Source: Sporichthya polymorpha DSM 43042 (GTDB taxonomy: Bacteria > Actinomycetota > Actinomycetes > Sporichthyales > Sporichthyaceae). Taken from it: a stretch of 64,000 bases of DNA. The notes below the pieces were generated by a model. That model saw only the letters and a list, made by a program, of their open reading frames with translations, was not told the DNA's origin and ran no database searches. The DNA lies in contig NZ_KB913029.1 in assembly GCF_000384115.1 (NCBI RefSeq), positions 1,584,907 through 1,648,906 of the forward strand, written 5' to 3'. A program made the position numbers and the translations under genes. Positions 1 to 64,000 of this stretch are shown piece after piece (within the stretch, counting starts at the first letter, position 1; each line of letters opens with the position of its first letter).

Positions 1-2
1 AC

Positions 3-857
3 GGCGAGGCGGCCTGGGTCGGCGCCGACCAGGGCTACGGCTCCGCGGCCCTGCCGGACGGCGGCGGTCTGGTGATCTTCGGCGTCACGACCGCCGGCTC
101 GGACCGCGAGGACACCGACTTCGTCCTCCTCGGCGTCGACGACGACGGCGAGCTCGACGACGACTTCGGCGACGACGGCGTCCTGAAGATCGACCGGGAG
201 CAGGCCGACAACGCGCGGCACGTCCAGGTCGTCGGGGACAAGCTCGTCGCGACCGGCTACTCGCGCTACAGCAACGGCGACAAGGAGACCGTCCAGCCGG
301 TCCTGATCCGCACCTCGCTGGACGGCGAGCTGGACAAGACCTTCGACGACGACGGCATCGCGACGCACGACGGGCTGGGTGCGGTCGCCGAGTCGTACCA
401 GTTCGGCGTCCAGGGCGACAAGTACGTGCTCACCGGCTACGGCAAGGCGAACGACGCGGACAAGGTCGACCTGATCGCCTACCGCTTCACGAACGACGGC
501 GAGTTCGACACCACCTTCGGGGAGAACGGCGTCACGCGCATCGACATCACCGGTGAGGACGACCGCGGTCGCAACCTCGCCGTGGTGGGCGACCGGATCG
601 TCTACGTCGGCAGCGGCAAGGTCGACGGGTCGAACCAGGAGGCGATGGTCGTCGTCCTCGACAAGGACGGGAAGCGCGACACCGCCTACGGCGCGGACGG
701 CGTGATCCTGACCGACCTCGGCACCCCGGGCGACGCCTGGTACGGCGTCGCCGTGGCTCCCGACGGGAAGACGGTCTACCTCGCCGGCTACACCAACATC
801 TCGAACGACAGCGTCACCGCCGACGACGCGGTGCTGGGTCGGCTCACGCTGAGCTGA
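3..857 (+). CDS. Delta-60 repeat protein, C-terminal part (5' end outside window)
   Basis: The reading frame is open from the left edge of the window and ends at a TGA, so only the last ~284 residues are present. Four copies of a beta-propeller-like delta-60 repeat are visible. Each begins with a D-G-E/K-x-D-x-x-F/Y-G-x-D/N-G-like segment and ends with a V-G-D-K-L-V-A-T-G-Y-type strand about 40 residues later. The family is known from predicted secreted or surface proteins of unknown function. The repeats are very acidic. A GTG at 72 could be taken as a start, but the repeat pattern continues upstream of it, so truncation by the window edge is more likely. No function can be assigned beyond a likely extracellular propeller. 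Confidence 0.8.
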   Translation, partial: GEAAWVGADQGYGSAALPDGGGLVIFGVTTAGSDREDTDFVLLGVDDDGELDDDFGDDGVLKIDREQADNARHVQVVGDKLVATGYSRYSNGDKETVQPVLIRTSLDGELDKTFDDDGIATHDGLGAVAESYQFGVQGDKYVLTGYGKANDADKVDLIAYRFTNDGEFDTTFGENGVTRIDITGEDDRGRNLAVVGDRIVYVGSGKVDGSNQEAMVVVLDKDGKRDTAYGADGVILTDLGTPGDAWYGVAVAPDGKTVYLAGYTNISNDSVTADDAVLGRLTLS

Positions 858-949
858 ATCAGCAACTGACGTAGCGCGCTTCTCCTCGCGGCGTGCGTCG
901 CGGGCCTGTTCCTCGGGCTCGCGCCGCACGTCGCGCTTGTTTCCGGGTC

Positions 950-978
950 TTGTCCGGGAAAGATACATGCTGTATGAA
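950..978 (+). promoter_or_regulatory. Promoter with embedded dyad, probable TetR operator
   Basis: TTGTCC (950-955) and TATGAA (973-978) are spaced 17 bp, a reasonable -35/-10 pair. Between and overlapping them lies the perfect dyad ATACA-TGC-TGTAT (963-975). The string TGTATGAATG at 971-980 is repeated at 996-1005. A TetR-family gene is the second gene of the operon that starts here, so autoregulation at this dyad is the simplest reading. This is inference from position and symmetry. Confidence 0.45.
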
Positions 979-1016
979 TGTGGAACCATGCAGTCTGTAT
1001 GAATGAGGTGGGCGCA

Positions 1017-1934
1017 ATGGCGCGGACGACCGCCCTCGGCGAGTGGCGCGAGGCGAAACTCTCCGAGGGCGCGGTCCTCTACGCCGACCGTGGGCAGGGC
1101 GAGCCGGTCGTGTTCGTGCACGGCCTGCTCGTCAACGCCGACCTGTGGCGCAAGGTCGTCCCCGACGTCGCGGCGGCCGGGTTCCGGTGCGTGAGCCCGG
1201 ACCTGCCGTTCGGTGCGCACCAGGTCCCGGTCCCGGAGGCGGACCTCAGCCCGACCGGGGCCGCGGACCTGATCGCCGAGTTCCTGGAGCACCTGAACCT
1301 GCGGGACGTCACACTCGTCGCCAACGACACCGGCGGGGCGATCACGCAGATTCTGATGACCCGTCACCCGGAACGGATCGGGCGCGTCGTCCTGACCTCG
1401 TGCGACGCGTTCGAGCGCTTCCCACCGCGGCTGTTCGCGTACCTGCCGTGGCTGGCGAAGCTGCCCGGCTCGATGTGGGTGATGGCGCAGACGCTGCGGA
1501 TGCGGTGGACGCACAACCTGCCGATCACCTTCCGCTGGGTCACGAAGGGGCGGTTCGACGACGAGACGATCGAGTCCTTCCTCGGGCCGACGCGGCGCAG
1601 CGCCGAGGTGCGCAAGGACCTGCGGCGGTTCCTGCGCGGGGTCAAGCGCCGGCACCTGCTGGCCGCGGCCGAGGAACTGCCGCGCTTCGACAAGCCGGTG
1701 CTGCTGGCGTGGGCGAGCGAGGACCGGATCTTCCCGGTGGCGGACGCGTACCGGCTGGCCGGCGTCCTGCCGAACGCGGAGGTCGTCGAGATCGCGGACA
1801 GCTACACGTTCGTCTCCGAGGACCAACCCCAGCACCTGGCCGAGGTGGTGGTGCGCTTTGCTGGGCGACATGACGCAGCCGACGCAAGCCCGCGCCACGC
1901 GGACGCGGGCCGTGCTGCTGGCGACCGCGCGTGA
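1017..1934 (+). CDS. Alpha/beta hydrolase with Asp nucleophile (haloalkane dehalogenase-like fold)
   Basis: 305-residue alpha/beta hydrolase. The oxyanion-region motif HGLLVNADLW is at ~35-44. The nucleophile elbow reads VANDTGG with Asp104 in the nucleophile position, as in haloalkane dehalogenase and epoxide hydrolase relatives. The acid would be Asp236 (SEDRIFP). The segment that normally carries the catalytic His reads DSYTFVSEDQP, with Thr264 where His is expected, so activity is uncertain. The start is ATG 1017, preceded by GAGGTGG at 1005-1011; ATGs at 978 and 999 lack a good ribosome site and would overlap the promoter. The 3' end overlaps the TetR gene by about 65 bp, and the Ala/Arg/Asp-rich tail encoded there is probably not part of the fold. 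Substrate unknown. Confidence 0.75.
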   Translation: MARTTALGEWREAKLSEGAVLYADRGQGEPVVFVHGLLVNADLWRKVVPDVAAAGFRCVSPDLPFGAHQVPVPEADLSPTGAADLIAEFLEHLNLRDVTLVANDTGGAITQILMTRHPERIGRVVLTSCDAFERFPPRLFAYLPWLAKLPGSMWVMAQTLRMRWTHNLPITFRWVTKGRFDDETIESFLGPTRRSAEVRKDLRRFLRGVKRRHLLAAAEELPRFDKPVLLAWASEDRIFPVADAYRLAGVLPNAEVVEIADSYTFVSEDQPQHLAEVVVRFAGRHDAADASPRHADAGRAAGDRA

Positions 1935-2463
1935 GCTGTTCACCGACCCCGGCTACGACGAGGTCTCACAGGAGCGGCTGGTCGCCGCGGCGGGCCTGAC
2001 CCGAGGCGCGCTGTACCACCACTTCAAGGACAAGCGGGACCTGTTCCGCGGCGTCCTGGAGGAGCTGGAGACCGAGCTGGTCGCCGAACTCGAGGAGGTG
2101 CTCGGCGGCGGGCCGGACTTCCTGTCGGCGACGATCGGCGGGCTGCAGGCGTTCCTCGACGTCTGCCAGCAGCGGCCGGCGTTCCGGCAGATCGTCGTCC
2201 TCGACGGGCCGCGGGTGCTGGGCTGGTCGGCGTTCCGGGAGATCGAGGAACGGTTCTCGCTCGGGATGCTCGAGCGCCACTACGAGCGTGCGATCGCGGA
2301 GGGGCTGACGCTGGTCGCCCCGGTCGACGTCCTCGCCCGGATGGCGCTGGCCACGTGCATCGAGGCCGGCCTCGTCCTCGGGGACGCGGCCGACCCGGTC
2401 CAGGCCCGGGCGGACGTCGAGGCGTCGCTGGTCGCGATGTTCGCGGCGACCGTGGGCGCTTAG
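1870..2463 (+). CDS. TetR/AcrR family transcriptional regulator
   Basis: 197 residues. The N-terminal HTH is clear: the helices around TRAVLLATARELFTDPGYDE, then the recognition region with LTRGALYHHFKDKRDLF (~41-57). The rest is a ligand-binding helical domain with no recognisable ligand motif. An in-frame TTG lies at 1858, but ATG 1870 gives the usual N-terminus (MTQPTQARATRTR). It is translationally coupled to the upstream hydrolase through a long overlap, so it probably regulates that gene and itself from the dyad at 963-975. Its stop overlaps the stop of the convergent M15 peptidase gene by 4 bp. Confidence 0.88.
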   Translation: MTQPTQARATRTRAVLLATARELFTDPGYDEVSQERLVAAAGLTRGALYHHFKDKRDLFRGVLEELETELVAELEEVLGGGPDFLSATIGGLQAFLDVCQQRPAFRQIVVLDGPRVLGWSAFREIEERFSLGMLERHYERAIAEGLTLVAPVDVLARMALATCIEAGLVLGDAADPVQARADVEASLVAMFAATVGA

Positions 2464-3182
2464 CGGCGGTTCTTGGGCAGCGGCCGCGAGGGGTAGCCGG
2501 TGTCGAAGTGCTGGTAGTCCTTCGTGGCGATGTTCTGCCAGATCCAGCCCTCGTTGGTGAACAGGCGCCAGACCAGGCCGCCCTTGAGGATCTTCCCCTT
2601 ACCGGGGGTGCGCTTGGCGTACTTCGCCGACGGCTCCCACTTCCCGGTGCGCGGGTTCACCCAGGGGTTGCGGAACGGGTTGATGTCGATCGCGCGGCCG
2701 TTGGCGTGGGGTGACTTTCGCGCCGGCGAGTTCGCCTCGCTCGGGCGGCGGCAGTTGTAGGCGGAGGTGTTGTTCGCCTTCATGCTGCGCTGGTCGCTGC
2801 CGTTGTAGTGCTCGACGGGGATCATCCGCTGGATCGGGAAGCGCTCCTCGAAGAGGCGACTGAAGATCCGCTTGACACTGCCCGCGACGTCCCCGCGGAC
2901 CACCAGCGCCCCGCGGTGGACCTTCCCGTCGAACCCGTAGTGGTTGAGCTCCAGCCGGCGCAGGTTCTTCCGGTTGACGGGGCAGTTCTTCCCCGCCATC
3001 CCGACCGCGACCATCCGCTTCCACTCGGCCTTGCTCACCACTCGGACGACGGGGTCGGCCGTCACGGCCTGGTTCGTGGTGTCGGGCGGCGCGGCGGGAG
3101 GCGCGGCCGGGGCGGTCCCGTCGGGGGCGCAGCCGGCGACCAGGGCCGCGGCGAGGAGGAGGGCACCCGCTGGAGTCCGCAT
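2460..3182 (-). CDS. M15-family D-Ala-D-Ala carboxypeptidase-like lipoprotein
   Basis: 240 residues. The N-terminus is a lipoprotein signal ending in V-A-G-C with Cys18 as lipidation site, followed by a Pro/Ala-rich linker to ~45. The catalytic domain has the VanY/M15 zinc signature S-P-H-A-N-G-R-A-I-D, giving ligands His159 and Asp166, and a second histidine motif HFDTG with His225. This fits a peptidoglycan peptide-trimming metallopeptidase anchored outside the membrane. The start is ATG 3182, which gives the signal peptide; a longer open frame upstream runs through the divergent SRPBCC gene and is not real. Only 24 bp separate it from that gene, so their promoters must overlap. Confidence 0.85.
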   Translation of the reverse strand: MRTPAGALLLAAALVAGCAPDGTAPAAPPAAPPDTTNQAVTADPVVRVVSKAEWKRMVAVGMAGKNCPVNRKNLRRLELNHYGFDGKVHRGALVVRGDVAGSVKRIFSRLFEERFPIQRMIPVEHYNGSDQRSMKANNTSAYNCRRPSEANSPARKSPHANGRAIDINPFRNPWVNPRTGKWEPSAKYAKRTPGKGKILKGGLVWRLFTNEGWIWQNIATKDYQHFDTGYPSRPLPKNRR

Positions 3183-3206
3183 CCGTCGAGGGTAGAAGCT
3201 GAGCCC

Positions 3207-3686
3207 ATGAGCGACGAGCCGATGCGGGATCTCACTCACCGCCAATCGATCGAGGTCGCCGCCTCCCCGGAGGCCGTGTACGACCTGGTCTCCGACGTCA
3301 CCCGGACGGGCGAGTGGAGCCCGGTCTGCCGGGAGTGCTGGTGGGACGAGGGCGCGACCGGACAGGTCGGGGACGTCTTCACCGGCCGCAACGTCCTGCC
3401 GGACCGAACCTGGGAGACCCGGTGCACCGTGATCGCCGCCGACCGCGGCCGGGCGTTCGGGTGGGAGGTCGGGGACCGCTACGTCCGGTGGGTCTACTCG
3501 ATGGAGCCGATCGACGGCGGCACCCGCCTCACCGAGGCGTGGGAGTTCCTCCCGAACGGGATCGCGATGTTCCACGACCGCTACGGCTCCGACGCCGAGG
3601 CCGAGATCGGAAAACGGATCGACCTCGCCCACACCGGGATCCCCGCGACCCTCACCGCCATGAAGCGGATTGCCGAGTCAGCCTGA
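3207..3686 (+). CDS. SRPBCC (START/polyketide cyclase-like) family protein
   Basis: 159 residues with the typical order of a small SRPBCC domain: an N-terminal strand (RQSIEVAASPEAVYDLVSDV), a W-S-P-V helix turn, central beta strands and a long C-terminal helix. These cytosolic folds bind hydrophobic ligands; the ligand here is unknown. ATG 3207 was chosen; ATG 3222 is an alternative and neither has a strong ribosome site. It is divergent from the M15 peptidase gene with almost no intergenic space, and is followed by tRNA-Gly. Confidence 0.75.
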   Translation: MSDEPMRDLTHRQSIEVAASPEAVYDLVSDVTRTGEWSPVCRECWWDEGATGQVGDVFTGRNVLPDRTWETRCTVIAADRGRAFGWEVGDRYVRWVYSMEPIDGGTRLTEAWEFLPNGIAMFHDRYGSDAEAEIGKRIDLAHTGIPATLTAMKRIAESA

Positions 3687-3730
3687 CCCGCTAGACTGCG
3701 GGCCCTGACTGCTCCACGGGGGCAGTCAGC

Positions 3731-3804
3731 GCGGGTGTAGTTCAATGGCAGAACATCAGCTTCCCAAGCTGACAGTGCGAGTTCGATTCTCGTCACCCGC
3801 TCCA
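3731..3804 (+). tRNA. tRNA-Gly (anticodon CCC)
   Basis: A full cloverleaf can be folded by eye. The acceptor stem GCGGGTG pairs with CACCCGC, the D-stem GTTC pairs with GAAC, and the anticodon stem TCAGC/GCTGA encloses the loop TTCCCAA with anticodon CCC. The T-stem is GCGAG/CTCGT with loop TTCGATT. The discriminator T is followed by an encoded CCA (3802-3804). It decodes GGG glycine codons. No duplicate of its 3' end was noticed elsewhere in the window, so no integrated element at this tRNA is supported. Confidence 0.95.
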
Positions 3805-3851
3805 CACCGAATCGGGTCTGAGCCGGGCTCTCCCCCGACCCGAATCACTCG

Positions 3852-3899
3852 TAACGTCAGCGGGATCGCGCGCTATGACGCGCGATCCCGCTGACGTTA
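3852..3899. repeat. 48-bp palindrome (21-bp arms), likely terminator
   Basis: Perfect inverted repeat: a left arm at 3852-3872, a 6-nt loop CTATGA, and the right arm at 3879-3899. The outer part of the arm reads TAACGTCAGCGGG. It lies between tRNA-Gly and the SOS-controlled HNH gene and may act as a transcription terminator. A second palindrome with the same outer sequence (ACGTCAGCGG) and a similar centre (CGCTAT) is at 47840-47889, so this looks like a dispersed repeat family. Confidence 0.85.
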
Positions 3900-3917
3900 A
3901 GGCTGCATTCGACGGTC

Positions 3918-3946
3918 TTGCGCTTGTCGGTGGCGACCTCTATACT
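3918..3946 (+). promoter_or_regulatory. Candidate promoter of the HNH gene
   Basis: TTGCGC (3918-3923) and a near-consensus -10 TATACT (3941-3946) are spaced 17 bp. The -10 abuts the SOS box, so a bound repressor would block polymerase. The -35 is weak. Confidence 0.45.
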
Positions 3947-3961
3947 CGAACATACGTTCGA
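3946..3961. promoter_or_regulatory. LexA-binding SOS box
   Basis: TCGAACATACGTTCGA is a perfect dyad that fits the actinobacterial SOS box (TCGAAC-N4-GTTCGA). It sits 15 bp upstream of the GTG start of the HNH/DUF222 gene and overlaps the candidate -10 element. LexA control is therefore predicted, with induction on DNA damage. Confidence 0.85.
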
Positions 3962-3976
3962 ACCGATGGGGGTTCC

Positions 3977-5323
3977 GTGCTGGTCGAGTTGGCGGACCGG
4001 GCCGACGTGGGGTGCGAGCCCCCGTGGGTCGACGGTGGCCGCCCACCCTCGCCCGGGGATCCGGACTACGCCTCCTACCTTGACTTCCTGGCCTATGAGG
4101 CGCGGCGGGATGCGTTCTGGTCCGCTCACGCCGCGGGCCCGGTCCTGCCGGTGGATGCACCGATCGACATGACCGCGGCCCGTTCCGACGCCGAACTGGT
4201 CTGGGAGGTCGCGGACGCCGACCGGTTGGAGAACGCCGCGTACGGCGCCAAGTGCCGGGCGGTGTCGAACCTGGCGCTGCGCAAGCTGCGCGACCCGGAC
4301 TCCGACTACGACCCCGAGTACCTGCGCCGTTCGATCGAGGCCGAACTCGGGTGCCTGCTCAAGCTCTCGCCGGCGGCGGTGCAGAACCTGTGCCACGTGG
4401 CGATGGAGTTGACCCGCCGCTACCCCAAGACCTTCGCCGCGTTGGAGCGTGGGGAGGTCAACCGGGTGCAGGTGCAGGCCATCGTGGACGAGGGCGCGGA
4501 CCTCGACGTCGCCCAGGCGTCCCGGCTTGAGGACGCGGTGCTGCCCGAGGCCAGGGAACGAGGCGGGCGCTCGTTCCGGGACCGGGTCCGCCGCGAGGTC
4601 AAGGCCATCGATGAGGACGCCGTCCGGAAACGGGAGAAGCGGGCCCGCGAGGAACGCTGCGTCTACCTGCGCCCGGAGTATGACGGCATGGCCACCCTGT
4701 GCCTGTTCATGCCCGAGGACGAAGCCAAGCGCATCTTCAAAGCTTTGAAGGAGCGCGTCCACCATGACCGGACGGTCCAGAAGGACGAGGCGGCCGAGGC
4801 GCCACTGGTGATCCCCCGCCGGGACGACCGCACCATCGCCGCCCAGGAGCTCGACACGATCCAGGCCATCCTGGGTGAGGCGCTCGGGCTCGACCCGACC
4901 GAACCGGAGATCCCGGCCTCCTCGGCCCTGTCGGCCGAGGCGATCGCCGAACTGGACCGGCACGCCGACACCTACGTCCCCACCCCGGCGATGAAGACCG
5001 CGGTCCGCAACCGGGACAAGCACTGCCGCTTCCCCGGCTGCCGGCGCCCGGCCCGCCAGTGCGACATCGACCACTCGATCCCGTACAAGAAGATCAAGGG
5101 CAAAGTCGTCCAAGGCTGGACGCGGTACTGGAACCTCGGCTGCCTGTGCCGGTTCCACCACCAGGTCAAACAGATGCCCGGCTGGCACCTCGAACAAGAC
5201 CGCGGCCGGTTCATCTGGACCACCCCCACCGGCCTGCGGTTCATCACCTACCCCGGCGCGGACGACCCCGACGCCGAACTACCGGACTTCATCAAAGACC
5301 TGACCGCCCCGGTCCCCTTCTGA
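3977..5323 (+). CDS. DUF222/HNH endonuclease domain protein (13E12-repeat type)
   Basis: 448 residues. The N-terminal and central parts form the helical DUF222 region. The C-terminal HNH nuclease domain spans ~350-395, with zinc-knuckle cysteines (CRFPGC and GCLC), the D-I-D-H histidine (~366), an asparagine in YWNLG (~386) and RFHH (~394-395). In actinobacteria these proteins form large multicopy families and several in mycobacteria are known to be LexA-controlled; their role in repair or mobility is unclear. GTG 3977 is preferred, with a G-run just upstream. The longer frame from 3875 would begin inside the palindrome and run through the SOS box. The operator makes DNA-damage induction very likely. 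Confidence 0.85.
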   Translation: MLVELADRADVGCEPPWVDGGRPPSPGDPDYASYLDFLAYEARRDAFWSAHAAGPVLPVDAPIDMTAARSDAELVWEVADADRLENAAYGAKCRAVSNLALRKLRDPDSDYDPEYLRRSIEAELGCLLKLSPAAVQNLCHVAMELTRRYPKTFAALERGEVNRVQVQAIVDEGADLDVAQASRLEDAVLPEARERGGRSFRDRVRREVKAIDEDAVRKREKRAREERCVYLRPEYDGMATLCLFMPEDEAKRIFKALKERVHHDRTVQKDEAAEAPLVIPRRDDRTIAAQELDTIQAILGEALGLDPTEPEIPASSALSAEAIAELDRHADTYVPTPAMKTAVRNRDKHCRFPGCRRPARQCDIDHSIPYKKIKGKVVQGWTRYWNLGCLCRFHHQVKQMPGWHLEQDRGRFIWTTPTGLRFITYPGADDPDAELPDFIKDLTAPVPF

Positions 5324-5629
5324 CCTGACGGGCTGTCAGTACCGCGGTCGCAGCGTTAGCTTTCCTCACCGGAGCGTGCCCACGAGGGGCCGCCGGGTTC
5401 ACCGATGTGCCCGGCGGCGATGTCGTCGTCCCGCACGCCGGAGTCGTCGTCGGCCGTCGTCGCCTGGCTGGTGTCCGGCAGGTCTTCCCTGCTGGTCTGG
5501 CCGACGTCGGGAACGTCCGCGCCCGCGTCGCCGCCATGGTCGGTGTGAATCACTCGTTTGTCGCCCACGCACGGCATCTACCCGCCACCGCGCACCCACA
5601 TGCCCGGCCGCCGGCGCGGCGGAACCGCG
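5324..5629. other. Intergenic stretch without a confident gene
   Basis: 306 bp between the convergent HNH gene and TauE-like gene. A short stem CTGAC/GTCAG lies just after the HNH stop, but no T-run follows. A minus-strand frame at 5356-5577 is listed separately as doubtful. I see no RNA gene or repeat here. Confidence 0.5.
5356..5577 (-). CDS. Doubtful small acidic hypothetical protein
   Basis: 73-residue frame rich in Asp, Gly, Ser and Thr (GDAGADVPDVGQ, ADDDSGVRDDD). Composition is more protein-like than the shadow frames around it, and it fills a gap between two convergent genes. No domain or signal is recognised, and there is only a weak ribosome site (GGTAG) close to the ATG. It could equally be non-coding. 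Confidence 0.25.
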   Translation of the reverse strand: MPCVGDKRVIHTDHGGDAGADVPDVGQTSREDLPDTSQATTADDDSGVRDDDIAAGHIGEPGGPSWARSGEES

Positions 5630-6430
5630 TCACCAGACCGACAGCACATCCCCGCCGATCCGGACGACGAAGCCGGTCACGACGACCAGGAAGAACACGC
5701 GAACGAACCGCGCGCCCCGCCGCACCGCGACGCGGGCGCCGAGGTAACCCCCGGCCAGGTTGCAGGCCCCCATGACCAGGCCGACCCGCCACAGCACCGC
5801 GCCCTGCGGGACGAACACGCAGAGCGAGGCGAAGTTCGTCGCCCAGTTCGCCATCCGCGCCTTCGCCGACGCTTCGAGGAACGAGTACCCGAGCAGCCCG
5901 ACGAGGGCGAACAGGAAGAAGCTCCCCGTCCCCGGGCCGAGCGCCCCGTCGTAGAACCCGACGATGAACCCCGTCGCCATCGCGGCCGCGACGTGCCGGT
6001 GCCCCGCCCCGGCGAACCGCAGCTCCGTCTCCTCCCCGAGCGCCGGCCGGAACACGACGTACGCACCAACCACCACCAGCGCGACCAGCACGATCGGGTC
6101 GAACGCGTCCCGCGGGATCAGGAACGTCACCGCCGCCCCCAGCGCCGAACCCACGAACGCGAGCGCCATCAACGGCACGAACGTCGCCCGGTCCGGCCGC
6201 ACGCGCCGGTAGTACGTCGCCGAACTCGCCGTCGTCCCACAGATCGACGACAGTTTGTTCGTCGCCAGCACCTCCACCGGCGACGCGTTCGGCAGCCCGA
6301 GCAACAGCGCCGGCAGCTGGATCAGCCCACCCCCACCGACCGCCGCGTCGACGAACCCGGCCATCAGCGCCGCGAACCCCAGCAGCACCAGCACGTCGAG
6401 GCCCGGATCGCTCACGCCCCAGTAACGCAC
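5630..6430 (-). CDS. TauE/SafE family anion permease (TSUP)
   Basis: 266 residues, almost entirely hydrophobic, with about eight membrane segments in two similar halves as expected for TauE/SafE transporters. The N-terminal half has the characteristic GFVDAAVGGGGLIQLPALLL stretch followed by ATNKLSSICGT. The second half has the matching GFYDGALGPGTGSF and WATNFASL motifs. Members export or import sulfite, sulfonates or other organic anions across the cytoplasmic membrane; the substrate is not evident here. ATG 6430 was chosen, with GTG 6415 as alternative. It is divergent from the methyltransferase across a region containing nested inverted repeats. Confidence 0.85.
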   Translation of the reverse strand: MRYWGVSDPGLDVLVLLGFAALMAGFVDAAVGGGGLIQLPALLLGLPNASPVEVLATNKLSSICGTTASSATYYRRVRPDRATFVPLMALAFVGSALGAAVTFLIPRDAFDPIVLVALVVVGAYVVFRPALGEETELRFAGAGHRHVAAAMATGFIVGFYDGALGPGTGSFFLFALVGLLGYSFLEASAKARMANWATNFASLCVFVPQGAVLWRVGLVMGACNLAGGYLGARVAVRRGARFVRVFFLVVVTGFVVRIGGDVLSVW

Positions 6431-6460
6431 GGCCGCATCGGCGGAGATCGCGCGGGCGGA

Positions 6461-6615
6461 GCGGCGGAGCTCGGGGTGTCCTCAAGGAGCGTCAAGCCGA
6501 CCCGCGTGGCCGAAGGACACGCGATCAGGACGCGCGGCCGCACCACCGCAACCACCGACCGACGCGGCCCGCGCGTCCGGGAGGCAGCGACGGAGGACAC
6601 CCCGAGCGGAGCCGC
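6461..6615. repeat. Nested inverted repeats in a divergent intergenic region
   Basis: The outer arms at 6461-6483 and 6593-6615 match over 20 of 23 positions, including a perfect 13-bp core TCGGGGTGTCCTC / GAGGACACCCCGA. Inside, GACGCGCGGCCGC (6529-6541) pairs with GCGGCCCGCGCGTC (6564-6577) with one bulge. The whole can fold into one long structured element between the divergent TauE-like and methyltransferase genes. It could be a structured RNA leader, a MITE-like remnant or a regulatory cruciform. Confidence 0.5.
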
Positions 6616-6652
6616 ACCGACCCCGCCCCTTACCCCGGGCTACGTTCGAACC

Positions 6653-7249
6653 ATGGACGCGCGCACACGGTGGCCCGGGGAGACGGATCCCGACCACTCG
6701 ACCTGGTACATCGAACGGTTCCGGAAGATGGCGGCGGAGGGGGCCGACCTCGCGGGAGAGGCCCGGCTCCTCGACGCGATGGTCCCCCGCGCCGCCCGGA
6801 TCCTCGACGCCGGCTGCGGGCCCGGCCGGCTCGGGGGCGAGCTCGCCGCCCGCGGTCACCACGTCGTCGGGGTCGACGTCGACCCGGCCCTGATCGCGGC
6901 CGCCGAGGCCGACCACCCCGACCCCCGGTGGCTCGTCGGCGACCTCGCCGAGCTCGACCTGGCCGCGCACGGCGAGACCGAGCCGTTCGACGCCGCCGTC
7001 CTGGCCGGAAACGTCCTCGGATTCGTCGCGCCCGGCAGCGAACCGCGGATCCTCGCCCGCATCGCCGAGCACCTCAAGCCCGACGGCTTCCTCGCGATCG
7101 GGCTCGGCAGCGACCGCGGCTATCCGGTCCCCGACATGGACGCCGACGCGGTCGCGGCCGGATTACGGCTCGAGCACAGATTCGCCACGTGGGACCTGCG
7201 TCCGTACGACGAAAACGCGACATTTGCGGTCACGATCTATCGCAAGTGA
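6653..7249 (+). CDS. Class I SAM-dependent methyltransferase
   Basis: 198 residues. SAM-binding motif I is clear (ILDAGCGPGRLG, ~50-61), followed by the acidic end of strand beta2 (VVGVDVD, ~72-78), WLVGDLAEL (motif II region) and FDAAVLAGNVLGF (motif III). The C-terminal HLKPDGFLAIGLG is the usual post-motif strand. The acceptor is unknown; short proteins of this type are often annotated simply as class I methyltransferases. ATG 6653 gives a conventional N-terminus (MDARTRWPGETDPDHS). It is 47 bp from the acyltransferase gene in the same direction. Confidence 0.82.
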   Translation: MDARTRWPGETDPDHSTWYIERFRKMAAEGADLAGEARLLDAMVPRAARILDAGCGPGRLGGELAARGHHVVGVDVDPALIAAAEADHPDPRWLVGDLAELDLAAHGETEPFDAAVLAGNVLGFVAPGSEPRILARIAEHLKPDGFLAIGLGSDRGYPVPDMDADAVAAGLRLEHRFATWDLRPYDENATFAVTIYRK

Positions 7250-7296
7250 CCAGTGTCGCAGCGACAAACCAACCTGCGATGGGTAAGCAGGTAGGG

Positions 7297-8490
7297 ATGA
7301 CCCTCGTCGACGCCCCCACGCGGCCCCGCCCGTCGAGCGGCCCCACCACCACCTCCGGTACCCGCCTTCACGATCTCGACGCGCTCCGGGGTGCCGTCAT
7401 GCTGCTCGGGATCGCGCTCCACAGCGCGCTCCCGTTCTTCTCGACGATCTGGCCGGTCCCGGACTCCAGCGCGTCGACCGACAACTACTTCGACGAGTTC
7501 GTCCAAGCCGTGCACGGCTTCCGGATGCAGCTGTTCTTTCTCCTCTCCGGGTTCTTCACCGCACTTCTCCTGCACCGCCGCGGCCTCCGCGCCCTGCTCG
7601 CCCACCGCAGCAAGCGCGTCGGCATCCCCTTTCTGATCGGCCTGATCACCGTCGTCCCCCTGATCGAGCTCGCGGCCGCCGGCGCCGCGCTCCCCGAGGG
7701 CGGCTTCTCCGGCGTCGGCACCGGCGCCCCCACGAACACCGAGTGGTTCACACCGCGTCAGAACCTGCACCACCTGTGGTTCCTGTGGTTCCTGTGCATC
7801 TACGTCGCGGTGATCGCCCTCGCCCACCACCTGACGGCCTGGCGCCCCCGGATGCCCCGCGTCGTGCGCACCGCGGTGCTCGCCGGCCTCGTGCTCGTCC
7901 CCGTCGTCATGCAGTACCCGATGGTCGGCTCCGGTCCGACCCGCACCTTCGGGCCCACCCTGCCCAATCATCTGCTCCCCGAGCCGGCGCCGCTCGTCTA
8001 CTACGCGGCGTTCTTCGCCGTCGGCTACCTGCTCTGGACGACGCGCACGCGCGACGGCCGCCTCGCCATCGAACTCGTCGGCCGCGGCTGGCCCGGAATC
8101 CTCGCCGTCAGCCTGCTCGTCGTCTTCCCCCTCGCCCGCGCGGCGACCTGGGACGACATCGAGGCGCCGATCCTGCCCGCCGCCGTCCTCCAGACGATCT
8201 ACGCCTGGGGCATGGTCGTCGGCCTCATCGGCCTGTTCCGCTGGGCCCTGCGCCGCGAGCGCCGCGGCGTCCGGTACCTCGCCGACGCGAGCTACTGGAT
8301 CTACCTGATGCACCTTCCGCTGGTGATCGCGTTCCACCGGGCCATCCACAGCTGGGACGCCCCGGCCTCGGCCAAGTTCACCGCGCTCTGCGTCTCCGTC
8401 ACCGCCGTCCTGCTCGTCACCTATCAGTGGGGCGTCCGGTACACGGTGATCGGCCGGGTCCTCCACGGCGCCCGCACCCGCCCGGCCTGA
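7297..8490 (+). CDS. Acyltransferase 3 family integral membrane protein
   Basis: 397 residues with about ten membrane helices. The N-terminal signature of acyltransferase-3 proteins is present: LHDLDALRGAVMLLGIALHS, with Arg31 and His42 as the conserved pair. Later it has YLADASYWIYLMHLPLV, also typical. The family transfers acetyl, succinyl or similar groups from the cytoplasm to extracytoplasmic sugars or lipids (OpgC/OafA-like); the acceptor cannot be read from sequence. ATG 7297 is chosen because AGGTAGGG directly precedes it; ATG 7279 has no ribosome site. It may be co-transcribed with the methyltransferase. Confidence 0.82.
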   Translation: MTLVDAPTRPRPSSGPTTTSGTRLHDLDALRGAVMLLGIALHSALPFFSTIWPVPDSSASTDNYFDEFVQAVHGFRMQLFFLLSGFFTALLLHRRGLRALLAHRSKRVGIPFLIGLITVVPLIELAAAGAALPEGGFSGVGTGAPTNTEWFTPRQNLHHLWFLWFLCIYVAVIALAHHLTAWRPRMPRVVRTAVLAGLVLVPVVMQYPMVGSGPTRTFGPTLPNHLLPEPAPLVYYAAFFAVGYLLWTTRTRDGRLAIELVGRGWPGILAVSLLVVFPLARAATWDDIEAPILPAAVLQTIYAWGMVVGLIGLFRWALRRERRGVRYLADASYWIYLMHLPLVIAFHRAIHSWDAPASAKFTALCVSVTAVLLVTYQWGVRYTVIGRVLHGARTRPA

Positions 8491-8631
8491 CGCTGTCCAC
8501 CGTGCACACCCCCGCGCGAGCGGTCTTTGTGCCTGCGTCCGACGCCTGAGCTGCGTCACCCCTCGTAGCGTCCACAGCAGCCGACCGCCACCGACGACGG
8601 CCGGCGCGACGACGCAGATGCGAGGTTGCCC

Positions 8632-9465
8632 ATGCGACCGGCCCCGTTCTCCTACCTCGAGCCGGGCACCCTGGACGAGGCGTGCCAGGTGCTCGCCGAC
8701 CGTACCGGCACGGACCCGGCCGCGGTCGCCGTCCTGGCGGGCGGTCAGAGCCTGGTCGCCCAGCTCAACGCCCGCCTCGTCCGGCCCGCGACGCTCGTCG
8801 GCATCCGCCGCCTGACCGAGCTCACCGCCGCCGACCGCACCGGCGACACCCTCCACCTCGGTGCCGCCGTCACCCAGCGCACCTGGCAGCAGCACCCGCT
8901 CGCCGAGCACACACCGCTGGTCGCCGCCGCGCTGAACCGCGTCGGCCACGTCCCCACCCGCAACCGCGGCACCCTCGGCGGCAGCGTCGCCTTCGCGGAC
9001 CCCACCGCCGAGCTCCCGACCGCCCTGCTCGCCCTCGACGCCGCGGTCCGCCTCCGCTCCGCGAGCGGTGAGCGCACGGTCCCCGTCGTCGAGTTCGGCA
9101 CCGGCCGCTTCACCACCGTCCGCCGGCCGGACGAGCTGCTCGTCGGCCTCGACGTCCCCGTCACCACCGCCCGCTGGGCGTTCGAGCAGCGGCACTACCG
9201 CCGCCACGGCAAGGTCTCGGTCGCCGCGCTCGCCCAGCCCGACGGCTCCGCCCGCGTCGCGCTCGGCGGCGTCGGGGACACGCCCCTGCTGCTCACCGTC
9301 TCCCCCGACGCCAAGGCCGACGCCGTCGTCGAGGAGGCGCAGGCCCTGCTCACCCCGAGCCCCGACCACCTCGTCAGCCCGGCCTACCGCCGCCGGCTGC
9401 TCGACCTCGCCCTCACCGCCGCCCTCGAGAACCTCCGCGGAACCGCCACCGGAGCTGCCGCATGA
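8632..9465 (+). CDS. Molybdenum hydroxylase, FAD-binding medium subunit (CoxM/XdhB-like)
   Basis: 277 residues. It contains the FAD-binding motifs of the CO dehydrogenase/xanthine dehydrogenase medium chain: AGGQSLVAQLNARLV near the N-terminus (~38-52) and the second loop NRGTLGGSVAFADPTAELP (~108-126). It accepts electrons from the FeS subunit and passes them to an acceptor. ATG 8632 has GAGG at 8622-8625; a TTG at 8626 is less likely. It is the first gene of the operon and its stop overlaps the small-subunit start (ATGA at 9462). Confidence 0.92.
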   Translation: MRPAPFSYLEPGTLDEACQVLADRTGTDPAAVAVLAGGQSLVAQLNARLVRPATLVGIRRLTELTAADRTGDTLHLGAAVTQRTWQQHPLAEHTPLVAAALNRVGHVPTRNRGTLGGSVAFADPTAELPTALLALDAAVRLRSASGERTVPVVEFGTGRFTTVRRPDELLVGLDVPVTTARWAFEQRHYRRHGKVSVAALAQPDGSARVALGGVGDTPLLLTVSPDAKADAVVEEAQALLTPSPDHLVSPAYRRRLLDLALTAALENLRGTATGAAA

Positions 9466-9980
9466 GCACCCCGACCGAGCTCGCCACCGACCAACTCGTC
9501 CGCCTGCGCGTCAACGGCGAACCGCTCACCGCCGTCGTCGAACCGCGCACCAACCTCGCCGACGTCCTGCGCGAGCAGGCCGGCCTGACGGGCACCCACA
9601 CCTCCTGCCACCAGGGGTGGTGCGGCGCCTGCACCGTCCTCATCGACGGCTGCTCGGCCCGCTCCTGTCTCACCCTCGCGGTCGCCGCGACCGACACCGA
9701 CGTCACCACCGTCGAAGGCCTCGGCGAACCCGACGGCTCCCTGACGGCCCTGCAGGAGGCGTTCGTCGAGCACTTCGCCTTCCAGTGCGGCTTCTGCACG
9801 CCGGGCTTCCTCGTCCTCGCCACCGAGATCCTCGACGAGGCCCGCGCCGGCACCACCTTCACCCGCGACGACCTGGCCTCGCGCCTGTCGGCCAACGTCT
9901 GCCGCTGCACCGGCTACGTCGGGATCCTGTCCGCCGTCGAGGCCGCCCTCGCCGCGCAGGGGACGGAGGTCTCCTCGTGA
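9462..9980 (+). CDS. Molybdenum hydroxylase, 2Fe-2S small subunit (CoxS/XdhC-like)
   Basis: 172 residues with both 2Fe-2S clusters. The plant-ferredoxin-type cluster uses Cys49, Cys54, Cys57 and Cys69 (SCHQGWCGACTV). The second helical-domain cluster uses Cys109, Cys112, Cys147 and Cys149 (QCGFCTPG and CRCTGY). It wires the molybdopterin subunit to the FAD subunit. All eight ligands are present. The gene overlaps its neighbours on both sides, so stoichiometric translation by coupling is likely. Confidence 0.95.
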   Translation: MSTPTELATDQLVRLRVNGEPLTAVVEPRTNLADVLREQAGLTGTHTSCHQGWCGACTVLIDGCSARSCLTLAVAATDTDVTTVEGLGEPDGSLTALQEAFVEHFAFQCGFCTPGFLVLATEILDEARAGTTFTRDDLASRLSANVCRCTGYVGILSAVEAALAAQGTEVSS

Positions 9981-12355
9981 CCGCCCAGGCCGAGCGCCCC
10001 ACCTACGTCGGCGCCCGCATCCCGTCCCGCAACGGCGCGCGGTTCGTCCGCGGCGCCGGGCGGTACGTCGACGACATCCACCTCCCCCGCGAGGCGACAC
10101 TCACGGTCCTGCGCAGCCCGCACGCGCACGCGCGGATCGTCTCCATCGACACCAGCCGCGCCGCGGCCCTCGACGGCGTCCTCGCCGTCGCCACCGGCGC
10201 CGAGCTCTTCGACCGGATCGGCCCGCAGAGCTACCTGTGGGACCTCCCGGGCCAGAAGGTCGGTCACGGCCGCCCGCTCGCGGTGGGGAAGGTCCGTCAC
10301 GTGGGCGAGCCCGTCGTCGCCGTCGTCGCCCGCGACCAGTACGTCGCCGAGGACGCGCTCGAACTGATCGACGTCGTCTACGAGCCCCTCCCGCCGGTCG
10401 TCGACGTCGACGCCGCGCTCGCCGAGAACGCCGGCCTCCTCCACGAGGAGTGGGGCGACAACATTCAGGTCCGCTCCGCGTGGCCGGTCGTGATCCCCGG
10501 CCTGCCCGAGCCGCCGGACGCCGGCGCCGCCCTCGAGGGCGCGCACGTCGTCGTCTCCGAGACCTTCGACGTCGCGCGCATGACCGCGACGTCGATGGAG
10601 ACGCGCGGCATCGTCTGCGACTACTCCCCCGGCGGCCCGAGCCTGACGATCTACAGCTCGACCCAGTCGCCCCATCAGGTCCGCCAGGGCCTCGCCGCCA
10701 TGCTCGGCCTCGCCGAGAACCAGATCCGCGTCATCGCCCCGGACGTCGGCGGCGCCTTCGGCATGAAGGCCGTCGTCTACCCCGAGGACGCGCTCGCCCC
10801 GTACTTCGCACTGCAGCTGCGTCGCCCGGTCCGCTTCGTCGAGCAGCGCGACGAGTCCTTCGTCGCCTCCACCCCGTCGCGGGCACAGCGCATGCAGCTC
10901 GAGCTCGGCTTCGACGCCGAGGGCCACATCGTCGGCCTGCGCTCGCGCTACCTGATCGACCTCGGCAGCGCCCCGTCCACCTGTGGCGCCGGGACCGGAT
11001 GGGCCACCGGCGCCCTGCTCTGCGGCCCGTACGCCGTCCCCGCCGTCGACATCCAGGCCAGCGCGGTCGTCACCAACAAGTCCCCGCTCGGCGCGTTCCG
11101 CGGCTTCGGCCAGCCCGAGGCGAACTTCCCGATGGAACGCCTCCTCGACATCGCCGCGCGCAAGCTCGGCATCGATCCCGTCGAACTCCGCCGCCGCAAC
11201 CTCGTCCCCGCCGACGCCTTCCCGTACACCAACGCGGCCGGGATGCTCCTCGACAGCGGCGACTACGCGGCCCTGCTCGATCTGGCGGTCTCCCGCCCGG
11301 CGTATCAGGAGGCGCTCGCCGAGCGCGACGCCGCCCGTGCCGAGGGAAGGCACGTCGGCCTCGGGGTCGCCTTCTACAACGAGTGCACGAACTTCGGCCC
11401 GTCCGGCGTCTTCCCGCTGATCGGCATCACCCAGGGCGGCTGGGACGCCACGACGATCGCCGTCGAGCCCGACGGCAAGATCCGCGTGACGATCAGTCAG
11501 ACACCGATGGGCCAGGGTGTCGAGACCGCGCTCGCCCAGCAGGCTGCCGACGCCTTCGGGGTCGACCTGGCCGACGTCACCGTCCACTTCGGGGACACCG
11601 CCTCCTCGCACTACACCGGCTACGCCAGTGGCGCGAGCCGCTCCGCCGGCATCGGCGGCTCTTCCCTGCTGGTCACCGCCGGCAAGGCCAAGGAGAAGCT
11701 ACGCGCGATCGCCGCGCACCTGCTCGAGGCCAACGAGGCCGACGTCGACCTCCTCCCCGGCGGCTTCGGCGTCCCGAACAGCGGCGTCGACCCGATTCCA
11801 CTGGCGCGAATCGCCGCCGCCGCGTACCAGGGCGGCAACCTGCCCGAGGGCATGGAGCCCGGTCTGGAGTTCCTCGGCGCGTTCGACCCGATGGCGCTCG
11901 CCTTCTCCTACGGCGTCGTCGTCGCCCTCGTCGAGCTCGACCCGGGCACCGGTCAGGTGACGGTCCGTCGGCTGATCGTCGGCCACGACTGCGGCAACCA
12001 GCTCAACCCCGCGATCGTCGAGAACCAGGTGATCGGCGGCGTCGTCCAGGGCCTCAGCACCGCGCTGCTCGAGGAACTCCCCTACGACGCCGACGGCCGC
12101 CCGCTGGCGACCTCGCTGCGGGACTACCCGCTGCCCGCGCCCACCGATCTCCCCGAGTTCGACCTGTTCCACACCGTGACCCCCACGCCGTTCACCCTCA
12201 ACGGGGCGAAGGGCGTCGGGGAGAGCGGAGTGATCGCGGCTCCGGCCGCGATCGTCAACGCGATCCAGGACGCGCTCCCGGCGGGAGCACCTGACATCAC
12301 TGCCATCCCGGTCCGCCCTGAGCGGATCCTCGACGCCTTCGGAGCGCACGCATGA
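9977..12355 (+). CDS. Molybdenum hydroxylase, molybdopterin-binding large subunit
   Basis: 792 residues from GTG 9977, which overlaps the small-subunit stop. Features of the family are GGAFGMK (substrate/cofactor domain), the active-site loop GAFRGFGQPE (~372-381), MGQGVETALAQQAADAFG and the catalytic-base motif KGVGESG with Glu749. The loop is of the xanthine dehydrogenase/form-II type. Aerobic CO dehydrogenase form I would need the Cys-containing AYRCSFR loop, so this is not a true CO dehydrogenase. The complex most likely hydroxylates a carbon next to nitrogen in an aromatic ring or oxidises an aldehyde. The following LLM, hydrolase and amidohydrolase genes favour a heterocycle. Confidence 0.92.
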   Translation: MTAQAERPTYVGARIPSRNGARFVRGAGRYVDDIHLPREATLTVLRSPHAHARIVSIDTSRAAALDGVLAVATGAELFDRIGPQSYLWDLPGQKVGHGRPLAVGKVRHVGEPVVAVVARDQYVAEDALELIDVVYEPLPPVVDVDAALAENAGLLHEEWGDNIQVRSAWPVVIPGLPEPPDAGAALEGAHVVVSETFDVARMTATSMETRGIVCDYSPGGPSLTIYSSTQSPHQVRQGLAAMLGLAENQIRVIAPDVGGAFGMKAVVYPEDALAPYFALQLRRPVRFVEQRDESFVASTPSRAQRMQLELGFDAEGHIVGLRSRYLIDLGSAPSTCGAGTGWATGALLCGPYAVPAVDIQASAVVTNKSPLGAFRGFGQPEANFPMERLLDIAARKLGIDPVELRRRNLVPADAFPYTNAAGMLLDSGDYAALLDLAVSRPAYQEALAERDAARAEGRHVGLGVAFYNECTNFGPSGVFPLIGITQGGWDATTIAVEPDGKIRVTISQTPMGQGVETALAQQAADAFGVDLADVTVHFGDTASSHYTGYASGASRSAGIGGSSLLVTAGKAKEKLRAIAAHLLEANEADVDLLPGGFGVPNSGVDPIPLARIAAAAYQGGNLPEGMEPGLEFLGAFDPMALAFSYGVVVALVELDPGTGQVTVRRLIVGHDCGNQLNPAIVENQVIGGVVQGLSTALLEELPYDADGRPLATSLRDYPLPAPTDLPEFDLFHTVTPTPFTLNGAKGVGESGVIAAPAAIVNAIQDALPAGAPDITAIPVRPERILDAFGAHA

Positions 12356-13356
12356 GCGAGTCGACCACCAGCCGCATCGGTGTCCTGCTGGGCAGCACCA
12401 CCCCGCCCGAGGACATCGCCCGCCTGTCGCGGGAGGTGGAGCAGGGCGGGTTCGGACAGCTCTGGATCCCCGAGGACTACTTCTTCCTCGGCGGCATCGC
12501 CGCCGCCGGCATCGCCCTCGGCGCCACCGAGCGCATCCCCGTGGGCCTGTCGGTCGTCTCCTCGATGGTCCGGCACCCCGCGCTGCTCGCCATGGAGATC
12601 GCGACGCTGAGCCGCGCGTTCCCCGGCCGCTTCCTCCCCGGCATCGGCCACGGCGTCCCCGCCTGGACCGCGCAGATGGGCCTCACCGTGAAGTCGCCGA
12701 TGACGGCGCTCCGCGAGAACCTCGTGCACGTCCGCTCGCTGCTCGCCGGCGAGAAGGTCAACCACACCGGCGGCATCCACGACTTCAATGAGGTCGTCCT
12801 CACGCACCCCGCGACCGAGACCGTGCCGATCTACACCGGCGTCCTCGGCGACAAGGGCGTCGCGCTCACCGGCGAACTGGCCGAGGGTCTCGTCGTCAGC
12901 GCGCTCGCGCCCGTCGAGTACGTCGCCGCCACCCGCGCCAAGCTCGACACCGCCGCGGCCGGCCGCGACGTCCGCCCCGAGCTCGTCACGCTCGTCGCGG
13001 TCAACCTGACGTCCGACGACAGCAAGGCCGACCTCGTCCGCCAGCAGCTGCGCCCCGTCCTCGCCTTCTACATCGCGGCCACCGGCCCCGGGCCGCTGTT
13101 CGGCGCGATCGAGGGCGCCAACGAGAAGGTCGCCGACATGATCGCCCGCGGCGGCTTCGAGACCGTGATGGCCGAGATGCCCGACGAGTGGATCGACCTG
13201 TTCGCCATCGCCGGCGGCCCGGCCCACGCGAAGGCCCGCATCCAGTCCTATCTCGACGCCGGCAGCGACAAGGTCGTGATCGCCACCGTCGTCCCCGAGG
13301 GCACCGAGTCCTCCCTCGCCGCGGCCCGCGAACTGCTCGCGGACTTCCCTCAATAG
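12352..13356 (+). CDS. LLM-class flavin/F420-dependent oxidoreductase
   Basis: 334 residues, a luciferase-like TIM barrel. Typical segments are the N-terminal strand RIGVLLGSTTPPEDIARLSREVEQGGFGQLWIPED split over ~8-42, RIPVGLSVVSSMVRHPALLAMEIATLS and GRFLPGIGHGVPAW. The family includes FMN monooxygenases such as RutA-type ring openers and F420-dependent reductases; these cannot be told apart by eye. Its place after the molybdenum hydroxylase suggests a second oxidation step on the hydroxylated substrate. The start overlaps the previous stop (ATGA). Confidence 0.85.
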   Translation: MSESTTSRIGVLLGSTTPPEDIARLSREVEQGGFGQLWIPEDYFFLGGIAAAGIALGATERIPVGLSVVSSMVRHPALLAMEIATLSRAFPGRFLPGIGHGVPAWTAQMGLTVKSPMTALRENLVHVRSLLAGEKVNHTGGIHDFNEVVLTHPATETVPIYTGVLGDKGVALTGELAEGLVVSALAPVEYVAATRAKLDTAAAGRDVRPELVTLVAVNLTSDDSKADLVRQQLRPVLAFYIAATGPGPLFGAIEGANEKVADMIARGGFETVMAEMPDEWIDLFAIAGGPAHAKARIQSYLDAGSDKVVIATVVPEGTESSLAAARELLADFPQ

Positions 13357-13398
13357 GCACCGTCCTGCCTGACCCGCACTCAGAAACTGGAGCACGCC

Positions 13399-13860
13399 AT
13401 GACCGATGTTGAGAAGGACACCGCAGCGATCCTCGAAGTCCACAACGGCTGGAACAAGTCGAACCTCGGGCTGGTCGCCGAGTCGATGCTGCCGTTCTTC
13501 CCCGAGGGGGACGGGTACCTGCAGTTCAACCTCAACGGCTTCACCTACCGCGGCAAGGCCGACAAGGCGAAGCTGTGGAACAACCTGCGGGCCGTCGGGG
13601 TCGACATCGTGCGCCTGGAGGAGACCGAGCCCCCCACGGTGCAGGTCTTCGGCGACGTCGCCCTGCTCACCTCGGAGGCCGAGGCGGAGCTCGTCATGCC
13701 GACCCCCACCGGCAAGCTCGAAAGTTCCGGCGTGACCCGCTTCCGCAACACCGAGTTCTACCGCCGCGACGACGGCAACGGGAACCCGGACTGGCGCATC
13801 TGGCACATGCACGTCAGCGAGGCCGCCCCCGAGGGCGCGCTGAAGTACGGGACGGAATGA
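13399..13860 (+). CDS. NTF2-like (SnoaL-type) small protein
   Basis: 153 residues with an NTF2-like cone fold pattern: N-terminal helix (AAILEVHNGWNKSNLGLVAESML), the F-x-Y-R-G-K-A helix turn, then long strands ending in WRIWHMHVSE. Such proteins act as isomerases, hydrolases, dehydratases or accessory subunits, and no catalytic residue can be assigned. It lies between the LLM gene and the hydrolase with short spacing, so it probably works on a pathway intermediate. The 42-bp gap before it is the largest in the operon. Confidence 0.75.
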   Translation: MTDVEKDTAAILEVHNGWNKSNLGLVAESMLPFFPEGDGYLQFNLNGFTYRGKADKAKLWNNLRAVGVDIVRLEETEPPTVQVFGDVALLTSEAEAELVMPTPTGKLESSGVTRFRNTEFYRRDDGNGNPDWRIWHMHVSEAAPEGALKYGTE

Positions 13861-13861
13861 C

Positions 13862-14671
13862 ATGACGTCCCGTCAGTCGAGGACCGTGGACGGACCGGTC
13901 GGCCCGATCGCGGTCGACGTGTTCGGCGAACCGACCGCGGACGGCACGGTGGTGCTGGTGCACCCCATCAACACCGCCGCCCTGGTCTGGGACCCGGTCG
14001 CCGAGCTCCTCGACCGGCCGGTGGTCGCGCTGGACCTGCGCGGCCACGGCCGGTCCCCGATGACCGGCCCGTTCGCGATCGAGGGCGGATGGCTCGACGA
14101 CGTGGTCGCCGTGCTCGACGGCCTGTCGCTGAACTCGGCCCACCTCGCGGGCGGTTCGCTCGGCGGCACGATCTCCCTCGCGGCCGCCGCGCTCCTCCCG
14201 GAGCGGGTCCGCAGCGTCACCTGCTTCGGCAGCACGCTCGGGGTCGGCGTCCCGACCGAGGCCATCGAGGCGATGGTGACCGAGCTCGAGACCAAGGGCA
14301 CCGTCCGCTACTTCGCGGACCTCGGCCCGCAGGTCGTCGGGGCGGCGTCGCGGGACGACCGCTTCGTCCTCGCCTCGCTCGCCGCCGCCGTCGGCGCCCG
14401 GGACACCGCGGTGATCACCGGCATCCTCCGCGGCGCGTTCAGCGCGGACATCCGGCACCTCGGCCTGTCCGGCATCAAGGTCCCCGTCCTCGCCGCCACC
14501 GGCACCGAGGACCCGACGTGCCCGCCGGAGATGACCGCCGAGATCGCCTCGGTCACGGGCGGCACCGCCGTCGAACTGCCGGGCCTCGGCCACCTGCCGA
14601 TGCTCGAGCAGCCGGCGCGGGTCGCCGAACTCCTCGTCCAGAACATCACCCAGAGCGAGGGCGCCGCATGA
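13862..14671 (+). CDS. Alpha/beta hydrolase (enol-lactonase/RutD-like)
   Basis: 269 residues with a complete triad. The nucleophile is Ser99 in GGSLGG, the acid is Asp217 (GTEDPTCP) and the base is His244 (GLGHLPMLEQP). The oxyanion motif HPINTAALVW is at ~34. Overall it resembles 3-oxoadipate enol-lactonase and RutD-type hydrolases that open lactones or cleave amide/carbamate bonds. It starts one base after the NTF2-like stop and overlaps the DUF1028 start, so it belongs to the same operon and probably hydrolyses a ring-opened or lactam intermediate. Confidence 0.85.
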   Translation: MTSRQSRTVDGPVGPIAVDVFGEPTADGTVVLVHPINTAALVWDPVAELLDRPVVALDLRGHGRSPMTGPFAIEGGWLDDVVAVLDGLSLNSAHLAGGSLGGTISLAAAALLPERVRSVTCFGSTLGVGVPTEAIEAMVTELETKGTVRYFADLGPQVVGAASRDDRFVLASLAAAVGARDTAVITGILRGAFSADIRHLGLSGIKVPVLAATGTEDPTCPPEMTAEIASVTGGTAVELPGLGHLPMLEQPARVAELLVQNITQSEGAA

Positions 14672-15582
14672 CGTACTCGATCGTCGCCCACGACGCGGAG
14701 ACCGGCCAGTTGGCCGTGGCGGGGCAGTCGCACTTCTTCGGCGTCGGCCGCCTCGTCGGCTGGGGCGAGGCCGGGGTCGGCGTCGCCGCCACGCAGGCCT
14801 TCGTCAACGTCGACCACGGCCCGCACGGCATCGAGCGGATGCGCGCCGGCGAGGAGCCGAAGGCGGCGCTCGACGCGCTGCTCGCGGCCGACGAGCTGGC
14901 CGCGTACCGGCAGGTCGGCTTCGTCGACGCGTCCGGCCGGGCCGCCGCGCACACCGGGTCGAGCTGCGCCCCGCACGCCGGTCACCTCGTCGGCGAGGGC
15001 GTCACGGTGCAGGGCAACATGCTCGCCTCGCCCGCGGTCTACACGGACATGCTCGACGCGTACCTGGCCACCGACGGGGACCTCGCCGAGCGCGTGATGG
15101 CTGCGATGCAGGCCGCCGAGGCCGCGGGCGGCGACGTCCGCGGCTCGCAGTCGGCGGTCCTGCGCGTGTACTCGGGCAACCGCACCGACAAGCCGTGGAA
15201 CGAGGTGCTCCTCGACATCCGCGTCGACGACCACCCGGACCCGATCGGCGAGCTCGCCCGGCTGCTGCCGCGCCACCGTGCGTTCGACCTCGTCGGCGGC
15301 GTCATCTTCGCCCCCGGCCTGACGATCGGCCCCTACGAGGGCGTCAGCGACGAACTGCTGACCGAGAAACTTTCCGGCCTCGCCGCCGCCGCCGAACTGC
15401 TCGGCGCCGACAACCGCGAGCCGGACTTCTGGCGGGCCGTGCTGCTGGCCCGCAGCGGCCGCACCGAGGAGGCCCGCGCGCTGTTCGCGGACCTGTTCTC
15501 CTACCGGCCCGGGCTTCGCGAGTTCCTCGCGGGCATCGGCCCGCTGGGCTTCCTCAGCAACGTCGAGGAGTACGTCCGTTGA
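14668..15582 (+). CDS. DUF1028 family protein (Ntn-hydrolase-like)
   Basis: 304 residues. The N-terminal ~220 residues are DUF1028: MTYSIVAHDAETGQLAVAG at the start, GEAGVGVAATQAFVN, and the hallmark VTVQGNMLASPAVYTDM. The C-terminal part (~235-304) is a helical extension with TPR-like character. The family has an Ntn-hydrolase-like fold and is found beside M20 peptidases and amide-metabolising genes; its reaction is, to my knowledge, not established. ATG 14668 overlaps the previous stop, and its own stop overlaps the TTG start of the M20 gene, so the two products are probably used together. Confidence 0.85.
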   Translation: MTYSIVAHDAETGQLAVAGQSHFFGVGRLVGWGEAGVGVAATQAFVNVDHGPHGIERMRAGEEPKAALDALLAADELAAYRQVGFVDASGRAAAHTGSSCAPHAGHLVGEGVTVQGNMLASPAVYTDMLDAYLATDGDLAERVMAAMQAAEAAGGDVRGSQSAVLRVYSGNRTDKPWNEVLLDIRVDDHPDPIGELARLLPRHRAFDLVGGVIFAPGLTIGPYEGVSDELLTEKLSGLAAAAELLGADNREPDFWRAVLLARSGRTEEARALFADLFSYRPGLREFLAGIGPLGFLSNVEEYVR

Positions 15583-16760
15583 CCAACGCCCGCAACGCGG
15601 TCGACACCGGCCGCTGCGTCGATCTCGCGACCGCGATGATCCAGTGCGACACCCGCAACCCACCGGGGAACGAGTCGCCGATCGTCCCGCTGATGACCGA
15701 CGTGATGAAGGGCCTCGGCGCCGATGTCGAGGTGTTCGAACCGGCTCCGGGCCGGCCGTCGCTGCTCGCGACGGTCGGGCCCTGCGACCGGTCCCGTCCG
15801 ATCCTGATGATCAACGGGCACCTCGACGTCGTCCCCGTGACCGAGAGCGAGTGGTCGGTGCCACCGTTCGCGGGCGTGGTCCGCGACGGCAAGCTGATGG
15901 GCCGCGGGGCCTGTGACATGAAGGGCGGCATCGCCGCCGCCATCGAGGGTCTGCGCGCCTGCCTCGACGCCGGCGTCCGCCTCGACACCGACCTCGTCTT
16001 CCACCTCGTCGCGGACGAGGAGACCGGCGGCCGCTGGGGCACCGCGGCGCTGCTGAACGCCGGGCGCATCACCGCGGACGCCGCCGTCGTGCCCGAGCCC
16101 AGCGAACTCGGCGTGTGCATCGCCGAGCGCGGCGTGCTCCTCGCGCGCATCGAGATCTTCGGTCGGGCCGGCCACGGCAGCGACCCCGCCGCCGCGCACT
16201 CCGCGGTCGCCGACGCCGCCCGCGTCACGCAGGCACTGCACCTGGCCCACTTCGACCCGGAGCCGCACCTGCTGCTCGGCCGGCCCAGCTGCAACGTCGG
16301 CGTCATCCGCGGCGGGACGGCTCCCAACGTCGTCGCGAGCCACTGCGTCCTCGAGATCGACCGCCGGGTTCTGCCCGGCCAGACCTGCGAGCAGGCGGTC
16401 GACTCGCTCCGCGTCATTCTCGACCCGCTCGGCGTCTCCTACTCGCTCGAGGTCCTCGGCTTCGCCGAGGCGTCCGAGCTGGCCGCCGAGAACCCGTTCG
16501 TCGGCTACCTCCAGGAGGTCTGCGGTGGCGTCGGCACCCCGACGCCGGTGCGCGGCCTGTGCCTCGGCACCGACGCCCGGTTCCTGCGCAACCAGCTCGA
16601 CATCCCGACCGTCGTCTACGGGCCGGGCTCGATGACCGTCGCCCACGCCGCCGACGAGTACGTCGAGGTCGCCGAACTGACGAAGGCCGCGGAGTCCTTC
16701 GCCGGGCTCTACACCAGCTTCGCCCGGTTCTTCGCCGAGAGCGTCGCCGGGATCACGTGA
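15579..16760 (+). CDS. M20-family metallo-amidohydrolase (ArgE/DapE-like)
   Basis: 393 residues. Metal-binding and catalytic motifs are intact: HLDVVP (His81, Asp83), GRGACDMKGG (Asp113), ADEETGG with the general base Glu147 and ligand Glu148, and the dimerisation/catalytic histidine in AGHGSDP. Members hydrolyse N-acyl or N-carbamoyl amino acids and related amides in the cytosol. The start is TTG 15579, which overlaps the DUF1028 stop (TTGA). It is the last gene of the operon and ends 21 bp from the convergent PucR gene. It likely releases an amino acid or amine from a ring-opened product. Confidence 0.88.
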   Translation: MTNARNAVDTGRCVDLATAMIQCDTRNPPGNESPIVPLMTDVMKGLGADVEVFEPAPGRPSLLATVGPCDRSRPILMINGHLDVVPVTESEWSVPPFAGVVRDGKLMGRGACDMKGGIAAAIEGLRACLDAGVRLDTDLVFHLVADEETGGRWGTAALLNAGRITADAAVVPEPSELGVCIAERGVLLARIEIFGRAGHGSDPAAAHSAVADAARVTQALHLAHFDPEPHLLLGRPSCNVGVIRGGTAPNVVASHCVLEIDRRVLPGQTCEQAVDSLRVILDPLGVSYSLEVLGFAEASELAAENPFVGYLQEVCGGVGTPTPVRGLCLGTDARFLRNQLDIPTVVYGPGSMTVAHAADEYVEVAELTKAAESFAGLYTSFARFFAESVAGIT

Positions 16761-16781
16761 CCGGCGGGAACTGAGGCAAGG

Positions 16782-18392
16782 TCAGGTGATCGGCAGCAGC
16801 CGGGTGTGGAGCTCGACGAGGAACCGCTGCTGCGGGTCGGAGAGGTCGACCTCGCAGAGCGCCTCGATGCGGTGCAGCCGGTAACGCAAGGTGTTCCGGT
16901 GGATCTGCAGGCGCTTCGCGGCCTCGCTGACGTCGCAGCCGGCGTCGAAGTAGGCGCGGAGTGTCCGCAGGTAGTCGGTGTCCCGCGCCGAGCCGGTCTG
17001 CAGGACGTCGAGGACGCCGTCGAGCAGACCCGGGTTGCCCTTCACGATCTCGCCTAGTTCGGCGAGGACGGTGTTCGGCCGGACCTCCGCCAGCAGCGCC
17101 GTCCGCGGCCGGGACTGTGACGCGAGCAGGTCAACGGCGCGGTCGAGCGAGCGGCGGATGCCAGGAATCTCGACGTCCCCGGTCAGCGCGTCGCTGACAC
17201 ACGCGGAGAACGTCGCCGAGAACAGGGAGCCGGCGCGCTGGCGCATCCGCTCGGCGAGGGCGACGACGTCCTCGGACCCCCAGTGCGGGGTGAGCAGATA
17301 GACCCGCCCGTCGAGCACGGCGGCCGCCGAGCCCCGGCGCAGCAGGCGGGCGTACGCGGCGAGCTGCCGGTCGTCCTCGTAGGTGCCGTTCGCACTCCCG
17401 ACCGGACTCCCGCTGCCGCACCCGCTCGCGCCGAGCGCGATCAGGCACCAGGAGTCCTGGCCCGGCCCCGGCAGCAACTCGGCGGCCAGCGCCGAGAGCG
17501 ACGCGGTCCCCCGCAGGACGCTGCGCAGCAGGTCCGCGGCGAGCAGGTCGGCGTCAACACCGCGGAGCGGGGCGCTGAAGAACGGCGCCGCCGCGGCGGC
17601 CACGTCGGCGAGCGCGTCGAGGTCGGGCTCCCAGTGCGGGGCACCGCCCGCCGCCAGGCAGATGTAGCCGACGATCGCGTCGCGGGCGACGACGGGGCAC
17701 AGCGCGCGCGGCGCCGCCCCCGGGATGTCGATGCGCATCGGCGTGCGGCCGCTGCGCAGGCGCGCCCACTGGCCCGAGTCCTCCAGCCACGTGCGCGCGT
17801 CGGACGGGGTGCGCCGGGCGAGGATCGCGGAGGTTCGCAGCTGGTCGACGGGGTGGCCGAGGTTCGCGAAGGCGAGCGGGCGCAGCTCCTCGTCGGTGAT
17901 CGAGATCGGCCCCTCGAGCAGGTAGGCCGCGGCCTCGGCGAGTTCGTACAGGTCGAGCACGGCCGGGCGGCCGATCGCCCGCGAGAGCCGATCGGCGGGG
18001 GCCAGGGAGCGGGCGAGCGTCGCGATGTCGTCCCACGGCACCTCGGCCGCCGCGACCAGCACCGTCACGCCGAGCCGGTCCGCCCGGCGCCGCAACGTCG
18101 CCGGATCGCCCGGGGCCTTGACCACGACCGCCGCCGCGTCGGCGTCGGACGCCGCGGTGAGGACCTGGTCGACCAGCGCCGGCGGAAGGTCCGGCGCGGG
18201 CACGAGCACGACGTCGCCGGCCTCGACCGCGTCGGGGACCGCCGGGTCCCAGATCGTGACGCCGCGGACCTCGCGGTCCAGCCCGCCGGGGGCGGTCACC
18301 ACGTCGAAGCACCCGCGGCCGAGCAGCCGGCCGATCCCCAGGCCGGGCGGGGGGCAGGCCTCGGTGCCGGGTCGGTTCTCCAGTGCAGTCAT
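16782..18392 (-). CDS. PucR family transcriptional regulator (copy 1)
   Basis: 536 residues. It has the N-terminal PucR domain, a central GGDEF-like regulatory region and a C-terminal helix-turn-helix of the HTH_30 type (DVSEAAKRLQIHRNTLRYRL). PucR was first described as an activator of purine catabolism in Bacillus. ATG 18392 is chosen with GGAG upstream; an ATG at 18437 lacks a ribosome site. It sits at the end of the molybdenum-hydroxylase operon in opposite orientation and directly downstream of the second PucR gene. It could be read from its own promoter near 18400-18490 or as the thirteenth gene of the minus-strand operon. Confidence 0.88.
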   Translation of the reverse strand: MTALENRPGTEACPPPGLGIGRLLGRGCFDVVTAPGGLDREVRGVTIWDPAVPDAVEAGDVVLVPAPDLPPALVDQVLTAASDADAAAVVVKAPGDPATLRRRADRLGVTVLVAAAEVPWDDIATLARSLAPADRLSRAIGRPAVLDLYELAEAAAYLLEGPISITDEELRPLAFANLGHPVDQLRTSAILARRTPSDARTWLEDSGQWARLRSGRTPMRIDIPGAAPRALCPVVARDAIVGYICLAAGGAPHWEPDLDALADVAAAAAPFFSAPLRGVDADLLAADLLRSVLRGTASLSALAAELLPGPGQDSWCLIALGASGCGSGSPVGSANGTYEDDRQLAAYARLLRRGSAAAVLDGRVYLLTPHWGSEDVVALAERMRQRAGSLFSATFSACVSDALTGDVEIPGIRRSLDRAVDLLASQSRPRTALLAEVRPNTVLAELGEIVKGNPGLLDGVLDVLQTGSARDTDYLRTLRAYFDAGCDVSEAAKRLQIHRNTLRYRLHRIEALCEVDLSDPQQRFLVELHTRLLPIT

Positions 18393-18451
18393 CGCCGTCT
18401 CCGTTTCGCCTGCTCCGGAGAGTAGGAACGACGGCATCCGGGTTCAGTAGT

Positions 18452-18489
18452 CAATCTGCCCACTGAAATGGCCGCCAGTAGGCAGATTG
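18452..18489. promoter_or_regulatory. 14-bp imperfect dyad between the two PucR genes
   Basis: CAATCTGCCCACTG (18452-18465) and CAGTAGGCAGATTG (18476-18489) are inverted copies with one mismatch, separated by 10 bp. It lies between the stop of PucR copy 2 and the start of copy 1. It may be a regulator operator for copy 1 or a terminator stem for the long minus-strand operon; no T-run follows on that strand, which favours an operator. Confidence 0.5.
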
Positions 18490-18493
18490 CCTA

Positions 18494-20104
18494 TCACATG
18501 TTTCCGTCGCTCTCGTCCGCCCACGTGACTCCGGCCACTCGTGTCGCGAGGTGCAGCACGAGGCGGTCATCCGGGTCGTCCAGGTCGACGGCGAGCAGCT
18601 TCCGGATCCGGTCGATGCGCGCGATGACCGTGTTGCGGTGCACCCGCAGCGACGCCGCGGTGTCGGTGGCCGAGGACTCCCGGTCCAAATAGCGACGCAG
18701 CGTCCGCACCAGCTCCCCGGACGGGTCGGCCGCCGTCAGCGGGGCGAGGATCTCGGCCGCCTGCGCCCGCAGCGGAGCGGAGGCGTACCAGCCCATGAGC
18801 AGCCGCTTCGCACTCATCGCGCGGACGTGCTCGACCACGCCGGTTCCCTCCTCGGTGAGCGCGAGCAGGCAGGCCTGGCGCGCCTCCCCGAGCGACTCGG
18901 CGATGCCGGCCGTCCCGGCGTGCGCCCCACCGACCCCCGCGCAGAGCGAGAGCCCGGAATGGTCGGCCTCGACGGCACGCAGCGTCCCCTGCACCGCCGC
19001 GAGGAGCGGCGCGGTGTCGAGCGCGTCGGCCTCGGTCTCGGCGGTGACCCAGAACGCCCAGCCCTCGGAGCGCTCCACCAGCGTCGAGGTGACCGAACGC
19101 CGGGCCAGTTCCTCCTCGAGCTCCCGCACGAGCTCGGACTGCGGCGGCATTGTCCCGGCCCGGGACACCGCGATCTGCACCGCCGTGTGCCAGCCCGCGA
19201 GCCGCCACCCGAGTGCCGTCGCCCGTTCCACCGCGCGCGCCGACGGCGCCTCGGCCTGGTCGAGGATCGCGGTGAGCAGGACCGACCGCTGCCGGCCCTC
19301 CCGCTCCGACTGGACCGCCCCGGCGGCCAGATGCACGGCGAACGCCAGCGCGGCGATCGACATCGACTGCCGGATCGGCCCGATCAGCGCGCGGGTCGCG
19401 GTGTTCAGCCGCGCGATCAGCCAGTACCCGGCGTGCGCGGTGATGTCCCGCTGCACCGGCTGCAGCAGCGCGACGTCGGCGCCCCCGAGCGGGAACGTCG
19501 CGGCCGTCGGGCGCGCTCCGCCCAGGTGGGCCGCGATGTCCGGCCGCAGCGTCAGCTCGAACGCGGATTCGTCACCGGCGACGTACCGGCACTCGGCGTC
19601 GACGAGAACGACGGCACCGCCGATCGCCTGACCGAGCACGCGGGTCAGCTGTTCCGGGCTCGACGGCGGGGTGGAGAAGCGGTCGGCGGTGGTGCCGAGG
19701 ATCCGCAGACCCGCGATCTCCGGCGCGCGGACGTACGGGTCGAAGGTCGCCGCCAGCGCGGCCGGCGCCACGCCCTCGGCCACGATCAGCGGCACCGCCA
19801 GTTTGTCCGCGAGCCGGCGGGTGACGAGCGGGACCGGCCGGCGCGGCCGCTCGGCGATGATCCCGGCCAGCCCGGCGCTGTGGCCGAGCCGGAGCACCAG
19901 GTCCGCGGCGAGATCCTCGACGGCGAGGTGCTCGGGACCGAAGACGGCGAGGCTGCCGGAGGCGAGCGCGCCGACCTCGGTCGCGGACACGGTCGGCACG
20001 ATCATGCGCACCGGTCGGTCGAGGCCGACCTCACCGCCGAGAACCTCGTGCGCCAGCAGTCCCATGCCGAGCAACTGACGTACCGTCACGAAGTTGTCGT
20101 TCAC
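18494..20104 (-). CDS. PucR family transcriptional regulator (copy 2)
   Basis: 536 residues, the same length and layout as copy 1 but clearly divergent. The N-terminal PucR domain starts at VRQLLGMGLLAHEVLGG, and the C-terminal HTH is TAASLRVHRNTVIARIDRIR. GTG 20104 overlaps the stop of the hydantoinase-like gene (GTGA), so it is the last gene of the transport/hydantoinase operon. It probably senses the transported compound or a breakdown product and controls this operon, the neighbouring molybdenum-hydroxylase operon, or both. Confidence 0.88.
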   Translation of the reverse strand: MNDNFVTVRQLLGMGLLAHEVLGGEVGLDRPVRMIVPTVSATEVGALASGSLAVFGPEHLAVEDLAADLVLRLGHSAGLAGIIAERPRRPVPLVTRRLADKLAVPLIVAEGVAPAALAATFDPYVRAPEIAGLRILGTTADRFSTPPSSPEQLTRVLGQAIGGAVVLVDAECRYVAGDESAFELTLRPDIAAHLGGARPTAATFPLGGADVALLQPVQRDITAHAGYWLIARLNTATRALIGPIRQSMSIAALAFAVHLAAGAVQSEREGRQRSVLLTAILDQAEAPSARAVERATALGWRLAGWHTAVQIAVSRAGTMPPQSELVRELEEELARRSVTSTLVERSEGWAFWVTAETEADALDTAPLLAAVQGTLRAVEADHSGLSLCAGVGGAHAGTAGIAESLGEARQACLLALTEEGTGVVEHVRAMSAKRLLMGWYASAPLRAQAAEILAPLTAADPSGELVRTLRRYLDRESSATDTAASLRVHRNTVIARIDRIRKLLAVDLDDPDDRLVLHLATRVAGVTWADESDGNM

Positions 20105-21489
20105 CGCTCCCCTTCCCGGTCCGCGCCGACGGTGAGCACCGGGCCCACCGCCCGCACCCGTATCCGGATGCAGGAGGTCGGCACATAGGTCATCAGCGTC
20201 TCGGAGACCGTGCCGATCCGGACGCGCCGCGGGTCCGCGCCCGCCCGGATCGCCGCCTCCGCAGCGAGCCCGCGCGCCTCGGCGACGACCTCGGCGCGAG
20301 TGCGCTCGCCGAGCCAGAAGATCCGGTCGACCGTTCCGGCGGCCTCGCCGACGGCTGCCCCGATCGCCGCGGCGAAGGGCGCGTCGTCCGGGCGGAGGAC
20401 CCGACCCGGCAGGAGCAGATCGGGCAGCCGACGCGCGTTGCGGACGAGCACCAGGGGCCCGGTGAGCCCGGCGACCGCCCGCGCGATCGTCGGCCCGGGC
20501 GTGTCGGGGGGCGCCTCGGTCACGCGCACCTCGCGCAGGTTCGTCCGGATACCGAGCACCTCGACCAGCCGGCCCGACTCCTGCGGCCAGCCGTCCACCG
20601 CCGCGCTGACCCGCACCCGGCGGCCGTCGTCGTCGATCACCACGACGGTCGCCTCTCCGGCCAGGTGCACCCCACCGACCCGGGCGCTGCTGTGCAGCGC
20701 GCCGACCGTCCGCAGCGGGCGGCGGGCCGCCGACTGCGCGGGAAACACCGTCCCGTCGCCGTGCACCAGGTAGAGCTCGTCAACCAGTCCGCGCTCGGAG
20801 AGGACCGCGGCGACCCCGTCGAGCACGCGTCGCGCGGTGGGGGCCAGCGCGGCGTCGAGGATCGCCGCGTTCTCCCGCTCCAGCAGGCCGAGACCGCCCT
20901 CGTCGCCGCCGGTCACGACCGGCACCTCCGGGCCGAGGGCGTCCGCGAGCAGCACCGCAGCCTCCTGCTCGTGCGCGCCGTTCGCCTGCGCGTGCACCGC
21001 CGTGACCGCCACCGCCGCCACGGGTTCGCGGCGGGTCCGGCACGTCCGCGCGAAGGCCTCGACCGCGGCGCGGTCGAGCGGAGCCGCGACGCGTCCGTCG
21101 TACTCGTGTCCGCCCGCGACCAGGGCGACCGGACCCCGCACCGCGGCGGTCAGCCGGTCCGGCCAGCCCGGGAACGGCGGGACCGACGCGGTCGCCGGCG
21201 CACCGATGCGCAGCACCCCGACCCGGGCGCACTCCGCCGGACGGTGCAGCGGACGTGTCAGCGCCGCCGCCAGCACGACGCGGGCGACCCGCCCCGGCGC
21301 CGCGGCCGCGCCGAGGGCGTCGAGCAGGGTCGCGACCGTGGCCGCGGGATCCGCGTCGGGCGGGTCGTAGTCGTTCGCGTCGTCCGGCAGGACCGCGCGC
21401 GCCAGCACCTCGTCCCCCGGTCCGAGCACGACGGCGCACGCGTCCCGCCGCCCGACCGCGAGCCCGACCCGCCGGTCCGCCGCACTCAC
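20101..21489 (-). CDS. Hydantoinase/oxoprolinase (HyuA)-like protein with degenerate nucleotide motifs
   Basis: 462 residues, in the short form of the hydantoinase A/oxoprolinase family. Overall architecture and C-terminal region (TVSETLMTYVPTSCIRIRV) fit the family. However, the first phosphate-binding loop, normally GGTxTDAV, reads VGRRDACAV (~12-20). The second, normally DIGGTTTD, reads VIDDDGRRV (~284-292). ATP binding in the usual ASKHA manner is therefore doubtful. It starts at GTG 21489 overlapping the DUF917 stop and overlaps the PucR start. HyuA-like plus DUF917 is a recurrent pair in cyclic-amide metabolism genes; this copy may be a diverged or regulatory partner. Confidence 0.75.
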   Translation of the reverse strand: MSAADRRVGLAVGRRDACAVVLGPGDEVLARAVLPDDANDYDPPDADPAATVATLLDALGAAAAPGRVARVVLAAALTRPLHRPAECARVGVLRIGAPATASVPPFPGWPDRLTAAVRGPVALVAGGHEYDGRVAAPLDRAAVEAFARTCRTRREPVAAVAVTAVHAQANGAHEQEAAVLLADALGPEVPVVTGGDEGGLGLLERENAAILDAALAPTARRVLDGVAAVLSERGLVDELYLVHGDGTVFPAQSAARRPLRTVGALHSSARVGGVHLAGEATVVVIDDDGRRVRVSAAVDGWPQESGRLVEVLGIRTNLREVRVTEAPPDTPGPTIARAVAGLTGPLVLVRNARRLPDLLLPGRVLRPDDAPFAAAIGAAVGEAAGTVDRIFWLGERTRAEVVAEARGLAAEAAIRAGADPRRVRIGTVSETLMTYVPTSCIRIRVRAVGPVLTVGADREGER

Positions 21490-22550
21490 GCGCGCGCGGG
21501 GACGACGTCGAGGTCGATGCCGAACGCCCGTGGTCCGGCGCAGGTGTGGCCCGCCGGGGTGTGCCACTGCGGGTCGACGGAGCTCGCGATCACGTGAACG
21601 TGCTGGCCGACGACGACGTCCGGCGACTGCAGCAGGACGCCGGAGTCGATGTCGACGAGGTTGATCAGGTCGGGGACCGTGACGACGGGGACGCCGTCCT
21701 CGGTCGCGACGAGGTTCTCGCTCTGGAAGTCGATGCGCAGCGACCGCGTCCCGTCGGTGGACTCCAGACTCAGCGTCCCCTTGGCGAACCCCTCGTCGAG
21801 GGACTGCACCACCTCGTGGACGACGCCGCTGAAGAGAATCCGGCCGGCGCACAGTTCGAGGAACGGAACGTAGTTCTCCGCCGGCCCCGGCTCGACGCTG
21901 CGCAGCGCCGCCCCCAACGCGGCGCACTGCGTCAGTGCGCGCTTCGACCCGACCTCCGCGCACTGCTGCACGTTCAGCAGGTAGGCGCTGCACATCGCGA
22001 CCAGACCCATGCTCGGCAGGCAGCTGCGGAGCAGCGAACTGACGGTGGTGTTGTCGGCCGCCGTCAGCACCGCGGAGGACCCGGCCGAGTCGACGAGGAT
22101 GATCGGGGAGATCGGGAGCCCGGCGAGCGCGAACACCGTCATCTCGAGCTTGGGGAACGTGCGCCGCATCCCGTCGACGTCGAGGCACGGCAGACCGAGC
22201 TGCGCCGCGGCGACGAGCGGCAGCAGCGCGTTCACGGGGCCGAGCTGGACGGGCAGCACCCCGACGACCGGCCTCCCGGCGTGGGCCTCGAGCGCGGCCC
22301 GCAGCGCGGCCGCCTCCTCGAGACCGTGGAACTTCTCGATCACGGAGTGCGGCGCTCCGGCCGTCAGCACCGGCAGCACGAGGCCGTCCGGGTCGAGCTC
22401 CTCGGCGTCGACCAGCCGCACCGGGCCGTGCCGCTCGAGCGCCGTGTGCAGCATCTGCCGGGGGAGGTACGGGTCGCCGCCGCCACCGCCGCCGTGGAAC
22501 AGCGCGCCCAGCGCGAGGTCGTCGACGCCCTCGGGGCCGAACAGCCGCAC
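21486..22550 (-). CDS. DUF917 family protein (hydantoinase-associated)
   Basis: 354 residues. The N-terminal ALGALFHGGGGGGDPYLP (~12-29) is the family hallmark, followed by the PVVGVLPVQLGPVNALLPLVAA and LPCLDVDGMRRTFPKLEM segments. DUF917 proteins occur next to hydantoinase/oxoprolinase and cytosine-permease-like genes; their own reaction is unknown. The start is GTG 22550 with an excellent ribosome site TGGAGGTGG just upstream. It follows the ACT-like gene by 14 bp and overlaps the HyuA-like gene. Confidence 0.85.
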   Translation of the reverse strand: MRLFGPEGVDDLALGALFHGGGGGGDPYLPRQMLHTALERHGPVRLVDAEELDPDGLVLPVLTAGAPHSVIEKFHGLEEAAALRAALEAHAGRPVVGVLPVQLGPVNALLPLVAAAQLGLPCLDVDGMRRTFPKLEMTVFALAGLPISPIILVDSAGSSAVLTAADNTTVSSLLRSCLPSMGLVAMCSAYLLNVQQCAEVGSKRALTQCAALGAALRSVEPGPAENYVPFLELCAGRILFSGVVHEVVQSLDEGFAKGTLSLESTDGTRSLRIDFQSENLVATEDGVPVVTVPDLINLVDIDSGVLLQSPDVVVGQHVHVIASSVDPQWHTPAGHTCAGPRAFGIDLDVVPARA

Positions 22551-22564
22551 GCCACCTCCAGGTC

Positions 22565-22819
22565 CTACGCCCGCGCGACCAGCCTCGCAGATTCGACCTC
22601 GACATCGGTCACGTCCACCATGCGCGCGACCGCGGCGGCGACGCGACCGCCGCGGCCGTTCGCCGTCTCGACCGTGCACGAGATCCGCGTCGTCCCGGTC
22701 GGCACGGTCCGGCACTGGAGCTCCCGGATCCGGGCGCCGCGCGCGGTCAGCAGCACGACGACCCGGGCCAGGACCGCCTCGGAACCGACGGCGGTGATCC
22801 GCAGATCGGTCAGCTCCAT
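22565..22819 (-). CDS. Small ACT-domain-like protein
   Basis: 84 residues whose pattern of strands and helices ([54 protein letters not shown]) fits a single ACT domain. It resembles the acetolactate synthase small subunit, where ACT domains bind amino acids. ATG 22819 lies inside the end of fgd, overlapping by 10 bp. In this operon it may be an amino-acid sensor or an accessory subunit of the DUF917/HyuA-like pair. The family call is by eye and moderately sure. Confidence 0.6.
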
Positions 22820-23847
22820 GACCGGAGTCGGGGCATCACGTCGGCGGAGAACTGCTCCATAAACCGGACCTGGTCCGCGCCCGGGAAGTGGATCACCAGG
22901 TTGGTGAAGCCGGCCTCCAGGTACGGGAGCATGCCCTCCATCGCCTGTTCCGGCGTGGACGCGACGATCCATCGCTTGGCGACCTGCTCGATCGGCAGCT
23001 CGTCGGCGAGGCGCTCCATCTCCTGGGAGCTGGTGACCGAGTGCTTCTGCTCCGCGGTCAGCGACAGCGGAGCCCAGAACCGGGTCGCGTTCAGCGCGTA
23101 CTCCGGGTCGGCGTCGTAGGAGAGCTTGACCTCGATCATCCGGTCCAGGCTCTCCGGGCTTCGCCCGGCGTGGGAGATGCCCTCGTCGATCGCGGGCACC
23201 AGCTCCTCCTGGTAGAGCGCCATGCCCTTGCCCGAGGTGCAGATGAACCCGTCCCCGACCCGGCCCGCGTAGCGGGCCACCACCGGCCCGCCGGCGGCGA
23301 CGTAGATCGGGATCGGCTGCTCCGGCCGGTCGTACAGCGTCGCCCCGACCGTCGTGTAGTACTCGCCGGAGTGGTCGACCGGCTTGTCCTCGGTCCACAG
23401 GCGGCGCATCAGCTCGATCGCCTCACGCATCCGGGCGAAGCGCTCCTTGAACGCGGGCCACTCCATCCCGGAGACCGCGATCTCGTTCAGCGCCTCGCCC
23501 GTGCCGAGGCCGAGCATGACTCGCTCCGGGTACAGGCACCCCATCGTGGCGAACGCCTGCGCGATCACCGCCGGGTTGTAGCGGAAGGTCGCGGTCAGCA
23601 CCGAGGTGCCGAGCACGATCCGCTCCGTGCGCTCGCCGACGGCCGTCATCCACGCCAGCGAGAACGGGGCGTGCCCACCGTTGTGCCGCCAGGGCTGGTA
23701 GTGGTCCGAGACCACCGCCGAGTCGAAGCCGTAGCGCTCGGCCGCGACCCCGAACTCGACCAGGTCCCGCGGACCGAACTGCTCGGCCGACGCCTTGTAG
23801 CCGATGCGCACGGCGCTGGTGCGCTCCGCGCCCCCCGCGGCACTCAC
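22810..23847 (-). CDS. fgd: F420-dependent glucose-6-phosphate dehydrogenase
   Basis: 345 residues, closely matching the mycobacterial FGD. Conserved stretches include [59 protein letters not shown] and [15 protein letters not shown]. Active-site residues recalled from FGD1 are all present: the Asp-His of SDHYQPW, the Glu of GTGEALNE, the Thr/Lys of ICTSGKG, the Lys of AEQKHS and the Arg of AKRWIV. The enzyme oxidises glucose-6-phosphate and reduces cofactor F420. GTG 23847 overlaps the preceding stop. It is unusual to find it inside a transporter/hydantoinase operon; it may supply F420H2 to an LLM enzyme of the pathway. Confidence 0.87.
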
Positions 23848-25157
23848 GCCGACCGCCGGACGGCGAGGACGCGCACGGCCTGACCGGCGCCGAGGGCCAC
23901 CAGCGCGGCCAGAGCGAGAAACACGTAGAAGCTCCCGAAGTCGGTGCGGCCTTCGTCCAGGATCGTGCCGCCGGCCGCGACGGCGGGCACGAAGTTCTGC
24001 GTCGGGACGGCGTCGCTCGGAATCACCCCGGTGGCCGGGATCCCGGCCCCGGGCGCGCCGGCGAGGTCCGTCCCGAGGTCACCCACGACGGAGTCCACGC
24101 CGCCGGCGCTGCCGGGGCTCACCCCCGTGCCGACCGTTCCCCCGGCGGAGATCCCGCTGCCGGTGGCGTTCAGCGCGTTGCCGCTCGCCGCCAGGGTGAC
24201 CTGCCCGACGGTGAGGGTCTCGGTGGTGGTGCCGCGGTCGGAGTCCGCGACGATCGCGATCCGCAGGGCGCCGGACGTCACGCCCGCGACGGTCTTGCGC
24301 TCGTTCACCTTCGGCCCGGTGCTCGTCGTGCCGTCGGTGTAGCGGTACTGCTCGGGCAGGTACGTCAGCGTGATGCCGGCCGGCTTCAGCGCCTCGTTCA
24401 GCGCGCCGAGGCTGCTGACGTCGAGCGGGGTCGGCTCGGACCCGAACGCCGTCAGGCCGTCCTTGGTCAGGCCCGAGGTCAGCCGCGAGAAGGTGATCGT
24501 GCCCAGGGACGTCGTCGTCCGCGGCACGACGGAACCGCCGGCGGTCTGGGTCAGGCTCGCGTACGACGAGACGTTGAAGACGTCGAGGATGCCCTCGAGT
24601 GTCAGCGCGTGCACGCCGGCCGCGCCCTCGGTGAAGATGTGGTCGTCGCCCGCCACGCTGTTCGCGACGGCGAACGCATTGTTCTGCTCCGACGTCGCCG
24701 CCTGACCGCCGATGCTGACCTTGCCGACCGCCTGCTTCGGCAGGGCGGAGGCGACGAGCTCGTAGCCGCCGGCGGTCTGCTTGTCGAGCGGCAGCACCGG
24801 GTCTTTCGCCCGCACGTAGCCGGGGAACGACGGGACGACCGGGAGCCCGACGCCGCTCGCGCTCTGCACGAGGCCGTTGCCGGTGGCCGGGAACGTCGAG
24901 AGCAGCGGCGAGTAGGGCGCACCCGCGTCGGCTGTGCTCTCGCCGGAGCTCGACAGGAGAGCCCCGGCGCCGTAGGACCCGACGGAGAACGGGAGACCGA
25001 GCGGCGTGTTCGGGTCGGTGAGCGTCGACTGCACCGCGACGGCCTCGGCCGACAGGTCGTAGACGTACGTCCCCGCCGAGGCGGACCCGATCCCGGCCAG
25101 CCCCCCGGCGGCGACCACCGCGACCAGCGCGGTGGCGGTGAGGATGCGAGCGGTCAT
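23844..25157 (-). CDS. Secreted, C-terminally anchored protein of unknown family
   Basis: 437 residues. A Sec signal peptide ends near ASA-G (~28). The C-terminus has one membrane segment (~408-428, [19 protein letters not shown]) and a basic tail, so the body is outside the cell and tethered to the membrane. The body is Gly/Ser/Thr-rich and beta-like, with [14 protein letters not shown] near 52-65 and [18 protein letters not shown] near 265. I do not recognise a family. The second transporter island encodes a distant relative (55229-56353) with the same layout and a PLGVPYEGYGPF motif. The start overlaps the LivF stop and its stop overlaps fgd, so it belongs to the transport operon. Confidence 0.75.
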
Positions 25158-25855
25158 GATGCGAGGCCTCCCAGGTACGAGTGCGCAATCGTTTCTTCGC
25201 TGATCTCGGACGGCTCGGCGACGTACGTCAGCCGGCCGCGGTCGAGGATGTAGACGTAGTCGGCGAGTTCGAGCGCACGGGCGACGTACTGCTCGACGAC
25301 GAGCAGCGAGATGCCGGCGTCCGCGAGCCGCCGGAGGTAGACGAAGATGTCGTCGACGATCCGCGGCGCGAGACCCATCGAGACCTCGTCGAGCAGAACG
25401 ACCGACGGTGAGCTGATGTAGGCCCGGGCGAGCGCGAGCATCTGCTGCTCACCGCCGGACATCGTCCCGGCGCGCTGGTCGAGCCGTTCACCGAGACGCG
25501 GGAACACGTCGGCGACGTCACGGATCGCCTTCCGCTTGTCCACGCCGGGCGGGGTCTGCAGGCGGATGTTCTCCGCGACGGTCAGCGAGGGGAAAATCCC
25601 GCGGCCCTCGGGCACATGGCACAGACCGCGCCGGGCGAGCTGCTCCGAACGCTTGCCCGTCATGTCCTTGCCCTCCAGCGACACGGATCCGGTCGTGGGC
25701 CGGAGCTGACCCGACGCGACACGCAGCAGGGTCGTCTTGCCGGCCCCGTTCGCCCCCAGCAGGGCGACGACCGACGACGGAGGGACCGTCAGATTCACGT
25801 TGCGCAGGACCAGACCGGTGTCGTACCCGGCCGAGATGTTCGTCAGCTCAAGCAT
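25154..25855 (-). CDS. Liv-type ABC transporter ATP-binding protein (LivF-like), island 1
   Basis: 233 residues. Walker A GANGAGKTT (~34-42), signature TMSGGEQQM, Walker B SVVLLDEVSMGLAP and a switch histidine-equivalent region VVEQY are all present; LCHVPEGRGIFPSLTV is the LivF hallmark. One of the two ATPases that power the branched-chain-amino-acid-type importer. The start overlaps the end of the LivG-like gene by 8 bp, and the stop overlaps the secreted-protein gene. Confidence 0.92.
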   Translation of the reverse strand: MLELTNISAGYDTGLVLRNVNLTVPPSSVVALLGANGAGKTTLLRVASGQLRPTTGSVSLEGKDMTGKRSEQLARRGLCHVPEGRGIFPSLTVAENIRLQTPPGVDKRKAIRDVADVFPRLGERLDQRAGTMSGGEQQMLALARAYISSPSVVLLDEVSMGLAPRIVDDIFVYLRRLADAGISLLVVEQYVARALELADYVYILDRGRLTYVAEPSEISEETIAHSYLGGLAS

Positions 25856-26675
25856 CGGCGAGCTCCTCCTCCCCGACGTCGCCGCCGAGATAGGCGGCGC
25901 GAACGGTCTCGGAGGTCATCGCCTCCGCGGTCGGGCCGGACCAGATCAACTTGCCGAAGTCGAGGACGTAGACCTGCGAGCAGACGTCGGCGACCAGCGC
26001 CATGTCGTGCTCGACGAGGAGGACGCCGATGCCGGTGTCCCGGACGTGGCCGGCGAGGACCGCGCCGAACTCCTCGGTCTCGTGCACGTCCAGACCCGAC
26101 GACGGTTCGTCGAGCAGCAGGAACCGGAACGGCGACGCGATCGCCCGGGCGAGTTCGACCAGGCGGCGCTGGCCGGTGGACAGGTCACGCACCCGCCGGT
26201 CGGCGACCGCTTCCAGGCCGCAGCGCGCGATCGCCGCCCGGGTCCGCTCCGCGATCTCCCGGCGCTCGGCGCGCGGCGCCCAGAACTGGCCCCACGGCCG
26301 CCGGGACGAGAGCACACCTTCCGGCCCCATCGCGACGTTCTCCGCCGTCGTCATCGAGTCGAAGAGCTCCATGCGCTGGAACGTCCGCCCCAGACCGGCG
26401 GCCGCGCGGGCCGGCGTCGAGAGGTGGTCGAGACGCTTGTTCCCCAGCCGGACGCGGCCGGTCTGCGTGCGGACGACCCCGGTGCACGCGTTGAACGTCG
26501 TCGTCTTGCCGGCGCCGTTCGGTCCGATCAGCGCGGTGATCGTGCCACCCTCCGCGCGCAGCGACAGGTCGGACACCGCGGTCAGACCACCGAACCGCAC
26601 GGTGACGCCCTCGACGGCCAACGTCGGCCCGACGCCGGCCGCGTGCTGACGGTCCGAAGTCTGACGCTCCCTCAT
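25848..26675 (-). CDS. Liv-type ABC transporter ATP-binding protein (LivG-like), island 1
   Basis: 275 residues. Walker A is GPNGAGKTTT (~52-61), then GLGRTFQRMELFDSMT, the signature LSTGQRRLVELARA and Walker B FLLLDEPSSGLD. The HAA family C-terminus (TSETVRAAYLG) is typical of LivG. It pairs with LivF on the cytoplasmic side of the fused permease. ATG 26675 overlaps the permease stop (ATGA). Confidence 0.92.
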   Translation of the reverse strand: MRERQTSDRQHAAGVGPTLAVEGVTVRFGGLTAVSDLSLRAEGGTITALIGPNGAGKTTTFNACTGVVRTQTGRVRLGNKRLDHLSTPARAAAGLGRTFQRMELFDSMTTAENVAMGPEGVLSSRRPWGQFWAPRAERREIAERTRAAIARCGLEAVADRRVRDLSTGQRRLVELARAIASPFRFLLLDEPSSGLDVHETEEFGAVLAGHVRDTGIGVLLVEHDMALVADVCSQVYVLDFGKLIWSGPTAEAMTSETVRAAYLGGDVGEEELADA

Positions 26676-28747
26676 CGGCCCGCTCCCACCAGTTCGCGCT
26701 CGACGAGCGGTTCGGGGTCGCCCTCGGCCCGCGCGGCGACCGGCGACCGCTCGCCCCGTTCGGCGCCCCGCTCGCGCAGGGCGGGCAGCCGGACACCGGG
26801 AGCCAGCGCGACCGCCAGGGCGAGCGCACCGAACATCGCGCCGCGGTAGTCGGTGAAGAACTCCGTGTCCATCGGCGGGTAGATCTTCGCGACGGCGAAC
26901 AGGTACGCGGCCACGATCGGACCGAGGATCGGACGGCGCCCGCAGAACGCCAGCACCGCGATCAGCGCGAGGGAGTTGAAGTACCCGAACGGCCCGCCCG
27001 GGTCGCCACCGGCGCCCAGCGTCGCGCCGCCGATGAGCGCACCACCGATCGCCGCGATGAACGCCGAGAGGCAGAACACCGACAGCCGCGTCACCTTGGT
27101 GCGCACGGCGTGGGCGTCCAGCGCCGCCGGCGAGTCCGCCAGCGCCCGCAGGATCCGGCCCAGTCGACTGCGCCCGACCAGCAGCACGAGACCCGCCAGC
27201 AGCGCGGCAATGACCACGACGAGGTAGTAGTAGCCGCGGTCGCCGTCGGTCGACAGACCGAACAGGCGCGGCCGCTCGATCAGCTCGGAGTTGTCCAGCC
27301 CGAACATCAGCCCCGACGTGTAGAGCAGGTTCTGCGCGAGCAGACCGAAGCCGAACGTCGCCACCGCGAGGTACACGCCGGAGAGGCGGAACGAGGGGAT
27401 CGCGACGATCGCACCGGCCGGGATCGCGGCGAGACCGGCGAACAGCAGGCAGATCAGCCACGGGAAGCCCGCCTGCTGCAGGTGGGCGAACGTGGACGCC
27501 CCGACGGCGGCGAACGCCATCTGGCACAGCGAGATCTGACCGGACGACCACAGCAGCAACCCGAGCGACAGCAGCACGACCGCGAACCCGATGCCCACGG
27601 TGAACTGGTTCAGGTCGGGGCCGGGCACGATCGCCGGGAGCGCGAGAAACAGCACCACCCCGGCGACGCCTGCCCCCGCGCTGAGGCGGGACGGTAGCCG
27701 GCGCAGCGGCGGCAGCTTCCGCACCCGCTTGCTGCCGCGCTCGATGAGGCGCCCCCGCGGGACCAACAGCAGCGCGAGGACGAGCGCGACGAAAGGAACC
27801 TGGGCGTAGAGCGAGGTGACCCAGACGTTGCTGTTGCCGGCGAGCTCGTTGCCGATCACGTTGGTCGCGATGCCGATGCCGATCGCCGCGACAAAGGTGA
27901 CGACGAGGTTGTCGAACGCGCCGAGTGCGGCCGCCCCGAACGCCGTGATGTAGAGCAGCAGCATGACGTTGACGTCGATGCCGAGCACCGGGGCGATGAG
28001 CATCCCGGACACCGAGACGAAGCACGACCCGATCGCCCACGCGTAGCGGCGGACCGTGATCGGGCTCGTCCCCTGCGAGGCGAGCAGTTCCGGGTCGTCG
28101 ACCAGGGCCTGCATCGCCAGACCGATTCGGTTGCGCCGGAAGAACAGGGTCAGCCCCACGGTGGCGGCGAGCGCGAGCCCGACGACGATGATCTGACTCG
28201 CCAGCACCTGGGTGCCGGCGATCTCGATCGACTGCTGAGACAGGTACGGCGGGAACTGCAGCGTGACGGTGCCGTAGGCGCCGGTGAGCACCGACTGCAG
28301 GAGGACGACGAGACCGATCGTCGCGACGACCTTCATCATCGCGGGGGCTTCCTCCAGCCAGAACGCCATGCGTTCGAGCAGGAAGGCGCCGCCGAGCCCG
28401 ACGAGCAGGAGCGAGAGCGTGAACGCGACCGGCCACGGCAACCCGGCATCGATGCGGAAGGAGTAGAAGACGTAGGCGGAGGCGGCGGCCTGCGCACCGA
28501 TCGCGAAGTTGAAGATGCCGGAGGTCTTGAACGTGAGCACCAGGCCGAGCGCGGCGAACGAATACACCGCGCCGTCGGAGATGCCGGTGAGCACGAACGG
28601 CCACATGTCCCGGGCCGTGGCGATCGGGGAGCCGATCACGACGACGGCGAGAGCCGCCGCCACCCAGCACCCGGTGTAGCCCAGGCGCGTGGTGAGGCGG
28701 TTCAGCGGAGTCTTCACCGAGGTCTTCACAGTCGTCAGAGCGTTCAC
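26672..28747 (-). CDS. Fused LivH-LivM permease of a Liv-type ABC importer, island 1
   Basis: 691 residues, about twice the length of a single Liv permease. The N-terminal half is LivH-like (SDGAVYSFAALGLVLTFKTSG, NRIGLAMQALVDDPELLAS). A basic linker (~RLIERGSKRVRKL) joins it to a LivM-like half (SGQISLCQMAFAAVGA, GVYLAVATFGFG, SRLGRILRALADSPAA). About 16-18 membrane segments are expected. GTG 28747 overlaps the stop of the small membrane protein gene. Fusion of both permeases means one polypeptide forms the pore. Substrates of the family include branched amino acids, amides and ureas, and many aromatic or alicyclic acids. Confidence 0.9.
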   Translation of the reverse strand: MNALTTVKTSVKTPLNRLTTRLGYTGCWVAAALAVVVIGSPIATARDMWPFVLTGISDGAVYSFAALGLVLTFKTSGIFNFAIGAQAAASAYVFYSFRIDAGLPWPVAFTLSLLLVGLGGAFLLERMAFWLEEAPAMMKVVATIGLVVLLQSVLTGAYGTVTLQFPPYLSQQSIEIAGTQVLASQIIVVGLALAATVGLTLFFRRNRIGLAMQALVDDPELLASQGTSPITVRRYAWAIGSCFVSVSGMLIAPVLGIDVNVMLLLYITAFGAAALGAFDNLVVTFVAAIGIGIATNVIGNELAGNSNVWVTSLYAQVPFVALVLALLLVPRGRLIERGSKRVRKLPPLRRLPSRLSAGAGVAGVVLFLALPAIVPGPDLNQFTVGIGFAVVLLSLGLLLWSSGQISLCQMAFAAVGASTFAHLQQAGFPWLICLLFAGLAAIPAGAIVAIPSFRLSGVYLAVATFGFGLLAQNLLYTSGLMFGLDNSELIERPRLFGLSTDGDRGYYYLVVVIAALLAGLVLLVGRSRLGRILRALADSPAALDAHAVRTKVTRLSVFCLSAFIAAIGGALIGGATLGAGGDPGGPFGYFNSLALIAVLAFCGRRPILGPIVAAYLFAVAKIYPPMDTEFFTDYRGAMFGALALAVALAPGVRLPALRERGAERGERSPVAARAEGDPEPLVERELVGAGR

Positions 28748-29178
28748 GGTCGGCACACCCCGCACGGCGTCCGGCCGGCCCGCTCGTGGACCGCGCGGGG
28801 CTCGACCTCCCACGCGCGGTCGGCGGTCATCGCGCAGTCGGGTCGGTGGTAGAGGCGCTCCGACCCGAGGAACCCGTCAGCCGGGGGCGTGCTCGCCGTG
28901 TTCGCCCCCACCGGGGCCGGCGCGGCCGCCACCTCCGGCACGAGCGCGAGCACCGCGCGCCGCCGGGTGCCGACCGCACGGCGGCCGGCGAGGAACCAGC
29001 TGCTGTAGCCGATCCCGATGAGCACCACCCCCACCACCGCGAGGTTCATCGGCGCGATCTGGTCCTCCAGCGCCGGCTCCCCCGAGACCCCGAACCAGCC
29101 GACGGCCCACACGACGGCGCCGACGGCGGCGAGGACCGCCGTCCGCACGGCGTCGACGCGGGTCCAGGGAGTCGTCAT
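28744..29178 (-). CDS. Small membrane protein with C-terminal Cys/His motif
   Basis: 144 residues. Two membrane segments (~13-31 and ~38-58) are followed by a Pro/Ala-rich cytoplasmic or external tail. The tail ends in YHRPDCAMTADRAW...GRTPCGVCRP, the H-x3-C ... C-x2-C pattern of small Ada-like/zinc-binding tails. It sits between the neighbouring small membrane protein and the permease, overlapping both by 4 bp, so it is most likely an accessory part of this transporter or its redox partner. No such gene is seen in island 2. Function unknown. Confidence 0.65.
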   Translation of the reverse strand: MTTPWTRVDAVRTAVLAAVGAVVWAVGWFGVSGEPALEDQIAPMNLAVVGVVLIGIGYSSWFLAGRRAVGTRRRAVLALVPEVAAAPAPVGANTASTPPADGFLGSERLYHRPDCAMTADRAWEVEPRAVHERAGRTPCGVCRP

Positions 29179-29516
29179 TGGCTGCGACCCACCACGTACA
29201 GGTCGCGATCGGCCGCCGGCACCGCGGACGCCGCCAGCGCGGCCAGCCCGGCCTCGCGGATCGTCGCCTCGATGCGATCGAGCTTGCGCCACTCGTCCCG
29301 CAGGTCCGCGGAGAGCCAGAGCATCGCCCCGGTGCCGAGCAGGAACAGCCCCCCGAGCCCGCAGCCCGCGATGTAGGGCAACTGCTTGGCGGTGAAGGCG
29401 GTGCCGCTGACCCCGAGCCAGCCGATGAAGAGCGTGATCACACCGGCGAGCACACACCCCCAGGCGGCGGCCCGGTCCCACTGCAGGCGCATCCAGCCGA
29501 GCAGGTCAGTCCTCAT
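29175..29516 (-). CDS. Small two-helix membrane protein of unknown function
   Basis: 113 residues with two hydrophobic segments (~18-38 and ~47-67) and an alpha-helical C-terminal part (LRDEWRKLDRIEATIREAG). The first helix (VLAGVITLFIGWLGVSGTAF) resembles the first helix of the neighbouring small membrane protein (VWAVGWFGVSGEPAL), so the two may be related by duplication. It overlaps that gene and starts 27 bp after the binding-protein gene. No known family recognised. Confidence 0.65.
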   Translation of the reverse strand: MRTDLLGWMRLQWDRAAAWGCVLAGVITLFIGWLGVSGTAFTAKQLPYIAGCGLGGLFLLGTGAMLWLSADLRDEWRKLDRIEATIREAGLAALAASAVPAADRDLYVVGRSQ

Positions 29517-29543
29517 GTTCGTCCTCCGACTCGACGTGGGGGG

Positions 29544-30992
29544 TCAGCACAGCGGCTTCGCGCCTTCGGGGGCGGTGAACTTCCCCCCGCCGGCGCCCCA
29601 GATGAAGACGCACGGCGCGGCGGTCGTGCCGGTCTTGCTGTAGGTGACGGGGACGATGAACCCGCCGAGGGTCTCCTTCCGCACCTTGTAGAGCGCGGCG
29701 AGCAGTTCCGCGGACGTCGGGGTGTCCGAGATGTTCTGGCCCACGTGACCGAACATCAGGGCGGAGGCGAACGCCTGGGCGCCGAACCCGCTGACCCCGG
29801 TGCCGGGCGCGTAGGTGTCCATCAGCTTCAGGTAGTGGTCGACGGCGGGCACACCCTTGGCGCCGGGCGAGACGGTCGCGCCCGGCAGCAGCGCGTCGGC
29901 GAGCGACGGGATCGTCGGCATGTCCTTGGTGACGTCGAGACCGAGCAGGAGCAGCTTCGGCTTGAAGCCCTGGGCCGCGCAGTCCTTCGCCAACCGGGCC
30001 GCGCCGGCGGTGTCCATCAGCATGTAGATGACTTCGAGGCCGCCCTGCTTCATGCGCAGGCACTGGCTCGTGTAGCTCGGCGCGACCAGCGACACCTGGT
30101 AGCTCTGGACGATGTACTTGCCGACCTCGGAGGCCTTGACCTCGTCGTGGAGGGTCGCGCACAGCGCGGCGATCTCGAGGCAGTAGAGCATGCCCATCTT
30201 CGTGTGGCCGCGCTCGGTGTACATCTTCAAGCCCTTGACGATCTGGACCGAACCCTGGGCGGAGATGGGGAAGTTCACCGGCGAGTTGAACCGGTTCGCC
30301 AGCGCGCCCTCGCCCCCGACCATCGGGACGCCCTTGCTGCGCATGTACGGCTCGATCTGCTCGTAGCCGAAGAAGTGGATGTCGCCGACGAGGGCGAGAA
30401 TCTTGTCGCTCTCGACCATCCGCTTGGCGAGGGTCAGCGCCGTCGCGGGGTCACCCTGGTCGTCGCCGACGATCAGCTTGATCGGGTGCCCGTTCAGGCC
30501 GCCGTTGTCGTTCTTCCAGCCGACCCACGCGGCCACGGACTTGGGAGCCCCGGCCGTCACCGCGCCGAGGACCCCGGAGAAGCTGCCGATGGTCCCGATC
30601 GTGATCACCGACTTGTTCGCGACCTTCGGCCCGGAGGTCGTCGTCGCGGCCGCGGGCTTCGAACCGGTCGCACCCGGCTTGGCCGCGGTGCCGCCGCTCG
30701 TCGTCCCGGCTCCGGAACCTCCGGCAGCCGCGCCACCCGCGGTGGTGGAGGAACCGCCGGGGGCCGGAACGGACGGCGCGACCGCGCCACCGGTCCCCCC
30801 GGCCGCCGGGACCCCGGCGTCGACGGCCCCCACGCCGACGCCGTCCCCGACTCCCGGCGCTGCCCCGAACCCGGTGACACCGGCGGGCCCGCGGAGGGCC
30901 TCGACGATGTCCTGGTCCGACGCGCGACTCCCGCACGCGGCGGTGCTCGCCAGCACCGCGGCCGCCAGCACGACGGTGATCGATCTCCGCAT
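29544..30992 (-). CDS. Liv-type substrate-binding lipoprotein, island 1
   Basis: 482 residues. A lipoprotein signal ends at Cys20 (LASTAAC). A long Gly/Ala/Pro/Ser-rich linker extends to ~125. The rest is a type-1 periplasmic-binding fold: KSVITIGTIGSFSGVLGAVTAG, then NGGLNGHPIKLIVGDDQGDPATAL, the usual signature of Peripla_BP_6 proteins. It delivers the ligand to the fused permease. It is the first gene of the operon; the upstream 172 bp separate it from the P450 gene in the same direction. The ligand is unknown. Confidence 0.88.
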   Translation of the reverse strand: MRRSITVVLAAAVLASTAACGSRASDQDIVEALRGPAGVTGFGAAPGVGDGVGVGAVDAGVPAAGGTGGAVAPSVPAPGGSSTTAGGAAAGGSGAGTTSGGTAAKPGATGSKPAAATTTSGPKVANKSVITIGTIGSFSGVLGAVTAGAPKSVAAWVGWKNDNGGLNGHPIKLIVGDDQGDPATALTLAKRMVESDKILALVGDIHFFGYEQIEPYMRSKGVPMVGGEGALANRFNSPVNFPISAQGSVQIVKGLKMYTERGHTKMGMLYCLEIAALCATLHDEVKASEVGKYIVQSYQVSLVAPSYTSQCLRMKQGGLEVIYMLMDTAGAARLAKDCAAQGFKPKLLLLGLDVTKDMPTIPSLADALLPGATVSPGAKGVPAVDHYLKLMDTYAPGTGVSGFGAQAFASALMFGHVGQNISDTPTSAELLAALYKVRKETLGGFIVPVTYSKTGTTAAPCVFIWGAGGGKFTAPEGAKPLC

Positions 30993-31132
30993 GGTGATCC
31001 GTCCTCACGACATGGGCCCTGACGAGATGGGCGCTGTGTGGTCCTCAGACTTGGCGATGGGTGGGTTTGTCCGACATGGGCGGCCGAACGAACTTCCGGC
31101 GGGGCGAGTTGGCGGGCCGAACAAGCCCTTCG

Positions 31133-31149
31133 CCGGCCGACCCGGCCGG
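31133..31149 (-). terminator. Short GC hairpin after the P450 gene
   Basis: CCGGCC-GACCC-GGCCGG lies 16 bp beyond the P450 stop on the minus strand. There is no T-run, so termination is uncertain. Near the P450 stop the AGCTGA unit recurs several times. Confidence 0.3.
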
Positions 31150-31164
31150 TCAGCTCAGCTCAAT

Positions 31165-32418
31165 TCAGCTCAGCAGCGTCACCGGACGCGTCTCCCAGCC
31201 GCGGGCGACGATGTTCGCGACCTTGCGGACCGGCGGGGTCGAGCCGTGGGTGATGTTCGGGAAACGCTCGAGCAACGTCGTCAGGCCGACCTGGGCCTCC
31301 ATGCGCGCGAGCGGTGCCCCGACGCAGCGGTGGATACCGTGGCTGAACGCCAGGTGCCGCTTGTTCTGGCGGTCGATGTCGAAGATCGACGGGTCCGGAT
31401 CGTCGAAGAACCGCGGGTCACGGTTCGCGGCCGCGGTCAGGTGGAAGACCGGGGTGTTCGCCTTGACCTCCCGGCCGAGCAGTTCGTGATCCCGCGTCAC
31501 CCGCTTGAAGTCGAAGTGGAACGACGGGTCGAACCGCAGCACCTCCTCGACGAACTCCGGCATCAGGCCCGGGTTCGCCACCATCCGCTGCTGCAGCTCC
31601 GGGCGGTCGACGAGGATGCTGATCGCATTCCCGAGCAGGTTCCGCGTGGTGTCGTTGCCCGCGCCGAGCAGGAGGACGGCCTGGGCGATCGCCACCGCCG
31701 GGTCCAGCGGCTGACCGTCCGAGACGTCCGTCGTCATGATCAGCGAGATGAGGTCGTCCTGGGGGTTCCGGAGGCGCTCGAGCCCGATCTCGGTCAGGTA
31801 GTCGGAGAGCTGCATGCTCTGGGAAATGGCCTCGGTGCGCGCCGGGCCCTGGACGGACGGGTCGGTCGCGAGCACCAGCGCGTCGGTCCACTCGCGGAAC
31901 ATCTCGAAGTCGCTCGCCGGCACGCCGAGGATCGTCGCGATCACCTCGATCGGGATCTTGGCGGCGAGCTTCTCCATGAAGTCGACCTCGTCGCCGGAGC
32001 GGTACCCGGCGAGCAGGTCGTCCGCGATGCGCTCGGTGGTGGCCCGGTACTTCGCAACGGCCTTCGGCGTGAAGGCATGCCGGAACACACGCCGGATCTC
32101 GGTGTGCCGCGGCGGGTCGAGGAACAGGATCCAGCTGTCGGTCATCTCGCCGAAGCGCCGCTGGACCGGGTCGGAGTCGTCGCGGGCGGTCGCCCCCGTC
32201 ATCCGCCCCATCTCGTTGGAGTAGAGCTCCGGGTCCTCGTCCATCTTCCGGATGTCCGCGTAGCGCGTCGCGACCCAGCCCCGCAGCTCCGCGCACCAGT
32301 GGAAGCCGTCGCCGAGCTCCCGCAGCTCCTCGTACAGCGGGAACGGGTCCTGGAGACCACCGAGGACGATCTGCGTGAGGATCGCGGTGCCGGTCTCGAC
32401 GTGGAGGGTGCTGGTCAC
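31165..32418 (-). CDS. Cytochrome P450, island 1
   Basis: 417 residues with all P450 hallmarks: the I-helix oxygen-activation motif GAGNDTTRN with Asp256-Thr257, the ExxR helix E292-V-L-R295, and the heme-binding loop FSHGIHRCVGAPL with Cys365. It is a soluble bacterial class I enzyme that needs ferredoxin and reductase, neither of which is encoded nearby. It is upstream of and co-directional with the Liv-type operon. A second P450 has the same relation to island 2, so both probably oxidise the imported compound. It is divergent from the indolepyruvate oxidoreductase gene. Confidence 0.93.
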   Translation of the reverse strand: MTSTLHVETGTAILTQIVLGGLQDPFPLYEELRELGDGFHWCAELRGWVATRYADIRKMDEDPELYSNEMGRMTGATARDDSDPVQRRFGEMTDSWILFLDPPRHTEIRRVFRHAFTPKAVAKYRATTERIADDLLAGYRSGDEVDFMEKLAAKIPIEVIATILGVPASDFEMFREWTDALVLATDPSVQGPARTEAISQSMQLSDYLTEIGLERLRNPQDDLISLIMTTDVSDGQPLDPAVAIAQAVLLLGAGNDTTRNLLGNAISILVDRPELQQRMVANPGLMPEFVEEVLRFDPSFHFDFKRVTRDHELLGREVKANTPVFHLTAAANRDPRFFDDPDPSIFDIDRQNKRHLAFSHGIHRCVGAPLARMEAQVGLTTLLERFPNITHGSTPPVRKVANIVARGWETRPVTLLS

Positions 32419-32587
32419 GGGGGCCCCGCCTTCTGTGCTGTCTTCTGGGCTGGTCTGCTGTTCCGGCCGCCCTGGTGTGCGGTTCGTGCCCCGTCACCGT
32501 CGCAGCGGGCGGACGAACCGGTCATTGGGCAGCCGCCCAAGGTCTCGGGCCGCCCCTTCGCCGTCCCGGACAAGGCCCCGGAAACCC

Positions 32588-32606
32588 CGCGCAAGTTTCT
32601 TGCGCG
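32588..32606. promoter_or_regulatory. Palindrome upstream of the indolepyruvate oxidoreductase gene
   Basis: CGCGCAAGTTTCTTGCGCG is a perfect 8-bp dyad with a 3-bp centre, 93 bp before the start at 32699 in the divergent P450/oxidoreductase region. A related CGCGAC-CAAA-GTTGCG dyad lies upstream of the Lrp/AsnC gene. These may be AsnC-family operators. Confidence 0.45.
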
Positions 32607-32698
32607 TGCCCCGGTCGGCCCGGCTCCCGCCGTTGTCCCGGCCGGGGACTCGCGGCTGTCCTGCTCGCACCGACCCTCCCCGCGAGCTGGAGCCACCG

Positions 32699-35600
32699 AT
32701 GACCGAGACCGGCGCACGCATCACCCTGGACGACAAGTACGTCGCCACCTCCGGGCGCGTCCTGATCTCGGGCGTGCAGGCCCTGGTCCGCCTGATGCTC
32801 GAGCAGCGCCGCTTCGACACCCGGCACGGGGTGAACACCCGGGTGTTCGTCAGCGGCTACCCCGGCTCTCCGCTCGGCGGGCTGGACACCGCACTGGGGG
32901 CGGCGCAGCGGCTGCTCGAACCCGCCGGCGTCGTGTTCACGCCCGGCCTGAACGAGGAGCTCGCCGCCACCGCCGTGGCCGGGACGCAGCTGCTCGACCT
33001 CGTCCCCGGGCGCCGGCACCAAGGCGTGGTCGGGTTCTGGTACGGCAAGAACCCCGGTCTGGACCGCGCGGCCGACGCGATCCGGCACGGCAACGTCGCC
33101 GGCACCGCGCCGCTCGGCGGGGCCGTCGCCCTCATCGGCGACGACCCGGCCGCCAAGTCCTCGACGGTGCCGAGCTCGTGCGAGCCGATGGCGGCGAGCC
33201 TGGGACTGCCGGTGTTCGCGCCGGGGTCGGTGGCCGAGGTCGTCGAGTACGGCCTGCACGCGGTCGCGCTCTCCCGCGCCTCCGGACTGTGGACCGGGCT
33301 GAAGATCGTCGCGGACGTCGCCGACGCCTCCGTGACCGTCGAGGCGGGCACCGCGCACCTCGACCTGCCGGTGCCGGACACGAACGCCCGGCAGCGCCGC
33401 TTCACCCTGCTCGGTCCGGCCGCGCTCGACGCCGAGCACGACCTGCTCACCCGCCGGCTGGACGTCGCCCGCGAGTACGCGCGGACGTGCGGTCTGAACC
33501 GGGTTGTGTTCTCCGCCCGCCGTCCGCGTCTCGGGCTGCTCGCCGCGGGGACGTCGTTCGCCGTGGTGGAGCGCGCGCTCGCCGACCTGGGTCTGGACGA
33601 GGGTGGGCTGGACGCGCTCGGGATCCGGTTGATCCGCCTCGGCCTGCCGTTCCCGGTCGCGCCCGCCGACCTGCGCGAGCTCTCGGCGGGCCTGGAGCAG
33701 GTGCTCGTGGTCGAGGACAAGGTGCCGTTCCTCGAGGACCAGCTCAAGGCCGCCTTCCACCGCGTCCCCGACGCCCCGGCCGTCCTCGGTCGGGCGGACG
33801 AGGAGGGGCGCCCGGTGCTGCCCGCGCGAGGCGCGGTGGGGGCCGACGACCTCGCGCGGGCGCTCGGCGGCCTCCTCGACCGCGACCGCCTCCCCGCCGC
33901 GGCGACCGCCCACCTCGACCGGCTGGCGACCCGTCGGTCCCGGATCGACCTGCCGGTCGTGAGCGATCGGCGGACGCCGTACTTCTGCTCAGGGTGCCCG
34001 CACAGCACGTCGACGAAGGCGTCCGCCGACACCCTCGTGGGAGTGGGGATCGGCTGCCACGTCATGGTCGCGCTGGACCCGGCCGGGCGCGGACGGCAGG
34101 TGGGCATCACGCAGATGGGCGGCGAGGGCGCGCAGTGGCTCGGTCTCGCGCCGTTCACCGACGACCGGCACTTCGTCCAGAACCTCGGGGACGGCACGTT
34201 CCACCACTCGGGCTCGCTGGCGATCCGCGCCGCCGTCGCCGCCGGCGCCTCGATGACCTACAAGCTGCTGTACAACGACGCCGTCGCCATGACGGGGGGT
34301 CAGACACCGCCCGGGCGGCTCGACGTCGCGACTCTGACGCACTCGCTCGCCGCCGAAGGCGTGGCGCGGATCGTCGTCACCACCGACGACGTCCGGCGCT
34401 ACCGCCGGGTGCGGTTGCACCCGATCGCCACGGTCCGCCCGCGCGAGGAGATCGCCGACGCCGAGACCGAACTGGCGGCCGTCGCGGGCGTGACCGTGCT
34501 GATCCACGACGACCGCTGCGCCACCGAGGAACGACGGCTGCGCAAGCGTGGGAAGCTGCCGGCGCCGACGGAGAAGGTGGTGGTCAACGAACGCGTCTGC
34601 GAGGGGTGCGGCGACTGCGGCGAGAAGTCGACCTGCCTCTCGGTGCTCCCGGTGCCGACCGAGTTCGGGCGCAAGACCCGCATCCACCAGAGCTCCTGCA
34701 ACACCGACCTGACCTGCACTCAGGGCGACTGCCCGTCGTTCCTGCTCGTCGAGCCCCGCGGCGACCGCCGCCGCACGGTGCCGGACCTGCCGCTGGCGTT
34801 GCCCGAGCCGATCGTCCGGGTCGGCGGGCCGCGCGGCGCGGACGACGTCCTGATCCGCATGCCCGGCATCGGCGGCACCGGCGTCGTGACGGTGTCGGCG
34901 ATTCTCCAGATGGCCGCGCACCTCGACGGCCGCAACGCCGCCGGACTGGAGCAGGTCGGCCTCGCCCAGAAGGGCGGGCCGGTCGTCTCCGACGTCCGCA
35001 TCTCGGCCAAGCCCGTGCGCGGGGCGCTGCGGGCGTCCCGCGGCAGCGTCGACGTCCTGCTCTGCCTCGACGTGCTCGGCGCCGCCGACGACGCCGTGCT
35101 CGCGACGGCGCGACCCGGTCACACCGTCGCGGTGATCAACACGGACGTGGTGCCGACCGCGGCGATGGTCACCGGCCGCGCGGCGCTGCCGACCCGGCCG
35201 ACCGACGCGGTGGCGCGCATTCTCGCCGCGACCGACGGCGCCGCCGCGGTGTCGCTGGACGCCCAGCGGCTCGCGGAGGCCCTGTTCGGCGACCACATGC
35301 CCACAAACATGCTCCTGCTCGGGGCCGCGTACCAGCACGGGTGCTTGCCGGTCTCGGCCGAGGCGGTCGAGGAGGCGATCCGTCTCAACGGGGCCGCCGT
35401 GTCGACGACGCTCGCCGCCTTCCGGTGGGGCCGGGCGGCGGTCGTCGACGCCGAGCGCGTGGCCACGGCCGCCGGGCTGGTCCCGTTCGCCCCGCTGCCG
35501 CCGGACGAGGCCCTGGCCCTGCGCATCGCAGATCTGACGAAATATCAGGACGAGCGGTACGCCCGCCGCTACGCCGCGGACGTCGCCGAGCTGCGGGCGG

Positions 35601-36118
35601 CCGCGACGGAGCGGGTCGGACCCGCGGAGGCCGTGCGCCTCGCGGACGCCTACGCCCGGGGTCTGCACAAGCTGATGGCCTACAAGGACGAGTACGAGGT
35701 CGCGCGGCTCCACCTCGACGCGGCGGAGCGGGCGCGCGTCGCGGACGAGTTCGGGGCGGACGCGCGGGTCAGCGTCCTGCTCCACCCGCCGGCTCTGCGC
35801 GCACTGGGGATGAAGCGCAAGATCCGCCTCCGCCGGACGGCGCGCCCGGCGTTCCGCACGCTGTACGCCGCCCGCCGCCTGCGCGGGACGCGCCTCGACG
35901 TGTTCGGGTACGCGCAGGTGCGCCGGGTCGAGCGGGAGGTGATCGAGGAGTACCGTGCCGCGGCCCGTGCGGCGGTGGCGGCCCTGCGGCCGGAGCAGGT
36001 CGACGCGGTGCAGGCGCTGCTCGAGCTGCCGGCGGCGGTCACCGGCTACGAGGAGATCAAGCTCGCCCGGGTCGCGGAGTTCCGCGCCGCGCTGGCGGCG
36101 GGCCCGGTCGACCGGTGA
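32699..36118 (+). CDS. Indolepyruvate ferredoxin oxidoreductase, single-chain
   Basis: 1139 residues, the fused form of the enzyme that oxidatively decarboxylates aryl or branched 2-oxoacids to acyl-CoA with ferredoxin. In order: pyrimidine-binding domain at the N-terminus (VSGYPGSPLGGLD), thiamine-diphosphate domain (GVGIGCHVM, GGEGAQW, NLGDGTFHHSG), and an iron-sulfur region with Cys634, Cys637, Cys640 and Cys646 (CEGCGDCGEKSTC) plus CNTDLTCTQGDC. The gamma-type domain follows (MPGIGGTGVVTVSAIL, LAQKGGPVVSDVRI), then a C-terminal helical domain of unknown role. ATG 32699 has GGAG 6 bp upstream. It is convergent with and abuts the Lrp/AsnC gene, the likely regulator. Confidence 0.92.
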   Translation: MTETGARITLDDKYVATSGRVLISGVQALVRLMLEQRRFDTRHGVNTRVFVSGYPGSPLGGLDTALGAAQRLLEPAGVVFTPGLNEELAATAVAGTQLLDLVPGRRHQGVVGFWYGKNPGLDRAADAIRHGNVAGTAPLGGAVALIGDDPAAKSSTVPSSCEPMAASLGLPVFAPGSVAEVVEYGLHAVALSRASGLWTGLKIVADVADASVTVEAGTAHLDLPVPDTNARQRRFTLLGPAALDAEHDLLTRRLDVAREYARTCGLNRVVFSARRPRLGLLAAGTSFAVVERALADLGLDEGGLDALGIRLIRLGLPFPVAPADLRELSAGLEQVLVVEDKVPFLEDQLKAAFHRVPDAPAVLGRADEEGRPVLPARGAVGADDLARALGGLLDRDRLPAAATAHLDRLATRRSRIDLPVVSDRRTPYFCSGCPHSTSTKASADTLVGVGIGCHVMVALDPAGRGRQVGITQMGGEGAQWLGLAPFTDDRHFVQNLGDGTFHHSGSLAIRAAVAAGASMTYKLLYNDAVAMTGGQTPPGRLDVATLTHSLAAEGVARIVVTTDDVRRYRRVRLHPIATVRPREEIADAETELAAVAGVTVLIHDDRCATEERRLRKRGKLPAPTEKVVVNERVCEGCGDCGEKSTCLSVLPVPTEFGRKTRIHQSSCNTDLTCTQGDCPSFLLVEPRGDRRRTVPDLPLALPEPIVRVGGPRGADDVLIRMPGIGGTGVVTVSAILQMAAHLDGRNAAGLEQVGLAQKGGPVVSDVRISAKPVRGALRASRGSVDVLLCLDVLGAADDAVLATARPGHTVAVINTDVVPTAAMVTGRAALPTRPTDAVARILAATDGAAAVSLDAQRLAEALFGDHMPTNMLLLGAAYQHGCLPVSAEAVEEAIRLNGAAVSTTLAAFRWGRAAVVDAERVATAAGLVPFAPLPPDEALALRIADLTKYQDERYARRYAADVAELRAAATERVGPAEAVRLADAYARGLHKLMAYKDEYEVARLHLDAAERARVADEFGADARVSVLLHPPALRALGMKRKIRLRRTARPAFRTLYAARRLRGTRLDVFGYAQVRRVEREVIEEYRAAARAAVAALRPEQVDAVQALLELPAAVTGYEEIKLARVAEFRAALAAGPVDR

Positions 36119-36619
36119 TCAGGTGCGGGTCCAGGAGCCCAGCACCATCAGCGTCCGCGTCCCGGTGACGGCGCCGGCCCGGCGAAGCCGACCGATGACC
36201 GTGTGCAGGTGGGACAGGTCCCGGGCGCGGATCTGCACGAGCGCGTCGAGCTCGCCGGCGATCGTGTGCACGGCCTGAACCTCCGGCACTCCGGACGCCG
36301 TGCGGACGATGTCCTCGACCGGCGTCCGCCCGGTGTAGCGGAGCTCGGCGAACGCCTCGACGGCCCAGCCGAGCCGGGCGTGGTCGACGAGCGCGGTGTA
36401 GCCGAGGATCACCCCCTCGGCCTGGAGCCGCTCGACCCGCCGCTGGACCGCCGCCACCGACATCCCGATCGTGCGGGCCATCTCGGTGTAGCTGCGGCGC
36501 CCGTCCTGACGGAGCAGCTCCACCAGGCGCAGGTCGGTCGCGTCCAGCGGCGGAGCGGGCGGGCCGGTCGGGGGGCTGGTCGGGGGGCTGGTCGTCGAAG
36601 TCGCGGCGGGGTCGGACAC
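36119..36619 (-). CDS. Lrp/AsnC family transcriptional regulator
   Basis: About 166 residues from GTG 36619; alternatives are ATG 36652 and ATG 36703. A Pro/Thr-rich lead is followed by the HTH (LDATDLRLVELLRQDGRRSY, then MARTIGMSVAAVQRRVERL) and the RAM ligand domain (VPEVQAVHTIAGELDALVQI). The dyad at 36663-36678 would fall inside the coding region if 36703 were used, which favours an inner start. It directly abuts the indolepyruvate oxidoreductase stop and probably regulates that gene in response to an amino acid. Confidence 0.85.
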   Translation of the reverse strand: MSDPAATSTTSPPTSPPTGPPAPPLDATDLRLVELLRQDGRRSYTEMARTIGMSVAAVQRRVERLQAEGVILGYTALVDHARLGWAVEAFAELRYTGRTPVEDIVRTASGVPEVQAVHTIAGELDALVQIRARDLSHLHTVIGRLRRAGAVTGTRTLMVLGSWTRT

Positions 36620-36662
36620 GCGTCCGAGTGTGGGAACCCGAGCACGCGCCATCCATGGCCAA

Positions 36663-36678
36663 CGCGACCAAAGTTGCG
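36663..36678. promoter_or_regulatory. Imperfect dyad upstream of the Lrp/AsnC gene
   Basis: CGCGAC-CAAA-GTTGCG has one mismatch between arms and resembles the palindrome at 32588-32606. It may be an autoregulatory AsnC-type site in the divergent region shared with the trehalose-importer operon. Confidence 0.35.
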
Positions 36679-36793
36679 GCCGTGCCGGTGACGGATCGGA
36701 CAAGAGTGCCCACCCAACGAGTTCTCACATTCTCACGAGCGGGTGTGTCGCGCGCCACTACTCGGGGTAAGCCCCGCGCGGGAGGTCGGTCGG

Positions 36794-38110
36794 TTGAAGC
36801 GACGCACGATGGCCGCGGGGAGCGCCCTGGTGCTGACGTCGGCGCTGCTCGCAGGCTGCGGCGACGACTCCGACGAGCTGACCCTGAACCTCTACACCGC
36901 CGCCGACGGCGCCGAGCAGTACGCCGCGGCGGCCGTGGACTGCACGAACGCGGCGAACGGCCGGTACGTGATTCGCCATCACATGCTCCCGCGCCAGGCC
37001 GACGACCAGCGCCTGCAGCTCGCCCGCCGGATCGTGGGCGGTGACACCGCGCTGGACATCGTCGGCCTGGACGTCACCTGGACCGCGGAGTTCGCCGAGG
37101 CCGGGTGGGTCGAGCCGCTTCCCGACGAGGTCGCCGACCGGGTCCGCAACGGCACCCTCGAGGGCCCGCTGAAGACGGCCACCTGGGAGGACCGCCTCTA
37201 CGCCGCGCCGCTGAACACGAACACACAGCTGCTCTGGTACCGCAAGGACCTGGTCCCGAACGGCGAACCGCCGGACACCTGGGACGAGCTGATCACGATC
37301 GCCGAGGACCTGGCGGACCAGCGCCGGCCCAGCTGGATCGAGGTCCAGGCCAACCAGTACGAGGGCATCACGGTCTGGTTCAACACGCTGCTCACCAGCG
37401 CCGGCGGCAAGATCGTCGACGACGACGGGGAGACCGTCACCCTCGACCAGGGCGACGCCGCCCGCCGGGCGCTCGAGATCATGGCCCGCGTCGGCCGGGC
37501 CAAGGGTGCGGACCCGTCGCTGTCCCAGCGCGACGAGGGGTCCGCCCGCCTCGCGATGGAGTCCGGCCGCGCCGTGTTCCAGGTGAACTACCCGTTCGTC
37601 CTGCCCGGCATCGCCGAGAACGGCGGCGGCGCGTTCCTCGACGACAACGGCAACCCGACGAACAGCGACACCGGCCGCCGCGTCCAGGACGAGTTCGCCT
37701 GGGCGCCCTTCCCCGGAATGGAGGAGGGCAAGCCCGCGGCGGTGACGATCGGGGGGTTCAACCTGGCGGTGCCGACGACGAGCAAGCACCCGACGGAGGC
37801 GTTCGAGGCGATCGAGTGCCTGCGCAACCGGGAGAACCAGCTGCGCAACGCGGTCGAGGCCGGCGTTCCGCCCACGCTCGCCGAGCTCTATGACGACCCG
37901 GCGTTCCAGGAGGAGTACCCGGCCTGGGAGGCCATCAAGTCCTCGCTCGAGAACGCCGGGGTGCGGCCGGCCTCCCCCGCCTACCAGTCGATCTCGATCG
38001 TGCTCTCGGCCGACCTCAGCCCGCCGAGCGGGATCGACCCCGACTCCGACGTCGAGAAGCTGACCTCCCGCGTGCGGGACGCGGTCAACTCCGAGGGGCT
38101 GGTGCCATGA
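36794..38110 (+). CDS. lpqY: Trehalose-type ABC importer substrate-binding lipoprotein
   Basis: 438 residues from TTG 36794, preceded by GGGAGG at 36780-36785. The lipoprotein signal ends at Cys22 (LLAGC). The mature protein matches mycobacterial LpqY closely in recognisable stretches: [51 protein letters not shown] and [22 protein letters not shown]. LpqY with SugABC imports trehalose; in mycobacteria it recycles trehalose released during mycolate transfer. The stop overlaps the sugA start (ATGA). Confidence 0.88.
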
Positions 38111-39048
38111 CCACGCTCGCGCCCGCGCCCCCGGCGGCGCCGCCGCCGACCGGCAAGCGCACCCTGACCGCGGAGAAGAAGGCCGAGCGCAAGCTGGCGT
38201 TCCTGCTCTGCGCGCCGGCCGTGCTCGTCATGGTCGCGGTCACGGCCTACCCGATCGGCTACGCGGTCTGGCTCTCCCTGCAGCGGTACGACCTGCGCTT
38301 CCCGAACGACCGGGAGTTCGTCGGCCTCGACAACTACACCGCGGTTCTGACGGACAATTACTGGTGGACGGCGCTCGCGGTGACCGTGGCGCTCACGGTG
38401 ATCTCCGTGGCCATCGAGCTCGTGCTCGGGTTTGCGCTGGCGCTGCTGATGCACCGCACGATCGTCGCGCGCAACACCGTCCGGACCGTGCTGCTCATCC
38501 CGTACGGCATCGTCACCGTCGCCGGCGCGTTCAGCTGGTACTACGCGTGGACGCCGGGGACGGGATATCTCGCGAACCTGCTGCCCGAGGGCGAGGCGCC
38601 GCTGACGGAGCAGATCCCCGCGCTCGGCATCGTGATCCTCGCCGAGGTCTGGAAGACGACGCCGTTCATGGCGCTGCTGCTGCTCGCCGGTCTCGCGCTC
38701 GTCCCCGACGACCTGCTGCGCGCCGCCCAGGTCGACGGCGCCGGCGCGTGGACCCGCCTGGTGCGCGTCATTGTCCCGATGATGAAGCCGGCGATCCTCG
38801 TCGCGCTGCTGTTCCGCACGCTCGACGCGTTCCGCATCTTCGACAACATCTACGTCCTGACGCGGGGCAACAACGACACCGGGTCGGTCTCGATCCTCGG
38901 CTACGACAACCTGTTCAAGGCCTTCAACCTCGGCATCGGCTCGGCGATCAGCGTGCTGATCTTCCTCTGCGTCGCGCTGATCGCGTTCCTGTTCGTCAAG
39001 GGCTTCGGCACCGCCGCCCCCGGTACGGACTCGGAGGCGAAGCGCTGA
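38107..39048 (+). CDS. sugA: Trehalose-type ABC importer permease A
   Basis: 313 residues, six membrane helices, of the MalF-type permease family. The EAA-like loop is [19 protein letters not shown] (~207-225), which docks onto SugC. The N-terminal tail is Pro-rich. It sits directly after lpqY and shares one base of stop/start with sugB (TGATG). Specificity for trehalose is inferred from the LpqY similarity and gene order. Confidence 0.88.
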
Positions 39049-39893
39049 TGGCGACGATGGGAGGCACCGAGACCGTCTCGCGCAAGCTCGGCTGGTCGAC
39101 GCTGAACCTGCTGGCGATTCTCTACGCCACGATTCCCGTGCTCTGGATCGCGAGCCTGTCGTTCAAGCCGGCCGCGTCCGTGACCGACGGCAACTTCGTC
39201 CCCCGTGAGTGGACGCTCGACAACTACGAGGCGATCTTCGACACCGACGAGTTCACCCGGGCGCTGACGAACTCGATCGGCATCGCGCTGATCGCGACCG
39301 TGATCGCGGTGACGCTCGGGGCGATGGCGGCCTACGCGATCGCCCGGCTCGACTTCCCCGGCAAGAAGGTGCTCGTCGGGATCGCGCTGATGATCGCGAT
39401 GTTCCCGCAGATCTCCCTCGTCAGCCCGATGTTCGACATCGAACGCAAACTCAACCTGTTCGACACCTGGCCCGGCCTGATCCTGCCGTACATCACGTTC
39501 TCGCTGCCGCTGGCGATCTACACGCTCGCCGCGTTCTTCCGCGAGATCCCGTGGGACCTGGAGAAGGCGGCGAAGATGGACGGCGCCAGCCCGTGGCAGG
39601 CGTTCACGCGGGTCATCGCCCCGCTCGGCGCGCCCGGGATGATGACGAGCGCGATCCTCGTCTTCATCTTCTGCTGGAACGAGTTCCTGTTCGCGATCTC
39701 CCTGACCGCGACCGACTCGTCCCGGACCGCGCCGGCCGCCATCGCGAACTTCACCGGCAGCTCGCAGTTCGAGGAGCCGACCGGCTCGATCGCCGCGGCT
39801 GCGGTGGTCATCACGATCCCGATCATCCTGTTCGTGCTGCTGTTCCAGCGTCGCATCGTCGCCGGGTTGACCTCCGGCGCGGTGAAGGGGTGA
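39048..39893 (+). CDS. sugB: Trehalose-type ABC importer permease B
   Basis: 281 residues, MalG-type permease with six helices. The EAA loop reads [22 protein letters not shown] 39048 overlaps the sugA stop by one base. It forms the pore with SugA. The 29-bp gap to sugC holds a good ribosome site (AGAGAGGAAG). Confidence 0.88.
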
Positions 39894-39922
39894 CCCCGCG
39901 ATGAACCCGGAGAGAGGAAGCC

Positions 39923-41113
39923 ATGGCTGAGATCGTGCTCGACGGGGTGGGCAAGAAGTACCCCGACGGCGCCGTCGCCGTCTCCGACGTTCACCTGCAG
40001 ATCGCGGACGGGGAATTTATCATTCTCGTCGGCCCCTCGGGGTGCGGGAAGTCGACGACGCTGAACATGATCGCCGGCCTGGAGGACATCACTTCCGGCG
40101 AGCTGCGCATCGGCGGCGAGCGGGTCAACGAGAAGGGCCCGCGCGAGCGTGACATCGCGATGGTGTTCCAGTCCTACGCGCTGTACCCGCACATGACCGT
40201 TCGTCAGAACATGGCGTTTCCGTTGAAGATCGCGAAGGTCGACAAGGCCACGATCAACGCGAAGGTGGCCGAGGCCGCCGAGATCCTCGACCTGACCTCG
40301 CACCTCGACCGCCGCCCCGGCAACCTCTCCGGCGGTCAGCGGCAGCGGGTGGCGATGGGCCGCGCAATCGTCCGCAACCCGAAGGCGTTCCTGCTCGACG
40401 AACCGCTGTCGAACCTCGACGCCAAGCTCCGCGTCCAGATGCGCACCGAGGTCGCGCGACTGCAGCAGCGCCTGGGCACGACGACCGTGTACGTCACCCA
40501 CGACCAGACCGAGGCGATGACGCTCGGCGACCGCGTCGTCGTGATGCGGGCCGGGGTCGTCCAGCAGGTCGGCCCGCCGCAGCACCTCTACGACCACCCG
40601 GACAACCTCTTCGTCGCCGGGTTCATCGGCTCGCCGGCGATGAACTTCATCCCGGCCGCCGTGGAGGACGGCACGCTGCGCACCCCGCTCGGTGACTTCG
40701 CCCTGCCCGCCCGGATCCGCGCCGCGCTCGACCGCGCCCCGGAGTCGCCGCGGGAGATCATCCTCGGCATCCGCCCCGAACACTTCGAGGACGTCGAGCT
40801 CGTCGACCCGCTCCAGCGGCACGACGGCGTCACGTACACCGGGGCCGTCGACGTCGTGGAGTCGACGGGCTCGGACAAGTACGCCTACTTCTCCCTCGCC
40901 GGCGTCCGCGCCATGACGAAGGAGCTGGAGGAGCTCGCGGCCGACAGCGGCGCCGCCGAGGTCGCCGGCGCCGCGGACCGGCTGACGGCCCGCCTGTCCG
41001 CCGCCTCGAAGGTGACCAAGGGCGGGAACACCACCGTCTGGTTCGACCTCGCCCGGGCGCACGTGTTCGATCCCGGGACCGGGCGTAACCTCACCACTAA
41101 TCTGACGGAGTGA
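39923..41113 (+). CDS. sugC: Trehalose-type ABC importer ATPase
   Basis: 396 residues, MalK/UgpC-type ATPase. It has Walker [10 protein letters not shown] (~38-46), the Q-loop in [13 protein letters not shown], signature [14 protein letters not shown], Walker [13 protein letters not shown] and a C-terminal regulatory beta-domain beginning near [10 protein letters not shown]. Within the C-terminal domain, residues ~330-360 carry an unusual Ala/Glu-rich helix ([20 protein letters not shown]). The stop overlaps the start of a lipoprotein gene. Confidence 0.9.
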
Positions 41114-41859
41114 CGCGCGCCCGCTCCCTCGTCCTGCTTCCCGCCCTGCTTTCCGCCGTCCTGCTGCTCGGTGCCTGCTCCGACGACGGCGACGACGCCG
41201 CGCCGACCCCGGCGCCGACCGCGACGACCTCGGCCACGCCGAGCGCCTCGGCGAAGCCGTGCGTCGCGTTCGCCGGACCCCCGGACGGCTCGGCGCGCCG
41301 GCCGTACCTCAAGCGCGCACTGGCGATCGAGTGCCGCGAGGACGTGAAGCGGTTGCAGGCCGCCCTCGGGATCGAGGTCAACGGCTTCTTCGACTTCGAG
41401 ACCGCTGCCGCCGTGATCGAGCGGCAGAAGCCGTTCCCGTGCATCACCGCCAACGACGGGCAGGTCGGCGAGCAGACCTGGGCGTTGATCGTCGACGGCA
41501 CGCAGCCGTGCCCGGCGCGCACCGGCGGGCCGACGTCGGCGACCGTGCCCGCGTGGGCGACCTGCACGTCCGGAACCGTCGCGTGGGGACTGCTCGGGGA
41601 GGACGGGACCGTGCTGCGGCGCTGCGGATCGAGACTGGAGCTCGTGCACGACGGCACCACGTCGACCGGCCCGGTGCAGGAGATCGGGTCCTCGGTCTGC
41701 GCGGAGTTCGACGAGAGCTTCGGCGCCGCGACCGGGACGCGCACGCTGCTGTGCGTCTCGGATCCCCGGACCGAGGACATCCTTCAGGCGAACCCCACGA
41801 CCGATGATGCCGAAGCGGTCTGGTTCGACGACGTCGTCGCCCGCTACGTCCGGCCCTGA
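41110..41859 (+). CDS. Lipoprotein with peptidoglycan-binding-like domain
   Basis: 249 residues from GTG 41110, overlapping the sugC stop (GTGA). A lipoprotein signal ends at Cys23 (LGAC), followed by an Asp- then Thr/Ala/Pro-rich linker to ~48. The segment [29 protein letters not shown] (~75-103) matches a PG_binding_1 repeat. The C-terminal half has several cysteines that could form disulfides. Being the fifth gene of the trehalose operon, it may tether the importer region to the wall or sense the envelope. No enzymatic motif is visible. Confidence 0.7.
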
Positions 41860-41876
41860 AGCTTTCTGATGTCACG

Positions 41877-42521
41877 TCAGGTCTGATGGTCGAGCCAGGC
41901 CAGGACCGCGAGAACGCGGCGGTGGTCCTCGGCCGAGTCCGCGAGGCCGAGCTTGGCGATGATGCTGCTGACGTGGGTCTCCACCGTCCGGTCGGTGAGC
42001 CAGAGCCGGCCGGCAATGCCCTTGTTGGTCCGGCCCTCCGCCATCAGGGCGAGCACCTCCCGCTCGCGCGGGGTGAGCGCGGCGAGGGGGTCGTCGCGAC
42101 GGGCCGGACGGAGCAGGTGGGCCACGACCTCGGGGTCGAGCGCCGACCCGCCCGCGGCCACGCGGCGCAGCGCCTCGAGGAAGTCCTCGACGTCGAACAC
42201 GCGGTCCTTGAGCAGGTATCCGAAGTAGCCGCCGGCGGCGAGCTCGACCGAGTGGCGCGTCTCCAGGTGTTGGGACAGCAGGACGATGCCGAGGGTCTCG
42301 TGCGTGGCGCGCAGGGTCCGCGCGGCGCGCGCCCCGTCGTCGGTGCGGTCCGGGGGCATCCGGATGTCGACGATGGCGAGGTCCGGCTCCATCTCCTCGA
42401 CGGTGGCGAGCAGCGCGGTGGCGTCGGCCGCCTTGCCGACGACCTCGTGCCCGGCGTCGACGAGCAGACTCGCGAGCCCCTCCCGGAACAGCGCCGAGTC
42501 CTCCCCGATCACGATGCGCAC
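41877..42521 (-). CDS. NarL/FixJ family response regulator
   Basis: 214 residues from GTG 42521. The receiver domain carries the phosphoacceptor Asp in LAIVDIRMPP (~53) and acidic residues in GEDSALF near the N-terminus. A LuxR-type HTH follows: LTPREREVLALMAEGRTNKG, then LWLTDRTVETHVSSIIAKLGL. The gene overlaps the end of the histidine-kinase gene by 13 bp, so it is its partner. Target genes are not evident; the divergent membrane protein gene at 44624 is a candidate. Confidence 0.9.
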   Translation of the reverse strand: MRIVIGEDSALFREGLASLLVDAGHEVVGKAADATALLATVEEMEPDLAIVDIRMPPDRTDDGARAARTLRATHETLGIVLLSQHLETRHSVELAAGGYFGYLLKDRVFDVEDFLEALRRVAAGGSALDPEVVAHLLRPARRDDPLAALTPREREVLALMAEGRTNKGIAGRLWLTDRTVETHVSSIIAKLGLADSAEDHRRVLAVLAWLDHQT

Positions 42522-44449
42522 GGCAGCACCGCCTCGATGACCGTGCCGCGGCCGACCAGACTCTCGACCGTGAGCGTGCCCCCGAGCGCCGCGACCCGGT
42601 CGGCCAGCGGCGAGCGGCCGGAGAGGACCGCGCCGCCGCGACCGTCGTCGGTGATCCGGATCGACACGCACTCCGCGGTGCGCGTGACCCGCAGGCCGAT
42701 CCGGTCCGCACCCGCGTGCTTGACCACGTTCGCGATCGCCTCGCTCACCAGGTAGTAGGCCGTCGTCGCGATCTCGTCGGGCAGGCGGTCGGCGTCGAAC
42801 TCGAGCTCGACGGTGACCGGGACGCGGCGGATCAGGTCGGCGAGCGCGGCGTCGAGCCCGTCGTCGAGACGGCCGGGGCGCAGGCCGTAGGCGATCGCGC
42901 GCAGCTCGGCGAGCGCGGTGCCGAGTTCGGCGACGGCCGCGTCGAGCAGGCCGTCGACGTCGACGGTGCCGTCCCCGAGGTGACGCTGCGCCAGCCGCAG
43001 ACTCATGCCGAGCGACGCCAACCGCTGCTGGGCGCCGTCATGCAGGTCGCGTTCGAGCCGGCGCCGCTCCTCGAACCCGGCGACCAGCAGCCGCGCCCGG
43101 CTCGACTCCGCCTCGCGCAGGGCCTGCGCCACCTCCAGTCGCAGCCGCACCACCTCGACGAGCGTGGCGGCGCCGGCCGCCACCTGACGCAGCAACTCGG
43201 GACGACCGGTTCCCACGAGGACGCCGATCTCCCGGCCGTCGAGCTCGACCCGCACCCCGCCGGTCGCGGCCACCGGCTCTCCCGCCGCGTCGACGTAGCC
43301 GGCGGCGCCGGGGACTCGGTAGCCGACGCGCAGGGTGGGGTCGCGAAGCGCATCGCGCAGCACCGCTTCGAGCGCCTCGGGGGAGGCGGTGCCGGCGCCG
43401 GCGTCCCGCGCGAGCGCCGCCACGGCGGTGAGGGCGGAGCGCCGCCGCGGGTACAGCCGGGCGTCGACCGCGCGCTGCAGCCGGGTCCGCAGCGGGGTGA
43501 GGGCCACCGCGCACAGGGCGGCCGCGGCCGCGGCGGCACCGGCGGAGCCTCGGCCGAGCACCAGCCCGCCGACGAAGGCTCCCCCGGCGAAGATCCCGAT
43601 CAGACTGGCCGTCACCAACGCGTAGGTGACGGCGCCGGCGAGCACCTTGTCGACGTCGTAGAGGTCGTGCCGCAGCATCGCGATCGCGGTGGTCACCGGG
43701 ATCCCGACCAGCCCGGCGAGGGCGACACCGCTGCTGAACCACAGCGGCCGGCCCCAGAGCGCGATCTCCAGCAGGCAGAGCGCGGGATAGAGCGGGACGG
43801 CGAGGCCGGCGAGCGCGAGCCACCGGAGGCGCGCCCGGGTCACGTCGTCGCCGTGGCGGTACCGGCCGACCAGCGAGACCGCGCAGGCGAGCGCGAGCAC
43901 GAGCTGGGTTCCAAAGAAGACGAAGCCGACGGCGGTCAGCCACTCGGGCAGCGGGTCCCAGGGCCGTTCGACGTCCGACATCGGCGGCCGGAACTTCGAC
44001 GCCTCGAAGGCCACGAACGTCTCGTCGACGATCGCGCACAGGACGAGTACCGCCGGCACCGCGCGCCACCGCGGACCGGGCACCCGGCCGTCGGGGAAGT
44101 GGAGCAGCAGCAGGGCGACCGCGACGAGGACCCAGATCGCACTCTGGTCCAGCACCGCGGCGAGCTCGGCGTAGTCGGTCTTGGACTCCGGCCACCGGTG
44201 AGCCAGGGCCTGCCAGAACGTCTCCTTGAGCACGACCAGCGCGACGGTGAGGCCGAGGAACGCCAGCAGCAGACCGACCCGCGCCACCTCGCGGCGCCGC
44301 GCGACGACGACGCCGAGCACCGCCGCCGGCGGCACGAGAACCGCGCCGAAACCCAGGGCGACCCACGCGTCGGCGTTCCCCGCCGCCGCGGCCAGCGCGG
44401 TGGCGGCGAGCATCGCCACCCCGCAGAGCAGAGCCAGCACGGCCGCCAT
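42509..44449 (-). CDS. Membrane sensor histidine kinase (NarL-partner, HisKA_3 type)
   Basis: 646 residues. The first ~300 residues form about eight to ten membrane helices with no large external domain. Then comes a GAF-like/linker region, the dimerisation helix with the phospho-histidine in RRLERDLHDGAQQRLASLG, and the HATPase domain with the N-box YYLVSEAIANVVKHA and G-box ITDDGRGGA. The signal could be membrane-borne or a small hydrophobic molecule. It is divergent from the membrane protein gene at 44624. Confidence 0.88.
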   Translation of the reverse strand: MAAVLALLCGVAMLAATALAAAAGNADAWVALGFGAVLVPPAAVLGVVVARRREVARVGLLLAFLGLTVALVVLKETFWQALAHRWPESKTDYAELAAVLDQSAIWVLVAVALLLLHFPDGRVPGPRWRAVPAVLVLCAIVDETFVAFEASKFRPPMSDVERPWDPLPEWLTAVGFVFFGTQLVLALACAVSLVGRYRHGDDVTRARLRWLALAGLAVPLYPALCLLEIALWGRPLWFSSGVALAGLVGIPVTTAIAMLRHDLYDVDKVLAGAVTYALVTASLIGIFAGGAFVGGLVLGRGSAGAAAAAAALCAVALTPLRTRLQRAVDARLYPRRRSALTAVAALARDAGAGTASPEALEAVLRDALRDPTLRVGYRVPGAAGYVDAAGEPVAATGGVRVELDGREIGVLVGTGRPELLRQVAAGAATLVEVVRLRLEVAQALREAESSRARLLVAGFEERRRLERDLHDGAQQRLASLGMSLRLAQRHLGDGTVDVDGLLDAAVAELGTALAELRAIAYGLRPGRLDDGLDAALADLIRRVPVTVELEFDADRLPDEIATTAYYLVSEAIANVVKHAGADRIGLRVTRTAECVSIRITDDGRGGAVLSGRSPLADRVAALGGTLTVESLVGRGTVIEAVLPCAS

Positions 44450-44623
44450 GCCGGAACTGTAGAGCCGCGCGAGCCGCGGTGGCTCCGTGCAGATACGGAG
44501 ATCGCACAGGCGCCCGCCCGGATCCCCCGGACGCCGCGCGTCCCTAGCGTCGAGGCCGACGCACCGTCAGACGCACCCCGACAGCCCCACACCGACACCG
44601 TCGCTCCGCAGGAGGTCCGTGCC

Positions 44624-45316
44624 ATGTCCACCGCTTCCCCGACCGTGCCGGCCCCGGCTCCGGTCCCCGCCCCGCCGGACCCGGTCCGTTCCCGGGTCGT
44701 CGCCGCCGTGCTCGCGCTCGGCGTGCTGACCTCCGCGACGATCGTGCTCTGGCAGCCGTGGGGCGAGCGCGACGACCTGTCCTACGAGACGCTCGCCGAC
44801 CACCGGACCGGGGCGTGGCTCGGCGCGATCCTCGACGGCGTCGGCATGGCGGCCGTCGCGCTCGGCCTGGGCCTGGCGACCTGCCTCCTGGTCCGCGGCC
44901 GCGGCCGGACAACCGCGACGGTGGGTGCGGTGCTCGCCGGGCTCGGCGCCATCCTCTTCGCCGGCGGCTCGACCGCCTTCGGGGTGCTCGCCTGGTACGC
45001 CACCGAGCCCGACGCGCTGGCGGCGGACCAGGGCGACGCGTTACTGACCTACGTCGACGACAACCTGGCGCAGTTGATCGTGGTCTCCGGCGCGGGCTTC
45101 GCGCTCGTGACCCTCGGCTCGCTGACACTGATGTTCGCGCTGTGGCGTGCCCGGGCTGTCCCGACCTGGCTGCCGATCGTGTTCGCGGTGCTCACCGTCG
45201 GCCTGTTCGCCACGACCGGCACGGTGATGAACGTCGTGCAGGCCGCGCAGACCCTGTGCCTCGCGGGCGTGGCCGCGGTGCTCAGTCAGGTCACACGGTC
45301 GCCGGGGCGCGGCTGA
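44624..45316 (+). CDS. Four-to-five-helix membrane protein of unknown function
   Basis: 230 residues. A Pro/Ala-rich N-terminal tail (~1-20) is followed by membrane segments near 25-42, 67-85, 95-115, 147-170 and 180-220. ATG 44624 has the strong ribosome site GGAGG at 44611-44615. It is divergent from the two-component system, which may control it. The last 26 bp overlap the end of the convergent PEP-utilising gene. I do not recognise a family. Confidence 0.7.
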   Translation: MSTASPTVPAPAPVPAPPDPVRSRVVAAVLALGVLTSATIVLWQPWGERDDLSYETLADHRTGAWLGAILDGVGMAAVALGLGLATCLLVRGRGRTTATVGAVLAGLGAILFAGGSTAFGVLAWYATEPDALAADQGDALLTYVDDNLAQLIVVSGAGFALVTLGSLTLMFALWRARAVPTWLPIVFAVLTVGLFATTGTVMNVVQAAQTLCLAGVAAVLSQVTRSPGRG

Positions 45317-46931
45317 GGATCTCGACCGTCCCCTTGTTGCCGTCGACGCGGATCCGGTCGCCGGAGCGGAGGACCGCGGTCCCGTTGTCGGTGCCGATGA
45401 CGCAGGGGATGCCGCACTCGCGCGCAACGACCGCGGCGTGGCTGAGCGGCCCGCCGATGTCGACGACCAGCGCCTCGGCGAGGAAGAGCACCGCGGCCCA
45501 ACTCGGGTCGGTGGTCGGGGCGACGATGATGTCGCCGGGTTCGACGTCGACCTCGGTCGGGTCGAAGACCACGCGTGCCGTGCCTTCGACGACGCCGCCG
45601 CTGGCCCCGATGCCCGTGACCGCCACCCCGGTGGGGGCGGCCGGCGCGGGGCCGGTGGCCTCCGCGGCGGGCTCGCTGATCGGGATGCGCGTCGGCGTCC
45701 CGTCCCACGTGCGCGGGATGTCGGTGCGCAGCAGGTCCTCGCGGATCGCCTTGCGCTCGGCGGCGAGTTCCTTCGCGTTCGCGGGCAGGCCGGCGAGAAG
45801 CTCGTCGGCGGTGAAGTAGAAGACGTCGTCGACCTCGTTCAGCACGCCCTGCTCGACGAGCAGCGTGCCCATCCGCCGGGCAGCGGCGCGGCAGACGTCG
45901 AGGCAGCGGATCAGCGCCTCCTTCGCGACGCCGCGGAGCGGGATGCGCGCGACGGCGAGCTTGAGAATTTGCTTGGCCATCGGCCGCTTCCAGGCCGGCA
46001 GCTTCGCGAGCAGCGCCTTCTCGGCGGCCTCGCGCTCCCGCGTGCGCTTCTCGGCCATCAGGTGCGGGTGCTCGCTGTCGGGCCGCGCGGAGTACTGCTT
46101 GGCCAGACGCAGGACCGGCTCGGGGTCCTCGCGCCACATCTTGGAGATGAGCTGGCCCTCGCCGAGCCCGTGGTAGCCGTGCTTGTCGAGGAAGGCCTCG
46201 AGCGTCATCTTGTCGCGGCCGAGGTCCCAGAGGTCGGCGATGATCTCGGTCTCGGCGTGCGAGCCCTGACCCGCCATCAGCGCGTTGGCCTGCTCCTCAC
46301 TGATGCCTGACTTCGCGATCAGGGCGAGCAGCTGGTCGTAGATCGACTGCACGCCGACGAACACGGCGCGCGCCTGGACCTTCGTCATCTCGATCTGCTT
46401 CTTGCGCGCGTCGTCGATGGCGCGCTTGGTGGCCTCCAGGTCACGGGAGTCCATCGCGCGGATGTGCTCCTGCCACCAGGCCTGCGTGTGCGCGGTGTCG
46501 CGCAGCGCCTCCTTGCGGATCCCCGCGAAGGCCTTCGGCATCTTCACGGCGACGGCCGGCAGGCGCTTGCGCGTGTGGGGGATCGAGATCCCCGCCGGGA
46601 CCTCGCCCAGCAACTGTTTGGCGATGGCGTCGGCACTCGTGCCCGGCAGCCGGTCGCCCATCTCGCAGAGGAAGTTCACGCTCAGCGCCCCACGGCCGTG
46701 GAAGACCGTGACCGCGCTCGAGTCCGCCTCGCCGGTGAACACGACGCGCTCGGGCTCGAGGGCGCCGGTGCGCCGGAACGCGTCCTTCATGCCGACGTCG
46801 ATGGCCGGGCCCCACACCGACCAGCCGAAGGGCGTGACCACGCCCGGCATGGCCTCACCGACGTTCGCCGTGCTCCAGTACTGCCCGGGCGCGGACTCGG
46901 TGTGGTACAGGCTTCGTGCGTCCCTGGTCAT
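45291..46931 (-). CDS. PEP-utilising enzyme mobile (swivel) domain protein
   Basis: 546 residues. The C-terminal ~100 residues are the phosphohistidine swivel domain of PEP synthase/PPDK-like enzymes: GDIIVAPTTDPSWAAVLFLA then GGPLSHAAVVARECGIPCVIGT, with the expected catalytic His. The N-terminal ~430 residues resemble the central part of rifampin-phosphotransferase-like proteins (YWSTANVGEAMPGVVTPFGWSVW). No ATP-grasp PEP/pyruvate-binding domain is present here or next door, so a separately encoded partner would be needed for phosphotransfer. ATG 46931 has a GAGGGAG site upstream; the frame extends further to 46979. Confidence 0.78.
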   Translation of the reverse strand: MTRDARSLYHTESAPGQYWSTANVGEAMPGVVTPFGWSVWGPAIDVGMKDAFRRTGALEPERVVFTGEADSSAVTVFHGRGALSVNFLCEMGDRLPGTSADAIAKQLLGEVPAGISIPHTRKRLPAVAVKMPKAFAGIRKEALRDTAHTQAWWQEHIRAMDSRDLEATKRAIDDARKKQIEMTKVQARAVFVGVQSIYDQLLALIAKSGISEEQANALMAGQGSHAETEIIADLWDLGRDKMTLEAFLDKHGYHGLGEGQLISKMWREDPEPVLRLAKQYSARPDSEHPHLMAEKRTREREAAEKALLAKLPAWKRPMAKQILKLAVARIPLRGVAKEALIRCLDVCRAAARRMGTLLVEQGVLNEVDDVFYFTADELLAGLPANAKELAAERKAIREDLLRTDIPRTWDGTPTRIPISEPAAEATGPAPAAPTGVAVTGIGASGGVVEGTARVVFDPTEVDVEPGDIIVAPTTDPSWAAVLFLAEALVVDIGGPLSHAAVVARECGIPCVIGTDNGTAVLRSGDRIRVDGNKGTVEILSRAPATV

Positions 46932-46977
46932 GGGGCTCCCTCGCCGGGCGATGTCTTTACGGAAGCGGATCCGACCC

Positions 46978-47006
46978 ATATTCTGCGACGCGGAGTCGCA
47001 ATATTA
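46978..47006. promoter_or_regulatory. Dyad in an AT-rich divergent promoter region
   Basis: TGCGAC-GCGGA-GTCGCA (46984-47000) is a perfect 6-bp dyad. It is flanked by ATATT on the left and AATAT on the right, which extend the symmetry with a 2-nt offset. It lies between the divergent PEP-utilising and membrane protein genes and is AT-rich for this genome, as expected of a promoter/operator. Confidence 0.4.
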
Positions 47007-47074
47007 CAAGGGCGCCGCCAGTTGAGAGCCGCGCTGTCGACATCCCATCGACATCCCAACGTCGCGAGGTCGAA

Positions 47075-47812
47075 GTGAACATTCGCAATCAGTTGATCTG
47101 TGCCTGGAGCATCCCGCTGTTCATGGTGATGCTCGGCGTCGGCTTCGGCGGGCTCGCGGGCTTCATCCCGCCGACCCCGCCGAGCGACAACGCGCAAGAG
47201 GTCGCGGACTTCTACCGCGACCACACGCAGCTGATCCGGACCGGTGTCGTGCTCACCATGCTCGGCGGCGCCCTGCTGGTGCCGTGGGTGTCGGTGCTCG
47301 CGCACCAGCTGTCCCGGGTCGAGGGCCGGCCGGCCGTCTTCGCGCGGACGCAGATGCTCGCCGGCGCGATGATCGCGCTCATCATCGTCATCCCGTGCAT
47401 GCTCTGGTCCGCCGCGGCCTACCGCGCCGAGCGCGATCCCGAGCTCGTGCTGCTGCTGTCCGACGTCGGCTGGTTCTTCTTCATCCTGGCGCTCTCGTGC
47501 CCGGTCGTGCAGATGTCGGCGATCGCGCTGGCGATCCTCCTGTCGCCGGAGAACCCCGTCTTCCCCCGCTGGGTCGGCTACGCCAATGCCTGGTTCGCGA
47601 TCCTGCTGATGCCCGGCGCCCTCTGCACCTACTTCAAGGACGGCGTCTTCGCCTGGAACGGCCTCCTCGGCTGGTGGCTGACGATCCTGACGTTCTTCGC
47701 CTTCTGGACCGTCAACGGGATCATGCTCTTCAAGGCGATCCGCCAGGAGCAGGCCACCACCGCTCAGACCGACTCCGCCCCCGCGGCCGCCGCTTCCCCC
47801 GCCACCGCCTGA
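47075..47812 (+). CDS. Integral membrane protein of unknown function
   Basis: 245 residues with about six helices: an N-terminal helix (LICAWSIPLFMVMLGVGFGGLAGF), a charged segment with EVADFYRDHTQLIR, then five more hydrophobic stretches and a Thr/Ala-rich tail. GTG 47075 has GAGG at 47066-47069. Such proteins are common unknowns in actinomycetes. It is divergent from the PEP-utilising gene and followed by a 50-bp palindrome. Confidence 0.7.
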   Translation: MNIRNQLICAWSIPLFMVMLGVGFGGLAGFIPPTPPSDNAQEVADFYRDHTQLIRTGVVLTMLGGALLVPWVSVLAHQLSRVEGRPAVFARTQMLAGAMIALIIVIPCMLWSAAAYRAERDPELVLLLSDVGWFFFILALSCPVVQMSAIALAILLSPENPVFPRWVGYANAWFAILLMPGALCTYFKDGVFAWNGLLGWWLTILTFFAFWTVNGIMLFKAIRQEQATTAQTDSAPAAAASPATA

Positions 47813-47839
47813 GTCGACGCCGAACCCCTCTTAACCCCT

Positions 47840-47889
47840 CTTACGTCAGCGGAAGCGGTCGCTATAGCGACCGCTTCCGCTGACGTAAG
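47840..47889. repeat. 50-bp perfect palindrome, likely bidirectional terminator
   Basis: Every base from 47840 to 47889 is matched by symmetry around 47864/47865 (centre CTATAG). Outer arms read CTTACGTCAGCGG and CCGCTGACGTAAG. It lies 27 bp after the membrane protein stop and, before the IS elements arrived, was between two convergent transcription units. It shares ACGTCAGCGG and the CGCTAT centre with the palindrome at 3852-3899, while the middle of the arms differs. Confidence 0.88.
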
Positions 47890-47963
47890 GGCACTTTGCG
47901 GCCGCGCGGTCACGGACTGGAAATCCCCCACTTCCGTGGAGGCATGAGCTATGAGGAGTAGCC

Positions 47964-48257
47964 ATGTCAGAGACGAGAAGGAAGTTCGACGCCGAGTTCC
48001 GTGAGGGGGCGGTGCGGCTGGTCCGGGAGAACCCGGGCAAGTCCATCGCGGCGATCGCGCGGGACTTGGGCATCAACGAGGGCACGCTGGGGAACTGGGT
48101 CGCCCGGGACCGGGCCAGCGAGGGCGGGAACGGGCAGCTCACGGCCGATGACCTGGCCGAGCTCAAGCGGCTGCGCGCGGAGGTCGCCGAGCTGCGGATG
48201 GAACGTGATGTCCTCAAGCGCTCCGTGGTCCTGTGGGTGAAGGAGGCGACGAAGTGA
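47964..48257 (+). CDS. IS3-family transposase OrfA
   Basis: 97 residues. The HTH is at ~10-50 ([20 protein letters not shown], then [15 protein letters not shown]), followed by a leucine-zipper-like helix ([26 protein letters not shown]). It binds the IS ends and, in this family, regulates or fuses to OrfB. It is followed by OrfB in the -1 frame. Confidence 0.92.
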
Positions 48258-49162
48258 GCGTGGCGGGCTTCATCGCCGACCAGAGGACCTCCTATCGGGT
48301 GCCCCACGCGGTCTGCTGCGCCATCCTCGGGGTGAGCGTGTCGTGGTTCTACAAGTGGCTGGCGCGGGTCGGGAACCCGGCCCCGACGGTGCGGGCCCAG
48401 CGCCGGGCCCTGCTCGATGCTGAGGTGCGGCGGTGCTTCGAGGCCTCGGGGGGCATTTACGGATCGCCGCGGATCCATCTGGATCTGGTTGAGGCCGGCT
48501 GGCAGGTCAGCGTGAACACCGTCGCGGACTCGATGCGCCGCCAGTACCTGTTCGGGCGCAAACCCAAGCGGTATAAGGGATTGACGCGCCAGGACAAGGC
48601 CGCGCCGAAGTTCCCGGACCTGCTGGGCCGTGACTTCAGCGCAGCGGCGCCGAACCGCAAGTGGTGCGGGGACATGACCGAGGTCCCGACCGGGGAGGGC
48701 AAGCTCTACCTGGCGACCGTGATCGACCTGTACTCGCGGCGGCTGCTGGCCGCGGCGATGAGCGAGCACCCGGACGCGGTGCTGGCTGCGGATGCGATCA
48801 AGATCGCCGCTGCTGTGCGCGGTGGCCGGTCGGTGATCGAGGGTGTCATCTTCCACACCGACCGCGGCTCGACCTACACCGCCAAGGACTTCCGGCGCCT
48901 GTGCGCCGAGCAGCTCGGGATCCGCCAGTCGATGGGCAGGGTCGGGTCGTGTTTCGACAACGCAGCCGCGGAATCGTTCTTCTCCACCCTTGAACACGAG
49001 GTCCTGTCCCGGCACACGTTCGCGACAAAGGCCGAAGCCCGCGCGGTCATCGGACCTTGGTGCTACGAGTTCTACAACCATCGCCGCCGGCACACCACCG
49101 CGGCTGGACTGCCACCGGTCCGATACGAAATGATGCTCACTGACGCACCATCAGCTGCATAA
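48254..49162 (+). CDS. IS3-family transposase OrfB (DDE integrase)
   Basis: 302 residues from GTG 48254, which overlaps the OrfA stop (GTGA) and has AGGAGG 7 bp upstream. The rve integrase core shows the three acidic residues: Asp in CGDMTEVP, Asp in FHTDRGSTY, and Glu in [12 protein letters not shown]. The C-terminal [22 protein letters not shown] is typical. The good ribosome site suggests coupled reinitiation as well as, or instead of, the -1 frameshifting usual in the family. No A-rich slippery string is obvious. Confidence 0.92.
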
Positions 49163-49216
49163 CGGAACCCTCCACGAAATGAGGGGATTCTCAGACCCCG
49201 CGCGTTCAGCGCAGGA

Positions 49217-50114
49217 CTAGGGCACGTCTCCTAACCCGGTGACCCAGACGACGATCGCGCGGAGGACGGCACCGCCGCGGTAGGTCAGGGCGAGCTTGTC
49301 GTAGCGGGTGGCCAATCCACGCCACTGCTTGAAGACGTTGAACCCGCGCTCGATGGTGTTGCGCTTCTTGTAGTCCTCGGTGTCGAAGGCCGGTGGCCGT
49401 CCGCCGCGTTGGCCGCGTCGTCTTCTGTTGCGGGCCTGGTCATCCGGTTCAGCGATGACCGCGCGGATTCCCCGCCGGCGCAACAGGGCGCGGTGTCCCC
49501 GCGCGGAATACGCCGTGTCTGCGCGCAGCCGATCCGGGCGGGTACGCGGGCGACCGCGCCCGATCCGCGGTACCCGTAGCTGTTCCAGCAGGATCGGCAG
49601 CATCGGGCTGTCCCCGGCCTGACCTGGGCCGATGAGGACCACCAGCGGGCGGCAGCGGCCGTCGGCGAGCTGGTGAATCTTCGTGCCCAGCCCACCACGC
49701 GAGCGACCGAGCGCGTGATCGTCAGGCTCGTCGAACAGATTCTTGTAATTCGACAGATCCCCCCGTGCCCCGGGCAAGGTTGGTGCCGTGCTGGTGCGCC
49801 CGGTTGACCGTGGAGTCCACCGAAACCGCCCAGTCGATCTCTCCGGCCGCGTCAGCCTCAGCCAACAGCAGCCTGAGCACCTGGTCCCACGTGCCGTCCG
49901 CGCTGAAGCGCCGGTGCCGCTTCCACACCGTCTGCCACGGCCCGAAGCACGCGGGCAGATCCCGCCACGGAATCCCTGCCCGGTAACGGAAAACGATCCC
50001 CTCGACCACCTGACGATGATCCCGATACGGCCGTCCACCCGCCGGTCCCGCCTCGGGCATCAACGGCTCGATCCGAGCCCACTGCTCATCGGTGAACACC
50101 GCAGTCCGCGTCAT
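49217..50114 (-). CDS. IS5-family transposase in two frames (-1 frameshift at a G6 run)
   Basis: The N-terminal frame (49722-50114, 130 residues) has the DUF4096-type start (MTRTAVFTDEQWARIEPLMP) and the first catalytic Asp (VDSTVNRAHQHG). The C-terminal frame carries the second Asp (RADTAYSARGHRALL) and the Glu (KKRNTIERGFNVFKQ). The frames join across ACGGGGGGAT at 49759-49764 (C6 on the plus strand), a classic slippery run. A -1 shift there gives a continuous ~298-residue DDE transposase. The stop TAG is formed by the CTAG target duplication, not by the element itself. Programmed frameshifting is usual in this group. Confidence 0.85.
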
Positions 50115-50160
50115 GACTCAACGCTGCACCGATAACCCCAGATCAGTTGGGAGACACGCC
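49221..50160 (-). mobile_element. IS5-family (IS427-like) insertion sequence
   Basis: 940 bp between two copies of CTAG (49217-49220 and 50161-50164), the target duplication. Terminal inverted repeats begin GGCACGTCTCCTAAC on the left and, read inward on the other strand, GGCGTGTCTCCCAAC on the right. The transposase is encoded in two overlapping frames. The element sits 23 bp from the IS3-family element and exactly at the stop codon of the island-2 LivF-like gene. Confidence 0.88.
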
Positions 50161-50853
<693 letters not shown>

Positions 50854-50855
50854 CC

Positions 50856-51701
50856 TCAGCCCACCGCTCTCGGTTCTGAGGCGTGTGCCTCGGCCTCTTC
50901 CTCGACGCTCTCGTCACCGAGGTAGGCGGCGCGCACGAGCTCGCTGGTGCGCACCTCCTCGGCAGTGCCCTCGAAGATCGGCTTGCCGAAGTCGAGGACG
51001 TGGATGTAACCGCAGATCTTCATCACCAGCGACATGTCGTGCTCGACGAGCAGGATCCCGATGTCGCGGGCGTCGATGAGCCCCTGCAGGATCTCGCCGA
51101 ACCGCGCCGTCTCGACGCGGTCCAGGCCGCTGCTCGGTTCGTCGAGCAGCAGCACGCGGAACCCACCGGCGATCACGCGGGCCAGCTCCACGAGCCGCCG
51201 TTGACCGGTGGACAGCGCTGCGGCCTGACGGGTCGCCAGTTGCGTGATCCCGCACAGTTCCAGCGCGCGCTCGGTGTCCTCGCTGACGCGCGCACGGTTG
51301 CCGCGCGCCGGGACGAGGTGCCGCCACGGCTTGGATCCCGCCATGGCGGCCTCGCGCCCGAGGGCGACGTTCGCCCGCACGGTGAGGCTGTCGAACAACT
51401 CCATCCGCTGGAACGTCCGGCCCAGCCCGCGCTGCGCGCGGGCCTGCGGGCTGGTGTGCGTGACGTCGTCGCCGAACAGCTTCACCGTGCCGGTCGTCGG
51501 GCGGAGCAGGCCCGTGACCGCGTTGAACGTCGTGGTCTTGCCCGCCCCGTTGGGCCCGATCAGTCCTGTGATCCGACCCAACGGTGCGGCCAGCGACAGG
51601 GTGTCGAGGGCGAGGTGGCCTCCGTACCGGACGGAGACCCCCTCGACCTCGAGCCCGGTGGCCGATGTCTTCGACGGTGCTGAAGACGGAGAGCCCGTCA
51701 C
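50856..51701 (-). CDS. Liv-type ABC transporter ATP-binding protein (LivG-like), island 2
   Basis: 281 residues from GTG 51701. Walker A GPNGAGKTTT (~49-58), GLGRTFQRMELFDSLTV, signature LSTGQRRLVELARV and Walker B VLLLDEPSSGLD are present. The order of genes differs from island 1: here the ATPases come last, after the binding protein. Spacing to both neighbours is 2 bp. Confidence 0.92.
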   Translation of the reverse strand: MTGSPSSAPSKTSATGLEVEGVSVRYGGHLALDTLSLAAPLGRITGLIGPNGAGKTTTFNAVTGLLRPTTGTVKLFGDDVTHTSPQARAQRGLGRTFQRMELFDSLTVRANVALGREAAMAGSKPWRHLVPARGNRARVSEDTERALELCGITQLATRQAAALSTGQRRLVELARVIAGGFRVLLLDEPSSGLDRVETARFGEILQGLIDARDIGILLVEHDMSLVMKICGYIHVLDFGKPIFEGTAEEVRTSELVRAAYLGDESVEEEAEAHASEPRAVG

Positions 51702-51703
51702 TG

Positions 51704-53224
51704 TTATCCCTTCACCGGCTCATGGGAGAAGCAGAGCTTCTGGGCGCCCAGCGGTGCGCGGTACGCCTTGTCGATGACCGCGACCGCGTAGTAGCAGGGC
51801 TGCGTCTGCGGCTTCTGACCCGGCTTGAACGTCACGCCCGGCCCCAGGCCTCCGAGCGTCTCGTTCTTGAGGCTGTAGAGGCCTTCGTAGATCAGCGGCG
51901 TGGTGATCGACCCGGCGCGGGCCTTCGAGGACACCTTGCTCATCGCCGCTTCGAGCAGCTTGCCGGAGGCCCAGCCCGAGAGTGCCGACTGGTCCGGGGT
52001 GAAGTCCGGCATGAACGTCTTCAGCGCGGTCTTGAAGGCGTCGATCGCCGGCACGCCGGTCGCGGCGAGCGGGGCGTTCGGCGACCCCGAGTAGACCTTG
52101 ATGGCCGAGATGTGCGGGTCGGTCAGGGCCGCCGCGGTGAAGCTGAACGACGCCCCCACGATCGGAATCTTGAGTCCGATGCTGGCGCAGGAGCGCGCCA
52201 GGCGGAGTTCGGAGGCGGAGTCGACGAACGCCGTGATGAACTGCGCCTTCCTGTCCTTGGCCAGCTGGCAGCCCGCGTTGAAACTCGGCTGGGTCAGCGA
52301 GACGGGCTGAACGCCCACGACCTCGACCTTGGCCACGTCGGCCATGCCGCCCTTGGTCTGGGCGGACTTGGCGCTCGTCGTGCAGATGTTCGCCTCGACG
52401 CAGTGCATGATGAAGGTCTTCGTCATGCCCTCGACCCGTCGGATCGCGTCCATTGGTCCCGCGAACGCGGACAGCGTGCCGCCGCCCTGCGGGAACACGT
52501 ACGGGCTCTCGTTCCAGATCGGGTCGACCAGGTCGCCACCGATCTGCGGGAACTTGTGCTTCTCCAGGGTCGGAACCATCGCCGCGAACGAGATCGGCAT
52601 GGCCGAGCCGACGATCGCCTGGACCTTCTTGTTGACGATCAGGTCCTCGGTGACGGACGCCGTGCGCTGCGGGTCGTTCTGGTCGTCGACCGCGATCAGC
52701 TGAACCGGGTGACATTCCAGCCCACCACGCGCGTTGACCGCGCTGGCCCACAGGGCGAGACCTTCCTTGTGCCGACCGGTCGTCTGGCCCACGAGTCCGC
52801 TGAAGGTGCCGACCTGACCGATCTTCACCGGGTCCAGCTGCTTGGTGCAGGGGACGACGGCCGGAGCCTTCGCGCCACCGTCGGCGTTGCCGCCCTTGGT
52901 GCCCTTGGTCTCGGTGTCCTTGCCACCCTTGCCGCCGGCGGCGGGCTTGGCGGCGTCCCCGGTGCCCGGGGCTGCACTCGCGCCCGGAGCAGCGTCGTTC
53001 GTCCCCGGCGCGGCCGCCGGGTCCGCGGGCGCAGCCGGGTCGGCGGGAGCCGCCGGGTCCGCGGCGGTGTCGGTGGTCGCGTCCTGGACCGCGGCATCGG
53101 CGCCGGCCGCCGCCTGGTCAGCGTCACTGTCGCTGCCGCCGCACGCGGTGGCACTCAGCGCAACGACGAGGCCGAGACACACCGCTGAGGTGAGGCGGTG
53201 TCTCCTCCCGCGTGGCTGGAACAT
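51704..53224 (-). CDS. Liv-type substrate-binding lipoprotein, island 2
   Basis: 506 residues. The lipoprotein signal ends at Cys28 (LSATACGG). A long disordered linker (~30-125) contains APADPA repeats and Gly/Lys-rich stretches. The binding domain starts at PVKIGQVGTFSGLVGQT and has NARGGLECHPVQLIAVDDQNDP, typical of Peripla_BP_6 proteins. It has several conserved-looking cysteines (CVEANIC, CQLA, RSCAS). It resembles the island-1 binding protein in architecture, including the long linker, but is well diverged. Confidence 0.88.
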   Translation of the reverse strand: MFQPRGRRHRLTSAVCLGLVVALSATACGGSDSDADQAAAGADAAVQDATTDTAADPAAPADPAAPADPAAAPGTNDAAPGASAAPGTGDAAKPAAGGKGGKDTETKGTKGGNADGGAKAPAVVPCTKQLDPVKIGQVGTFSGLVGQTTGRHKEGLALWASAVNARGGLECHPVQLIAVDDQNDPQRTASVTEDLIVNKKVQAIVGSAMPISFAAMVPTLEKHKFPQIGGDLVDPIWNESPYVFPQGGGTLSAFAGPMDAIRRVEGMTKTFIMHCVEANICTTSAKSAQTKGGMADVAKVEVVGVQPVSLTQPSFNAGCQLAKDRKAQFITAFVDSASELRLARSCASIGLKIPIVGASFSFTAAALTDPHISAIKVYSGSPNAPLAATGVPAIDAFKTALKTFMPDFTPDQSALSGWASGKLLEAAMSKVSSKARAGSITTPLIYEGLYSLKNETLGGLGPGVTFKPGQKPQTQPCYYAVAVIDKAYRAPLGAQKLCFSHEPVKG

Positions 53225-53226
53225 AG

Positions 53227-55197
53227 TCAGACTCCTTCGTCGGTTTCATACCGGGACGGCGCGTACGCACCAGCCGGAGCAGGGGACGCCGGCGGGTCAC
53301 CGGCATCGGGGGGCACCGCTCGCGCGGGAGCGCTGTCGGCGCGGGCGTGCTGCGGGCTCGCCGCGGGGTGCCGGCGGGCCCAGGCCTCACGGACCTGACG
53401 CTGCAGGGCGCCCTGGGAGTTCGCGGCGAGCAGGATCGCCGCGAGGCCGAAGAGCACGTAGCTCCACAGCGTCGTCTTCTCGCCGCTGATGTAGGCGGGA
53501 AGGATGTGGAACAGCGCCGCGGCCACGATCGCGGAGGAGACGGTTCGTCGACCGCTGATGGCCAGGAAGGCCAGGATCACCAGCGAGTCCTGGGTCGAGA
53601 ACGTGTCCTGGCTGACGCGCGAGAACAGGCCGGCCGTGGTCGCTCCGCTGATCCCGGCCAGGAAGGCCGAGATGCAGAACACGATGACGCGGCTGATCTT
53701 GACGTTCGCGCCGAGCGTGGTGAGCGCGACGGGCGAGTCCGCCATGCCGCGCAGCAGCCGGCCCATGCGGGTCTGCTCGATGGTGACGACGATCCCGATC
53801 GCGACCAACGCGATGCCGAGCAGCAGGTAGTAGTACTTGTCGTCGTCGATGAAGCCTTCGGGACGCCGGGTCGGCACGCCGGAGCCGAACATGTAGTCGC
53901 GGCTGTAGGCGTACTGCGCGAGCAGGATGCCGAACCCGAGCGTCGCGAGCGCGAGGTAGAGACCCGACAGCCGGATCGCCGGGATCGCGATCACCGCGCC
54001 GATCGGCACGGCGAGCAGACCACCGATGAGCATCGCGCCCATCCACGGGACGCCCTTGTCGAGCATGTGCGCGAACCCGGCGGCACCTACGGCGGCGAAC
54101 CCGATGTGGCACAGCGAGATCTGACCCGACGTCCGCACCAGCAGCGACAGGCTCAGGAACAGGACGACCGAGGAGATCGCGGCGTTGTAGTAGCTGATCT
54201 TCGTGTCGGCGAACTGCGGCACGAGCAGCGCGACGACGAACAGGCCGACCCAGCCGGCCGCGCGGGCCGGCGGCGGGATTCGGCTCGGCGGCACGGCGCG
54301 GGTCTTGATCTCGCGCCCGACCTCGACCAGCCAGCCGCGGCGGGCGAAGACGAGGATGCCGAAGAGGACGATGAACGGCATGTTGAAGTCGATGCCCGAC
54401 AGGTTCGGGTGCGGCGCGAAGATCTTCGACGTGACGCCCTGCAGCACCCCGACGACGAGGCCGCCGACGAAGCTCCACGGCAGGCTGGTGAACCGGCCGA
54501 TCGCGGCAGCGCCGAAGGCCTGAATGACGATCACCGACAGGATGAACACGTCGAGCTGCAGCTGGATCGAGGCGAGGAGCACGCCGGCGGTGGCCGCGAA
54601 GCAGGAGCCGATCACCCAGGCGGAGAGCCGGATCCGGAACGGGTTGAGGCCGGTCTGGTCCAGCAGCTCCTGGTCGTCGACCACGGCGCGCATCGCGGTG
54701 CCGAGCCGGGTCCGCTTGAAGAACACGTACAGCGACGCCGCGGACGCGACGCCGAGCGCGAGGACGATCAGGCTGTCGTAGGTCACCGGAACGCCGGTCA
54801 GCGTGAACGCCTCGTCGGTCGGCAGGAACGACTCCACCGACAGGCCCGTGTACCCGTAGCGCAGGATCAGCAGCGACTGGATCGCGACCAGCAATCCGAT
54901 GGTCGCGGTGACCTTCTGCGCGGTGGGGACCTCACGGAGCGCAGCGGACATCCGCTCCAGCAGGAATCCGAGACCGAGCCCGAAGAGCAGCAGGACGAGC
55001 AGGGCGGCCACCGGCCAGGAGAGCCCGGCGTCGTCGCGCAGTTCGTAGAACGCGTAGGCACCGGCCGCCGAGATCGCGCCCTGGGCGATGTTGAACAGCC
55101 CCGAGGTCTTGTACGTGAGCACCAGGCCCATCGCGGCGAGTCCGTACACCGATCCCAGGGAGATCCCGAAGATCAGGTACGGCACATAGTCGCTCAT
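53227..55197 (-). CDS. Fused LivH-LivM permease of a Liv-type ABC importer, island 2
   Basis: 656 residues. The LivH-like half starts SLGSVYGLAAMGLVLTYKTSG and has RTRLGTAMRAVVDDQELLDQ. The LivM-like half has SGQISLCHIGFAAVGA, GLYLALATLGFG and TRMGRLLRGMADSPVAL. The C-terminal ~50 residues are a Pro/Ala-rich cytoplasmic tail. The fused layout matches island 1. ATG 55197 lies 31 bp after the secreted-protein gene. Confidence 0.9.
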   Translation of the reverse strand: MSDYVPYLIFGISLGSVYGLAAMGLVLTYKTSGLFNIAQGAISAAGAYAFYELRDDAGLSWPVAALLVLLLFGLGLGFLLERMSAALREVPTAQKVTATIGLLVAIQSLLILRYGYTGLSVESFLPTDEAFTLTGVPVTYDSLIVLALGVASAASLYVFFKRTRLGTAMRAVVDDQELLDQTGLNPFRIRLSAWVIGSCFAATAGVLLASIQLQLDVFILSVIVIQAFGAAAIGRFTSLPWSFVGGLVVGVLQGVTSKIFAPHPNLSGIDFNMPFIVLFGILVFARRGWLVEVGREIKTRAVPPSRIPPPARAAGWVGLFVVALLVPQFADTKISYYNAAISSVVLFLSLSLLVRTSGQISLCHIGFAAVGAAGFAHMLDKGVPWMGAMLIGGLLAVPIGAVIAIPAIRLSGLYLALATLGFGILLAQYAYSRDYMFGSGVPTRRPEGFIDDDKYYYLLLGIALVAIGIVVTIEQTRMGRLLRGMADSPVALTTLGANVKISRVIVFCISAFLAGISGATTAGLFSRVSQDTFSTQDSLVILAFLAISGRRTVSSAIVAAALFHILPAYISGEKTTLWSYVLFGLAAILLAANSQGALQRQVREAWARRHPAASPQHARADSAPARAVPPDAGDPPASPAPAGAYAPSRYETDEGV

Positions 55198-55228
55198 CGA
55201 CGAACCTCCACCCCTTCTGCTCGGTCAC

Positions 55229-56353
55229 TCACCGGTTCGTGCGGGTGCGCGCCACGCCGGCGAACGCGAGCAGTCCCAGCGCCGTCAGGGCCGCTGCGGG
55301 CGCGGTGCCCGCGCCGAACGTGCTCACCGTGGTCTGTGCCTTCGCGGACGCGGCCGCGAAGCCGATCTCGAACACCTGCGTCGTGACGCCGGCGATGCCG
55401 CTCTCGTTGTCCGGGAGCTCGGGGAGGTCGGTGGAGAAGGTCATCCCGGCGGCGGTGACGCCGTCCTTGGTGACCACCGGCTCCTGGTAGGTCATCTTCA
55501 CGCCGATCGAGGCGAACGCGCTCTTCACGGCGCCCGCGTCGAGCGGCTGCGCCTGCTTCGTGCCGTCCGGCGTGTTCAGCAGGAACTGCCCGTCCCGGAA
55601 CGAGAGCACCAGGCCCTCGGACTTGCTGCACGGGAGCTCGCGCTGACCCTCGGGCACACCGAGCTGCGGGGGCAGGGCGCACGGGGTCTGGTAGATCAGA
55701 CCCGGGGCGGTGATCGAGTCGAACTCGAGGAGCGAGGTCGTGACGGCCTCGCCGTTGCCCTCCGAGACGGCGGAGGCGACGCTGCGCAGTCCACGGATCT
55801 CGATGTTGTTGGCGAGCTCGAGAATGTCGTAGGTGCTCTCCGCCGTGGAGCGCACGCCGCCGAACTCGAGCCGCTCGGAGCGGGCGTTGGCGGACGCGCC
55901 CGAGAACGCCGCGCCGAGGACGGCGTCCGCGGTGACCACGCCGGGGTTGCTGGCGGCGTTCAGCGTGGAGAAGGGATTGTCGACACTCCGCGCCCCCTCG
56001 CCGGCCTCGGCGGTCACGAAGAACGGGTAGTTCGGCAGCTGCACGCCGGTGGTGGCGTTGACGAGGCCAGGACCCTGGACCGCCACGGGGCCCGGGTACG
56101 GGCCGGCCGCGACCGCGTCGGCCGCGCCGATCGACGTCAGGTTGGTGCTCGCGAACGGGCCGTACCCCTCGTAGGGGACACCGAGCGGGAACGTCGGGTT
56201 CGTGGTTGCCATGCGGAACGGATACGCGATGGCACTCGCGGTGAACGTCGAGACGTCCGCGTTCGCCGTGGAGGGCAGCAACGTGTACGCCGCGACGCAA
56301 CCGACCGCGCCCATGGCCGCGGTCCACCGCAGACCGACAGTCCGAACCTTCAT
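55229..56353 (-). CDS. Secreted, C-terminally anchored protein of unknown family, island 2
   Basis: 374 residues. A signal peptide ends near ANA-D (~32). The C-terminus has one hydrophobic helix (APAAALTALGLLAFAGVA) and a basic end (RTRTNR), giving an extracellular body tethered to the membrane. The body carries FPLGVPYEGYGPFAS near 55 and VKSAFASIGVKMTYQEP near 285. Both align in place with the island-1 protein ([14 protein letters not shown] and [17 protein letters not shown]). Two cysteines (TPCALPP, LPCSKSE) could pair. I recognise no family. It is probably the first gene of the island-2 transport operon; the 235 bp upstream separate it from the P450. Confidence 0.75.
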   Translation of the reverse strand: MKVRTVGLRWTAAMGAVGCVAAYTLLPSTANADVSTFTASAIAYPFRMATTNPTFPLGVPYEGYGPFASTNLTSIGAADAVAAGPYPGPVAVQGPGLVNATTGVQLPNYPFFVTAEAGEGARSVDNPFSTLNAASNPGVVTADAVLGAAFSGASANARSERLEFGGVRSTAESTYDILELANNIEIRGLRSVASAVSEGNGEAVTTSLLEFDSITAPGLIYQTPCALPPQLGVPEGQRELPCSKSEGLVLSFRDGQFLLNTPDGTKQAQPLDAGAVKSAFASIGVKMTYQEPVVTKDGVTAAGMTFSTDLPELPDNESGIAGVTTQVFEIGFAAASAKAQTTVSTFGAGTAPAAALTALGLLAFAGVARTRTNR

Positions 56354-56588
56354 TCCATTCTCCTCACGTGACGACCCGTCTGGGTGGTCGTACGCCGACA
56401 GATTTCTGACGCACCGCCGGGTCGCCGTTGGGGCGGCAAGCTGTTAGGGGTGTTCGCCCGACCACCGCGCGCTGCGCGCACTGGTTGGATCGTCGCAGCG
56501 GCGCGGGTCGTGTCGGGAAAAATGTTCACTTTTTGGAAATATCCGGGGAGCTCCGTTCAACAGGCGGTCATCGCCCGCTCACGGTTCG

Positions 56589-57887
56589 TCAGGTGCGCTT
56601 GTCGAACTCGATCTCCAGGCCCTCGTACGCGGAGAACGGGAACTGAGCGGCGCGCGTCGGGGTGAAGCCCGCGGCGTACCGGATGTTGTCGACGCGCTCC
56701 AGCAGCACCTCGAACGCGATCCGGGAGACCGCGCGCGCCAGCGGCATGCCGACGCAGACGTGGGGCCCGTAGCCGAAAGCGAGGTGCTTCTTGACGTTCG
56801 GGCGGTGGATGTCGAAGTCCTGCGGGTTCTCGAACACCTCCGGGTCGTGGCCGGCGCCACCCCACATCATCGGGACCAGCGACCCGGCCGGAATCTTCGT
56901 CCCGGAGACCTCGGCGTCCTTGGTGCAGACGCGGTAGGTGGCCCGCAGCGGTGAGTCCTTGCGCAACGATTCGTCGATCGCGGCCGGGATCAGCTCGGGG
57001 TTGGCGCGCAGATCCGCCATCACCTCGGGCCGCTCGATGAGCTCGATCAGCAGGTTGCCGATCAGGTTCGTCGTGGTGTGGTTGCCGGCGGGCAGCAGCT
57101 GGGAGACGGCGCAGAGCAGTTCGCCGTCGGTGAGGTGCCGCGGTCCGGCCATCTCACCGAACTTCTGCTCGTCCTCCTCGTCGATCGTCGAGTTGACGAG
57201 CGCCGAGAGCAGGTCGTCGGTCGGGTTCGCCCGCCGCGCCTCGATACGGGGCATCAGATCTTCGATGAACGCCTTCGCCGAGTGCAGGACCTCCAGCCGC
57301 CGCGCGTTGTCCATCGGCGCGAGGTAACCGTCCGCGATGTCGTCGCTCCACTTCTTGAACAGCTCGCGATCGCCGTCCATCCCCAACATCGTCGCGATCA
57401 TGATGACCGGCAGGGGCTCGGCGTACGCGGAGTAGAAGTTGCAGCGGCCGTCGTCGATGAACCCGTCGACGAGAGCGTTGGCCTCGGCGCGGATCGTCGG
57501 CTCGAGCTTGCGAACGCGCGCGATGTTCATCGACTTGTTGGCGATCGCCTTCTGCCGCGTCTGCGTGGGCGGATCGCACGAGAACAGCGCGTTCTTGAGC
57601 TTGGGGATCGTCGCCCAGAACTCCTGGACCTCCGGCGACCAGGGCTCGGGGCTGACGCCGGCGAGCTGCGGTCCTTCGGGGCCGTAGAACTCGGAGGAGA
57701 ACCCGGCGGTGTCGAACGTGACCTGGGAGATCTCTGCATGACCCGCGATCACGTAACCGAGGGGGCCGGCGTCGAACGCGCCCTCACCCGACGCGTGCAT
57801 CGCCGCGTACCAGTCGTAGGGGCACCGCTGGACCTCGGGGTTCAGCGGGGTGAGGCCGGTCGGGGCAGCTTGAGCGTCAGCGGACAT
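56589..57887 (-). CDS. Cytochrome P450, island 2, with atypical I-helix
   Basis: 432 residues from ATG 57887, preceded by GAGAGGG. The ExxR helix is E306-S-L-R309 and the heme loop is FGYGPHVCVGMPL with Cys378. The I-helix reads LLPAGNHTTTN, with His270 where the conserved acidic residue normally precedes Thr. The codon is CAC, so this is not a single-base reading of GAC or GAG by eye error in the protein. The acid-alcohol pair normally delivers protons to bound oxygen; its loss may change the chemistry or tune it for a substrate that helps. It is upstream of the secreted-protein gene and divergent from the LLM gene. Confidence 0.93.
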   Translation of the reverse strand: MSADAQAAPTGLTPLNPEVQRCPYDWYAAMHASGEGAFDAGPLGYVIAGHAEISQVTFDTAGFSSEFYGPEGPQLAGVSPEPWSPEVQEFWATIPKLKNALFSCDPPTQTRQKAIANKSMNIARVRKLEPTIRAEANALVDGFIDDGRCNFYSAYAEPLPVIMIATMLGMDGDRELFKKWSDDIADGYLAPMDNARRLEVLHSAKAFIEDLMPRIEARRANPTDDLLSALVNSTIDEEDEQKFGEMAGPRHLTDGELLCAVSQLLPAGNHTTTNLIGNLLIELIERPEVMADLRANPELIPAAIDESLRKDSPLRATYRVCTKDAEVSGTKIPAGSLVPMMWGGAGHDPEVFENPQDFDIHRPNVKKHLAFGYGPHVCVGMPLARAVSRIAFEVLLERVDNIRYAAGFTPTRAAQFPFSAYEGLEIEFDKRT

Positions 57888-58010
57888 CGGTGTCCCTCTC
57901 TCCGGGCTCGGCGCGATTTTTGCGCCGGTGAGTCTCAATTTAGAAAGCCGACGTTCGATGGGTCAAGGGTTCCGTCGATTCGCCCTGCCGAGCAGGGTGG
58001 CGAACAGGCG

Positions 58011-58039
58011 TAGACGCCGTCACCGAACGGGTCTATGTT
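58011..58039 (+). promoter_or_regulatory. Candidate sigma-70-type promoter of the LLM gene
   Basis: TAGACG (58011-58016) and TATGTT (58034-58039) are spaced 17 bp. Each matches four of six consensus positions. Transcription would start ~30 bp before the ATG at 58077. Confidence 0.4.
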
Positions 58040-58076
58040 TTGTGCGACGACCCGGCTCAAAAATGGATGGGATGCC

Positions 58077-59324
58077 ATGAAGGTCAGCGTGTTCGCGATG
58101 CCGACGATCCCGGCGACGTTGAAGGAGCGGAAGGCTCTGCGGCCCATCGGCCGCAACACCGAGCGCTACCAGATGATGCTCGAAGAGGTCCGCGAGATCG
58201 CGGTCCTGGCCGACGAACTGGGCTACGACGCCTTCTCCACCACCGAGCACCACCTGCACTCCGAGGGTGGTGAGGTGATGCCGGACCCGATCACGCTGTA
58301 CGCCGACCTCGCGGTCCGGACCCAGAACATCCACTTCTACCCGATGTCGATCGTGCCGACTGCCGGTGACCCGATCCGGATCGCCGAGAGCATCGCGCTG
58401 CTGGACCAACTGACGAAGGGGCGCGTCGGGGCCACCTTCGCCCGCGGTTACCAGAAGCGCTGGATCCAGATCCTGTCCCAGGGCGGGTCGACCTCGCTCG
58501 TCGACGCGGACTCCGACGTCCGCAACCGCGAGGTCTACAACGAGCACATCGACGTCATCCTCAAGGCGTGGACGCAGGACTCCTGGGACCACGACGGCAA
58601 GCACTACCAGGTGCCGTTCCCGTACGGCGAGGGCATCAAGGGCTTCGGCGGCGTCGACTGGACCCGCGACTTCGGGTCCGAGGACGAGGTCGACGGCGAC
58701 GGCGTGATCCGCAAGATCGGCGTCACTCCCCCGCCGTACCAGCGGCCGTACCCGCCGATCTGGGTCCCGTACACGGTCTCCCCCGCGAGCATGATCGCGG
58801 CCGCGAAGCGCGGCTTCACCTGCATCGCGACCGAGAGCCGGCCGGAGAGCTTCCGCGCGCACGCGCAGGCCTACCAGGCCGCCGCCCAGGAACAGGGCCG
58901 CGATCTCAAGCTCGGCGAACTGTTCGGCGCCACCCGCTCGGTCTGCATCGGCGAGACCCGCGAGGAGGCCTTCGAGATGGCCGTACGCACCGCGGCCTAC
59001 GAGTGGCACAACTACTTCAACAAGTTCGGCTTCACCGAGATGTGGCGCACCGCGGAGGACGACCCGAACACCCCGCTGTCCTTCCCCGACGAGGCCGCCC
59101 TGGCCAAGCGCCTGATCGAGACCCGCCAGCTGCTCTGCGGCACCGTCGACGACGTCCGCCGGCAGATGGAGGAGCTTCACACCTGCCACGCCGGCCCGGG
59201 CGAAGAGGAGGGCCAGCTGGACTGGATGGTCTGGCAGTTCTTCCAGCAGGGCACCGTGCCGCTCGACGTGCAGAAGCGTCAGCTCGAGCTGTTCGCGGAG
59301 AAGGTGCTGCCCGCGGTGCGCTGA
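58077..59324 (+). CDS. LLM-class flavin-dependent oxidoreductase
   Basis: 415 residues, a luciferase-like monooxygenase subunit. Typical segments are DELGYDAFSTTEHHLHSEG (~46-64), FYPMSIVPTAGDPIRIAESIALLDQLTKGR and GATFARGYQKRW. It is longer than F420-dependent reductases of the island-1 type and closer to FMN-dependent alkanal-monooxygenase-like proteins. ATG 58077 has GGATGGGA upstream. It is transcribed away from the P450 and towards the beta-oxidation genes, which it meets end to end (5 bp). Likely role: a second oxygenase for the same compound. Confidence 0.85.
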   Translation: MKVSVFAMPTIPATLKERKALRPIGRNTERYQMMLEEVREIAVLADELGYDAFSTTEHHLHSEGGEVMPDPITLYADLAVRTQNIHFYPMSIVPTAGDPIRIAESIALLDQLTKGRVGATFARGYQKRWIQILSQGGSTSLVDADSDVRNREVYNEHIDVILKAWTQDSWDHDGKHYQVPFPYGEGIKGFGGVDWTRDFGSEDEVDGDGVIRKIGVTPPPYQRPYPPIWVPYTVSPASMIAAAKRGFTCIATESRPESFRAHAQAYQAAAQEQGRDLKLGELFGATRSVCIGETREEAFEMAVRTAAYEWHNYFNKFGFTEMWRTAEDDPNTPLSFPDEAALAKRLIETRQLLCGTVDDVRRQMEELHTCHAGPGEEEGQLDWMVWQFFQQGTVPLDVQKRQLELFAEKVLPAVR

Positions 59325-59329
59325 CCGCG

Positions 59330-60325
59330 CTACAGACCGACGGCGTCGGCGAGGACCTCCTGGAGGTGCTCGCCGGCGCTGTGCACCCGGAAGAAACGCG
59401 CCGCCGCGTAGGCGCGGGCGATCGGGTACTCCCACATGTAGCCGTAACCGCCGTGGAGCTGGACGCCGGTGTCGACGGCGGTGCCGAGGATCTCGGTCGC
59501 ACACAGGCGCAGCGCGGCCGCCGACGCGAGCGAGAGTTCTGATGGGGACTCAAGAGCGGCGTCGACGAACGACTCGACCGCCGCGATCCGCGCTCCCAGG
59601 GAACCGAGGACGTGCCGGGTGTTTCCGAAGGACGCGATCGGCGTCCCGAACGCCTTGCGGTCGCGCGTGTACGCGACGGTGATGTCGAGCGCCGTCCGGG
59701 CCCCCGCGACCGCCGCGACCGCGAGCGCGAGTTGATGGCTCGCTCGGGCCCGCTCCAGATCCGCGTCGATCGGCTCGGCGGTCCCGTTCCCGGCGTCGTT
59801 GCCGTCGAGCGCGAGGTCGAAGGCGCAGTCGGCGACGTCCAGCCCCTCGAGCCCGAGCAGTGGTTCGGCCGGCGCCCGGTGGACCGCGCCGGCCTCGACG
59901 AGGACCACGTGCTCGTCGCCGTCGTCGGTCCGGGCGACCACCAGCAGCAGGTCGGCGCTCATGCCGTTGACCACGGTCTCGGCCCGACCGCGCAGGAAGC
60001 CGCCGGCCAGCCGGACGTCCCCGCCGTCGACGACCGCCGGCCGGGTCGCGACCCGGCGGCCGGCCAGCAGCGGCAGCGCGAAGCCGTCGTGCGCGGCCAG
60101 GGACAGGGCGAACGCAGGCAGTCCGGCCGCCATCGCCGCCTCCAGGACGACGGCGGCGAACCGCGGGTCGTCCACCTCCGGAGCACCCAGGCCGACGAAG
60201 CCGTGCTCGGCCGCGGCCGCCCAAACGTCCTGCCGCTCGGCGGCGCCGGAGTCGAGGAACCGGGCGACGCTCGCTCGCAACGCCTCGTGGTCTTCGTCGT
60301 AGACGCGGCGGCGGCGGATCGTCAT
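59330..60325 (-). CDS. Short acyl-CoA dehydrogenase
   Basis: 331 residues, about 50 shorter than the usual ~380, mainly through a reduced middle domain. The C-terminal FAD-binding helices are clear: VAYTRDRKAFGTPIASFGNTRH and VQLHGGYGYMWEYPIARAYA. The base residue of the usual I-Y-E-G-T motif is not evident (HSAGEHLQE). Short acyl-CoA dehydrogenases of this kind often form heteromers with a normal-length partner, as in actinobacterial steroid degradation; the gene at 63060 would be the obvious partner. The start overlaps the enoyl-CoA hydratase stop. Confidence 0.82.
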   Translation of the reverse strand: MTIRRRRVYDEDHEALRASVARFLDSGAAERQDVWAAAAEHGFVGLGAPEVDDPRFAAVVLEAAMAAGLPAFALSLAAHDGFALPLLAGRRVATRPAVVDGGDVRLAGGFLRGRAETVVNGMSADLLLVVARTDDGDEHVVLVEAGAVHRAPAEPLLGLEGLDVADCAFDLALDGNDAGNGTAEPIDADLERARASHQLALAVAAVAGARTALDITVAYTRDRKAFGTPIASFGNTRHVLGSLGARIAAVESFVDAALESPSELSLASAAALRLCATEILGTAVDTGVQLHGGYGYMWEYPIARAYAAARFFRVHSAGEHLQEVLADAVGL

Positions 60326-61089
60326 CGGCCGGTCCAGCGGGGTTCGCGCTTCTCCGCGAAGGCCTTCGCTCCTTCGAGGGCGTCGGCCGATTCCCGGATT
60401 CGCTGCATCAGTGGGCGCTGCGCCTCGAACGCTTCCGGCATGGACTTGCCCTGGACGAGGTTGATCACCTGCTTGGAGGTGCGGACCGCCAGCGGGGCGT
60501 TGACCGCGATGGAGGCGGCGAGCGCCTGGGCCGCGGCCAGCGCTCCGCCGGGTGGGGTGAGCTCGACGACGAGGCCGAGCTCGTAGGCCCGCTGGGCCGG
60601 AATCGGTTCGCCGGTGAGGATCATGCGCATCGCGTGGGAGTACGGGATCCGCTGGGGAAGGCGGACCGCGCCACCGGCGGCCGCCGCGAGACCGCGTTTG
60701 ACCTCGGGCAGTCCGAAGGTGGCGTCCTCGGCGGCGACGATGAGGTCGCAGGCCAGCGCGATCTCGAAACCGCCGGCCAGCGCCGCGCCTTCGACGGCCG
60801 CGATCAGGGGCTTGGCCGGGGGGTTCTCGACGATGCCGAACGCACCGCGGCCGGGGACGATCGGGCGCGGTCCCCCCGCGGCGATGACCTTGAGGTCCAT
60901 GCCGGCCGAGAACACCGGTCCGCTGCCGGCGATAACGCCGACGACCACGTCGTCCCGCTCGTCGAGCTGGGTCAGCGCCGCATCGATCGCCTCCGCGGTG
61001 GGCAGGTCGATCGCGTTGCGCCGCTCGGGCCGATTCAGCGTGATCAGCGCGACCCCGTCGGTGACCTCGAAGAGCACGAGATCACTCAT
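60322..61089 (-). CDS. Enoyl-CoA hydratase/isomerase family protein
   Basis: 255 residues of the crotonase fold. It has LNRPERRNAIDLPTAEA, the first oxyanion-hole segment FSAGMDLKVI and the second, EGAALAGGFEIALACDLIVA, with the EVKRGLAAAAGG region that often carries a catalytic acid (Glu in FGLPEVKRG). It hydrates 2-enoyl-CoA esters, or isomerises them, in the cytosol. Overlaps both neighbours by 4 bp, so it is co-translated with the SDR and the short acyl-CoA dehydrogenase. Confidence 0.9.
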   Translation of the reverse strand: MSDLVLFEVTDGVALITLNRPERRNAIDLPTAEAIDAALTQLDERDDVVVGVIAGSGPVFSAGMDLKVIAAGGPRPIVPGRGAFGIVENPPAKPLIAAVEGAALAGGFEIALACDLIVAAEDATFGLPEVKRGLAAAAGGAVRLPQRIPYSHAMRMILTGEPIPAQRAYELGLVVELTPPGGALAAAQALAASIAVNAPLAVRTSKQVINLVQGKSMPEAFEAQRPLMQRIRESADALEGAKAFAEKREPRWTGR

Positions 61090-61844
61090 CGCGGCGCCAT
61101 CCGGATCGCCCCGTCGAGCCGGATCGTCTCGCCGTTGAGCATCGGGTTGTCGATGATCGCGAGCGCGAGCTTGGCGTACTCCTCCGGCGTGCCGAGGCGG
61201 CTCGGATGCGGCACCGACTTCCCGAGGGAGGCTTTGACCTCCTCGGGCAGGCGCGCGAGCAGCGGGGTGTCGAACAGCCCGGGGGCGATGGTGCAGACCC
61301 GGATCTGCTTGGACGCCAGGTCGCGCGCCGCGACGATCGTCATGCCGACGATCCCGGCCTTGGACGAGGTGTAGGGGATCTGACCGATCTGCCCCTCGTA
61401 CGCGGCGACCGAGGCGGTGAGGATGCAGACGCCGCGCTCGCCGTCGACCGCCTCGCTGCGCGTCATCCGCGCCGCGGCGAGCCGAAGCACGTTGAACGAA
61501 CCGATCAGGTTGACGTTCACGATCGCGGTGTAGGTCTCCAGCGAACCGGGGCTGCCGTCCTTCTCCACGAGCCGGACCGGGCCGCCGCGGCCGGCGCAGT
61601 GCACGACCGCGCGCAGCGGGGCCTGCGCCTCGGCCGCGTCCAGCGCCGCCTCGACCTGCGCGGTGTCGGTGACGTCCGCGGGGGCGAACACCCCACCGAT
61701 CTCGGCGGCGACCTCGGCCCCGGGCGAGGAGGGCAGGTCGAGGATCGTCACCTTCGCACCGGCCTTGGCCAGCGCGCACGCCGTGCCGAGGCCGAGTCCG
61801 GACGCGCCGCCCGTGACGAGCGCGGAGTTGCCGGCGATCTCCAT
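61086..61844 (-). CDS. Short-chain dehydrogenase, 3-hydroxyacyl-CoA dehydrogenase type 2-like
   Basis: 252 residues. The NAD-binding motif TGGASGLGLG (~11-20), the NAG-equivalent (HCAGRGG), and the catalytic YTSSK are present. The pattern, including LDLPSSPG after strand beta2 and the long GTPEEYAKLALAIIDNPMLNGETIRLDGAIRM end, fits human HSD17B10-like 3-hydroxyacyl-CoA dehydrogenases. It would carry out the third step of beta-oxidation between the hydratase and the thiolase. ATG 61844 is 5 bp after the thiolase stop. Confidence 0.9.
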   Translation of the reverse strand: MEIAGNSALVTGGASGLGLGTACALAKAGAKVTILDLPSSPGAEVAAEIGGVFAPADVTDTAQVEAALDAAEAQAPLRAVVHCAGRGGPVRLVEKDGSPGSLETYTAIVNVNLIGSFNVLRLAAARMTRSEAVDGERGVCILTASVAAYEGQIGQIPYTSSKAGIVGMTIVAARDLASKQIRVCTIAPGLFDTPLLARLPEEVKASLGKSVPHPSRLGTPEEYAKLALAIIDNPMLNGETIRLDGAIRMAPR

Positions 61845-61849
61845 GGTGG

Positions 61850-63049
61850 TCAGAGCCTTTCGAGAATGGTGGCGTTGGCCATGCCGCCGGCCTCGCACAT
61901 GGTCTGCAGGCCGAAGCGGCCGCCGGTGGCCTCGAGGTGGTTGAGCATGGTGGTCATCAGGCGGGCCCCGGACGCCCCGAGCGGGTGCCCGAGCGCGATC
62001 GCCCCACCGCGGGGGTTGAGCTTGGCCGGGTCGGCCCCGAAGTGCTCCGCCCACGCGAGCGGGACGGAGGCGAAGGCCTCATTGACCTCGTAGTGGTCGA
62101 TCTGATCGATCGTCATGCCGGCGCGCTTGAGCGCCTTCTCCGTCGCCGGGATCGGTCCGGAGAGCATCGTGATCGGGTCGTCGGAAGCGACCGCGAAGGC
62201 GTGGAACCGCGCCCGCGGCCGCAGCCCGAGGGCCGCGGCCCGCTCCGCGCTCATGATCAGCAGCGCCGCCGCGCCGTCGGTGATCTGCGAGGAGTTGCCG
62301 GCGGTGATCGACCAGGTGATCTCGGGGAAGCGTGCCGCCATGTCCGCGTTCTCGAAGGCGGGCTGAAGCGCCGCGAGCCCCTCCACCGTCGTCGAGGGGC
62401 GGATCGTCTCGTCCGCCGACACCACCCCGTCCGGGGTCGTGATCGGGACGATCTCGTTCGCGAACCCGCCGTTCGCGGCCGCGGCCGCGGCGCGGGCGTG
62501 CGAGGCGGCGGAGAACTCGTCCAGCGTCGTGCGGTCCAGCTTCCACCGCGCCGCGACGAGCTCCGCCGAGATGCCCTGGGGGACCAGGCCCGGGGCGTAG
62601 CGCGCGGTGGCCGAGGGCCCGTAGACGTCCGCGCCCTGACGCGCCGACCCCATCGGCACCCGGCTCATCGACTCGACGCCACCGGCGATCACCACGTCGT
62701 AGGCGCCGGCGAGAATCCCCTGCGCCGCGAAGTCCGCCGCCTGCTGGCTCGACCCGCAACGGCGGTCGACGGTCGTCGAGGGCACGTGCTCGGGCAGGCC
62801 CGCCGCCAGCCACGCCCACCGGCCGGGGCATCCGGCCTGCTCGGCGACCTGACTGACGCAGCCGACGATGAAGTCCTCGACGTCACCGGGATCGAGCGCC
62901 GGGTTGCGCTCCAGCAGTGCCTTCACGGTCTGTCCGAGGAGTTCGACCGGGTGCACGCCGGACAACGCCCCGCCGGGCTTGCCGTCGCGCGGCGCCTTGC
63001 CCTTCGCCATCGGCGACCGCACCGCGTCGACGATCACTGCCTCATGCAT
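61850..63049 (-). CDS. Acetyl-CoA acetyltransferase-type thiolase
   Basis: 399 residues. The acylated cysteine is in VDRRCGSSQQA (~89-93). The other catalytic motifs are NEAFASVPLAWAEHF, GGAIALGHPLGASGARL with the histidine, and the final CEAGGMANA with the second cysteine. It cleaves 3-oxoacyl-CoA esters. ATG 63049 gives the usual MHEAVIVDAVRSPMAKG start; the frame runs further to 63085 without support. It is 10 bp after the second acyl-CoA dehydrogenase gene. Confidence 0.92.
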   Translation of the reverse strand: MHEAVIVDAVRSPMAKGKAPRDGKPGGALSGVHPVELLGQTVKALLERNPALDPGDVEDFIVGCVSQVAEQAGCPGRWAWLAAGLPEHVPSTTVDRRCGSSQQAADFAAQGILAGAYDVVIAGGVESMSRVPMGSARQGADVYGPSATARYAPGLVPQGISAELVAARWKLDRTTLDEFSAASHARAAAAAANGGFANEIVPITTPDGVVSADETIRPSTTVEGLAALQPAFENADMAARFPEITWSITAGNSSQITDGAAALLIMSAERAAALGLRPRARFHAFAVASDDPITMLSGPIPATEKALKRAGMTIDQIDHYEVNEAFASVPLAWAEHFGADPAKLNPRGGAIALGHPLGASGARLMTTMLNHLEATGGRFGLQTMCEAGGMANATILERL

Positions 63050-63059
63050 GACGATCCCT

Positions 63060-64000
63060 TCACAGCCCCATCGACTGACTGACAATCACTTTCATGATTT
63101 CGCTCGACCCACCGAAGATTCGGGACACCCGGGCGTCCGCGAAGGCGCGGCCGAGGGGCGAGGAGCGACGCAGCCCCGATTCGCCCAGCACCTGCACGCA
63201 CCGGTCCACCACCCGGCCCTGCGTCTCGGTGGCGTGCAGCTTTACCATCGCCGCGTCCGCGGGCGAGAGCTCACCGGCCTCGTGGGCGGCGAGCGCCTGG
63301 TCCACCAGCGCCTGCCCCGCCGCGACGTCGGTCGCGCACGCGGCCAGTTCGAACTTCACCGGCTGCGCCGGCCGGCCCGGCTGCGCGCGCACGATCTCGA
63401 CCGTCGCGCTCAGCGCCGCCGCCGCGGCGGCCTGGGAGTTCACCGCGATCGAGAGCCGTTCCTGCGCCAGGTTCGCCGTCAGATAGGCGAAGCCGTTGTT
63501 CTCCTCCCCGAGGAGGTTCGCCACCGGCACCTCGACGTCGTCGAAGAACAACTCCGCGAGGTCCTGGGCGTGCAGCCCGACCTTCTCCAGCTTGCGCCCC
63601 CGGGAAAAACCAGGCATGCCCTCCTCGACGACCAGCAGGCTGATGCCGTCCCGCCCGGCGTCGCGGTCGGTCTTCACCGCCAGCACGATCAGGTCGGCGT
63701 GCATCCCGTTGGAGATGAACGTCTTCGCGCCGTTGACGACGTAGACCTCACCCTCCCGACGCGCGGAGGTCGCCATCGCCTTCAGGTCCGAGCCCGCCCC
63801 GGGCTCGGACATGGCGATCGCGGTCAGCGCCTGCCCCGACGCGATGCGCGGCAACCAGCGCTGCTTCTGCTCGGTGTTCGTGCAGTGCAGGAAGTAGGGC
63901 GCACAGATGTCGACGTGCACGCGCACGCCGCTGATCGCCAGGCCGAGGGCCTGCGCCTCCTCGGCGAACACCGCGCTGTGCAGGTAGGAGGTGTCCGGCG
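63060..64000 (-). CDS. Acyl-CoA dehydrogenase, LCAD-like (5' end outside window)
   Basis: At least 312 residues; the frame is open to the window edge, so the N-terminal domain is cut. Visible motifs are AIAMSEPGAGSDLKAM, VVNGAKTFISNGMHADL and VSRIFGGSSEIMKVI. The G-G in the last motif, where many relatives have E-G, is as in long-chain and related dehydrogenases. Those place the catalytic Glu in an earlier helix, here LAQERLSIA. It would introduce the 2,3 double bond in an acyl-CoA and may pair with the short dehydrogenase at 59330. Confidence 0.9.
   Translation of the reverse strand, partial: PDTSYLHSAVFAEEAQALGLAISGVRVHVDICAPYFLHCTNTEQKQRWLPRIASGQALTAIAMSEPGAGSDLKAMATSARREGEVYVVNGAKTFISNGMHADLIVLAVKTDRDAGRDGISLLVVEEGMPGFSRGRKLEKVGLHAQDLAELFFDDVEVPVANLLGEENNGFAYLTANLAQERLSIAVNSQAAAAAALSATVEIVRAQPGRPAQPVKFELAACATDVAAGQALVDQALAAHEAGELSPADAAMVKLHATETQGRVVDRCVQVLGESGLRRSSPLGRAFADARVSRIFGGSSEIMKVIVSQSMGL

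Follow-up and report, generated by a model that had tools for sequence, protein, structure and literature searches.

The window analysed here is a 64,000-nucleotide stretch of DNA from Sporichthya polymorpha DSM 43042, in which eight genes lie on the forward strand between positions 8632 and 16760. Three of them encode a molybdenum hydroxylase: a CoxM-like FAD subunit (8632..9465; PF00941, FAD_binding_5, 140 bits), a CoxS-like 2x[2Fe-2S] subunit (9462..9980; PF01799, 87.6 bits; PF00111, 32.8 bits) and a CoxL-like molybdopterin (MoCoBD) subunit with a GTG start (9977..12355; PF02738, PF20256 and PF01315). These are followed by an LLM-class oxidoreductase, LLM1 (12352..13356; PF00296, 153.6 bits), an NTF2-like small protein (13399..13860), an alpha/beta hydrolase (13862..14671; PF12697), a DUF1028 protein (14668..15582; PF06267, 233 bits) and an M20 ArgE/DapE-type deacylase with a TTG start (15579..16760; TIGR01910, 241.3 bits, passing the cut-off of 217.6). 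The domains are those given in the initial annotation, which described eight genes with mostly 4-bp overlaps. That description holds, as five of the seven junctions are 4-bp overlaps (the LLM-NTF2 and NTF2-hydrolase junctions are gaps of 42 bp and 1 bp) and the order of all eight genes is preserved in a second genome of the genus (G012), with protein identities of 88-98%. The operon bounds proposed at that stage do contain these genes, but they stop before linked genes that reach position 36619. The functional unit is larger, a segment of ~28 kb (roughly 8632-36619) common to one same-genus genome and referred to here as the island. A consensus promoter scan found no promoter.

The remainder of the island is divergently transcribed, and all of its genes are on the reverse strand unless noted. 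Two PucR/CdaR-type regulators adjoin the operon, PucR1 (16782..18437; PF13556, 80.8 bits) and PucR2 (18494..20104; HTH_30 and GGDEF_2). The earlier claim of two adjacent PucR-family regulators is thus right in that both are present with HTH_30 domains, but the N-terminal PucR domain (PF07905) was detected only in PucR1, at 31.6 bits, below the cut-off of 33.5; the regulator associated with the homologous genes in Embleya passed at 86.6 bits. The hint at purine catabolism that PucR provides is weak. Next are a HyuA-like protein (20101..21489; PF05378, partial) and a DUF917 (S-Me-THD-like) protein (21486..22550; PF06032 and PF20906), the start of which is uncertain and may reach 22715. In alignments, the DxGGTxTD ATP loop of HyuA is lost in the window (AVGRRDAC), as in A. 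taiwanensis and Sciscionella, and is kept in G182, a genome with a divergent form of the system, which makes a standard hydantoinase reaction powered by ATP improbable here. The DUF917 protein missed the thiohydantoin desulfurase models (NF058532, 93.4 of 450 bits; NF058529, 60.5 of 440), and a literature search on thiohydantoin desulfurase found no papers. An F420-dependent glucose-6-phosphate dehydrogenase (FGD; 22810..23847; TIGR03554, 559.8 bits, passing the cut-off of 420) follows; elsewhere, FGD adjoins PucR in G182 and lies ~4.3 kb beyond PucR1 in M. houstonense. Beside it, 23844-25157 encodes a seemingly secreted or anchored protein that matched no family and was left out of the island scheme. 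A Liv-type ABC importer (25154..30992; PF00005, PF02653 and PF13458) comprises LivF (25154-25855), LivG (25848-26621), a fused permease (26672-28729) and a binding protein (29544-30992). Beyond this are a cytochrome P450 (31165..32418; PF00067), which is 48.5% identical to an M. porcinum P450 directly upstream of the homologous genes there and for which solved structures gave no informative match, an indolepyruvate ferredoxin oxidoreductase-like protein on the forward strand (32699..36118; POR, TPP and DUF6537 domains) and, paired with it, an Lrp/AsnC regulator (36119..36619; PF13404 and PF01037).

The molybdenum enzyme has the FAD, 2x2Fe-2S and MoCo domains and the catalytic Glu (KGVGESG) of a three-subunit hydroxylase of the xanthine oxidase family. 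The solved structures nearest to the CoxL-like subunit are 8uem and 1t3q, and the match to the azaheterocycle enzyme 1t3q (472 bits) is no better than that to the CO dehydrogenase 8uem (488 bits). No NCBIfam model reached its cut-off: the form-I CO dehydrogenase model TIGR02416 scored 510.8 of 991 bits, and the best-scoring model, NF041018 for glyceraldehyde dehydrogenase, scored 576.8 bits against a cut-off of 790. The CO dehydrogenase active-site loop AYRCSFR with its Cu-binding Cys is absent, the aligned site reading GAFRGFGQPEA; the enzyme is not a form-I CO dehydrogenase, which agrees with the initial reading. CO or aldehyde oxidation was set aside as the main reading on the basis of this loop and the curated cut-offs. 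Quinoline 2-oxidoreductase (1T3Q) and other azaheterocycle molybdenum hydroxylases likewise have three separate subunits; 1T3Q also shares the catalytic Glu in VGES and the Arg-Gly loop, which reads GAYRGVG there.

LLM1 is closest to F420-dependent methylene-H4MPT reductases. It scored 149.8 bits against NF002619, below the cut-off of 276; the curated and solved proteins closest to it are F420 enzymes, and RutA was not among its matches in the NCBIfam scan. On these sequence matches, LLM1 is more likely F420-dependent, and together with the FGD encoded in the island this would point to reduction, not oxidation, at this step. The flavin- or F420-dependent oxidation first suggested is therefore retained with respect to F420 as the likelier cofactor, but reduction is favoured over oxidation. 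F420 is common in this bacterial class, so the presence of cofD in all 12 of the core host genomes tested discriminates little between F420 and FMN.

The NTF2-like protein gave a weak Pfam match (21.6 bits; cut-off 22), and its predicted fold is NTF2/ketosteroid-isomerase-like (model pLDDT 87.7), with His, Asp, Arg and Glu residues invariant in alignments. The alpha/beta hydrolase is nearest to the enol-lactonase/esterase type, with PcaD-type NCBIfam matches under cut-off and invariant Ser99, Asp217 and His244. All metal ligands and bases of the M20 protein are invariant in alignments (H81, D83, D113, E147, E148, E173 and H356).

By the fold of its model (pLDDT 90.3), the DUF1028 protein is an Ntn hydrolase with Thr2 as the predicted nucleophile. 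The model matches SPO2555 (PDB 2IMH), at 32% identity, with Z 30.7 over 209 residues, and proteasome/HslV with Z of about 11.7. Thr2 is kept in 12 of 12 DUF1028 sequences from the conserved core described below and in control sequences with a clear start, and both the island protein and SPO2555 have an N-terminal Thr after Met. The island protein differs in an extra C-terminal helical region and in sitting among LLM, NTF2, alpha/beta hydrolase and M20 genes. The 2IMH crystal structure of a DUF1028 protein was released in 2006, and DUF1028 (SPO2555, 2IMH) forms the seventh Ntn-hydrolase subfamily in SCOPe. The family is listed with a Thr nucleophile, and SPO2555 has no peer-reviewed function (PMC9140057). 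Our literature search found no published DUF1028 function and encountered SPO2555/2IMH as a protein only in that paper. The amide-hydrolase-type fold and the repeated coupling to M20 genes agree with the initial view of DUF1028 as an amide-acting partner of M20.

Five of the operon genes (LLM-NTF2-ABH-DUF1028-M20) form a core. With identities of 54-71%, they stand side by side in M. porcinum, M. houstonense, A. taiwanensis and Sciscionella; Embleya has all five genes. The core is thus present in several unrelated actinobacteria, accompanied by PucR-type regulators. DUF917, HyuA-like and both PucR genes follow it in M. houstonense, A. taiwanensis and Sciscionella. For key loci of lower GC content, genes were located with tblastn or from plain ORF lists. 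Divergent versions occur in M. branderi, the G153 group, G182 (where the hydrolase forms a fusion with an M20) and G458, from another class. The NTF2 protein was found in 7 of 296 genomes of the class, and all seven also encode DUF1028, compared with 82 of 296 overall (hypergeometric 1e-4); the two genes lie within about 4 kb of each other in those genomes. A phylum-wide NTF2 profile search returned mostly weak partial matches (E about 1e-4 to 1e-6), only G458 being convincing. Among 40 non-core DUF1028 neighbourhoods, NTF2 occurred in none, M20 in two, and LLM and the hydrolase in one each, and the full set was seen in none. The DUF1028 proteins of the core group with three solitary members of the family; the branches are long, so a single origin is unproven. 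An NCS1 nucleobase/allantoin-type permease accompanies the core in two lineages (Amycolatopsis and Embleya), and a POR/IOR-like gene with an AsnC regulator does so in four lineages and at none of the control loci. The catabolic gene set first proposed is a conserved one, and pathway membership extends from the operon to the divergent half: both PucR regulators, the HyuA-like and DUF917 proteins, the importer, the P450, the indolepyruvate-oxidoreductase-like enzyme and the AsnC regulator.

From gene content, conservation, folds and intact catalytic residues, the island is hypothesized to encode an inducible catabolic pathway for an imported N-heterocycle or cyclic amide, to which we assign a probability of about 0.5, with step order and substrate inferred. 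Uptake of the compound would fall to the ABC importer, or in some relatives to an NCS1 permease, and the molybdenum hydroxylase, probably with the P450, would oxidise a ring carbon, as known azaheterocycle hydroxylases do. LLM1 with F420 may then reduce, and so dearomatise, the hydroxylated ring, the island FGD keeping F420 reduced. The NTF2-like protein would isomerise, hydrate or dehydrate the reduced intermediate, the alpha/beta hydrolase may open an ester or lactone, and DUF1028 (Ntn, Thr2 nucleophile), followed by the coupled M20 metallo-deacylase, would make successive amide cuts. The indolepyruvate-oxidoreductase-like enzyme could then turn a 2-oxo acid product into acyl-CoA. Against this reading, the links to PucR, NCS1 and Liv genes amount to guilt by association, and the NCS1 permease occurs in only two lineages. 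More tentatively, and with odds we judge to be against it, this would be an undescribed actinobacterial N-heterocycle route where a molybdenum-hydroxylated ring is dearomatised by an LLM reductase using F420H2, and DUF1028 hydrolyses a ring-opened or cyclic amide before M20 acts.

A variant of this pathway at the LLM step, which we regard as possible though doubtful, casts LLM1 as an FMN two-component monooxygenase, with oxidative ring cleavage like that of the Rut pathway. An M. branderi DUF1028 operon has an LLM with flavin reductase and RibBA beside it, suggesting FMN for that enzyme, and an FAD monooxygenase takes the place of LLM in two other DUF1028-M20 operons. However, the M. branderi LLM (411 aa) is not the LLM1 orthologue, which lies elsewhere in that genome (L046, 9773-10771), the relatives of LLM1 noted above are F420 enzymes rather than RutA, and the island carries FGD and not a flavin reductase. 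The molybdenum hydroxylase itself could instead belong to one of at least two independent adjacent pathways, acting on CO or an aldehyde and unrelated to the hydrolytic core. Outside the genus of the window, it did not adjoin any copy of the five-gene core, which also qualifies its initial designation as a partner, and its top NCBIfam model is glyceraldehyde dehydrogenase. Its coding sequence is nonetheless coupled to LLM1 by a 4-bp overlap, and the AYRCSFR loop is absent. Moreover, a second module in G182 pairs a related molybdenum hydroxylase (the closest homologue found, 42.5% identity) and a related LLM (47% identical to LLM1) with PucR regulators, HyuA-like, DUF917 and FGD; among 28 homologues of the hydroxylase, only this one has an LLM1 homologue within 1.5 kb. 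The G182 module weakens a chance-neighbour view of CoxMSL, although four relatives have the core without it, and we consider independent pathways unlikely.

Slightly less unlikely is a core that acts on a peptide-like or N-acyl substrate (a cyclic dipeptide, amino-acid hydantoin or N-acyl amino acid) and not on an aromatic N-heterocycle, with hydrolases freeing an amino acid whose oxidation would supply the 2-oxo acid for the indolepyruvate-oxidoreductase-like enzyme. The ArgE/DapE-type M20, the Ntn amidase fold, the HyuA-like/DUF917 pair, the Liv-type importer and the POR/IOR-like enzyme would all fit, as would the enrichment of DUF917 and hydantoin-type genes near cyclodipeptide-oxidase-like genes (PMC11055893). 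Such a pathway, however, does not need the molybdenum hydroxylase, LLM1, NTF2-like protein or P450, and neither an aminotransferase nor a cyclodipeptide oxidase was recognised among the identified island genes. P450, NTF2/SnoaL-like, LLM and alpha/beta hydrolase proteins are also common tailoring enzymes, but a natural-product biosynthetic cluster is highly improbable, given that no assembly-line genes were recognised in the island and that the recurring genes are instead those for importers, PucR-type regulators and amide hydrolases.

For the preferred catabolic reading, the conserved core fixes the partners of DUF1028 (LLM, NTF2, alpha/beta hydrolase and M20) and therefore narrows the chemistry that can be tested, placing DUF1028 at the amide-cutting end of a probable pathway. 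The defined core also aids annotation, since a DUF1028 gene found within it probably encodes an enzyme of catabolism. Across the class, most genes of the family sit in other surroundings. Should the F420 step be real, bacterial N-heterocycle catabolism would gain a ring reduction that depends on F420.

The type of system is familiar, while the gene combination and the DUF1028 context appear to be new. Arthrobacter nicotine catabolism shares a molybdenum hydroxylase, an alpha/beta hydrolase and a PucR-like activator (weak PmfR matches); to our knowledge, it has no LLM/NTF2/DUF1028/M20 core. Rut pyrimidine degradation shares an LLM-class enzyme and an alpha/beta hydrolase, but LLM1 has no RutA match and the island hydrolase scored only 25.5 of 238.5 bits against the RutD model. 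Reductive pyrimidine and nicotinate routes share the proposed logic of ring reduction followed by amide hydrolysis; their enzyme families differ, and the island version would use F420H2 and LLM1.

The functional unit extends past the eight genes reported in the initial annotation, and the best reading of the whole island (approximately 8632-36619) is catabolism of an N-heterocycle or a cyclic amide, with a recurring DUF1028-M20 hydrolytic end. The original observation was accurate and its interpretation held in part; substrate, step order and the F420 step are what we infer. The eight genes (8632-16760, plus strand) are present and correctly placed: Pfam and NCBIfam assigned three molybdenum (Mo) hydroxylase subunits, an LLM oxidoreductase (LLM1), an alpha/beta hydrolase (ABH), DUF1028 and an ArgE/DapE-type M20, while the weak Pfam assignment of the NTF2-like protein is backed by a confident structure model. 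The mostly 4-bp overlaps were found at 9462-9465, 9977-9980, 12352-12355, 14668-14671 and 15579-15582, with gaps instead between LLM1 and NTF2 (42 bp) and between NTF2 and the hydrolase (1 bp). Downstream, on the minus strand, lie PucR1 (16782-18437), PucR2 (18494-20104), genes for a HyuA-like protein (20101-21489) and DUF917, an F420-dependent glucose-6-phosphate dehydrogenase (FGD; 22810-23847, scoring 559.8 bits with TIGR03554), a Liv-type ABC importer and a P450. The P450 is followed by an indolepyruvate-oxidoreductase-like (POR/IOR-like) gene (32699-36118), whose product has POR, TPP and DUF6537 domains, and by the AsnC regulator gene next to it (36119-36619). The whole island is retained in one genome of the same genus (G012); DUF1028 and the NTF2 gene are both absent from a third (G053), so at least the core is accessory. 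A second Liv-type importer (50161-57887, minus strand), with ATPases approximately 57% identical to those of the first and an adjoining P450 (56589-57887), is possibly part of a paralogous island.

The core LLM1-NTF2-ABH-DUF1028-M20 is contiguous, at 54-71% identity, in Mycolicibacterium porcinum, M. houstonense, Amycolatopsis taiwanensis and Sciscionella marina. In all of these but M. porcinum, DUF917, HyuA-like, PucR2 and PucR1 come next, and A. taiwanensis has an NCS1 permease past its PucRs. In Embleya the order is ABH-NTF2-LLM-DUF1028-M20, after which come an NCS1 permease and a true PucR. Divergent versions also occur. An M. branderi plasmid encodes a PucR-type regulator, NTF2, ABH, DUF1028, LLM, two further ABHs, flavin reductase and RibBA, with an M20 nearby; the flavin reductase and RibBA lie within the DUF1028 operon (L046:20436-22228) and would provide a dedicated flavin supply. 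The G153/G234/G041 group has NTF2-DUF1028-LLM with a dipeptide-type importer, M20 and ABH, surrounded by amidohydrolases. Genome G182 has LLM, NTF2, an ABH fused to M20 in a single 672-aa polypeptide (L021:8565-10583, minus strand), M20 and DUF1028, and a genome of another class (G458) has a Liv importer, LLM, NTF2, LLM and the end of DUF1028.

Among 296 class genomes, the NTF2 protein occurred in seven and DUF1028 in 82, which included all seven (hypergeometric approximately 1e-4, several of the seven being close relatives), and the two genes lay within approximately 4 kb in 7/7. The seven represent approximately three independent lineages (the window's genus, the G153 group and G182); the named genomes came from separate searches and count in addition. 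In 40 other DUF1028 neighbourhoods of approximately 13 kb used as controls (DUF1028 called in 32), NTF2 was found in none, M20 in two, and LLM and ABH in one each. Many control loci share one arrangement, the usual setting of another type of DUF1028; in L103:4838-8272, the member checked with Pfam, the gene adjoins those for an FGGY-family carbohydrate kinase and phosphofructokinase, and loci such as L106 are arranged similarly. Two others carry a second type of DUF1028 operon, with FAD monooxygenase, RidA, DUF1028 and M20 (L121:4730-8302 and L128:5258-8845, the latter followed by an aspartase-like lyase and CN_hydrolase); thus, more than one setting couples DUF1028 to M20 next to an oxidoreductase of the flavin or LLM type. 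In the DUF1028 tree the 12 core sequences grouped with three solitary ones, although long branches limit inference.

The predicted DUF1028 structure (pLDDT 90) matched 2IMH with Z 30.7 over 209 residues; the next matches, at Z of approximately 11.7, were to HslV and proteasome beta subunits. 2IMH/SPO2555 is listed as a Thr-type Ntn subfamily, with no peer-reviewed data (PMC9140057). Given this fold match, that listing and a Thr2 that is intact and invariant in the aligned core set, amide hydrolysis would be the expected chemistry. The catalytic residues of ABH (Ser99, Asp217 and His244) and of M20 (H81, D83, D113, E147/E148, E173 and H356) are likewise intact and invariant among aligned relatives. 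The POR/IOR-like gene and AsnC recur beside the core in four lineages (the window's genus, the G153 group, M. houstonense and Sciscionella), and no control locus yielded them, which suggests a 2-oxo acid as pathway product. The HyuA-like protein, although conserved next to DUF917 and the PucRs, has lost the ATP loop DxGGTxTD in the window's genus, Amycolatopsis and Sciscionella (the G182 homologue retains it), and the proposed route therefore does not rely on a conventional hydantoinase reaction; the protein would be a conserved pseudo-ATPase, perhaps acting as a binding or regulatory partner.

FGD regenerates F420H2. LLM1 has its closest relatives among F420-dependent methylene-H4MPT reductases, and FGD genes lie near PucR in G182, approximately 4.3 kb past PucR1 in M. 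houstonense and, as an FGD-like start at a contig end, beside the core in M. porcinum. With moderate confidence, these relationships favour a reductive, F420H2-dependent LLM1 step over the proposed flavin- or F420-dependent oxidation. The M. branderi flavin reductase is counter-evidence, and cofD, present in 12/12 core genomes tested, is weak evidence for F420. The window's genome has three FGD copies, one inside the island; extra copies of the enzyme thus occur near catabolic genes.

The Mo hydroxylase is absent within the core loci of M. houstonense, A. taiwanensis and Sciscionella marina, and an LLM1 homologue lay within 1.5 kb of CoxL in 1/28 CoxL loci examined, that of G182. The hydroxylase gene of that locus, which gave the top score outside the genus among the class genomes sampled (617.7 bits, against 538.7 for the runner-up), is oriented divergently to a CoxG-LLM-XdhC unit whose LLM is 47% identical to LLM1, with FGD, two PucR-type regulators, HyuA, DUF917 and a second Mo hydroxylase within approximately 20 kb. 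This locus independently supports the proposed link to LLM, while elsewhere the hydroxylase stands outside the five-gene core. No NCBIfam model exceeded its cut-off for it, and the large subunit scored about equally against CO dehydrogenase (8uem) and quinoline 2-oxidoreductase (1t3q); where form-I CO dehydrogenase has the AYRCSFR loop, however, it has GAFRGFGQPEA. A catabolic operon of this sort is of a known kind, whereas the gene combination and the context of DUF1028 are new relative to the literature searched.
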